Of a DNA stretch of 36,037 nt, positions 1-36,037 are shown piece after piece. The notes beneath the pieces were generated by a model that searched no databases, had not been told where the DNA came from, and saw only the letters and a program-made list of their open reading frames with translations. Position 1 is the stretch's first letter. Every line of letters begins with the position of its first letter. Both the position numbers and the translations under genes were made by a program. Origin of the DNA: Oscillospiraceae bacterium (GTDB lineage: Bacteria > Bacillota > Clostridia > Oscillospirales > Oscillospiraceae); assembly GCA_017430985.1 (NCBI GenBank), contig JAFRLZ010000079.1, forward strand, positions 1-36,037, given 5' to 3'.

Positions 1-1380
1 GCCGAAGAGCGCGCCCGCGATCAGGCCGATGATCGGCATTTTTGCGCCGCAGGGCATGAAGGTCGTGGTCATGACCGTCATGCGACGGTCACGCTCATTC
101 TCGATCGTGCGGGAGGCCATGACGCTGGGGATGCCGCAGCCGGTGGCCACCAGCATGGGGATGAAGCTTTTGCCGGAGAGGCCGAAGCGCCGGAAGATCC
201 GGTCCATGATGAAGGCGATACGGGCCATGTAGCCGCAGTCCTCCAGCAGGCAGAGCATGAGGAAGAGGACAAGCATCTGCGGCACGAAGCCCAGCACCGC
301 GCCGACGCCTGCGAGGATACCGTCAGAGATCAGACCGATCAGCCAGGGTGCCGCGCCCCAACCCTCGAGGATCGCCCGCGAACCTTCTTTGAGCCATGCA
401 TCACCGAGCACATCGTTGGCCGTGTCGGTCAGGAAGGTGCCGATGGCGATGCCGCCGTCGGCGATCGAGGTGCCCATGGCCAGAGCATAGACAAGGAACA
501 TCACAAGGACAAAGATCGGCAGAGCGAGGATGCGGTTGGTCACGATCTTGTCGATCTTGTCGGAGGTTGAAAGCTGGCCCTGCCCCTTCTTTTTGTATAT
601 CCCCTTGAGCATGTTGCCGATGTAGACGTAACGCTCGTTGGTGATGATGCTCTCGGCGTCGTCATCGAGCTCCTTCTCGGCCGCGGCGATGTCCTGCTCG
701 ATGTGCGCGCGCACGTCGGCGGGGATCTTGAGTTGCTCGAGCACCTTTTCGTCGCGCTCAAAGAGCTTGATCGCGTACCAGCGTTGCCGTTCCTCGGGGA
801 GATTATGTACGGTGACCTCTTCAATGTGGGCCAGCGCGTGCTCGACCGGGCCGGAGAAGCTGTGCTGCGGGATGGTCTTGCCGTTCTTCGCCGCCTCGAT
901 GGCGGCCTTGGCCGCATCGGCCACGCCGTCGCCCTTGAGCGCGGAGATCTCCACGACCTTGCAGCCGAGCTGTCTCGAAAGCTCCTTGACGTTGATGGAA
1001 TCTCCGGCCTTTTCGACCAGGTCCATCATGTTCAGCGCGATGACCACGGGGATGCCGAGCTCGGTGAGCTGGGTGGTCAGGTAGAGGTTGCGCTCGAGAT
1101 TCGTGGCGTCCACGATGTTCAGGATGGCGTCCGGCTTCTCCTCGATGAGGTAATTCCGGGCCACGACTTCTTCCAGCGTATAGGGAGAAAGCGAGTAGAT
1201 GCCGGGCAGGTCGGTCAGGACGACCTCTTTGTCGACGATCAGCTTGCCTTCCTTCTTCTCAACGGTGACGCCGGGCCAGTTGCCGACGAACTGGTTGGAG
1301 CCGGTCAGCTTGTTGAACAGAGTGGTTTTGCCGCTGTTCGGGTTACCCGCCAGGGCAATACGCAGTTGTTTGTTCTCCAT
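1..1380 (-). CDS. feoB: Ferrous iron transport protein B (partial, N-terminal 460 residues)
   Basis: FeoB is the GTP-gated inner-membrane Fe(II) permease. The visible part starts MENKQLRIALAGNPNSGK, with the G1/P-loop GNPNSGKTT at residues 12-20, the G3 motif DLPG in the DLPGIYSLSP stretch, and the G4 motif NMMD. A helical regulatory domain and the first Gate-type membrane helices follow (ILALPIFVLVMFLVYALAM and later segments). The reading frame is open to the window edge, so the C-terminal half and stop codon lie outside. The start codon is 1 base after the stop of the upstream feoA, so the two are probably translationally coupled. It belongs to the feoA-feoA-feoB operon controlled from the promoter at 1924-1952. 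The identification is secure. Confidence 0.97.
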   Translation of the reverse strand, partial: MENKQLRIALAGNPNSGKTTLFNKLTGSNQFVGNWPGVTVEKKEGKLIVDKEVVLTDLPGIYSLSPYTLEEVVARNYLIEEKPDAILNIVDATNLERNLYLTTQLTELGIPVVIALNMMDLVEKAGDSINVKELSRQLGCKVVEISALKGDGVADAAKAAIEAAKNGKTIPQHSFSGPVEHALAHIEEVTVHNLPEERQRWYAIKLFERDEKVLEQLKIPADVRAHIEQDIAAAEKELDDDAESIITNERYVYIGNMLKGIYKKKGQGQLSTSDKIDKIVTNRILALPIFVLVMFLVYALAMGTSIADGGIAIGTFLTDTANDVLGDAWLKEGSRAILEGWGAAPWLIGLISDGILAGVGAVLGFVPQMLVLFLMLCLLEDCGYMARIAFIMDRIFRRFGLSGKSFIPMLVATGCGIPSVMASRTIENERDRRMTVMTTTFMPCGAKMPIIGLIAGALFG

Positions 1381-1381
1381 C

Positions 1382-1603
1382 TTATTCCACCTCGATCATT
1401 TCCGCGTCCGCCTTGCGGATCGACAGCTCGTAGTTTCTCACATTTACCTCGACAGGATCGCCCAGCGGGGCAAGCTTGCGGACGTAGACCTCCACACCCT
1501 TGGTGATGCCCATGTCCATGATGCGGCGCTTGACCGCGCCCTCGCCGTGGAGCTTAACGACCTTGACGGTCTCTCCGACTTTCGCGTCTCTGAGTGTTTT
1601 CAT
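1382..1603 (-). CDS. feoA: Ferrous iron transport protein A (second FeoA, next to feoB)
   Basis: A 73-residue SH3-like FeoA domain protein, starting MKTLRDAKVGETVKVV and containing the family pattern KRRIMDMGITKGVEVYV and a C-terminal LSIRKADAEMIEVE. FeoA proteins are small cytosolic partners thought to support FeoB activity. I chose the ATG at 1603 because the ribosome site AGGGAG lies 8 bases upstream. The ATG at 1609 would leave only 2 bases. The gene lies 14 bases after the first feoA and 1 base before feoB. Two consecutive feoA genes before feoB is a common Clostridia arrangement. Confidence 0.93.
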   Translation of the reverse strand: MKTLRDAKVGETVKVVKLHGEGAVKRRIMDMGITKGVEVYVRKLAPLGDPVEVNVRNYELSIRKADAEMIEVE

Positions 1604-1617
1604 CCTCATTTCTCCCT

Positions 1618-1830
1618 TTATATCATGATTCTTTGTGCCATTTCGCGGCTGACGGCCACGCGGGATTCCTTGATCTTCACGATCAGGTTGCCGCCGATGG
1701 TGTTCATCACCGTGACGGCCCCGCCCACCGTGAAGCCCATGTCCTCCAGGTGCTTTTTCATTTCGGGGCTTCCCCCGACGCGCTTGATGATGGCCTCCTC
1801 GCCCGTGTCTGCCAATACCAGGGGCATCAT
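1618..1830 (-). CDS. feoA: Ferrous iron transport protein A (first FeoA of the operon)
   Basis: A 70-residue FeoA-domain protein with the pattern KKHLEDMGFTVGGAVTV and the ending ESRVAVSREMAQRIMI, typical of FeoA. It differs clearly in sequence from the second FeoA, so this is not a recent duplication. The start at 1830 (MMPLVLADTG) follows the strong ribosome site GGGGAGGTGAT, about 9 bases upstream; the adjacent ATG at 1827 is an alternative. It is the first gene of the feo operon and has a leader of roughly 90 bases from the predicted promoter. Confidence 0.92.
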   Translation of the reverse strand: MMPLVLADTGEEAIIKRVGGSPEMKKHLEDMGFTVGGAVTVMNTIGGNLIVKIKESRVAVSREMAQRIMI

Positions 1831-1898
1831 CGTATATCACCTCCCCATTGAGGCCGCATACCGTTATTAAATATCTCTAACTGTCTGTGTGAAAAAAC

Positions 1899-1916
1899 GG
1901 TTAAGGCCTCTTAACC
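1899..1916. promoter_or_regulatory. DtxR/IdeR-like operator palindrome downstream of the feo promoter
   Basis: GGTTAAGGCCTCTTAACC has perfect 7-bp arms (GGTTAAG/CTTAACC) around a 4-base centre. The known DtxR-family box contains AGGTTAG-N-CTAACCT, so this is a close relative. It sits just downstream of the predicted feo -10 and next to a DtxR-family gene. Binding is inferred, not shown. Confidence 0.7.
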
Positions 1917-1923
1917 TGCACAT

Positions 1924-1952
1924 AGTTTAGCATCTTTAACTTTAGTTGTCAA
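1924..1952 (-). promoter_or_regulatory. feo operon promoter with a second, weaker DtxR-like site
   Basis: On the minus strand TTGACA (1952-1947) is followed after 17 bases by TAAACT (1929-1924). The spacer and -10 coincide with an imperfect palindrome, AGTTTAGCATCTTTAACT (1924-1941), related to the better box at 1899-1916. A metal-loaded repressor bound here would block RNA polymerase directly. Confidence 0.7.
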
Positions 1953-2025
1953 TGCCTTACTTTCGTTTATTTATTTCCCTTGCTTTTTCCCGAGGTTCGT
2001 GGTATTTTATTGGCGGGTGATGATG

Positions 2026-2394
2026 ATGAACATTCACAAATCGGCGGAAGACTATCTGGAAGCGATGCTCATGCTCAAGGAAGAGCGCGGCTACATCCGC
2101 TCCATCGACGTGGCGGACAAGCTGGGCGTGACCAAGCCGAGCGTCAGCTATGCCACCAAGCGCCTGCGGGAGAGCGGGTATATCACCTTCGATCCGGCGG
2201 GGATGATCGTCCTGCTGGAGCCGGGGCTGGAGATCGCCGAACGCATGTACGAGCGGCACAAGCTCCTGACCGAGCTCCTCATCGGTCTGGGCGTCAGCCC
2301 GGAGACCGCGCGCGAGGACGCCTGCAAGATCGAGCACGACCTGAGCGTGGAGAGCTTCGACGCCATCCGCAGACATGCGCGGCAGTATCGCTGA
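2026..2394 (+). CDS. DtxR/MntR-family metal-dependent transcriptional repressor
   Basis: About 122 residues starting MNIHKSAEDYLEAMLMLKEERG, the characteristic DtxR/MntR N-terminus. It is followed by a winged helix (IRSIDVADKLGVTKPSVSYATKRLRESGYI) and the metal-binding dimerisation region (RHKLLTELLIGLGV, EDACKIEHDLS). The C-terminal SH3-like domain of DtxR is absent, as in MntR. GTG codons at 1999 and 2017 and ATGs at 2020 and 2023 are also in frame. The weak ribosome site GGCGGGTGA best fits 2023-2026, so the start is uncertain by a few codons. The gene is divergent from the feo operon and close to DtxR-like palindromes, so it is probably the Fe(II)- or Mn(II)-sensing repressor of feo. Which metal it senses cannot be told. 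Confidence 0.93.
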   Translation: MNIHKSAEDYLEAMLMLKEERGYIRSIDVADKLGVTKPSVSYATKRLRESGYITFDPAGMIVLLEPGLEIAERMYERHKLLTELLIGLGVSPETAREDACKIEHDLSVESFDAIRRHARQYR

Positions 2395-2411
2395 GCATAA
2401 AAAACGAAAAC

Positions 2412-2450
2412 CGACCTCCGGTCTGTCTCGGCGCAGACCGGAGGTCGTTT
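2412..2450 (+). terminator. Intrinsic terminator of the DtxR-family gene
   Basis: A perfect 14-bp stem (2412-2425 with 2434-2447) with an 8-base loop, followed by TTTGCTT. It lies 17 bases after the stop codon. Confidence 0.8.
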
Positions 2451-2481
2451 GCTTCCGCCCGTTCATTTTTCCTTCCTCCTA

Positions 2482-2509
2482 TTGAAAAGCTGCCTGTTTT
2501 TGATATGAT
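2482..2509 (+). promoter_or_regulatory. Promoter of the methyltransferase gene
   Basis: TTGAAA (2482-2487), 16 bases, TATGAT (2504-2509). The predicted transcript begins near 2516, which argues against the in-frame ATG at 2505 and for the start at 2553. Confidence 0.65.
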
Positions 2510-2552
2510 AAAGCTGCAGGATGACCGATCGCAGTTGACGGAGGCAAAGCGT

Positions 2553-3203
2553 ATGCTTGAGAAAATGGGACCGTTTTTTGACGCCCGGCGAGACGGCTAT
2601 GAGGAGCACCAGCTGACAAGCATCGAATCGGCGCGGGAGTTCTACCCTTTCACAGCGGGCTGTCTGCCGCAGAGCGCCGCTCCCGACATCCTGGATCTGG
2701 GGTGCGGCACGGGTCTGGAGCTGGGGTACTATTTCAAAACGGTCCCCGGGGCCAGGGTCACCGGGATCGACCTCGCGCCGGGGATGCTCGAGGTCCTTCG
2801 CAAAAAGTTTCCCGACAAGTCGCTGACGCTGATCGCGGGCTCGTATTTCGACGTGCCGCTGGAGGAACGCGCCTTTGACGCGGCCGTGTCGGTCGAATCG
2901 CTCCATCATTTCACGAAGGAAGAAAAGCTCCCCTTGTATGAGAAGGTGCGGAAAGCGCTGCGGCCGGGCGGGTTCCTGATCCTGACGGATTACTTCGCCG
3001 CTTCGGACCGGGAGGAGCGGGCCTGCCGCGCGGAGCTGCTCCGTCTGAAAGCGGAGCAGGGCCTTCCCGACGACGCGTTTTACCACTATGATACGCCGCT
3101 GACCGTGGAGCACGAAAAGGAAGCGCTGCTGGCAGCCGGCTTTTCCTCCGTCACGGTCCTGAAAAGCTGGGGCGCGACGGTCACCCTGCGGGCGAACAGA
3201 TAG
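2553..3203 (+). CDS. Class I SAM-dependent methyltransferase
   Basis: A 216-residue protein with the Rossmann-like SAM-binding core: motif I DILDLGCGTGLELG at 45-58, an acidic end of beta-2 in VTGIDLAPGM, a VSVESLHHF segment, and post-motif LRPGGFLILTDYF. This is the UbiE/Methyltransf_11/25-type architecture, and the substrate cannot be predicted. The start at 2553 has the ribosome site GGAGG 8 bases upstream. An upstream in-frame ATG at 2505 overlaps the -10 box and lacks a ribosome site. The gene appears to be a single unit between the dtxR terminator and the phosphatase. A weak GC-rich hairpin near 3222-3247 may end it. Confidence 0.9.
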   Translation: MLEKMGPFFDARRDGYEEHQLTSIESAREFYPFTAGCLPQSAAPDILDLGCGTGLELGYYFKTVPGARVTGIDLAPGMLEVLRKKFPDKSLTLIAGSYFDVPLEERAFDAAVSVESLHHFTKEEKLPLYEKVRKALRPGGFLILTDYFAASDREERACRAELLRLKAEQGLPDDAFYHYDTPLTVEHEKEALLAAGFSSVTVLKSWGATVTLRANR

Positions 3204-3234
3204 GCCCTGCCGCGTCATGGGGCGCCGTTTACGG

Positions 3235-3263
3235 TAGACGGCGCTCCGGCTTTGTGTTATATT
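3235..3263 (+). promoter_or_regulatory. Possible promoter of the histidine phosphatase gene
   Basis: TAGACG (3235-3240), 17 bases, TATATT (3258-3263). The -35 is only a partial match, so this is tentative. Confidence 0.4.
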
Positions 3264-3304
3264 TTTGGTGACAACGAGCCTGAAATGAAGGAAGCGATCA
3301 TGAT

Positions 3305-4036
3305 ATGCGGCTGCTTTTCATCCGCCACGGCGATCCGGACTACGACGCGGACAGCCTGACGGCGACCGGGCGGAGCGAGGCGGAGCTTTTGGCCGAGCGC
3401 ATCGCGCCGATGGACATCGCGGAATACTACGTCTCCACCATGGGCCGGGCGCTGGAGACGGCGCGGCCGACGCTGGAGAGGGCGGGCCGGACCGCCGCGG
3501 CGTGCGACTGGCTGCGGGAGTTTTCGATCGGCGTCCGCCGCCCCGACTGTGGGGGCGAGCTCAGCGCCGTTCCCTGGGACTGGCTCCCGCAGGACTGGCT
3601 GAAGGACCCCCTCTTCCTGGACAGCGAGCGCTGGCACGAGCACCCCGTCTTCGCGGAGGCGGAGCTGAAAAGCGCCTACGACGCGGTGATCGACGCGTTC
3701 GAGCAGGTCCTCGCCGCACACGGCTACGTCCGCGACGGGCTGTGCTACCGCGTGGAGCGCGCCGGGAGCGAGACGCTGGCCTTCTTCTGCCACTTCGGCG
3801 TCAGCTGCGTGCTGATGAGCCGCCTCATGAACGTGTCGCCCATGGTGCTCTGGCACGGCCTCGCCATGGCGCCGAGCTCCGTGACGACGGTCTATTCCGA
3901 AGAGCGGCGTCCGGGCCTCGCGTCCTTCCGGGCCGCCGCCGTCGGCGACATCTCGCACCTGTACGCCCACGGGCAGGAGCCCTCCTTCTCCGCGCGCTTC
4001 TGCGAGGTCTACGGCAACGGCGACAGAGTCGATTGA
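3305..4036 (+). CDS. Histidine phosphatase family protein (phosphoglycerate mutase-like)
   Basis: A 243-residue protein opening MRLLFIRHGDPDYDADSLT. This contains the RHG catalytic signature (residues 7-9), whose His becomes phosphorylated. It is followed by LTATGRSEAELLAERI and STMGRALETARPT, matching the family's second Arg region. The second catalytic His is in LAFFCHFGVSC. The family dephosphorylates small metabolites or proteins, and the substrate is not evident. AAGGAA lies 11 bases before the ATG, a slightly long spacing. It is followed by a 123-base gap and the MFS gene; whether they share a transcript is unclear. Confidence 0.88.
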   Translation: MRLLFIRHGDPDYDADSLTATGRSEAELLAERIAPMDIAEYYVSTMGRALETARPTLERAGRTAAACDWLREFSIGVRRPDCGGELSAVPWDWLPQDWLKDPLFLDSERWHEHPVFAEAELKSAYDAVIDAFEQVLAAHGYVRDGLCYRVERAGSETLAFFCHFGVSCVLMSRLMNVSPMVLWHGLAMAPSSVTTVYSEERRPGLASFRAAAVGDISHLYAHGQEPSFSARFCEVYGNGDRVD

Positions 4037-4159
4037 ATCAAGGCCGCAGCCGGGACCCCGATCATCCGACGGCGAAACGCCGCAGGGCGTTCCGCCGGAT
4101 ACTCATTCAACGGACAGCATGGGAAACGGAACGGTCAGAAAAGAAAGAGGCGTTGAAAC

Positions 4160-5512
4160 ATGAAAAGAAAGGATCGCATCGATCAGCGGGGCGTGCCGGC
4201 ACGGTACGCGGGCTATTTCGCCGTGCTGCTGGTCGTGATCGTGCTGACGGACATCCTGGACAACCTGGCCACGAACATCGGCGCGAACATCACCTCCAGC
4301 TTCATCACGGAGTTTTTCGTCAACGGCAAAGTCTTCGGCAAGAGCTATGAATACGAGGAAGGCCTGGCGCTGCACAACACGATCAGTCTGATCGGCTATG
4401 TGCTCGCGCTGCTCTCGCCCTTCTACAAATCCCTGGCGGACAAGATCGGGCGCAAGCCGCTCTTCGTGCTCTCCTCGCTGGGCATGGCGGCGGGCCTGCT
4501 GATCATCTTCGTGTGCCGGAGCTATTTGGTCTTCCTGCTCGGCAGCTTCATGCTCTCCTTCTTCATCGGCAGCGACATCCAGATCCTCTATGTGCTGGAG
4601 GAGGCGCCAAAGGACAAGCGCGCCACCGTTTACAGTCTGCTCAAGGGCATCGGCGGGCTTTCCTCGGTAGCGATCCCCGCCATGCGGGCCACGCTTATGA
4701 ACAACGACCCCGCTCAGTGGCGCAACGTCTATCTGGTGCCGGGGCTGTACGGGCTGGCGGTCACGGTGCTGATCGTGCTGCTGGCGAAAGAGACGCGGGT
4801 CTATCAGGAGAACCGGCAGGCAAAGCTCCACGCGGCGGAGACGGCTCCCGCCGCGGAAAAAGAGCCCGCGCCCGCCGCGAAGTCGGGCATCCTTCCCGCC
4901 ATCAAATATATCTTCCGGCACAAGGACCTCCGCACGCTGATCCTGATCAAAATGCTCTTTGACGCGGCCATCGTCGCCATGACGAACTATGAGTCCATCA
5001 TGTACCGGGCGGGCATGAGCACGGAGGCCATCACCACGGCGGAGTTCTACTACCCCTTCCTCTACTGCGGCGCGGTGATCGTCTCCGGCTTCCTCGCGGA
5101 CCGCATCGGCCGGAAAAAGACGGTGCTGCTCTTCGGCTCGATCTGCGCGGCCGCCTTCATCCTGTTCGTCGTCGGCGCCAACGGCCTGTGGAGCCCCGCC
5201 GTGGTCGGGATCGGCTACGGCCTGTATCTCGGCGGCTACTGGATCGGCCGGGACTACATGGAGATCATCTCGACTGAGATGGTGCCGACGCATATCCGCG
5301 CGTCCATCATGGGCGCGGAGGGTCTGCTGGTCTATATCGGGATGGGCGTGGGCTTCGCCTTCGTCAACGTCGGCATCCTGTTTCTGCCGCTGTGGCTCGT
5401 CTGCAGCGCCTTTGCCCTGCCCTGCATCCTGGTCTCCGTCTTCCTGCTCAGGAGCAAGGTGAAGGAAACCGCGGGCGTGGACTATGAGGCGATCCCGGAG
5501 GACGGCGTATGA
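4160..5512 (+). CDS. MFS transporter
   Basis: A 450-residue integral membrane protein with about 12 predicted helices. It carries the MFS loop 2-3 signature DKIGRKPLF (residues 94-102) and its repeat DRIGRKKTVLLF (about 314-325) in the second half, a pattern close to the sugar-porter/metabolite-proton symporter subgroup. A long extracytoplasmic-type loop with FFVNGKVFGKSYEYEEG follows helix 1. The central cytoplasmic linker is rich in Ala, Glu and Pro. The ribosome site AGAGG is 9 bases upstream. The stop overlaps the start of the FAD oxidoreductase by 4 bases (ATGA), so the pair is co-translated and probably handles the same compound, which is unknown. Confidence 0.9.
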   Translation: MKRKDRIDQRGVPARYAGYFAVLLVVIVLTDILDNLATNIGANITSSFITEFFVNGKVFGKSYEYEEGLALHNTISLIGYVLALLSPFYKSLADKIGRKPLFVLSSLGMAAGLLIIFVCRSYLVFLLGSFMLSFFIGSDIQILYVLEEAPKDKRATVYSLLKGIGGLSSVAIPAMRATLMNNDPAQWRNVYLVPGLYGLAVTVLIVLLAKETRVYQENRQAKLHAAETAPAAEKEPAPAAKSGILPAIKYIFRHKDLRTLILIKMLFDAAIVAMTNYESIMYRAGMSTEAITTAEFYYPFLYCGAVIVSGFLADRIGRKKTVLLFGSICAAAFILFVVGANGLWSPAVVGIGYGLYLGGYWIGRDYMEIISTEMVPTHIRASIMGAEGLLVYIGMGVGFAFVNVGILFLPLWLVCSAFALPCILVSVFLLRSKVKETAGVDYEAIPEDGV

Positions 5513-7029
5513 GGATCGTCATCATCGGCGCGGGTCTCGGCGGATTGAGCTTCGGCGCCTGCGCCGCCCGCGACGGACACGAGGTCGTCCTGATCGACAG
5601 GAACGCGGAACCCGGCGGCGTGATGACGCTCGCCCGCGAGGGCGGCTTTTCCTTCGAGCAGGGCCCGCTGATCCTCACGGACCTGCGGGAAGACGAGCCT
5701 GTGGGCGCCTTCCTCGCCTCGCTCGGGATCCATCTGGAGACGGTCCGGGACGACCGGGGCCTGAGCACGCCGGACTTCGGGCTTTTCCCGCCGGAGGACT
5801 ACGCCGGGCCGGACTGGCGGAAAAAGCGCCTCGAAGAGCTGTTCCCGGCGGACCGAAAAGGCATTCGCGCGTACTACCGTTTTTATGACGCGCTGATGGA
5901 ACTCCGCTTCCTGTCTGGGCAGAAAAAGAGCCTGTCAAACAAACTGCGGACACTCCGCGCCTACCTCGCGATCAAGCCCTATGAGAACATGAACTGCCGT
6001 GAGTTCACGGAGAAGCTCTTCTCCGACGAGCGGCTGCGGCTGGTCTTCAACGGGATCCTCGCGGACTTCTGCGCCGATCCGGAGGAGGTGCAGTGCTTCA
6101 CGCTGCCCTTCGTCAACACCGAGACGGCCTTCGACAAGCGCATCCCGGCGGAAAAGGACGGGATGCTGTATTACCCTTCCTACCGCTACATCGTCGGCGG
6201 CTGTCAGAAGCTGCCGGAGGCTCTGTGCGCGTACATCCTCGGCCGCGGCGGGCAGTTCCTCTCCCAAACCGTCGCGCAGAAGGTCCTCGTGGAGGACGGA
6301 AAAGCCGTCGGCGTCCGCCTGGACGACGGGCGGGAGCTCGCGGCCGACCTAGTCGTGGGCTGCGGCGCGGCGCGCGACTTCTTCACCGGGCTCGTGGGCG
6401 AGGAGCACCTGGACGACGCCTACCGGAAGATCCTGCGGGACTTCCGCCCGATGGAGGCGGTCTTCATGCTGCACCTCGGCGTGGACTACGACCCCTCTGT
6501 CTTCCAGAAGCAAAGCCTCTGCTACTATTACGGCAGCTACGATCTCCGCGGGGCGGTGGAAAAGCTGCGCAGCGGCGTGTATCACCGTGGGGAGGACGGC
6601 TATCTCATCTACTTCCCCGACCGCCACGCGCCGGACTTCGCCCCGCCGGGCCGCCATTGCGTGACCATCTATACGGTCTGCCCGGACCGCCTGCGGGACG
6701 GGGACTGGGAGAGCCGGAAGGAGGAATACGCCGACGAGCTGATCCGGCTCGCGGAGGCGCGGCTCCCCGGCCTCTCGGCGCACATCGTCGCGAAAAAGAT
6801 CGTCACGGCGGAGGATTACCGCCGCCTGACGCACATGAAGAAAAGCTCCTTCGGCGGCACGGTGCCCGTCTGGAAGCAGCAGAACCCGCCGCACCTGACG
6901 CCCGTGAAAAACCTGATCTTCGTCGGTCAGCAAAGCGAGAACGGCGGCGGCGTGCCGATCGTGCTGCTCGGCGCGCTCGAGGCGTACAGACAAGCGGGCC
7001 TGGCGGACGGAGGCGGCCGCATTTTATGA
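5509..7029 (+). CDS. FAD-dependent oxidoreductase of the phytoene desaturase (CrtI)/amine oxidase type
   Basis: A 506-residue protein with an N-terminal dinucleotide-binding fold MRIVIIGAGLGGLSFG (GxGxxG at 7-12) and the acidic beta-2 end VVLIDRNAEPGGVM. The segment GGFSFEQGPLILTD and the C-terminal FAD-contacting NLIFVGQQSENGGGVPIVLLG correspond to the CrtI layout. Length matches the family (about 490-510). No carotenoid synthesis genes such as phytoene synthase are nearby, and an anaerobe would not be expected to use O2, so the substrate is open. It overlaps the MFS gene by ATGA and ends 3 bases before a strong terminator. Confidence 0.87.
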   Translation: MRIVIIGAGLGGLSFGACAARDGHEVVLIDRNAEPGGVMTLAREGGFSFEQGPLILTDLREDEPVGAFLASLGIHLETVRDDRGLSTPDFGLFPPEDYAGPDWRKKRLEELFPADRKGIRAYYRFYDALMELRFLSGQKKSLSNKLRTLRAYLAIKPYENMNCREFTEKLFSDERLRLVFNGILADFCADPEEVQCFTLPFVNTETAFDKRIPAEKDGMLYYPSYRYIVGGCQKLPEALCAYILGRGGQFLSQTVAQKVLVEDGKAVGVRLDDGRELAADLVVGCGAARDFFTGLVGEEHLDDAYRKILRDFRPMEAVFMLHLGVDYDPSVFQKQSLCYYYGSYDLRGAVEKLRSGVYHRGEDGYLIYFPDRHAPDFAPPGRHCVTIYTVCPDRLRDGDWESRKEEYADELIRLAEARLPGLSAHIVAKKIVTAEDYRRLTHMKKSSFGGTVPVWKQQNPPHLTPVKNLIFVGQQSENGGGVPIVLLGALEAYRQAGLADGGGRIL

Positions 7030-7031
7030 AA

Positions 7032-7066
7032 AAAAGGACTGCATCACCGATGCAGTCCTTTTGCTT
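7032..7066. terminator. Bidirectional intrinsic terminator
   Basis: A 14-bp perfect stem (7032-7045 with 7049-7062) with a 3-base loop. It is flanked by an A-run and a T-run and lies between convergent genes, the FAD oxidoreductase (+) and the LysR regulator (-). Confidence 0.88.
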
Positions 7067-7076
7067 TCCTTGTATC

Positions 7077-8027
7077 TTACAAAAACCTTGTGCCCTCCGG
7101 GGGGAGATATTCCTTCTCCGGCATGCGGTATGTCTGTGTGCCGCGGCGCTCGGCCTCCATGCAGTCCTGTACGAAGTTGATGAACTCCTCCGCGAGCTCC
7201 GACTTCCGGGCGCTGCGCGACCAGACCAGGGCGTATTCGATCTGCCGGGCGCTCTCGGTGATGATCTTCTTGACGACCAGATCGTTTTCGTTATAGGTGG
7301 TCATCGGATAGATGCAGATCCCGGCGTTCTGCTCGGCGAGGGCGACGGCGTCGATGTAGTTGGACAGGTCCCCGGCGATGGCGGGCTCCTCCCCGATCTC
7401 GTCGAACCAGCTGCGGAGCGATTCGGCGCGCGAGCGGCGGTTCGGGACGAACAGCGGCTGCCCGACCAGCTTTCTGAGCGGGAGGAACTCGCCGTCCTCA
7501 CTGGCGAGCGGATGATCCTTTGACATCATGGCCACCCAGGGCTCGCGTCCGACGGTGAAGCCGTCGAGCAGTTCGGGATTGTAGGGCGCGGCCACGAGTG
7601 CGAGATCGGCCAGGCCGCGGTGCAGCCGCTCCATGACCTCGTCGCCGCTGCCGTTCCACAGATGGACGCCCACCTGCGGGAACTCGGAGCGGAAGCCCGC
7701 GATCCAGCGCGCCAGCAGATAGGGCGCACGACCTTCGACGAGGCTGATGTTCAGATCGCCGGAGAGCCCCTCCATCGAGCGGATCTCCTGCTGCGTCTGC
7801 TCGGAGAGCTCCAAAAGCTGCCTGGCCCGGCGGTACAGCAGGGCGCCGGCCTCGGTCATGGTCAGATGCCGCTTGCCGCGGATGAACAACTGCACGCCGA
7901 GCTCCTCCTCAAGTCCCTTGATCTGGCTCGAAAGCGGCGGCTGACTCATGTTCAGCCGCTCCGCCGCGCGCGTGATGTTGAGCTCCTCGGCGACGACCGT
8001 GAAATAGTGCAGAGATCGCAGATCCAT
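7077..8027 (-). CDS. LysR-family transcriptional regulator
   Basis: A 316-residue protein opening MDLRSLHYFTVVAEELNITRAAERLN. The helix-turn-helix continues through MSQPPLSSQIKGLEEELGVQLF (residues about 18-50), followed by the linker helix and a LysR substrate-binding domain (SGDLNISLVEGRAPYL onward). It is transcribed divergently from glmS, with a GGGGG-rich ribosome site about 9 bases before the ATG. LysR regulators often control a divergent neighbour, but glmS is an essential housekeeping gene, so the true target and co-inducer are not known. The C-terminus, about 25 residues past the effector domain, is slightly longer than usual. Confidence 0.93.
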   Translation of the reverse strand: MDLRSLHYFTVVAEELNITRAAERLNMSQPPLSSQIKGLEEELGVQLFIRGKRHLTMTEAGALLYRRARQLLELSEQTQQEIRSMEGLSGDLNISLVEGRAPYLLARWIAGFRSEFPQVGVHLWNGSGDEVMERLHRGLADLALVAAPYNPELLDGFTVGREPWVAMMSKDHPLASEDGEFLPLRKLVGQPLFVPNRRSRAESLRSWFDEIGEEPAIAGDLSNYIDAVALAEQNAGICIYPMTTYNENDLVVKKIITESARQIEYALVWSRSARKSELAEEFINFVQDCMEAERRGTQTYRMPEKEYLPPEGTRFL

Positions 8028-8065
8028 AACGGCTGCCCCCTATCCGATCGTTATCATCTGTTTCG

Positions 8066-8094
8066 AGTATAGCGTATCCCCCCTCCGTCTTCAA
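8066..8094 (-). promoter_or_regulatory. Promoter of the LysR regulator
   Basis: Minus strand TTGAAG (8094-8089), 17 bases, TATACT (8071-8066), about 40 bases from the start codon. Confidence 0.7.
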
Positions 8095-8180
8095 GTGCGC
8101 GCGAGCTTTTATCATAGCGGCGGCATGTGTTTTACCATATAAAAAACATATGATAGATGGCGTATCCATACAGACAAGCA

Positions 8181-8209
8181 TTGAAGGCGCAGCGGCGCTG
8201 TGCTACAAT
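8181..8209 (+). promoter_or_regulatory. glmS promoter
   Basis: TTGAAG (8181-8186), 17 bases, TACAAT (8204-8209), with an extended TGC before the -10. The predicted 5' leader is only about 30 bases. Confidence 0.75.
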
Positions 8210-8247
8210 TTTTCCATCATAAAAACACAGGATGGGGAGGTATGCCC

Positions 8248-10086
8248 ATGTGCGGGATCGTTGGATATACGGGACGACAACAGGCCGCGCCGATTTTGCT
8301 CGACGGGCTGGAGCGTCTGGAGTACCGCGGCTATGACTCGGCCGGGATCGCGGTGCTCTCGCCGGAGAAGGGACTGCAGGTCCGCAAGGCGAAGGGCCGC
8401 CTGAAGGTGCTCGAGGCCCTGACGGACGGCGGAAAGAGCCTTGACGGCATGATGGGCATCGGGCATACGCGCTGGGCCACGCACGGCGAGCCGAACGACG
8501 TCAACTCCCACCCGCATCTGAGTGAGGACGAGCGCATCGCCGTCGTGCACAACGGCATCATCGAAAACTACGTCGAGCTCAAGAGCTTCCTCGTCTCCAC
8601 GGGCGTCAGCTTCCGCTCCGAGACGGATACGGAGGTCGTGGCGCAGCTGCTGGGTTACTATTATCGGCGCTGCGGCAACATCCTGGAAGCGGTCTACCGC
8701 GTGCTCGACCGCATCGAGGGCGCCTACGCGCTCGGCATCCTCTGCGCCGACCTGCCAGACAGCTTCATCGCCGCGCGCAAGGACGCGCCGCTGCTGCTCG
8801 GCTACGGCGATGGCTGCAGCTTCATCGCCTCGGACGTGACCGCGATGCTCAGGCACACGCGGGACGTGGCCTATATGGAGGACGGCGAGGTCGCCGTCGT
8901 CAGCCCGGAGAAGATCGTCGTCTACAACGCCCTCGGCGCGGAAGTCGAAAAGGAGCACCACACCGTCGACTGGGATGTGAGCGACGCGGAGAAGGGCGGC
9001 TACGCGCACTTCATGTTCAAGGAGATCATGGAGCAGCCGGACGCCATCCGCAAGACCGTCTCCCCGCGCATCCGCGATCACCGCATCGTGTTCGACGAGC
9101 TGAAAATGAGCAAAGAGGAGCTGTGCGCGTTCAACAAGCTCTACATTGTCGCCTGCGGCTCCAGCTACCATGTGGGCATGGTCGGCAAATACAACCTCGA
9201 GCGGCTGCTGCGCATGCAGGTCGATATCGCCCTGGCCTCGGAGTTCCGCTACGCCGATCCGCTGGTCGACGAGAAGACCCTCGTCATCGTCATCAGCCAG
9301 TCCGGCGAGACGCTGGACACCATGGCCGCGCTGCGCAAGGCCAAACGGCTCGGCGCGCGCATCCTCTCGATCGTCAACGTGGTGGGCAGCTCGATCGCCC
9401 GCGAGAGCGACGACGTGCTCTACACCTGGGCCGGTCCGGAGATCGCCGTGGCGACGACGAAGGCCTACAGCACGCAGCTCGTGCTGCTGGACATGTTCGG
9501 GATCTATCTTGCGGAGCTTTTCGGGAAGCTCCCGTATTTCCTTTATGACGAGCTGATCGGAGAGCTGCTGGCGCTGCCGTCCAAAATGGAGCGCATACTC
9601 GAAAATACCGAACAGATCAAGTACCTCGCCTCCCGCTCCTTCAACCGCGACTCGATCTTCTTCATCGGCCGCAACCTCGACTACGCGCTCGGCCTCGAAG
9701 GCAGCCTCAAGCTCAAGGAGATCTCCTACGTCCACTGCGAGGCCTACGCCGCCGGCGAGCTCAAGCACGGCACGATCTCGCTGATCGTGGACGGCACGCT
9801 GGTGGTCGCGCTGTGCACCTACAAGGCGCTTTTCGACAAGAGTGTTTCAAACATCGTCGAGGTCAAGTCCCGCGGCGCGGACGTGATCGCGCTGACCGAC
9901 GAGAGTCTGGCCGACGCGCTGTCGAAGACCGTCTCCAACATCCTCACGATCCCCGACACGCATCCGATCTTCGCGCCCTCGCTCGGCGTGGTGCCGCTGC
10001 AGATCTTCGCCTACTATGTCGCGCTGCAGCGCGGCTGCGACATCGACAAGCCGCGCAACCTCGCCAAGAGCGTCACCGTGGAATGA
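8248..10086 (+). CDS. glmS: Glutamine--fructose-6-phosphate aminotransferase (isomerizing)
   Basis: A 612-residue cytosolic enzyme that makes glucosamine-6-phosphate from fructose-6-phosphate and glutamine, the first step of UDP-GlcNAc and peptidoglycan synthesis. The N-terminal glutaminase starts MCGIVGYTG, whose Cys becomes the nucleophile after Met removal; GHTRWATHG and HNGIIENY are also present. Two SIS sugar-isomerase domains follow, with CGSSYHVG and SQSGETLDT. The end LAKSVTVE is canonical. The ATG at 8248, not 8242, is right because it places Cys at position 2, with GGGGAGG 7 bases upstream. The leader is too short for the glmS ribozyme found in many Firmicutes. A weak hairpin begins at the stop codon. 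Confidence 0.98.
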   Translation: MCGIVGYTGRQQAAPILLDGLERLEYRGYDSAGIAVLSPEKGLQVRKAKGRLKVLEALTDGGKSLDGMMGIGHTRWATHGEPNDVNSHPHLSEDERIAVVHNGIIENYVELKSFLVSTGVSFRSETDTEVVAQLLGYYYRRCGNILEAVYRVLDRIEGAYALGILCADLPDSFIAARKDAPLLLGYGDGCSFIASDVTAMLRHTRDVAYMEDGEVAVVSPEKIVVYNALGAEVEKEHHTVDWDVSDAEKGGYAHFMFKEIMEQPDAIRKTVSPRIRDHRIVFDELKMSKEELCAFNKLYIVACGSSYHVGMVGKYNLERLLRMQVDIALASEFRYADPLVDEKTLVIVISQSGETLDTMAALRKAKRLGARILSIVNVVGSSIARESDDVLYTWAGPEIAVATTKAYSTQLVLLDMFGIYLAELFGKLPYFLYDELIGELLALPSKMERILENTEQIKYLASRSFNRDSIFFIGRNLDYALGLEGSLKLKEISYVHCEAYAAGELKHGTISLIVDGTLVVALCTYKALFDKSVSNIVEVKSRGADVIALTDESLADALSKTVSNILTIPDTHPIFAPSLGVVPLQIFAYYVALQRGCDIDKPRNLAKSVTVE

Positions 10087-10110
10087 CGATACGTTTTCCG
10101 TATCGTTTCC
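10086..10110 (+). terminator. Weak hairpin after glmS
   Basis: ACGATACG (10086-10093) pairs with CGTATCGT (10099-10106) around TTTTC. Only TTCC follows, so termination would be inefficient. Readthrough into the glutamine synthetase gene is possible. Confidence 0.4.
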
Positions 10111-10126
10111 TGCCGAAAGTTCATAT

Positions 10127-10155
10127 TTCTCAAAGCTTTGCGGCCGTGCTATGCT
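10127..10155 (+). promoter_or_regulatory. Possible promoter of the glutamine synthetase gene
   Basis: TTCTCA (10127-10132), 17 bases, TATGCT (10150-10155), with an extended TGC before the -10. Each hexamer matches consensus at 4 of 6 positions. Confidence 0.5.
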
Positions 10156-10182
10156 GTGAAGCGAGGAGTGCAAGAGCTTTTG

Positions 10183-10226
10183 GGGCTGCCGGTCCTGTTT
10201 TCGGACGGCAGCCCGGTTCATTTTTT
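10183..10226 (+). promoter_or_regulatory. Leader hairpin with T-run in front of the glutamine synthetase gene
   Basis: GGGCTGCC-G-GTCC pairs with GGAC-GGCAGCCC (10183-10195 with 10203-10214, one bulged G). Six bases later comes TTTTTT (10221-10226), directly before the ribosome site AAGGAGG. It resembles an attenuator, but the T-run is set back from the stem, so function is uncertain. The loop lacks the ANTAR-type AnnGnn pattern. Confidence 0.45.
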
Positions 10227-10240
10227 AAGGAGGAACGCTT

Positions 10241-12328
<2,088 letters not shown>

Positions 12329-12334
12329 CGGATC

Positions 12335-12380
12335 GTTTGCGGGGGCCGGCCTGAGCGCCGGCCCCCGCAAACCGCATTTT
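12335..12380 (+). terminator. Strong intrinsic terminator of the glutamine synthetase gene
   Basis: A 16-bp perfect GC-rich stem (12335-12350 with 12357-12372), loop CTGAGC, followed by CGCATTTT. Confidence 0.85.
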
Positions 12381-12399
12381 GTCCTGCCGGGCCGCAATA

Positions 12400-12438
12400 A
12401 AATCCAAGCCCCGCTTTTGCCAACACAAAAGCGGGGCT
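12400..12438 (-). terminator. Likely terminator of the pyrG-guaA transcript
   Basis: A 13-bp perfect stem (12407-12419 with 12426-12438) with loop CCAACA. Read on the minus strand it is followed by TGGATTTTATTG. It lies about 230 bases beyond the guaA stop codon. Confidence 0.65.
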
Positions 12439-12479
12439 CAGTCGTCAGTCTGGAATTTCAAGCTGATCATCGATACGTT

Positions 12480-12542
12480 TCAGCCTCTGCCGTGGATAAA
12501 CGTGACGTACAGCTCTTCCAGCAGTTTGGACATCTTCTTCAT
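12480..12542 (-). CDS. Possible 20-residue peptide downstream of guaA
   Basis: The minus-strand frame MKKMSKLLEELYVTFIHGRG ends in TGA and has the ribosome-site-like GAAGGAA about 7 bases before its ATG. A second, overlapping frame starts at 12561, gives 38 residues and ends at 12445 with RLKRIDDQLEIPD; only one of the two, or neither, can be real. It sits between guaA and the minus-strand terminator, so it would be on the guaA transcript. I do not recognise a family. This is a weak call based only on the ribosome site, position and peptide-like composition. Confidence 0.25.
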   Translation of the reverse strand: MKKMSKLLEELYVTFIHGRG

Positions 12543-12666
12543 GATCGGTTCCTTCTTTCATATTGTTTTTTGTCCCTTCCCTTGGGACAACTGTATCATA
12601 GCACCGCCTCATGAAAAAAGGAAATATATATCATAGCGTGTTATCGATATGTGAAACGTATGATAC

Positions 12667-14199
12667 TCACTCATATTCCACCGTGGCGGGGGGCTTGGAG
12701 GTGACGTCGTAGAGCACGCGGTTGACGCCGCGCACCTCGTTGACGATGCGCACGGACACGCGGTCCAGCAGCTCCCAGGGCAGGCGCGAGAAGTTCGCCG
12801 TCATGAAGTCGCGGGTCTGGACGCTGCGCAGCGCGACGGCATAGTCGTAGCTGCGGCCGTCGCCCATCACGCCGACCGAGCGCATGTTCGTCAGCGCGGC
12901 GAAGTACTGGTCGGCGGCGCAGCCGGCGCGGGCCATCTCCTCGCGGAAGATCGCGTCCGCCTCGCGCAGCATGTCGAGCTTTTCCCGCGTGACCTCGCCG
13001 ATCACGCGGATCGCGAGTCCCGGCCCCGGGAAGGGCTGGCGCTCGATGAGCGCCGCGGGCAATCCGAGCTCGCGCCCGAGCTGGCGCACCTCGTCCTTGA
13101 ACAGCAGCCGCAGCGGCTCGAGGATCGCCCGGAAGTCCACCGTGTCCGGCAGCCCGCCGACGTTGTGGTGGCTCTTGATGACGGCGGCCTCTCCCTGGCC
13201 GGACTCGATCACGTCCGGGTAAATCGTGCCCTGCACGAGATAATCCACCGCGCCGATCTCATGCGCGACCTCCTCGAAGACGCGCACGAACTCCTCGCCG
13301 ATGATCTTCCGCTTGCGCTCCGGCTCCTCCACGCCCCGCAGGCGCGAGAGGAAGCGCTCCCCCGCGTCGACGCGGACGAAGTTCAGCTCCCGGTGCGCGA
13401 AGGCGGCCTCGACCTCGTCGCCCTCGTTTTTGCGCATCAGGCCGTGGTCGACGAAGACGCAGGTCAGCTGATCGCCGATGGCCTCGCTCAGCAGCGCCGC
13501 GGCCACGGAGGAGTCCACCCCGCCGGAGAGAGCCAGCAGCGCCTTCCCGCCGCCGACCTTTGCGCGGATCGCCCCGATCGCCTGCGCCTTGTAGTCCGCC
13601 ATCGTCCAGTCGCCGACGGCGCCGCAGACCCCGTAGAGGAAGTTGCGCAGCATGTCCCGGCCGCGCTCCGTATGCTCCACCTCCGGGTGGAACTGCACGC
13701 CGTAAAAGCGCCGCGCCTCGTCGCAGATCGCCGCCGTCGGGCAGGCCGCGCTGTGCGCCGCGAGGCGAAAGCCCGGCGGGACCTCGGCCATGTAGTCGCC
13801 GTGGCTCATCCAGGTGACGCTCTCCTCCGGCAGTCCGCGGAAAAGCGCGCAGGCGGGATCGAAGGCCGTCGGCGTTTTGCCGTATTCGCGCGCGGAATCG
13901 TCCTGCGCGGCCGTGACGCGCCCGCCGAGCAGCTGCGCCATCAGCTGGCAGCCGTAGCAGATGCCGAGGATCGGCACGCCGAGCTCGAACAGGCCGGGGT
14001 CGACCTTCGGCGCGCCCGGCAGATACACGCTGCCCGGCCCGCCGGTGAACACGATGCCGATGGGGTCGAAGCGCCGGATCTCGTCGAGGGGCATGTCGTG
14101 CGGGTGCAGCTCGCAGTAGACGCGCTGCTCGCGCACGCGGCGGGCGATCAGCTGGTTGTACTGTCCGCCGAAATCGAGAATGAGGATCTTCTGTTTCAC
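12667..14199 (-). CDS. guaA: GMP synthase (glutamine-hydrolyzing)
   Basis: A 510-residue enzyme that converts XMP to GMP with glutamine and ATP. The class I glutaminase domain has nucleophile Cys81 in GICYGCQLM and His171/Glu173 in [10 protein letters not shown]. The ATP pyrophosphatase P-loop SGGVDS is at 225-230. The C-terminal dimerisation domain ends [17 protein letters not shown], canonical for GuaA. The start codon is GTG at 14199, with AGGAGG 8 bases upstream. It is 37 bases downstream of the 85-residue gene and so is probably the last gene of the pyrG-orf-guaA operon, which couples CTP and GMP synthesis. Confidence 0.98.
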
Positions 14200-14236
14200 C
14201 GTTACGGCCTCCTATGAAATGATCGCCTGCCGCGGA

Positions 14237-16182
<1,946 letters not shown>

Positions 16183-16206
16183 TCAAACGTTATTCAATAC
16201 AGGAAA

Positions 16207-16236
16207 AGCATATCACGGCGGCGTTCGCGCTGTCAA
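16207..16236 (-). promoter_or_regulatory. pyrG operon promoter
   Basis: Minus strand TTGACA (16236-16231), 18 bases, TATGCT (16212-16207). The predicted start is near 16200, giving a leader of about 100 bases that contains the attenuator. Confidence 0.7.
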
Positions 16237-16254
16237 GGACGGGGCGCACCCGCC

Positions 16255-16293
16255 CATACGGAGCGCGTATCGAAATGATACGCATTCCGTATG
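16255..16293. repeat. 39-bp interrupted palindrome after the hydrolase gene
   Basis: CATACGGA pairs with TCCGTATG at the ends, and inside them GCGTATC pairs with GATACGC around GAAAT. There is no T-run on either strand, so it is not a typical terminator. It lies between the hydrolase stop and the pyrG promoter. Confidence 0.6.
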
Positions 16294-16310
16294 CCGGGGC
16301 CGCGCGGCCG

Positions 16311-17228
16311 TCAGTTTTCCAGGATGAAGGCGGCGATATCACTGATCACGTCTTCCCCGATGTGCCGCTCGATCTTGTAATCTTTCGAGGCCTTCAGGAT
16401 GTCGTCGTAGAGCGCCTTCACGAAGAGATGGTTCAGGTCGGGATACAGCTTGAAGACGGTGTTCTTCCGGAGCGCGAGCAGCTCCCGGAAGCCTTGGAAG
16501 TCGTCCTCCGCGAGCACCTGGTAATCCCGGCCGCCCTGCAGGATCAGAGCGGGCTTTTCGCTCTCCAGCAGGTAGTCCGCCGCGGTTTTCCGCCCCATCT
16601 CCTTGAAATAATACAGGGACAGACTGCCCGCGAACTTTTTCCTTTTCGCTTCCTCGTCGTCCATCTCATAGAGGCCGTCGAACTTTTTGGCGAAGATCCG
16701 GTACTCCAGGCCGACGATCCATTTCAACGCGGAGCTGCCGCCGCCGCTCTGCTTCAGCTGCCGGAGCACGATCTCTTCCAGGCGGTGCGGCGTTCCGGCC
16801 AGCAGGATGAGGCCCTTCACGTCCGCGCCCTCCGCGTCGATCCGGGGCGCGAGCATGGCGCCCATGCTGTGGCCGAGGAGGAAGACGCGTTCGGGGTCGA
16901 TCCTGGGATCCCGCTTCAGGAGCCCGACGGCCAGCACCGCGTCGTCGATGGTCTCCTCCTTCACGGTGGGGCAGGCCTTTGCCAGCTTGCGCGCGTGGGC
17001 GAAGCTGCGCTTGTCATAGCGAAGAGAGGCGACGCCGAGCTTTGCCAGGCCCTCCGCGAGATCCTTGAACGGCGTCAGCTTCATGACCCTCTCGTCCATG
17101 TCGCTGGGGCCGGAGCCGTGTACCATGACGACCGCCGGGGCCGGGGCCGAAAGCCCCTCCGGCAGCGTCAGCAGCCCGTTCAGCGGGTATTCCGTTCCCT
17201 CTCCGACGATCACTTTTTCACATGCCAT
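16311..17228 (-). CDS. Alpha/beta-fold hydrolase
   Basis: A 305-residue hydrolase. The oxyanion-type segment AVVMVHGSGPSDMDE is near residues 32-46. The nucleophile elbow GHSMGA places the catalytic Ser at 121, the acid is Asp235 in GGRDYQV, and the base is His267 in DLNHLF. The triad order and the C-terminal IERHIGEDVISDIAAFI fit the dienelactone hydrolase/S9-like esterase group. The substrate is unknown and no signal peptide is seen, so it is probably cytosolic. AAGGAGG lies 9 bases upstream of the ATG, and the leader from the predicted promoter is about 125 bases. It precedes pyrG on the same strand, but pyrG has its own promoter. Confidence 0.9.
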   Translation of the reverse strand: MACEKVIVGEGTEYPLNGLLTLPEGLSAPAPAVVMVHGSGPSDMDERVMKLTPFKDLAEGLAKLGVASLRYDKRSFAHARKLAKACPTVKEETIDDAVLAVGLLKRDPRIDPERVFLLGHSMGAMLAPRIDAEGADVKGLILLAGTPHRLEEIVLRQLKQSGGGSSALKWIVGLEYRIFAKKFDGLYEMDDEEAKRKKFAGSLSLYYFKEMGRKTAADYLLESEKPALILQGGRDYQVLAEDDFQGFRELLALRKNTVFKLYPDLNHLFVKALYDDILKASKDYKIERHIGEDVISDIAAFILEN

Positions 17229-17358
17229 GATGAGAAGCCTCCTTGCTCAACAGGTTTCCTGCCGTCGGCGGCGTCGGCCGCCCCGGTGATAACATACGCG
17301 CTGTCCGGCCGAAGCCGACGCTTCTTTCGCTCAACGCGCGCCTGATATTGTCGTCGTC

Positions 17359-17387
17359 ATTGTAGCAAACGCACGGTTTTTTCGCAA
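17359..17387 (-). promoter_or_regulatory. Promoter of the alpha/beta hydrolase gene
   Basis: Minus strand TTGCGA (17387-17382), 17 bases, TACAAT (17364-17359), with extended TGC. The leader of about 125 bases contains GC-rich inverted segments but no riboswitch I recognise. Confidence 0.7.
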
Positions 17388-17419
17388 GAGACGCGCCCTC
17401 TAACATTTTTGTTTGCGCG

Positions 17420-17448
17420 TTGCTTTTGCGGCCGCTTCTCTGTATAAT
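17420..17448 (+). promoter_or_regulatory. Promoter of the PfkB kinase-thpR-acyP operon
   Basis: TTGCTT (17420-17425), 17 bases, TATAAT (17443-17448). The start codon follows about 32 bases later. Confidence 0.75.
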
Positions 17449-17480
17449 GGTGACACACCCCCATGGAGAGGAGCGTTCGC

Positions 17481-18425
17481 ATGACTGACATCACCGCCAT
17501 CGGAGAGATCCTGATCGACCTGACCCAATCGGGGCTCACGGAGCAGGGCATCCCCCGTTTCGATGCAAACCCCGGCGGCGCGCCCGCCAATCTGGCCGTG
17601 GCGGCCGCCCGCCTCGGCGCGAAGACCGCCTTCGTCGGGCGCGTCGGCCGCGACGGCTACGGCGACTTCCTGCGCCGCACGCTGGAAGATAACGGCGTGG
17701 ACGTGAGCGGCCTGTCCGTCGATCCCGTGCAGCATACGACGCTGGCCGTCGTGACGCTCGACGCGAGCGGCGAACGGAGCTTCAGCTTCTACCGCGACCC
17801 CAGCGCCGACGTGGAGCTGCGCTTTGAAGACATCCCCGCCGAGCTGCTTGCACAGACGCGCGTGCTGCACTTCGGCAGCGTGAGCCTGACGGCGGAGCCC
17901 GCCCGCAGCGCCACGCTCGCCGCCGTCCGCGCCGCGAAGGAGCGCGGCGCGCGGATCAGCTACGATCCGAACTACCGCGCCAGCCTCTGGCCGGACGAGG
18001 CCAGCGCCGTCGAGCAGATGCTCCGGCCGCTGCCACTGGTGGATATCCTGAAGGTCTCCGACGAGGAGCTGGCCCTTCTGACCGGCACGGCCGACCTCGA
18101 GGTCGGAAGCGCGCGGCTGCAGGCCGCGGGCATCCCCCTGGTCCTGGTCACGCTGGGCGCGGACGGCGCCTTCTACCGCTTCGGCGAACACACCGGCCGG
18201 GTCCCCGGCGTGCCCGTCGCCGTGGGCGACACCAACGGCGCGGGCGACACCTTCTTCGGCGCCGCGCTCGCCCGGCTCGTGGCGTATGACCGGCCGGACG
18301 CGCTCACGCCCGAGGCGCTGGAGGAGATCCTGCACTTTGCCAACAGGGCCGCCGCCGTCACCGCGAGCCGCCACGGCGCGATCCCGGCCATGCCGACCCT
18401 GGACGAGCTGAGGGAGCTCCCATGA
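17481..18425 (+). CDS. PfkB-family carbohydrate kinase (fructokinase-like)
   Basis: A 314-residue ribokinase/PfkB kinase. The N-terminal pattern is FDANPGGAPANLAVAAARLG (the sugar-binding GG). ISYDPNYRASLW (159-170) is typical of bacterial fructokinases. The C-terminal signature DTNGAGDTFFGA (250-261) has the catalytic Asp256 and the anion hole. Fructose to fructose-6-phosphate is the best guess; other sugars are possible. The start at 17481 follows AGAGGAG at 7 bases, and an in-frame ATG at 17463 lies before the ribosome site. It overlaps thpR by ATGA, the first of two such overlaps in this three-gene operon. Confidence 0.92.
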   Translation: MTDITAIGEILIDLTQSGLTEQGIPRFDANPGGAPANLAVAAARLGAKTAFVGRVGRDGYGDFLRRTLEDNGVDVSGLSVDPVQHTTLAVVTLDASGERSFSFYRDPSADVELRFEDIPAELLAQTRVLHFGSVSLTAEPARSATLAAVRAAKERGARISYDPNYRASLWPDEASAVEQMLRPLPLVDILKVSDEELALLTGTADLEVGSARLQAAGIPLVLVTLGADGAFYRFGEHTGRVPGVPVAVGDTNGAGDTFFGAALARLVAYDRPDALTPEALEEILHFANRAAAVTASRHGAIPAMPTLDELRELP

Positions 18426-18946
18426 GACTGTTTCTTGCGATCCTGCCCGATCCCGACATGCGAGACGCTCTCTGCGCCGTGCAGCACGAGCTGCGCCGCC
18501 GCGGCGTGGAGGGGAACTTCACGCGGCCGGAAAACCTCCATCTGACCCTGGCCTTCATCGGGGACTACCCCGACCCGGACGCGGTGCTGGAGGCGCTCTC
18601 GGAGCTGCGCTTCGAGCCCTTTTCCCTTGCGCTCGACGGCCTCGGGGCCTTCGGCGAGCTCTGGTGGGCCGGGCTGCGCGGAAACGAGGCGCTGGACGCG
18701 CTCGTCCGGCGGCTGCGCCGCGCGCTGGGAGACGCCGGCATCCCCTTTGACCGCAAGAGCTTCCTGCCCCATATCACCCTGGTCCGCAAGGCTCAGCTCC
18801 GGCGCGGAACGAAGCTCGGCGAGCTGCCGCTGCCCGCGGCGGAGACGCGCGCGGCGCGCGTCTCCCTCATGCTCTCGACCCGCGGAAAAAGCGGGATGAT
18901 CTACACGGAGCTCGGCGCCGTCGGCGCGCGGGAGGGCCGGGCATGA
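18422..18946 (+). CDS. thpR: RNA 2',3'-cyclic phosphodiesterase (2'-5' RNA ligase family)
   Basis: A 174-residue 2H phosphoesterase with the two signature HxTx motifs, HLTL (40-43) and HITL (117-120), each on a beta strand, and the N-terminal MRLFLAILPD typical of ThpR. The enzyme opens 2',3'-cyclic phosphate ends of RNA and can ligate tRNA halves in vitro; its cellular role is poorly known. It is coupled by 4-base overlaps to the PfkB kinase upstream and to acylphosphatase downstream. The operon therefore joins three small phosphoryl-transfer enzymes with no obvious shared pathway. Confidence 0.93.
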   Translation: MRLFLAILPDPDMRDALCAVQHELRRRGVEGNFTRPENLHLTLAFIGDYPDPDAVLEALSELRFEPFSLALDGLGAFGELWWAGLRGNEALDALVRRLRRALGDAGIPFDRKSFLPHITLVRKAQLRRGTKLGELPLPAAETRAARVSLMLSTRGKSGMIYTELGAVGAREGRA

Positions 18947-19233
18947 GCGAGCCTCTGATCCGAAAGCGGCTGCGTTTCTCCGGCCGCGTGCAGGGCGTGG
19001 GCTTTCGCTGGCGCGCGCGGCACGCCGCAAACGCCGTCGGCGCGACCGGCTGGGTGCGCAACGAACGCGGCGGCGAGGTCAGCCTGGAGCTGCAGGGCAG
19101 CGAGGCGCAGATCGACCGCGTGCTCGCGGCGCTGGAGAGCGCCCCCTACGTCCATATCGAGGATTTCAGCTCTCAAAGCATCCCCGTCGAGCCGGAGGAA
19201 CGCGGCTTCTCCGTGCTGGACGACCTCTGGTAA
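18943..19233 (+). CDS. acyP: Acylphosphatase
   Basis: A 96-residue enzyme hydrolysing acyl phosphates such as acetyl or carbamoyl phosphate. The signature GRVQGVGFRWRARHAA carries the phosphate-binding loop and catalytic Arg22, and GWVRNERGGEV carries catalytic Asn40. The fold is the small ferredoxin-like domain, and the length is normal. It starts within the stop of thpR (ATGA) and is followed 1 base after its stop by a bidirectional terminator. Confidence 0.94.
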   Translation: MSEPLIRKRLRFSGRVQGVGFRWRARHAANAVGATGWVRNERGGEVSLELQGSEAQIDRVLAALESAPYVHIEDFSSQSIPVEPEERGFSVLDDLW

Positions 19234-19234
19234 T

Positions 19235-19268
19235 ACGAAAAGAGCACCCTGTCGGGTGCTCTTTTCGT
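19235..19268. terminator. Bidirectional terminator between acyP and the SDR gene
   Basis: A 15-bp perfect stem (19235-19249 with 19254-19268), loop TGTC, with an A-rich 5' arm and TTTT in the 3' arm. It separates convergent genes. Confidence 0.88.
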
Positions 19269-19280
19269 TCCGGGACGATG

Positions 19281-20090
19281 TTATTTCTCCGCGAAGAAGT
19301 CCCGTTTGTTGAAGGCGGCGGTCATGAAGCGCCAGGCCGCCTTGCCGCCGGTGAGCCATTCGATGTGGGCGTTGTTTCTGGTGTTGGCCAGCATGCCCTT
19401 GACCAGATGCTCCGCCACCACGTCCGGATAGTCGCCGAGGATGTTGTAGACCTTCTTGGTCTTCTCCGGCAGCTGGATGCTCTCCGCGCCGCCGAGCGCC
19501 TTGACCGTGAAGTCCGTGATCATGATGCCGGGAGACAGCCGCCCGGCCTTGACCTTGCCGCCGCGCTCGGCGAGCTCCTTGGCGAGTGCCTGCGTGAAAT
19601 GGGTCACGGCGCGCTTGCTCGTGCCGTAGAGGTTGAGGCCGAGCATCATGGCGTCGTTGCTGCCGTAGCCCTCGAGGTTGTAGATGAAGCCGCCCTCCGG
19701 CTGCTTCTCCATCTGCCGCACGGCCGCGCGGCTGCCCAGGATCGCGCCGCGCAGGTCGATATCCAGGATCGCGTCGATCTCCTGCTCCGTCAGCTCCCAG
19801 ACAGCCTTCATCGGCTGGTTGACGCCGGCGTTGTTGATCCAGATATCGATCGCGCCGAAACGCTCCGCCGCGAAATCGGCGAGCGCCTGCAGCTCCTCCG
19901 CGGAGGCCACGCTGCCCCGCTTCCCTTCCACCTCGCCCGCGCCGTCGAGCGCGCGCAGCGCCTGCACCGCCGCCTCCAGACGCGAGGGGTTGACGCCGTT
20001 GAGCACAAGGTTCCAGCCCGCCGCGCGAAAGCGCCTGGCCATCTCGAAGCCGAGCCCGCGGGTGCTGCCGGTGATCACCGCAGTTTTCAT
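19281..20090 (-). CDS. Short-chain dehydrogenase/reductase (NYC1/NOL-like subgroup)
   Basis: A 269-residue Rossmann-fold oxidoreductase. The cofactor motif is TGSTRGLG (7-14), the structural motif NNAG (86-89), and the catalytic YGTSK at 155-159. Where most SDRs have a catalytic Ser before the Tyr, this one reads IYNLEGYGSND. That resembles chlorophyll(ide) b reductase-like SDRs (NMDGAGS). An actual chlorophyll role is not implied; such proteins are annotated widely in non-photosynthetic bacteria. The start at 20090 has GGAGG 8 bases upstream, and a longer frame to 20135 begins inside the promoter. It is a single-gene unit with its own promoter. Confidence 0.88.
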   Translation of the reverse strand: MKTAVITGSTRGLGFEMARRFRAAGWNLVLNGVNPSRLEAAVQALRALDGAGEVEGKRGSVASAEELQALADFAAERFGAIDIWINNAGVNQPMKAVWELTEQEIDAILDIDLRGAILGSRAAVRQMEKQPEGGFIYNLEGYGSNDAMMLGLNLYGTSKRAVTHFTQALAKELAERGGKVKAGRLSPGIMITDFTVKALGGAESIQLPEKTKKVYNILGDYPDVVAEHLVKGMLANTRNNAHIEWLTGGKAAWRFMTAAFNKRDFFAEK

Positions 20091-20125
20091 GTCCCGTTCC
20101 TCCCATTTTCCGGTTTTACGAAAAA

Positions 20126-20154
20126 AGTATAGCACGGCGCCGCGCCGCGCACAA
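20126..20154 (-). promoter_or_regulatory. Promoter of the SDR gene
   Basis: Minus strand TTGTGC (20154-20149), 17 bases, TATACT (20131-20126), with extended TGC. Confidence 0.65.
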
Positions 20155-20170
20155 GAGGCGCAAATTTCTG

Positions 20171-20199
20171 TTTTCCTTTCCGCGCTTCCGTGCTATACT
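20171..20199 (+). promoter_or_regulatory. Promoter of the Lar-like gene
   Basis: Extended -10 TGCTATACT ending at 20199, with a poor -35 (TTTTCC at 20171-20176, 17-base spacing). With the SDR -10 it forms a perfect 12-bp inverted repeat (20126-20137 and 20188-20199). Confidence 0.5.
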
Positions 20200-20228
20200 G
20201 AGAGCAAGACCGAACGGAGGAAAAAACG

Positions 20229-20453
20229 ATGGACATCTACGAAGAGATCGAGCTGCAGGACTGCCCGTACTGCGGAGGCGCGGGGCTGCTGGAGGAGGAG
20301 AACGGCTGGTGCTGGTACGCGATGTGCATGGACTGCGGCGCGCAGACCGCGCACTTTGAGTACAAAACCCCGGACAAGCGCAGAGAGGCGGCGCGGAGCG
20401 CGGCCTATCTCTGGAACATCGGCAAGGTCGTGCGCGGCGATATCGGCGAATAA
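20229..20453 (+). CDS. Lar-like small zinc-ribbon protein
   Basis: A 74-residue protein with two Cys pairs, CPYC (12-15) and CMDC (33-36), that can hold one zinc. A C-terminal helix follows, EAARSAAYLWN. The layout CPxCGG, a Trp/Tyr-rich middle, CxxCGAxT, and a final AxxxWN matches Lar-type (restriction alleviation) proteins found in phages and many Firmicute chromosomes. No restriction system or phage gene is nearby, so the role is open. GGAGG lies 8 bases upstream of the start. Confidence 0.78.
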   Translation: MDIYEEIELQDCPYCGGAGLLEEENGWCWYAMCMDCGAQTAHFEYKTPDKRREAARSAAYLWNIGKVVRGDIGE

Positions 20454-20488
20454 GCTGTCGTAAAGCGGCGTTTCCCGCGTCCCGTCTT

Positions 20489-20525
20489 CCGGCGGAGAAG
20501 CGGTCTCCCGGCGCCGGCGTTTTTT
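20489..20525 (+). terminator. Intrinsic terminator after the Lar-like gene
   Basis: CCGGC-GGAGA pairs with TCTCC and GCCGG (4-base bulge CGGC) and is followed by TTTTTT. It is imperfect but GC-rich and well placed. Confidence 0.6.
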
Positions 20526-20602
20526 GTTAAGAAAGTAATTATCATAATTTTCGGGCGGGATTTTTATGTGCTGTGCATAAAAGCCTTTTCCAAAAAAACT
20601 TG

Positions 20603-20630
20603 AAAAGTGCGCGAAACGCGCACTTTTTTT
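20603..20630. terminator. Strong intrinsic terminator upstream of the TRAP promoter
   Basis: An 11-bp stem (20603-20613 with 20617-20627) with loop AAA, preceded by an A-run and followed by a T-run. It insulates the TRAP promoter from upstream transcription. Confidence 0.82.
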
Positions 20631-20671
20631 CTGCTCTGCGCAAAATGCTTATTTCATTTTTTTAATAAAAG

Positions 20672-20701
20672 TTGACAATTTTACATCGTTTATTGTATAT
20701 T
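20672..20701 (+). promoter_or_regulatory. Promoter of the TRAP transporter operon
   Basis: TTGACA (20672-20677), 18 bases, TATATT (20696-20701), preceded by an AT-rich UP-like stretch. The predicted start is near 20708. Confidence 0.75.
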
Positions 20702-20711
20702 GTATTCGTCA

Positions 20712-20727
20712 GTTTGTATCAACAAAC
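20712..20727. promoter_or_regulatory. Operator palindrome at the TRAP transcript start
   Basis: GTTTGTATCAACAAAC has perfect 6-bp arms and lies just downstream of the predicted +1. It shares 12 of 16 positions with the site at 25263-25278 in front of deoR, so the DeoR-type protein is the likely binder. Confidence 0.55.
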
Positions 20728-20802
20728 GCACGGAAAGACCCGGCGGAGCAGGGAAAGAATTCCTGTTTCGGCGGGAAACCAAAAAAACAAGGAGGAAACC
20801 AA

Positions 20803-21897
20803 ATGAAAAAGATCCTGGCACTGCTGCTGGCGCTGACCATGGTGTTCGCGCTGGCCGCCTGCGGACAGCAGGCCGCTCCCGCCCCCGCTGAAAAGCCCGC
20901 CGAGGCTCCGGCCGACAAGCCCGCCGAGGCCCCTGTGGACGACACCGTCTACACGCTGAACTTCTACCACATCTTCGCTGCCGAGGAATCCGGCGGACAT
21001 GAGTCCCTCTGGATCAACAAGGCCGTCGAAGAGGTGGCCAAGCAGTCCAACGGCCGTCTGGTCATCAACGTTGGTCCCGGCGGCACGATGGGTTCTGAGG
21101 AAGAGCTGATCCCGCAGGTCTTCTCCGGCGACCTTGACATGAGCCTCTCCGGCCCGTCCGTCTGGGGCACCGTCGGCCAGATCGACGCCATCGGCTGGTC
21201 CGAGCTTCCCTACGTTGTCGACAACTACTCCCAGATGAACGCTCTGGGCGAGATCCTGCCCGACCTGACCAACAAGCAGCTCGAGGAAGCCGGCATCGGC
21301 CTCTACTGCCTGGGCGCCATGAGCCAGGGCATCCGCTGCCTCTGCACCGTTGAGAGCGCGAAGGTCGAGACCGTCGATGACTGCAAGGGCCTGCGCATCC
21401 GCGTCCCGCAGTCTGACGTTTATGAAGCCACCGTCGCCGGCTGGGGCTGCGCTCCCACCGCGATGAGCTCCTCTCAGGTCATCACCAGCCTTGCCAACGG
21501 CACCATCGAAGGCCTTGAGTCCGACCCGGCCTCCATCCTGGCCCGCGGCCAGCAGGAAGCCTTCCACTGGTACATCGAGACCTACCACATCGCCTCCCTG
21601 AACCTGCTGATGATCAACAAGGCCAACCTCGAGGCTCTGCCTGCCGACCTGCAGGAGATCCTGATCTCCGTCTTCAAGGATTACTGCGTGCAGCAGTGCT
21701 ATGACCGCGAGATCGTCAACAACGCTCTGCTCGACGACATCAAGGCCGCCGGCGTCGAAGTCATCACCCCGACTCCCGAGGCTTTCGAGGCCTTCAAGTC
21801 CGCCGACACCCCGTTCCGTGATCAGAAGATCGCCGAGTGGGGCGACGAGGCCATCTTCCAGGAGGCCCTCGATTACGTTGCCGCCAACGCGAAATAA
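20803..21897 (+). CDS. dctP: TRAP transporter substrate-binding lipoprotein
   Basis: A 364-residue extracytoplasmic solute receptor. The lipoprotein signal peptide ends with the lipobox LAAC (Cys20). An Ala/Pro/Glu/Lys-rich tether follows (about 21-46), then a DctP-type fold. The conserved carboxylate-binding region is GLRIRVPQSDVYEATVAGWG, where the Arg normally salt-bridges an acidic ligand. SDLDMS-like and ELPYVVDNY segments also match the family. This suggests an organic acid substrate, of unknown identity. AAGGAGG lies 7 bases before the ATG. Codon choice is more biased (many GCC/GAG/ATC) than in the neighbours, fitting high expression. A terminator-like hairpin separates it from dctQ. 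Confidence 0.94.
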   Translation: MKKILALLLALTMVFALAACGQQAAPAPAEKPAEAPADKPAEAPVDDTVYTLNFYHIFAAEESGGHESLWINKAVEEVAKQSNGRLVINVGPGGTMGSEEELIPQVFSGDLDMSLSGPSVWGTVGQIDAIGWSELPYVVDNYSQMNALGEILPDLTNKQLEEAGIGLYCLGAMSQGIRCLCTVESAKVETVDDCKGLRIRVPQSDVYEATVAGWGCAPTAMSSSQVITSLANGTIEGLESDPASILARGQQEAFHWYIETYHIASLNLLMINKANLEALPADLQEILISVFKDYCVQQCYDREIVNNALLDDIKAAGVEVITPTPEAFEAFKSADTPFRDQKIAEWGDEAIFQEALDYVAANAK

Positions 21898-21936
21898 GAT
21901 TCCCGGATCAACATTGCATATCTGACATGAGCGGTT

Positions 21937-21972
21937 CCGGAGAGCCCATTCCGGGCTCTCCGGGATCTTTTT
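21937..21972 (+). terminator. Partial terminator between dctP and dctQ
   Basis: An 11-bp perfect stem (21937-21947 with 21953-21963), loop ATTCC, followed by GATCTTTTT. There is no obvious promoter before dctQ, so it probably sets a higher level of binding protein than of membrane subunits. Confidence 0.78.
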
Positions 21973-22031
21973 CAGGGCGGCCTGCCGCCCGTCCGACACT
22001 CCCTTAAACTATCCGAGAGAGGGAATCGCCT

Positions 22032-22604
22032 ATGAAAAAACTGCTGAAACTCTACTGTAAATTCGACGACGTCGTGGAAAAGATCATCAAGTGGTTCTGC
22101 GCGGCGCTGCTCTTTATCATGATCTGCGTGTGCTTCGTCAACACCGTGAGCCGCTACGCCTTCCACCACTCCTTCCGCGCGGCGGAGGAGATCGTTATCC
22201 TCTGCGCCGTCTGGGTCACCTGCGTCGGCGCTTCGCTGACGGCGCGCGAGGACGATCACGTCACCCTGGACCTGCTGCAGGAGCTCATCAAGAACCACAA
22301 GGTCAAAGCCGTCCTCTACGCGATCACCAGAGTGCTCACCTGCTTCTTCCTGATCGCGCTGCTGCCGGCCGCCTTCAAGATGGTCCGGATCTACGCGCCC
22401 ATGAAGCTGACCGGCACGGGCCTGCCCCAGTGGGTGCTGTACGTTTCCTATGTCGTCGGCTCCATCGCCATGGCGCTCGGCTACCTCCGCATCACGCCGG
22501 GCAAGGTGATCGCCCTGTGGAAGGGCACCGAGGAAAAATCGGAATACGAGAAGATCAACGAAACCGAAAAAGAACAGCTTGCAGAAAAGGAGGGTGATGC
22601 ATAA
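22032..22604 (+). CDS. dctQ: TRAP transporter small membrane subunit
   Basis: A 190-residue protein with four predicted membrane helices: WFCAALLFIMICVCFVNTV, the EEIVILCAVWVTCVGASL region, LYAITRVLTCFFLIALLPA and WVLYVSYVVGSIAMALGYL. The conserved pattern SRYAFHHSFRAAEEI and the helix-2 AVWVTCVGASLTAREDDHVTLD are typical of DctQ. DctQ partners DctM in Na+-driven uptake from the DctP receptor. The cytoplasmic C-terminus is unusually rich in Glu and Lys. A GAGAGGGA ribosome site precedes the ATG. The stop codon abuts the dctM start. Confidence 0.93.
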   Translation: MKKLLKLYCKFDDVVEKIIKWFCAALLFIMICVCFVNTVSRYAFHHSFRAAEEIVILCAVWVTCVGASLTAREDDHVTLDLLQELIKNHKVKAVLYAITRVLTCFFLIALLPAAFKMVRIYAPMKLTGTGLPQWVLYVSYVVGSIAMALGYLRITPGKVIALWKGTEEKSEYEKINETEKEQLAEKEGDA

Positions 22605-23894
22605 ATGTTAGTGATCGCCTGCATTTCTCTGCTCGCTTTGATGCTGCTGGGCGTGCCTATCACCTTCTCGCTCCTCGGCGCGGGCTTTTTCGCCGTCGCG
22701 CTGGGCAACGGCGGCATCCAGATGTACATGAACTGCCGCGGCTTCATCAGCGGCGTCAACTCCTTCACCCTGATGGCGATCCCCTTCTTCATGATCTCGG
22801 GCGCCATCATGAACCAGGGCGGTCTGTCCAAGCGCATCATCCAGTTCTGCTCCGCCCTGTTCTCCTGGCTGCGCGGCGGCGTCGGCATCGTCTGCGTCGC
22901 GGCGAACATGATCTTCGGCGCGGTCTCCGGCTCCGGCACGGCGGCGGTCGCCGCCATCGGCTCCATCACGGCGCCGGACATGGAGAAGATCGGCTACAAA
23001 AAGGAATTTACCGGCGCCATGATCGCGGGCGCGGCCTCCACGGCGCCGATCATCCCGCCCGGCAACGTCATGATCATGTTTGCCGCCATCACCGGCCTGT
23101 CGATCACGCGTATGTTCCTCGCCGGCTATACCCCCGGCGTCGTGATCGGCGTCATCCTGATGACCATCTGCCACTTCTACGCGAAGAAGCACAACATCGA
23201 CTACGGCGGCAAGTTCGAGCTCAAGAAGGTCGGTAAGGCCCTGTACGAGTGCTTCTGGGCCCTGCTGATGCCCCTGATCATCATCATCGGCATCACGGCC
23301 GGCTTCTGCACGCCCACCGAGGCGGGCGCCATCGCCTGCGTCTACGGCCTGATCGTCGGCATCTTCTTCTACAAGGAGCTCAACTTCAAGAAGATCACCA
23401 AGGTCCTCTTCAACGCGGCCGAGGGCACCGGCCAGATCCTGTCCCTGTACGCGGCCTCCACGATGTTCGCCTACATCTTCACGGTCGAGGGCTTCGGCAA
23501 GGTCTTCCAGGAGTGGCTGATGAACGTCTCCTCCGGCAACCCGACCGTCATCATGCTCCTCGTCGGCGCCTTCGTGCTGCTGATCGGCTGCTTCATGGAG
23601 CCGGTCGCGGTCATGCCCGTGGTGCTGCCGCTGGTCTACCCGCTGCTGCAGAAGATGGGCGTGGACATGGTCCAGTTCGGTCTGCTCTTCACCCTGTGCA
23701 CCGTCATCGGCGGCCTGACGCCGCCTGTCGGCAGCTACCTCTTCGTCACAGTCACGGTCGTCCGGGTCGGCGTAACGAAGCTGATCCCCTGGATGATGGT
23801 CATGATCCTGGTCGACATTATCGTGGTCCTGATGATCACCTTCATCCCCGGCTTCTGCTCCTGGCTGCCGAACGCGCTGCTCGGCCCGATGTAA
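22605..23894 (+). CDS. dctM: TRAP transporter large permease subunit
   Basis: A 429-residue protein with about 12 predicted helices, the ion-transporter subunit of a TRAP system. Family motifs include the LLGVPITFSLLGAG start, SGSGTAAVAAIGSITAPDMEKIGY, APIIPPGNVMI, TPTEAGAIACVYGLIVG, and the C-terminal GGLTPPVGSYLFV. Its ATG directly follows the dctQ stop, with AGGAGGGTGA inside dctQ. A strong terminator with a TTCG loop follows, so dctPQM is a closed unit. Confidence 0.96.
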   Translation: MLVIACISLLALMLLGVPITFSLLGAGFFAVALGNGGIQMYMNCRGFISGVNSFTLMAIPFFMISGAIMNQGGLSKRIIQFCSALFSWLRGGVGIVCVAANMIFGAVSGSGTAAVAAIGSITAPDMEKIGYKKEFTGAMIAGAASTAPIIPPGNVMIMFAAITGLSITRMFLAGYTPGVVIGVILMTICHFYAKKHNIDYGGKFELKKVGKALYECFWALLMPLIIIIGITAGFCTPTEAGAIACVYGLIVGIFFYKELNFKKITKVLFNAAEGTGQILSLYAASTMFAYIFTVEGFGKVFQEWLMNVSSGNPTVIMLLVGAFVLLIGCFMEPVAVMPVVLPLVYPLLQKMGVDMVQFGLLFTLCTVIGGLTPPVGSYLFVTVTVVRVGVTKLIPWMMVMILVDIIVVLMITFIPGFCSWLPNALLGPM

Positions 23895-23908
23895 CTGCCG
23901 CATAAAAA

Positions 23909-23944
23909 ACACAAAAAGCGAGACTTCGGTTTCGCTTTTTGTGT
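23909..23944. terminator. Terminator of the TRAP operon
   Basis: A 13-bp stem (23909-23921 with 23932-23944) capped by a further C(TTCG)G tetraloop, with A-rich and T-rich arms. Confidence 0.9.
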
Positions 23945-23965
23945 CTCCCCGTTCGGAGTGTTCGC

Positions 23966-24454
23966 ATGGATAACAACAAGTTCAGTCTGTACCGCAGGAT
24001 CCGCTACGACAGGACCTACCGCACCCTCGGCAAGATGAGCTGGTGGCGCGTCACGCTCGGCACGCTGCTCCTGCTCTCGATCCTCTTCTTCACCGGGATC
24101 GTCTCCCGCCCCTTCGAGGCGCGGGGCGAGTTCCGCACGGCCAAAGCGCTGCTGATCACCCCCGCCTGGCTGGCGCACTACCACCCGGAGGACCTGGCCT
24201 ACATCGAGGCCGGCATCCTCTACCAGGACGGCGACTACGAGGCCGCGCTGGAGGCCTTCCGGGGTCTGGATACCGACGCCGCCGGGGCCATGCGGAGCCG
24301 CGCGGCGCTGAAGCTCGCGGGTCTGAGGCTCGCCGAGGGCGACGAGGCCGGGGCCGCCGCGCTTTTGGACGAGGTGGACGCCTCGGTTCTGACAGAGGCG
24401 GAGGCTCAGTCCTATGCCGCGCTGCAGACGGCGCTCGGCGCTCCCGCCGCATAA
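23966..24454 (+). CDS. Single-pass membrane protein with TPR-like tail
   Basis: A 162-residue protein I cannot assign to a named family. A basic N-terminus (YRRIRYDRTYRTLGKMS) is followed by one membrane helix, VTLGTLLLLSILFFTGIV, at about 31-48. The outward-facing tail carries two short helical hairpins, AGILYQDGDYEAALEAFRGL and KLAGLRLAEGDEAGAAALLDEV, that look like tetratricopeptide repeats. It might be a small scaffold or envelope protein. GGAG lies 7 bases before the start. It lies just after the TRAP terminator and may depend on readthrough, since no promoter is evident. Confidence 0.7.
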   Translation: MDNNKFSLYRRIRYDRTYRTLGKMSWWRVTLGTLLLLSILFFTGIVSRPFEARGEFRTAKALLITPAWLAHYHPEDLAYIEAGILYQDGDYEAALEAFRGLDTDAAGAMRSRAALKLAGLRLAEGDEAGAAALLDEVDASVLTEAEAQSYAALQTALGAPAA

Positions 24455-24480
24455 AAAAAAGACCGGCCGGAGCCGGTCTT
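24451..24480. terminator. Terminator between the TPR-like protein and deoR
   Basis: A 9-bp stem (24459-24467 with 24472-24480), loop CGGA. On the minus strand it is followed by a run of T, so it is a strong terminator for the regulator gene. On the plus strand the following TTGCAAGAGCTTTT is weaker. Confidence 0.8.
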
Positions 24481-24490
24481 GCAAGAGCTT

Positions 24491-25240
24491 TTATGCGTAC
24501 AGGATCGTCGTCATGGACTCGTATTCCTCCGCGGTGTCGGAGCGCAGGGTGATGAGCCCGTCGCAGTCCCGCAGCTCGACGACCCGGGCCACGGCGCTCT
24601 GGCCGAGCTTGGAGCCGTCGCAGAGGATATACTTGTGTCTGGCGCAGTTCAGAATGATCTTCTCCACCGAGGCGACCGCCAGGTTGTCGCTGAACACGAC
24701 GCCGCCGCCGTCGATGGCGTCGCAGCCGATGAAGGCGTAGTCCACCTGCCTGATCGAGCGGAAGTATTCCGCCGCCTCGCTGCCGGTGATCGTGCCGGTG
24801 CGGCTGCGGAGGATGCCGCTGCTGATGTGCACCTCGAGTCCCGGGCAGCGCGCCAGATAGTCGGCGGTCTGCAGGGAGTTCGTATAGACCGTGCCCTTGG
24901 TCAGGTCGTCCAGGAGGTTCGCCAGTCCGTAGATGGAGGTCCCGCTGCCCAGGGCGACAGTCGCCCCGGCGGGGATCAGCGAACGGGCGCGCTCGGCGAT
25001 GCGGCGCTTCTCCGCGATGTTCTTGTGCAGCTTGCTCTCAAAGCTCTCGTCCGGCACGCGGTTGACCGGCATCACGCCGCCGTAGGTGCGGATAACCAGT
25101 CCGTTCTCCTGCATGACCGCCAGCTGCTTGCGCAGCGTGGACACCGAGACGCCCAGCAGGCCGCTCAGCTCCTCGACCGACATGGCGCCGCGGCTCTCCA
25201 GAAAGTCGATGATCCTCTGTTCCCGTCTGGCTGTTTTCAT
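24491..25240 (-). CDS. DeoR-family transcriptional regulator
   Basis: A 249-residue protein. The N-terminal winged helix-turn-helix reads MKTARREQRIIDFLESRGAMSVEELSGLLGVSVSTLRKQLAVMQENGLVIRTYGGV. The pattern SVSTLRKQLAVMQ in place of the usual SxxTIRRDLxxLE is a variant. The C-terminal DeoR sensor domain has ALGSGTSIYGLA and VYTNSLQTADYL, a fold that normally binds a phosphorylated sugar or polyol intermediate. That points to a phosphorylated inducer for the adjoining cluster. The start at 25240 follows a GGGGGGTGA ribosome site; an in-frame extension to 25366 would cross the promoter. It is divergent from the six-gene cluster. Confidence 0.92.
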   Translation of the reverse strand: MKTARREQRIIDFLESRGAMSVEELSGLLGVSVSTLRKQLAVMQENGLVIRTYGGVMPVNRVPDESFESKLHKNIAEKRRIAERARSLIPAGATVALGSGTSIYGLANLLDDLTKGTVYTNSLQTADYLARCPGLEVHISSGILRSRTGTITGSEAAEYFRSIRQVDYAFIGCDAIDGGGVVFSDNLAVASVEKIILNCARHKYILCDGSKLGQSAVARVVELRDCDGLITLRSDTAEEYESMTTILYA

Positions 25241-25262
25241 GCGCTCACCCCCCGAGCAGACA

Positions 25263-25304
25263 GTTTGAAAAAACAAAAAATATTTTACCTCAATTTCGCG
25301 GATT
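25263..25304 (-). promoter_or_regulatory. deoR promoter and putative self-operator
   Basis: On the minus strand TGTACA is followed after 17 bases by TAAAAT (25287-25282). At the expected transcript start lies GTTTGAAAAAACAAAA (plus-strand 25263-25278), matching the TRAP operator at 12 of 16 positions. This suggests autoregulation. Confidence 0.5.
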
Positions 25305-25329
25305 TGTACAGAAAAAAATGCTCTCCGCG
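25297..25329. repeat. Inverted repeat in the deoR / six-gene cluster intergenic region
   Basis: CGCGGA (25297-25302) and TCCGCG (25324-25329) enclose an AT-rich 21-base spacer. Further on, GGCGG-CTGT-CCGCC forms a small hairpin near 25349-25362. No good -10 was found for the plus-strand cluster, so its promoter is not assigned. Confidence 0.4.
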
Positions 25330-25402
25330 AGATCCGTCCGTTGACAACGGCGGCTGTCCGCCGCAAAACAATACATTTTTATTTCAATGAGGAGGAATTG
25401 TT

Positions 25403-26077
25403 ATGAGACCCGACATCATCATCATGCTGACCCACCACGACGTGACCGTGAAGAACGCGGCCGAGGTATTCGAGGAATGCAAGGACCTCGAAGAAGTCAA
25501 GTACTGGGGCTTCAAGAACGTCGGTCTGCCCAAGGATCAGATGAAGGCGCTCGTCAAGGCCATGAAGGACGCCGGCAAGACCACCTTCCTCGAGGTCGTC
25601 ACCTATGACGAGGCCAGCTGCCTCGACGGCGCGCAGACGGCGATCGACTGCGGCTTCGACTACCTCATGGGCACCCTCTACTATGACTCCGTCGCCAAGC
25701 TCCTGAAGGACAACGGCATGGAGTACCTGCCCTTCGTCGGCAAGGTCTCCGGCAGCCCGAGCATCCTTGAGGGCACCAACGAGGAGATCATCCAGAACGC
25801 GAAGGACCTCATGGCCAAGGGCATCGAGGGCTTCGACATCCTCGCCTACCGCCATGTGATCGACGGCGAGAAGCTGGCCTACGAGTTCTGCGCGGCCGTC
25901 CCCGCCAAGATCTGCATCGCCGGCAGCATCAACAGCTTCAAGCGCATCGACACCATGTTCGACATCGGCCCCTGGACCTTCACGATGGGCTCGGCACTGT
26001 TCGAGAAGAAGTTCGTCCCGACGGGCTCCTTCCGCGACAACCTCGTCGCCGTCGCCTACTACATGAAGGCGAAATAA
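25403..26077 (+). CDS. TIM-barrel protein of unknown function (HisA-like, first gene of the cluster)
   Basis: A 224-residue protein whose alternating beta/alpha pattern (DIIIMLTHHD, VKYWGFKNVGL, KTTFLEVVTYDE, FDYLMGTLYYDS, YLPFVGKVSG, GFDILAYR, ICIAGSINSFKRI, TFTMGSALFEKKF) reads as a complete eight-stranded barrel. AGSINS (173-178) and MGSALF (195-200) sit where ribulose-phosphate-binding barrels such as HisA hold the ligand phosphate. I do not recognise a characterised member. A phosphosugar or phosphopolyol isomerase, epimerase or aldolase is the best inference. Its close spacing with the permease and the divergent DeoR gene points to the same pathway. The ribosome site GAGGAGG is present. 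Confidence 0.8.
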   Translation: MRPDIIIMLTHHDVTVKNAAEVFEECKDLEEVKYWGFKNVGLPKDQMKALVKAMKDAGKTTFLEVVTYDEASCLDGAQTAIDCGFDYLMGTLYYDSVAKLLKDNGMEYLPFVGKVSGSPSILEGTNEEIIQNAKDLMAKGIEGFDILAYRHVIDGEKLAYEFCAAVPAKICIAGSINSFKRIDTMFDIGPWTFTMGSALFEKKFVPTGSFRDNLVAVAYYMKAK

Positions 26078-26151
26078 ATCGCAAAACCCGGAAGAAAAAG
26101 AGAGAAAGCGGACAAACCACAGAGAAAACGTAAAGGAGGAGAAAACAAATT

Positions 26152-27525
26152 ATGAAAAAGCAGATGCGTCCGATCGACGTTCTTGCCGTCGCGCTCGGCT
26201 CGATCATCGGCTGGGGCTGCTTCGTTATGCCGGGCAACTCCTTCCTCCCCGCGGCCGGCCCCATCGGCACCTTCATCGGTCTGTTCCTCGCGGCCATCAT
26301 GGCCTACATCATCGCGCAGAGCTACAGCTTCCTGATCCGCAAGTACCCCGTCGAGGGCGGCGAGTTTGAGTACGTCACCCAGGCCTTCGGCAAGAAGCAC
26401 GCCTTCATCTGCGGCTGGTTCCTCGTGCTGGCCTACATCAGCTTCATCCCCCTTAACGGCACGGCCATCGGTCTGATCACCCGTTACCTGCTGCCCGGCA
26501 CGATCCTGCAGAAGACCCTGCTGTGGAACATCGGCGGCTTTGACGTGTACCTCGGCGAGATCATCCTGACGATGCTGATCGTCGTGATCTTCATGTTCAT
26601 CAACATCAAGGCCGTCAAGGTGGCCTTCATGTCCCAGACCTTCCTGGCCATCGCGCAGACCGCGATCATCATCATCTTCCCGATCGTCATCATCGCCACC
26701 GGCCACGCCAACTTCTCCTACATGCACCCGCTCATGACGGGCAGCAAGGGCGAGAGCGTGCTCTCGGGCATCGCGGTCATCCTCTCGATGGCGCCCTGGG
26801 CCTTCGTCGGCTTCGACGTCATCCCGCAGGTCTGCGAGGAGTATGATTTCGACCAGTCCAAGGCCCGCACGCTGATGATCAGCACCATCGCGGCCGCCTG
26901 GATCATGTACTCCTGCAGCACCATCACCACCGCCATCGTGCAGCAGGAGGGCTTTGCCTCCTGGTCCGACTTCCTGAACTCCAATCCCTTCTGGGCCACC
27001 GGTGCCGCCGTGGAGAAGGCTCTCGGCAAGCCCGGCCTCTACATCCTCGGCTTCGCGATGGCCTGCGCGGTGCTTTCGGCCATCAACGGCTTCTTCATCG
27101 CCTCCGCCCGTCTGATCGCCGCCATGGCCAAACGGAAGGCTCTGCCCTCCGTCTTTGCCAAGCGCAACGAGGGCGACGGCGCCCCGGTCGCGGCCGTCCT
27201 CTTCGTCGGCGTGATCGCCCTGTTCGCCCCCTGGTTCGGCCGCAGCGCCCTGGCCTGGATCGTCGATATGACCTCCTTGGGCACCTCGGTCGTGTTCCTG
27301 TACGTGTGCCTGGCCGCCATGAAGTTTGCCAAATCGGAAGGCAACGACAAGGTGCGCAAATGGGGTATCGCCGGCGCTGTCTGCTCGATCATCTTCATCG
27401 CCCTGATGGTCATCCCCGGCTCCGCCGCCGCGCTCTACAAGCAGGCCTGGATCATGCTGGCCATCTGGATCGTCCTCGGCATCATCTTCTGGAGCGTCAA
27501 GCGCAAGGATTATCTTGGCAACTAA
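26152..27525 (+). CDS. APC-superfamily permease
   Basis: A 457-residue membrane protein with about 12 predicted helices. The helix-1 signature SIIGWGCFVMPG corresponds to the amino acid-polyamine-organocation motif GxGIF. A helix-6 equivalent, MAPWAFVGFDVIPQVCEEY, resembles the substrate-binding FxGFD/E segment of amino acid and ethanolamine-type permeases. The substrate is probably an amine or amino acid, but the context of phosphosugar-type enzymes makes that uncertain. An AAAGGAGG ribosome site precedes the ATG, and the gap from the TIM barrel is 74 bases. The cluster thus has a second transporter beside the TRAP system. Confidence 0.9.
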   Translation: MKKQMRPIDVLAVALGSIIGWGCFVMPGNSFLPAAGPIGTFIGLFLAAIMAYIIAQSYSFLIRKYPVEGGEFEYVTQAFGKKHAFICGWFLVLAYISFIPLNGTAIGLITRYLLPGTILQKTLLWNIGGFDVYLGEIILTMLIVVIFMFINIKAVKVAFMSQTFLAIAQTAIIIIFPIVIIATGHANFSYMHPLMTGSKGESVLSGIAVILSMAPWAFVGFDVIPQVCEEYDFDQSKARTLMISTIAAAWIMYSCSTITTAIVQQEGFASWSDFLNSNPFWATGAAVEKALGKPGLYILGFAMACAVLSAINGFFIASARLIAAMAKRKALPSVFAKRNEGDGAPVAAVLFVGVIALFAPWFGRSALAWIVDMTSLGTSVVFLYVCLAAMKFAKSEGNDKVRKWGIAGAVCSIIFIALMVIPGSAAALYKQAWIMLAIWIVLGIIFWSVKRKDYLGN

Positions 27526-27557
27526 GCCGACGGAAAGCCGGACGACACGCAATAACG

Positions 27558-27591
27558 GCGCAGCCCCGGGACTCCGGCCCCGGGGCTGTGC
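27558..27591 (+). repeat. Intra-operon hairpin before the second TIM barrel
   Basis: A long GC-rich hairpin (CAGCCCCGGG with CCCGGGGCTG, extended by G-U and G-C pairs). It has no T-run and is immediately followed by the ribosome site GGAGG. It is more likely a stabiliser or processing site than a terminator. Confidence 0.6.
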
Positions 27592-27603
27592 GGAGGGAAC
27601 GAC

Positions 27604-28404
27604 ATGAGGATATCCGCATCAGAATTTATCCTGTTTTGCCAGCCCCCGCTGGAAAACGTCCGCACGCTCAGCCGCATCGTCCCGGAGGTCGAGCTGATGA
27701 TGGACGGCGACGCCTGGGAGCACGGCGAGGATGGCTGGCCGGAGCTAGCCGCCCAGCTCAAGGACTGCGGCGTGCCCTTCTCCGTGCATCCGCCCGCCTG
27801 GGACGTCAACCCCGCCGCGCCTCTGAAGGCGCTGCGCGACGCCGCGGCTTTCCTGAACAAACAGGCGGCCGTCTTCTGCCGCGAGATCGGTGGGACGCAG
27901 ATCGTCTTCCACCCCGGCTACTACGACCGGGACTCCAACTTCAGCCGCAGCCGGGCGCTGGACGCCTCCTACGCGCTGCTGGAGGAAATGATTGCGCTCT
28001 GCCGGGACAGCGGCATCACGATCGCCTACGAGAACATCGCCGGCCCCTCCATGGCTCTGTTCACCCAGGAGGAATACATCCACGCGCTCGACGGGATCGA
28101 CCCCTGCGTCAAGTTCCTGCTGGACGTGGGCCACGCGCACTGCAACCACTGGGACATCCCCGCCGTGATCGACCGCCTCGGGGACCGGTTCTGCGGCTTC
28201 CACCTGCACGACAACGACGGCACGGGCGACGCGCATCTGCCCATCGGCCGCGGCACGATCCCCTGGGAGGGGGTCTTCGCCGCCATGCGCCGCCTGCCGG
28301 GCGATCCGCTCTACGTGCTGGAATACGCGACCAACACGCCGCTGCGGGAGCTGGAGCTCGGCCGCGACCTCCTGCTGCGCGAGATAGGAGAAAAACAAGC
28401 TTGA
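27604..28404 (+). CDS. Xylose isomerase-like TIM barrel (sugar phosphate isomerase/epimerase)
   Basis: A 266-residue protein of the AP-endonuclease-2/xylose isomerase superfamily. Metal-binding candidates fit the family order: Glu143 in IAYENIAG, Asp174 and His177 in LLDVGHAHCN, His200/His202 in GFHLHDND, and Glu240 in VLEYAT. His103 in VFHPGYYD is also conserved. Members are divalent-metal isomerases, epimerases or dehydratases acting on ketoses, keto-polyols or tetrulose phosphates. The ribosome site GGAGG is 7 bases upstream, directly after the hairpin. The stop overlaps the TTG start of the flavin reductase gene. Confidence 0.88.
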   Translation: MRISASEFILFCQPPLENVRTLSRIVPEVELMMDGDAWEHGEDGWPELAAQLKDCGVPFSVHPPAWDVNPAAPLKALRDAAAFLNKQAAVFCREIGGTQIVFHPGYYDRDSNFSRSRALDASYALLEEMIALCRDSGITIAYENIAGPSMALFTQEEYIHALDGIDPCVKFLLDVGHAHCNHWDIPAVIDRLGDRFCGFHLHDNDGTGDAHLPIGRGTIPWEGVFAAMRRLPGDPLYVLEYATNTPLRELELGRDLLLREIGEKQA

Positions 28405-28895
28405 ACGACCTTACCATCGGCCAGGCCCAGCGCCTGACCGCGCCCGCCCCCTTTGCGCTGCTCTCCGCCCGAAAGGAGGACGGCGGCGACAATCTGATGG
28501 CGGTATCCTGGTGGACGTATCTGTCCAACCGCCCGCCCATGCTCGGCGTGTGCCTGAGCAAAAAGGGCCTCAGCGGCTCGCTGATCGAGCGCAGCGGCGT
28601 CTTCACGCTCAGCGTCGTCGGAGACTCGCTGAAGGACGCGGCGCTCCAATGCGGGCGCTGCTCCGGCCGCGATCACGACAAGGCCGCCGAATTCGGCATC
28701 CCGCTGGAGCCGGCCGCCGCGATCGAGGCCAGCCTCGTCTCCGGCAGCCGCGTCGCCTACGAGTGCCGGCTGACCGGCAGCGTCGAGGCCGGGGACCACG
28801 TTTTCTATCTGGCGGAGATCCTGCTCTGCCATGGCGACGCGGAGATCCCCCAGCTCTTCGCGTGGGACGGCTACGCCCGTCTGGATACGATCTGA
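28401..28895 (+). CDS. Flavin reductase-like domain protein
   Basis: A 164-residue FMN-binding split-barrel protein. The pattern includes APFALLSARKEDGGDNLMAVSWW, the FMN-binding PPMLGVCLSKKGLSG, the SGVFTLSVVG segment, and CRLTGSVEAGDHVFYLAEI near the end, all typical of the flavin reductase family (HpaC/DIM6). The start is taken as TTG at 28401. It overlaps the upstream TGA and has AGGAG 10 bases before it; no ATG exists nearby. It could supply reduced flavin or act as a redox partner, but no flavin monooxygenase is in the cluster, so an anaerobic redox role is likelier. This is inference. Confidence 0.86.
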   Translation: MNDLTIGQAQRLTAPAPFALLSARKEDGGDNLMAVSWWTYLSNRPPMLGVCLSKKGLSGSLIERSGVFTLSVVGDSLKDAALQCGRCSGRDHDKAAEFGIPLEPAAAIEASLVSGSRVAYECRLTGSVEAGDHVFYLAEILLCHGDAEIPQLFAWDGYARLDTI

Positions 28896-28925
28896 AAAGA
28901 TCTGATAAGAAAAGAGGTAATGCTT

Positions 28926-30176
28926 ATGATTATGGATTGCACGAAATATATCGGCCCGTGCAGCTGCGGCCGCGACCATGAGCTCGAGACCAAAATGGTC
29001 GTCGTCGAATACGACGCGCTCAGCCGCTTCGAGGAATACATGGCGGCGGTGGGTCTCGGCGACAAGCGCCGCACCGTGGTTTACGACAGCTTCGTCTACG
29101 GGCTGACCGAGGGCAAGCACATCAAGGCCGATCAGGAGATCGTCCTGCCCGCGGAGGGGCTGCGCTCCGAGGACGTGCTGATCGAGGACATGATGACCAA
29201 GCTCGACCGTCCCGAGGTCCTCGTGGCCTTCGGCGCCGGCACCATCATGGATTTCGGCCGCTATCCCGCCTACAAGCTCGGCATCCCCTTCGTCGCGATC
29301 CCGACCCTCGCCAGCTCCGACGGCTTCACGGCCAGCATCTGCTCCGTGATCCTCAAGGGTCAGAAGAAGTCCATCTCGATGAAGGCGCCCGCTCTGGTCG
29401 TGGCGGACCTGGACATCATCAAGGGCGCGCCGAAGCGCCTCGTGTCCAGCGGCGTCAACGACATCCTGGCCAAGTACGTCTCCCTCGCCGACTGGAAGAT
29501 GGCCACGCTCGTCTCGGGCGAGGACTACTGCCCGATGGTCGCCGGTCTGGCGCAGGAAGCGCTGGACATCATGCGCGCGGCCGCCGACAAGATGGCCGCT
29601 ACGGGCGAGATCGACCACGAGGCCATGACCATGGCGCAGATGAAGAGCGGCCTGACCATGCAGCTCTGGGACAACTCCCGCGCCGCCTCCGGCGCCGAGC
29701 ACCTGATGGCGCACCTCGTGGAGATGAAGCCGCCGCGCTTTGAAAAGGCCGAGGGCATCCACGGCGAGTGCGTCGGCGTCGGCACCTTCGCGGCTGTGAA
29801 GGAATACCACCGCCTCGCGAAGCTCCGCCCGAAGGCCAAGCCCTTCGAGCCGCTCACGAGCGAGTGGGTCATGGAGAAGTTCGGCGAACGCCTCTACGAC
29901 GGTATCATGAAGGAGAACGCCCCGGATAAGGACATCCTCGGCAAGTTCGATCCGCAGAACATCGTCGACCACTGGGACGAGATCGTGGACATCATCAACA
30001 CCATCCCGCCCGCCGACGAGCTCGAGGCCCTGTACAAGGCCTGCGGCTGCAAGTACCTGCCGGAGCACATCGGCATCGACCCGAGCCTCTCGGAGGAGGC
30101 GCTGGACATCTCTGCGGCCATCCGCAACCGTCTGACGCTCATCCGCATGAAGCGCGTGCTGGATTTCGGGGAATAA
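28926..30176 (+). CDS. sn-Glycerol-1-phosphate dehydrogenase-family protein (first of two)
   Basis: A 416-residue NAD(P)-dependent dehydrogenase of the glycerol-1-phosphate dehydrogenase/AraM group within the iron-type alcohol dehydrogenase superfamily. The nucleotide-binding motif is VAFGAGTIMDFGRYPAY (about 100-116), followed by PTLASSDGFTAS (127-138). The likely metal ligands are complete: Asp179 in SGVNDILAK, His259 in RAASGAEHLMAH and His279 in GIHGECVG. AraM-type enzymes interconvert dihydroxyacetone phosphate and glycerol-1-phosphate. A related polyol phosphate could be the substrate here. The extended N-terminus has a Cys pair, PCSCGRDHE. The start at 28926 has AGAGG 8 bases upstream; ATGs at 28920 and 28932 fit less well. 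Confidence 0.87.
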   Translation: MIMDCTKYIGPCSCGRDHELETKMVVVEYDALSRFEEYMAAVGLGDKRRTVVYDSFVYGLTEGKHIKADQEIVLPAEGLRSEDVLIEDMMTKLDRPEVLVAFGAGTIMDFGRYPAYKLGIPFVAIPTLASSDGFTASICSVILKGQKKSISMKAPALVVADLDIIKGAPKRLVSSGVNDILAKYVSLADWKMATLVSGEDYCPMVAGLAQEALDIMRAAADKMAATGEIDHEAMTMAQMKSGLTMQLWDNSRAASGAEHLMAHLVEMKPPRFEKAEGIHGECVGVGTFAAVKEYHRLAKLRPKAKPFEPLTSEWVMEKFGERLYDGIMKENAPDKDILGKFDPQNIVDHWDEIVDIINTIPPADELEALYKACGCKYLPEHIGIDPSLSEEALDISAAIRNRLTLIRMKRVLDFGE

Positions 30177-30191
30177 AAAGGAGATGGAATC

Positions 30192-31640
30192 ATGTTAGAT
30201 AAACGTCTGATCGAAGCCGACGCCTCGAAGCTCGACGAGCTGCGGGACATCATGGCTCACCAGGAGCACCCGGAAAAGCTCCATGACATCGCGATGAAGG
30301 CCGTTCTCATCGAGCACGGCGCCGTGGAAAAGCTGACGGACTGCGTCCGGTCGCTGACCTCCGGCAAGAAGGTCCTCATGGTCACGGGCCCCACGCTCAT
30401 CCAGAACACCCACGAGCAGAACGTCAAGGAGGCCGTCTACGCCCAGCTGCAGAAGAGCTTCGACGTGGAGTGGCTCGTCATCAGCGAGCCGAACAGCATC
30501 GTCCACTGCACGCCCGAGAACGCCGCGAAGATCCAGGCCCGCCTGGAAGGCGTGGACTGCGTGGTCGGCGTCGGCTCCGGCACGATCTGCGATCTGAACA
30601 AATACGCCACCTACACCGCGAACCATGAAAACCCGCTGCCGCTCATCATCGTGCAGACGGCGCTGTCCGTCAACGCCTTCTCGGACAACTCCTCCGTCAT
30701 GCTCTTCTCCGGCGTCAAGCGCACGGTGCACTCCCGCTATCCGACCATCCTGATCGTCGACATCGACATCGTCACCGCCGCCCCGGCCGAGATGAACGTC
30801 AGCGGCTACGGCGACCTGATCGCCACCTGGACGGCGCCGGTGGACTGGTATCTGGGCAACGTCATCGGCATGGGCAGCGGCAACTTCCACACCGCGCCCT
30901 CGGACATGATCCGCACCCAATGCGAGCGTCTGCTCGAGAATTCCGAGAAGCTCGCGGCCGGTGATCCGAAGGTCATCGGCGATCTCGCGAACGTCCTCAC
31001 ACTCAGCGGCTTCTCGATGGGCCTGGCCGACGAAAGCTCCCCCGCCTCCGGCTCGGAGCACGTCATGAGCCACCTGATCGACATGTCCTCCGGCGTGCGC
31101 AAGACCGGCATCTGCTACCACGGCACGCAGGTGGCCGTGTCCGGCATCATCTCCTGCATCCTCTGGGATTACCTGCTCAAGGAGTTCGACCCCAAGAGCG
31201 TCGACCTTGACAAGTGCTATCCCACGCTCGAGGAGATGGAGCCGCGCGTGAAGGCCGCCTTCGGCTGGCTGGACGATACGGGCGCCGCCGCCAAGGAGTG
31301 CTGGTCGGACTACCAGAAGAAGCTGAACAAGTGGCACGCCCACAAAGAGGAGTTCAAGGCCTTCCTCGACAACTTCGATGAGTTCAAGGCGCAGGTGGCC
31401 GGCTGGGTCAAGGATCCGGCCTACATCGCCGACTGCATGCACAAGGCCAACGCCCCCTGCCGCTACAAAGATCTGAACTTCCCCGTACCGGCCGACACGG
31501 TGCGCTGGGCCATCACCAACTGCCATCTGATGCGCAACCGCTTCTCCATCATCGACCTGCTGCACTTCACAGGCGTCTGGAGCGACGAGTTCGTGCAGAT
31601 GGTGCTTGACCGCGCCGAAGCACTTGACGCGGGGCTGTAA
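30192..31640 (+). CDS. sn-Glycerol-1-phosphate dehydrogenase-family protein (second, divergent)
   Basis: A 482-residue protein, longer than usual for the family (about 350-400). The nucleotide motif GVGSGTICDLNKYATY is at about 126-141. The ligand set Asp208 (SGYGDLIA), His290 (SPASGSEHVMSH) and His310 (ICYHGTQVA) is intact. The SSDGFTAS region of the first enzyme is replaced by SVNAFSDNSSVML, so the substrate pocket differs. The extra C-terminal part (WSDYQKKLNKWHAHKEEFK onward) is helical. The two proteins are clearly paralogous but not a recent duplication, suggesting two different steps or a heteromer. The ribosome site AAGGAG is about 8 bases upstream and the gap from the first gene is 15 bases. 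Confidence 0.85.
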   Translation: MLDKRLIEADASKLDELRDIMAHQEHPEKLHDIAMKAVLIEHGAVEKLTDCVRSLTSGKKVLMVTGPTLIQNTHEQNVKEAVYAQLQKSFDVEWLVISEPNSIVHCTPENAAKIQARLEGVDCVVGVGSGTICDLNKYATYTANHENPLPLIIVQTALSVNAFSDNSSVMLFSGVKRTVHSRYPTILIVDIDIVTAAPAEMNVSGYGDLIATWTAPVDWYLGNVIGMGSGNFHTAPSDMIRTQCERLLENSEKLAAGDPKVIGDLANVLTLSGFSMGLADESSPASGSEHVMSHLIDMSSGVRKTGICYHGTQVAVSGIISCILWDYLLKEFDPKSVDLDKCYPTLEEMEPRVKAAFGWLDDTGAAAKECWSDYQKKLNKWHAHKEEFKAFLDNFDEFKAQVAGWVKDPAYIADCMHKANAPCRYKDLNFPVPADTVRWAITNCHLMRNRFSIIDLLHFTGVWSDEFVQMVLDRAEALDAGL

Positions 31641-31659
31641 TTGCCATAGAATAGTCTGA

Positions 31660-31684
31660 GGGGCCGGAGCTGCGCTCCGGCCCC
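31660..31684. repeat. Hairpin after the dehydrogenase pair
   Basis: An 11-bp perfect stem GGGGCCGGAGC/GCTCCGGCCCC with loop TGC. No T-run follows on either strand, so it may stabilise the mRNA end or be a weak terminator. Readthrough into the MgtC-like gene is possible. Confidence 0.6.
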
Positions 31685-31729
31685 GTGAGACATCACAGCG
31701 AGCCGACGCCCGGCAGAAAGTGAGGGAAC

Positions 31730-32443
31730 ATGGAGAATTACATACTGACCTTCCCGGTCAAAGAGATCATATGCTTCTGTCTGCGCCTGCTCATTGCCTG
31801 TGCCTGCGGCGCGGCCATCGGCTTTGAGCGCAGCAAGCGCTTCAAGGAGGCCGGCATCCGCACGCATATCATCGTCTGCGTCGGCGCGGCCCTGGCCATG
31901 GTCATCTCCAAATACGGCTTTGAGGACCTGGCCGGCATCCTGGACGGCTCACGCACCTCGGACCCGGCCCGTGTGGCGGCGCAGGTCGTCACCGGCATCA
32001 GCTTCCTCGGCGCGGGCGTCATCTTCAAAAACGGCGGCACCATCAAGGGCCTGACCACGGCGGCATGCCTCTGGGCCACGGCGAGCATCGGTCTGGCCAT
32101 CGGCTGCGGCGGCGGCATGCTCATCATCGGCGTCTTTTCCACGGTGCTGGTGACGGCCGTGCAGATCCTGCTGCACCGCTACGCCGTCGGCTCCGACGCC
32201 TACACGGCCAATCGCCTGCAGTTCACGGTCAAAAACGGCTATGAGTTCAACCGCTCGCTGACCAAGCAGCTGGAGGAATGGGGCGCCACGGTCGCCGAGA
32301 GCAAGATCGACCGCCGCAAGGACGGCACGACGGAGTACGACATCACGATCCGCCGCAAGCAGGAGCTCAGCTACGACGAAATGAAGACCTTCATGGACGC
32401 GCACGGCGAGATCCTGAGCGCGAGCAACAGTCCGCTGCGATAA
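31730..32443 (+). CDS. MgtC/SapB-family membrane protein
   Basis: A 237-residue protein with four to five predicted membrane helices and the MgtC family signature: CACGAAIGFERSKRFKEAGIRTH, VCVGAALAMVISKY, and VVTGISFLGAGVIFKNGGTIKGLTTAA. A cytoplasmic ACT-like C-terminal domain of about 85 residues follows (LQFTVKNGYEFNRSL onward). MgtC proteins are linked to growth at low Mg2+ and to ATP synthase control in pathogens; here the role is unknown. No clear promoter is visible, and it may be carried by the upstream transcript. A strong terminator follows. Confidence 0.92.
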   Translation: MENYILTFPVKEIICFCLRLLIACACGAAIGFERSKRFKEAGIRTHIIVCVGAALAMVISKYGFEDLAGILDGSRTSDPARVAAQVVTGISFLGAGVIFKNGGTIKGLTTAACLWATASIGLAIGCGGGMLIIGVFSTVLVTAVQILLHRYAVGSDAYTANRLQFTVKNGYEFNRSLTKQLEEWGATVAESKIDRRKDGTTEYDITIRRKQELSYDEMKTFMDAHGEILSASNSPLR

Positions 32444-32458
32444 AGAGCATACAGACGA

Positions 32459-32502
32459 AGCGCGGGGCGAAACTTCGGTTTCGCCCCGCGCTGTTCTTTT
32501 TT
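32459..32502 (+). terminator. Terminator of the MgtC-like gene
   Basis: A 15-bp perfect stem (32459-32473 with 32478-32492) with a C(TTCG)G tetraloop, followed by GTTCTTTTTTC. Confidence 0.93.
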
Positions 32503-32505
32503 CAT

Positions 32506-32577
32506 TGCAGGGGCGGAGCTTGCCCCGCCCGCCGACTTTGCGCCGAATCTGCGGGAGGGGCAATGGCCTCCCCTACA
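32506..32577. repeat. 72-bp REP/MITE-like imperfect palindrome
   Basis: Two 27-bp arms (32506-32532 and, inverted, 32551-32577) match at 21 of 27 positions around an 18-base centre. Each arm itself can fold (GGGGC/GCCCC; GGGAGG/CCTCCC). It lies in a gap between convergent genes and holds no reading frame, as expected for a repeated extragenic palindrome. Copy number in the genome cannot be seen here. Confidence 0.6.
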
Positions 32578-32590
32578 TCATTCCGGAACT

Positions 32591-32869
32591 TTATTTCCCG
32601 ACTTGCTCCAGCAGCTCGCGGTTGCGCTCGAGCGCGTCGCAGATCCCGTCCTCGCTCAAAACGCCGCGCCTGAGTCCGTCCGGCAGCCGCCCGGCTTCGT
32701 CGTCCTCGAAATCGCGCCGCCACAGCTCGCCGCCGTAGTAGGCGGCCAGCTCCTCCGCCAGCGGCTGCGCCGCTTCGAAGTCCTCCAGCGCCTGTTCCAG
32801 CGCGTCCTGCGCCGCCGTGAGCACGTTCAGCAGCCCTTCGTAGTGCTCGACCCGTTCGATCTGCGTCAT
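32591..32869 (-). CDS. DUF4298 domain-containing protein
   Basis: A 92-residue, strongly acidic helical protein starting MTQIERVEHYEGLLNVLTAAQDALEQALEDF-like. The DUF4298 signature LAAYYGGELWRRDFEDDEAG and LPDGLRRGVLSEDGICDALERN is clear. The function of the family is unknown. The first 60 residues look like a coiled coil. The ATG at 32869 follows AGGAGG at about 9 bases. It is a single gene divergent from the GPH symporter. Confidence 0.9.
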   Translation of the reverse strand: MTQIERVEHYEGLLNVLTAAQDALEQALEDFEAAQPLAEELAAYYGGELWRRDFEDDEAGRLPDGLRRGVLSEDGICDALERNRELLEQVGK

Positions 32870-32892
32870 ATCTCCACGCCTCCTTTTTCTAA

Positions 32893-32921
32893 ATTGTAGC
32901 ACGGCACGCGCAAAAGCCCAA
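32893..32921 (-). promoter_or_regulatory. Promoter of the DUF4298 gene
   Basis: Minus strand TTGGGC (32921-32916), 17 bases, TACAAT (32898-32893), with extended TGC. Confidence 0.65.
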
Positions 32922-32931
32922 GGCTTTTTTC

Positions 32932-32960
32932 TTGCTTTTGCGCCGCCGCGTCCGTATAAT
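32932..32960 (+). promoter_or_regulatory. Promoter of the GPH symporter operon
   Basis: TTGCTT (32932-32937), 17 bases, TATAAT (32955-32960). It is nearly identical in form to the PfkB operon promoter at 17420. Confidence 0.75.
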
Positions 32961-33003
32961 GAAAGCAGAATGCGCACGCGCGCGAAAAAAGGGGAACGAG
33001 ACT

Positions 33004-34407
33004 ATGAGTAAAGAAAAAACCTCCCGCCTCGGCTACCAGTCCACCAAGAAGGAATACGTCGCCTACTGCCTGTTCTTTCTCGGTCAGAACCTCCTGTGGG
33101 GCTATGCCGGCTACATTGAGACCTTCCTGACCGACATCGGCATCGCGGCCGCAACGGCGGCGGCGATCCTCATCATCCCCAAGCTCTGGGACGCGGTGAA
33201 CGATGTGCTCTTCGGCTATATCGTCGACCGGCACATGTTCAAAAACGGCCAGAAGTTCATGCCCTGGGTGCGCATCGGCACCTCGGCCGTCGGCATCACG
33301 ACGGTCGCCCTCTTCGCCATCCCGGCCTCCATGTCCAGCGGCGGCAAGGTGGCCTGGTTCCTGATCGCCTACATCCTCTTCGACCTCTGCTACACGATCC
33401 TCGACGCGCCGGCCTTCGCCGTCACGACGGTCATGACCTCGAACGTGCAGGAGCGCACCGGCATCATCGCCGGCGGCAAGCTCTGGTCGATGGTCGGCGG
33501 TGTGGTGTCCACGGTGCTCATCCCGATGATCCGCCCGAAGCTCGGCTGGCTCACGGCCTGCATCGTGTTCGTGGTCGTCTCGATCATCCTGATGATCCCG
33601 ATGCTCTTCACGGTCAAGGAGCGGCACTCCGAGGAGGTGCTCGCCACCGAGAACCCGACCTTCAAGGAGATGCTCAAGTACCTGAAGAGCAACAAGTATC
33701 TGATCTTCGTGCTCCTCGCCATGCTGCTGCTCGGCCTGTCGAGCGTGGAGCAGAAAATGGCCATCTACATGGGCCGCATCTGCCTCGGCCAGGAGAACAT
33801 GGCGACGCTCGTCGCCGCCGGCGTGGCGGTCTCCGTCATCGCCGTTTCGGCGATCGTGCCCGTGCTCGCAAAGCGCTGGGACAAGTTCGACGTGCTCTGC
33901 GCCGGCCTCGCCTTCGCGATCGTGATGGATGTCATCACCTTCTTCGTGGGCTACGGCAACCTGATCGTCGCGCTCATCCTCATCATGCTCAAGTGCACCG
34001 GCCTCGGCTTCTGGCAGGTCATCATCTACATGCTCATCGCCGACACCGTCGAGTACGGCACCTACAAGTCCGGCACTCGCGCGGCGGGCATCACCTTCAG
34101 CCTGCAGGCCTTCATCGCCAAGCTCAAGAACGCGCTGATCGGCACCATCGTGCTGCTGAGCCTCTCCGCCGTCCACTTTGTCGAGGGCGAGAACGCCGTG
34201 CAGCCCGCGGGCGTGGCCGAGGGCGTGTGGGGCCTCTTCACGCTCCTGCCCGCGGCGGGCTTCACCGTGGCGCTCATCATCCTGCTGCTGTTCTACAAGC
34301 TGCGCAGCAAGGACGTGCAGACCATGGCTCAGTACAACAACGGCGAGATCGGCCGCGAGGAAGCCGACGCCCTGTTGGCTGAGAAGTACGGCGCTCCCGC
34401 GAAATGA
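33004..34407 (+). CDS. GPH-family (MelB-like) sugar:cation symporter
   Basis: A 467-residue membrane protein with about 12 helices of the glycoside-pentoside-hexuronide:cation symporter family. Signatures are IIPKLWDAVNDVLFGYIVDR (the conserved Asp pair after helix 1-2) and DTVEYGTYKSGTRAAGITFS at about 347 onward, the diagnostic family motif. It probably imports a glycoside or uronide with Na+ or H+. The ATG at 33004 lies about 9-10 bases after AAGGGG. Its stop overlaps the next start as ATGA, tying it to the phosphodiester-glycosidase-like protein. Confidence 0.93.
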   Translation: MSKEKTSRLGYQSTKKEYVAYCLFFLGQNLLWGYAGYIETFLTDIGIAAATAAAILIIPKLWDAVNDVLFGYIVDRHMFKNGQKFMPWVRIGTSAVGITTVALFAIPASMSSGGKVAWFLIAYILFDLCYTILDAPAFAVTTVMTSNVQERTGIIAGGKLWSMVGGVVSTVLIPMIRPKLGWLTACIVFVVVSIILMIPMLFTVKERHSEEVLATENPTFKEMLKYLKSNKYLIFVLLAMLLLGLSSVEQKMAIYMGRICLGQENMATLVAAGVAVSVIAVSAIVPVLAKRWDKFDVLCAGLAFAIVMDVITFFVGYGNLIVALILIMLKCTGLGFWQVIIYMLIADTVEYGTYKSGTRAAGITFSLQAFIAKLKNALIGTIVLLSLSAVHFVEGENAVQPAGVAEGVWGLFTLLPAAGFTVALIILLLFYKLRSKDVQTMAQYNNGEIGREEADALLAEKYGAPAK

Positions 34408-35702
34408 TCCGCTCCGAGCTGCTGAGCTATGAGCGCCCCGGCAGGGAACGGCAGCGCGTCCAGCTCGTCCGCTGGGACGACTGGGCCTCGCTGCGCTTCC
34501 TGCGCCCCGGCGTCGGCGCGGACGCGCTGCGTGAGACCGCGCAGATCTACCGGCGCTTTCTGATCCCGGCCGCTCCGTGGGTCTTTGGACAGCTGCTGCT
34601 GTTCGCTCTCCCGGAAGGCGGCGAGGCGGAGCTTCGCGCCGCGGCGGAAACGCTGCGGCGCGGTCTGCGGCTGCGCGGCGGCGAGCCGCGCTTTAGCGAC
34701 AAGAAGACGCGCGCGCTCTGGGAGACGCTCTCCCGCGCCGGCTGCGTCGAGCTCGTGCGCGGCCGGCTGCCTTTTCTGCGCGTGCTGCCGGTCCGCAGCA
34801 GCACGGGCCTGCTGAGCGAAAGCGAGCCGGACGCGCGGCTCAGGGTCAACGCCTCCTTCTTCATCTTCGACCCCTTCGACTGCGCCACGCGCTACGACAC
34901 CGTCGGCACGCCCTTCGGCCTCGCGGTCGAGGACGGCGAGGTCCTCTCCCCGCCCCTCTGCGGGCGGGAGGCCCTGTTCGTGTACCGGGACGGGCGCGTG
35001 CGCGTCGAGACCCCGACGCTTGAAGACCTCACCGTCCGCATCGGGGACAAAGCCTTTCGCCCCGGGCGGGACGGCGCGGTCTACGCGCGCCCCGGATATC
35101 GGAAAACGCCGCGCGGGAGAGGCTTCGACCATGTGATCGTCGGGCGGACGCTCGTCGACGTCGTCCGGGGCGGCGGCTGCCCGGTGCCTGCCTCCGGCTT
35201 CGTGCTGCGGCTCGCGGAACAGACCGGCGAGCCCGGCGGCGCGGTCGCCTACGGCGGCATGGAGGGCCTGCTCTTCGGCGTCCAGGCGGGCAACAGCCTC
35301 GTGCGCGGAGGCGCGCCGACCGAGGGCTTCGTCTCGCGCTTCTGGAACGTCCGCGAGCCCTGGCGCACGCCCTTCCCGCCAAGCCTCTATCCGCTCGACT
35401 ATGAAAAGGCCCGCGCGGCGCGCATCGCGCTCGGCGCGGACGCGGCGGGCAAGCCGCTGCTCCTCTGGGCCGAGGGCGCGGCCAAGATCGGCCACCGCCC
35501 CGGCGAGGACAGCTGCGGCGCGAGCCTGAGCGAGTTTGCGGCCATCTGCCGCGACGTCGGCATGGTCGAGGGCGTGAACCTCGACGGCGGCGGCTCCGCT
35601 CAGATCCTGCTGGACGGGAAGCGCGCTCTGCAGATCTCCGACCGCCGGGACGACGGCAGCGAACAGGAGCGCGCCGTGCCGTTAGGGTTGATGGTGAAAT
35701 AA
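34404..35702 (+). CDS. Phosphodiester glycosidase (NAGPA-domain) family protein
   Basis: A 432-residue protein. The C-terminal half carries the NAGPA domain, with its hallmark VNLDGGGSAQILLDG at about residues 391-405 followed by SDRRDDGSEQERAVPLGLMV; the Asp-Gly-Gly-Gly-Ser core is conserved. Mammalian NAGPA removes GlcNAc from mannose-6-phosphodiesters, and bacterial members are thought to act on phosphodiester-linked sugars. The first 250 residues are not a domain I recognise. No signal peptide is seen, so the substrate would be cytosolic, fitting import by the overlapping GPH symporter. Confidence 0.85.
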   Translation: MIRSELLSYERPGRERQRVQLVRWDDWASLRFLRPGVGADALRETAQIYRRFLIPAAPWVFGQLLLFALPEGGEAELRAAAETLRRGLRLRGGEPRFSDKKTRALWETLSRAGCVELVRGRLPFLRVLPVRSSTGLLSESEPDARLRVNASFFIFDPFDCATRYDTVGTPFGLAVEDGEVLSPPLCGREALFVYRDGRVRVETPTLEDLTVRIGDKAFRPGRDGAVYARPGYRKTPRGRGFDHVIVGRTLVDVVRGGGCPVPASGFVLRLAEQTGEPGGAVAYGGMEGLLFGVQAGNSLVRGGAPTEGFVSRFWNVREPWRTPFPPSLYPLDYEKARAARIALGADAAGKPLLLWAEGAAKIGHRPGEDSCGASLSEFAAICRDVGMVEGVNLDGGGSAQILLDGKRALQISDRRDDGSEQERAVPLGLMVK

Positions 35703-35707
35703 GACAG

Positions 35708-35750
35708 AACAAAAGGCTCGATCCTTCGATCGAGCCTTTTGTTTATTTCT
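35708..35750 (+). terminator. Terminator of the symporter-glycosidase operon
   Basis: A 16-bp perfect stem (35708-35723 with 35728-35743), loop CTTC, followed by TATTTCTTT. Confidence 0.92.
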
Positions 35751-35761
35751 TTCTCTGTATG

Positions 35762-35828
35762 TGCAAAATGCGGGGCACCCGAACGGGTGTCCCGCATTTT
35801 GGCACGCGATAAGGGATTCGAACCCCTG
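35762..35828. repeat. 67-bp direct repeat, copy 1 (tRNA-Arg 3' end plus terminator)
   Basis: It is identical to 35925-35991. It contains a terminator hairpin (35765-35800) and the last 29 bases of tRNA-Arg (35800-35828), from the T-stem to CCA. The rest of the tRNA is missing here, so this is a tRNA fragment, not a gene. Confidence 0.9.
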
Positions 35829-35924
35829 CGAAGTTCGGCGCTGCGCGCCTTGCTTCGCAACTTTTATCCGCTTCGCTCAAAAACGCTTCGCGTTTGGGTC
35901 AGGGCTTCGAATCTCGGCCCTGTA
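35829..35924. other. Spacer between the tRNA-Arg 3'-end copies
   Basis: 96 bases rich in GCTTCGC-type short inverted repeats, with no gene. CAGGGCTTCGAATCTCGGCCCTG (35899-35921 region) resembles a T-arm, but no complete tRNA can be built around it. Confidence 0.5.
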
Positions 35925-35991
35925 TGCAAAATGCGGGGCACCCGAACGGGTGTCCCGCATTTTGGCACGCGATAAGGGATTCGAACCCCTG
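35925..35991. repeat. 67-bp direct repeat, copy 2 (belongs to the intact tRNA-Arg)
   Basis: The second copy holds the tRNA-Arg terminator (stem 35928-35943 with 35948-35963, one G-T pair, loop GAAC) and the 3' end of the tRNA. Identity to copy 1 stops exactly at the 5' edge of the T-stem. Confidence 0.9.
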
Positions 35992-36037
35992 ACCTTCTGG
36001 TCCGTAGCCAGACGCTCTATCCAGCTGAGCTAATCGC
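35963..36037 (-). tRNA. tRNA-Arg (anticodon ACG), 5' end cut by the window
   Basis: The minus strand reads GATTAGCTCAGCTGGATAGA for the D arm. The anticodon stem TCTGG/CCAGA holds loop CTACGGA (anticodon ACG). The T arm is AGGGG-TTCGAAT-CCCTT, and the acceptor is ATCGCGT with discriminator G and encoded CCA. Only about 2 bases of the 5' acceptor strand (expected AC) lie beyond the window. A36 plus ACG identifies arginine. Confidence 0.95.

Follow-up and report, generated by a model that had tools for sequence, protein, structure and literature searches.

Described systems nearest to the locus

In E. coli, the yiaKLMNO-lyxK-sgbHUE genes pair a TRAP importer with a TIM barrel of the phosphate type. 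The same combination was found in the window, the stretch of 36,037 nucleotides from an Oscillospiraceae bacterium that was analyzed here, and one related locus (L064) additionally contains an FGGY kinase, a class II aldolase-type gene, and a cupin. The window itself, however, lacks the FGGY kinase and the aldolase-type gene and carries glycerol-1-phosphate dehydrogenase (G1PDH)-like enzymes instead, and its permeases DctQ and DctM differ from YiaM and YiaN (37 against 260 bits and 229 against 800 bits, respectively). HisA and NanE are barrels that bind phosphate in their C-terminal region; members of the TIM-barrel family encoded in the window align weakly with them in that region, but for the window protein itself no match of this kind was seen. 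The D-apiose pathway uses an FGGY kinase and a two-subunit transketolase. Two relatives of the window TIM barrel (L061 and L078) recall it, standing beside an ABC importer and apparent transketolase halves (a label assigned by eye, as was “PIG-L” in relatives' loci), but the window cassette has no transketolase.

Control of the DeoR type, as presumed here, is also reported for the threonate and erythronate pathways that run through DUF1537/PdxA2 or aldolase-DUF1537 (PMC10580937). Such genes adjoin TIM relatives in some proteobacteria, but the window cassette lacks a kinase of this type, PdxA, and the decarboxylase. The dehydrogenases resemble EgsA/AraM, of which the Bacillus subtilis AraM is reported to have G1PDH activity (PMC5059525). 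The G1PDH structure 9h4x was the best solved match of both (141 bits for G1Pa), yet both missed the NCBIfam cut-off of 413 bits (NF002022; 155 bits for G1Pa, 135 for G1Pb). No published pathway with this gene set was found in the open-access papers searched, in agreement with the original prediction, which knew of none. The features of the locus are:

20672..20701, + strand: sigma-70-like promoter before dctP (TTGACA, 18 bases, TATATT), read from the printed sequence
20712..20727, + strand: candidate DeoR operator GTTTGTATCAACAAAC, just downstream of the promoter (pattern match)
20803..21897, + strand: TRAP receptor DctP (PF03480, 148.8 bits)
22032..22604, + strand: TRAP small permease DctQ (PF04290, 82.9 bits)
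22605..23894, + strand: TRAP large permease DctM (PF06808, 346.5 bits; TIGR00786, 351.8 bits, cut-off 268)
23939..24454, + strand: protein of 171 residues, no Pfam or NCBIfam match
24491..25240, − strand: DeoR-family regulator, divergent from TIM (PF00455, 123.5 bits; PF08220, 48 bits)
25303..25310, + strand: possible DeoR half-site TTTGTACA in the gap between DeoR and TIM (sole copy in the window, 0.10 expected)
25403..26077, + strand: unclassified TIM barrel (“TIM”)
26152..27525, + strand: optional APC-family permease (PF13520, 132 bits)
27604..28404, + strand: optional xylose-isomerase-like TIM barrel, paired with the APC permease (PF01261, 124.9 bits)
28401..28895, + strand: flavin-reductase-like protein (“Flav”; PF01613, 96.2 bits)
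28920..30176, + strand: short G1PDH-like protein (“G1Pa”; PF13685, 83.8 bits)
30192..31640, + strand: divergent long G1PDH-like protein (“G1Pb”; PF13685, 79.1 bits)
31730..32443, + strand: MgtC-family protein (PF02308, 121.4 bits)

The gene inventory and domain readings of the original prediction were borne out: all genes it named at 20803–31640 were open frames, and DctP, DctQ, DctM, DeoRC/HTH_DeoR, AA_permease_2, AP_endonuc_2, Flavin_Reduct, and both Fe-ADH_2 domains each exceeded the Pfam gathering score. One open frame (23939–24454) came in addition. With receptor and both permeases encoded together, the DctPQM set is complete, and the regulator has both domains of DeoR/GlpR proteins (its start, ATG at 25240, was chosen by eye; the longest frame extends to 25366).

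A patchily inherited cassette

The TRAP importer, TIM, and G1Pb form a single, patchily inherited cassette, mostly together with DeoR and Flav. TIM was present in 11 of the 102 genomes of the genus, and a DctP ortholog (E ≤ 1e-60, scoring 19 of up to 80 candidates per genome) in 10, all within those 11, giving a hypergeometric probability of 5e-13 for the overlap if relatedness between genomes is ignored. Receptor and TIM shared one locus in nine genomes, in which gene order was reshuffled; in the tenth (G009), adjacency across two contigs was inferred because G1Pb was split between both contig ends, and in the eleventh (G084), in which no receptor was found, the contig ends inside TIM. The original prediction had stated that TRAP operon and enzyme cluster would be separate systems if they were rarely neighbors in related genomes. 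The genus genomes showed the opposite: the two were neighbors in 10 of the 11 TIM genomes, counting G009, which supports the claim of one system for uptake and catabolism.

All 11 genomes had G1Pb at their TIM locus, and within the genus it was specific to the cassette; it was also present at 16 of the 17 named loci with a TIM at least 73% identical (L044–L060), the exception being a 3.3-kb contig. At E ≤ 1e-60, it had no match in 393 other genomes of the order or in 397 sampled genomes of the phylum. G1Pa, by contrast, matched in 96 of the 102 genus genomes (two of these merely 39–42% identical) and mostly occurs without the cassette, so that the two proteins do not appear as the equal partners that had been proposed. 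Orthologs of Flav (at least 66% identity) were limited to 10 genus genomes, all bearing TIM. DeoR was encoded at 8 of the 10 TRAP-bearing loci (absent from L045 and L046), and a homolog of the 171-residue protein (at least 40% identity) at 7; identity was 35% in L050 and L051, and L048 stops inside DctM.

Divergence of TIM tracked that of G1Pb (rho 0.66, 91 pairs) and DeoR (rho 0.57, 45 pairs) and did not track that of G1Pa (rho 0.18, 66 pairs, p 0.15), the pairs in each case not being independent. The APC permease and the xylose-isomerase-like gene are optional members, occurring in the same 3 of the 11 genomes. The idea that two transporters serve uptake plus exchange is therefore not favored; the pair looks more like a second entry route.

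We infer that DeoR controls the cassette. The pattern TTTG(T/C)-N-(A/G)CAAA, picked after inspecting the sequences, occurred in 8 of 10 dctP upstream stretches, as against 0–2.4% of each stretch's mononucleotide shuffles; an earlier palindrome pattern of fixed spacing had given 0 matches. A scripted promoter pattern matched 7 of the 10 stretches and missed that of the window, because its 130 bases started at 20673 and so lacked the first base of the first box. Of nine loci, three had TTTGTACA no more than 180 bases from TIM; widening the stretch to 260 bases added G021 and G009 (L040). An operator shared by both operons was thus only partly seen, with a pattern chosen post hoc and not at all loci.

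The TIM barrel and the two dehydrogenases

TIM, which we propose to be a sugar-phosphate isomerase or epimerase, matched no family in the Pfam and NCBIfam libraries. In its confident AF2 model (pLDDT 96.8), strands and helices follow one another as in an eight-fold barrel. In an alignment of the window protein with 69 of 80 TIM proteins (omitting six that are close to the window's and five that were ragged or truncated, and trimming some N-termini), D13, K38, E64, and R150 were invariant in 70 of 70 members. Weak matches were seen to His_biosynth (39 members, best E 2e-5), NanE (9), and NMO (8), while the window protein matched neither the HisA nor the NanE family of Pfam even at E ≤ 1. An OMPDC-type decarboxylase was dropped by eye, as the DxKxxD motif of OMPDC was not seen.

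Members occur in Bacillota, Bacteroidota, Chloroflexota, Actinomycetota, and Pseudomonadota. Within six genes of TIM, as called by a composition-based caller written for the purpose, 79 of the 80 loci (no TIM gene was called in L123) contained FGGY kinases (24), G1P-type dehydrogenases (23), Flav (19), and DeoR (14). In the tree, the window clade comprised 13 rows with support of 100/99, all near a G1P-type dehydrogenase. VanW stood beside TIM at 36 of the 79 loci, in a separate clade, a link at odds with a simple role in sugar metabolism. The cassette thus defines a co-inherited, putatively catabolic unit with an enzyme family unnamed in two curated libraries, and solving one of its settings would help to assign others, including the puzzling VanW-linked one.

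G1Pa and G1Pb both carry an Fe-ADH_2 domain. G1Pb is 64 residues longer and has SVNA where G1Pa retains the family motif SSDG. The Asp of SxDG was kept in 12 of 12 aligned G1Pa-type rows; G1Pb-type rows had Asn in the aligned Bacillota and Ser in seven Anaerolineae, and among further G1Pb relatives, those of Rubrobacter and Shinella keep Asp and that of Rhizobium has Asn. The SSDG change at first suggested that G1Pb had lost a metal ligand; this was dropped, as the Asp that we take to be the ligand in solved G1PDH falls on a GxGD motif kept by both proteins. PcrB (PF01884) was found in 0 of the 102 genus genomes (a control search matched in 7 of 14, 5 above cut-off) despite G1Pa in 96, making the known bacterial use of G1P in lipids unlikely in this genus and raising the question of what role a nearly genus-wide G1PDH-like enzyme plays there.

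Candidate substrates and routes

Import of a small acidic compound, followed by its degradation along an undescribed route with an enzyme of an unnamed family, is the probable function of the cassette. More specifically, we consider it quite possible, if short of probable, that under DeoR control a small acidic polyol or sugar derivative enters through the TRAP importer and is catabolized via phosphorylated intermediates, probably to triose phosphate. TIM would isomerize or epimerize a phosphorylated intermediate inside the cell, G1Pb would act on a polyol or sugar phosphate in an NAD(P)-linked step, G1Pa would connect the product through dihydroxyacetone phosphate to glycolysis, and Flav may transfer electrons via flavin. 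Entry appears modular: relatives may feed the common core via an ethanolamine-permease-like APC and an FGGY kinase, and in the window the APC and xylose-isomerase-like pair is added. The genes, their joint inheritance, the varying entry genes, and the conserved residues of TIM are observed, and the reactions with their direction, the substrate, the phosphorylated intermediates, and the DeoR control are putative. An acid-type importer with sugar-phosphate-type enzymes stays plausible, while the substrate could not be named from sequence. At E ≤ 1e-15, DctP matched 30 solved chains, and the nearest of them scored almost alike (an isethionate-binding DctP, 79.6 bits; 4x04, 79.5; 4ng7, 79.3); with isethionate, unnamed, and sialic-acid receptors scoring about equal, assignment from nearest receptors was dropped. 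Its GLRIRVPQ segment may hold the conserved ligand-binding arginine, by analogy with SiaP.

This reading is supported by the co-occurrence, co-location, divergence, tree, and gene-context results above, by TIM relatives that sit with a four-carbon-acid-sugar kinase and PdxA, by the C-terminal placement of the weak HisA/NanE similarity, and by FGGY, GlpD-like, aquaporin, or HAD genes next to G1Pb relatives. Counting against it, G1Pa may be a bystander, being nearly genus-wide; both dehydrogenases fall short of the NCBIfam cut-off for G1PDH; two TRAP loci lack DeoR and one lacks Flav, whose divergence tracks neither G1Pb (0.24, p 0.08) nor DeoR (0.13, p 0.45); an operator common to both operons is only partly seen; the VanW link is foreign to it; and no gene in the relatives' stretches reached 40% identity to the window's PfkB gene (17463–18422). 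Among kinases of the FGGY family, to which the search was confined, none lay within the TRAP-form operons read, and no ortholog of the cassette-linked one was found in the window's incomplete genome, whose own are merely 27–30% identical to it, leaving the phosphate entry point without explanation.

A variant pathway for four-carbon acid sugars (erythronate, threonate, or 4-hydroxythreonine-like), in which a 4-phosphate intermediate would be the substrate of TIM, is unlikely. In Aminobacter and Roseateles, TIM relatives adjoin pdxA and a gene annotated as a four-carbon-acid-sugar kinase; the relative in Gluconobacter adjoins pdxA, and that in Rhizobium a pdxA-type gene and a protein recorded as hypothetical (the row was labeled DUF1537 in the tree); in L092, pdxA and a D-threonate-kinase-like gene (274 bits, cut-off 450) are near. 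TRAP receptors for pantoate and D-erythronate, and a DeoR-family repressor of an erythronate/threonate cluster in Brucella, are reported (PMC5812351 and PMC10580937, respectively). However, DUF1537 kinase, PdxA/PdxA2, and OtnC were not found among the genes at 20803–31640, and the proteobacterial TIM proteins (the Aminobacter fusion shortened to 230 residues) form a distant branch of length 1.64.

Archaeal lipids are built on sn-glycerol-1-phosphate, which is also a unit in the head groups of phosphatidylglycerol and in lipoteichoic acid, and methanogens inhabit ruminant guts, from which part of the cassette-bearing relatives are named. It is conceivable, though distinctly unlikely, that the TRAP importer scavenges this compound or its esters from such sources, with G1Pa oxidizing G1P to dihydroxyacetone phosphate and G1Pb and TIM acting on a related phosphoester; that this amounts to a gut-bacterial route for scavenging and catabolizing the esters, with a catabolic G1P dehydrogenase and a new TIM/G1Pb pair, we regard as improbable. 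The substrate would enter already phosphorylated and so require no kinase, in line with the TRAP form lacking FGGY, and the distribution of G1Pa and PcrB fits as well, as does one locus of Anaerolineae (L087), in which a gene resembles a glycerophosphodiesterase (130.9 bits, cut-off 264). TRAP receptors for glycerol-3-phosphate and diglycerol-phosphate (PMC5812351) and bacterial G1P uptake with two ABC receptors (PMC12718374) are reported. However, the form with FGGY and APC has a kinase and an ethanolamine-permease-like transporter, needless for imported G1P, G1Pa is mostly found without the cassette, the SSDG Asp is gone from G1Pb, and no phosphodiesterase was found among the cassette genes.

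An amino-polyol or Amadori-type substrate, handled in fructoselysine style by the APC permease and the xylose-isomerase-like epimerase, is very improbable: the permease adjoins an AP_endonuc_2 protein with weak FrlC similarity, and a related locus has an ethanolamine-permease-like APC (347 bits, cut-off 382), but the pair is absent from 8 of the 11 loci, and a fructoselysine system was rejected on scores far below the NCBIfam cut-offs (FrlA 26 against 800 bits, FrlC 29 against 305). That the importer, the enzyme cluster, and the APC pair are two or more systems neighboring by chance is most improbable, and not favored given the restriction of the receptor to TIM genomes, although the rarity of the APC pair, the separate distribution of G1Pa, and the partial occurrence of the operator would suit it. 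The MgtC-family gene, a neighbor in 4 of the 11 genomes, probably lies outside the pathway.

A TRAP operon and an enzyme cluster kept as one cassette

The gene list and coordinates of the original prediction, which combined an importer and several enzymes into one uptake and catabolic system, proved correct, with the genes present at 20803-31640; they are listed here with three features that lie upstream of them:

17463-18422, PfkB-family gene, with no homologue of at least 40% identity in the relatives' loci
20672-20701, promoter-like TTGACA-18-TATATT
20712-20727, GTTTGTATCAACAAAC, downstream of the promoter-like element
within 20803-31640, TRAP importer (receptor DctP, small permease DctQ, large permease DctM)
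within 20803-31640, 171-residue protein of no known family
within 20803-31640, DeoR regulator, divergent
25403-26077, TIM barrel protein (TIM)
26152-27525, APC permease
within 20803-31640, xylose-isomerase-like barrel
28401-28895, flavin-reductase-like protein (Flav)
28920-30176, short glycerol-1-phosphate dehydrogenase (G1PDH)-family protein (G1Pa)
30192-31640, long G1PDH-family protein (G1Pb)

The analysis worked from sequence throughout, and genes in the relatives' loci were called with our own script. As the window's genome is 81% complete and divided over 93 contigs, absences from it are weak evidence. Further downstream, at 32998-35702, lie a gene for an MFS_2 sugar-type transporter and, after it, one for a protein with a phosphodiester glycosidase (NAGPA) domain.

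By the original prediction's own criterion, a TRAP operon that seldom neighbours the enzyme cluster would speak for separate systems. In 102 genomes of the genus the opposite was found: the two occur together in 10 of the 11 genomes that contain TIM, which supports the prediction of one system. DctP orthologues (E<=1e-60, with 19 of up to 80 candidates scored per genome) were detected in 10 of the 102 genomes, all among the 11 with TIM, an overlap with a hypergeometric chance of 5e-13, uncorrected for relatedness. The sole TIM genome without DctP is G084, whose contig stops inside TIM. In the remaining 10, TRAP, TIM, and G1Pb share one locus, which lies on a single contig in 9; in G009 it spans two contigs, and adjacency was inferred since G1Pb is split across both contig ends. 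Flav orthologues (at least 66% identity) were likewise confined to 10 genomes, all with TIM, while homologs merely 29-31% identical were found in G014, G107, and the TIM genome G077. DeoR is encoded at 8 of the 10 shared loci (absent from L045 and L046) and Flav at 9 (absent from L051). Gene order and strand vary among these loci, and the retention of gene content under such changes speaks for functional linkage over passive synteny. The distribution is patchy, as 7 genomes with a G1Pa 85-90% identical to that of the window lack TIM and G002 (70%) contains it, with the caveat that the genomes are incomplete and G1Pa identity is not a species tree. Three loci (L046, L050, and L051) carry more TRAP genes downstream of the cassette, 22-34% identical to those of the window.

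Core genes, optional genes, and regulation

The APC permease and xylose-isomerase-like genes occur as a pair, in 3 of the 11 TIM genomes. Of the 102 genus genomes, 96 contain a G1Pa match, which in two is just 39-42% identical. In the TIM genomes G1Pa belongs to the cassette locus in 10 of 11, the exception being G083. In the 9 cassette-free loci read, its neighbours differ, with some common to close genomes. G1Pb is rare: samples of 393 other genomes of the order and 397 of the phylum gave no match at E<=1e-60, although it is present in named loci beyond the genus, such as that of Selenomonas bovis (L059, 72% identity). Across pairs of loci, which are not independent, TIM identity values correlated with those for G1Pb (rho 0.66, 91 pairs) and DeoR (rho 0.57, 45 pairs), more weakly with those for Flav (rho 0.40, 55 pairs), and not with those for G1Pa (rho 0.18, 66 pairs, p 0.15). 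In the same non-independent comparisons, G1Pa weakly tracked G1Pb (0.34, p 0.006), and Flav tracked neither G1Pb (0.24, p 0.08) nor DeoR (0.13, p 0.45).

A TTTG-N-CAAA repeat, a pattern picked after inspection, was present in 8 of 10 stretches upstream of dctP, compared with 0-2.4% in shuffles of each. The window contains a single copy of TTTGTACA, placed between DeoR and TIM; across loci, this sequence lies upstream of TIM within 180 bases in 3 of 9 loci, and in two more (G021 and G009) with 260 bases. Control of both operons by DeoR would fit these sites.

Candidate functions of the enzymes and the imported compound

TIM matched no family in Pfam or NCBIfam. In its confident structure model (pLDDT 96.8, pTM 0.92), strands and helices are ordered as in an eight-fold barrel. 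All 70 sequences compared share D13, K38, E64, and R150, and 68 share D145, as expected if TIM is an active enzyme. Weak family matches among these 70 members were to His_biosynth (39), NanE (9), and nitronate monooxygenase (8), and the family profile hit solved HisA and NanE chains. All of these matches cover the C-terminal part, which is where HisA- and NanE-type barrels bind phosphate. We infer that TIM may be a sugar-phosphate isomerase or epimerase.

Both His motifs of G1PDH are kept in G1Pa and G1Pb. The Asp of the SSDG motif is kept in G1Pa (12 of 12 rows) and replaced in G1Pb, by Asn in Bacillota rows and by Ser in seven Anaerolineae rows, so that G1Pb probably acts on a substrate other than glycerol-1-phosphate (G1P). 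More distant G1Pb relatives of Rubrobacter and Shinella keep the Asp; their genes neighbour those for FGGY kinases, GlpD-like enzymes, and either an aquaporin or a sugar ABC importer, a setting that points to polyols or sugar phosphates as possible substrates. A role for G1Pa in the known bacterial G1P lipid route is unlikely, because a PcrB search gave no hit in any of the 102 genus genomes, with 7 of 14 control genomes positive. A G1PDH-like gene is nearly genus-wide (match in 96 of 102 genomes, e.g., L170-L178) despite the lack of PcrB hits.

The nearest solved relatives of DctP are receptors for isethionate, receptors for sialic acid, and receptors without a named ligand, with similar scores. 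TRAP ligands named in a review include uronates, aldonates, glycerol-3-phosphate/diglycerol-phosphate, pantoate/D-erythronate, and ethanolamine, among others (PMC5812351). No FGGY kinase was found in the TRAP-form operons, in a search limited to that kinase family. Either an unlinked kinase would act, or the imported compound would already carry an acidic group, for example phosphate. The latter would allow a bold reading, in which the cassette imports G1P esters; G1P uptake by bacteria is documented for two ABC receptors (PMC12718374). Among the open-access papers searched, we found none combining “glycerol-1-phosphate dehydrogenase” and “TRAP transporter”, and no described pathway with the window's gene set.

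The wider TIM family

In the named genome collection, 85 TIM loci were confirmed and 80 kept, from Bacillota, Bacteroidota, Chloroflexota, and two Actinomycetota (Streptomyces and a Coriobacteriaceae MAG). Within six genes of TIM, the 79 loci with a called TIM gene encoded VanW family proteins (36), FGGY kinases (24), G1P-type dehydrogenases (23), Flav (19), and DeoR (14). The window falls in a 13-row clade (support 100/99) in which every row has a G1P-type dehydrogenase; VanW-linked TIM proteins form another clade, and proteobacterial plasmid members branch far away. Entry genes vary inside the window's clade: some members have TRAP, and in L052, L053, L058, and L059 an APC permease and an FGGY kinase adjoin the same TIM and G1Pb. 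The L058 permease scored 347 bits against an ethanolamine permease model with a cut-off of 382.

In Aminobacter and Roseateles, genes for a four-carbon-acid-sugar kinase and pdxA precede TIM, as does a pdxA-type gene in Rhizobium and Gluconobacter. TIM proteins of these proteobacteria are often annotated as 4-hydroxythreonine-4-phosphate dehydrogenase (e.g., L129, L130, and L134), a name probably borrowed from the pdxA gene beside them. On an Aminobacter aminovorans plasmid (L131:8986-10026), the TIM match lies inside a longer protein annotated as cupin-domain-containing, and TIM thus appears to form a fusion with a cupin. In L068, L073, and L076, small cupin-cluster genes stand separately beside TIM.

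In the VanW form (L066, L077, L081, L085, L090, and others; hosts include Lachnospiraceae and Prevotella), one or two VanW-family genes come after TIM, sometimes together with a methyltransferase gene, and a vanW-like gene adjoins TIM on a Staphylococcus warneri plasmid (L128). Six further loci (L067, L070, L071, L072, L075, and L084) have TIM operons with an FGGY kinase, a class II aldolase, and a 2-hydroxyacid dehydrogenase, often with Zn-alcohol dehydrogenase and PIG-L-like genes (the latter assigned by eye); judged by gene content, this is another catabolic cluster.
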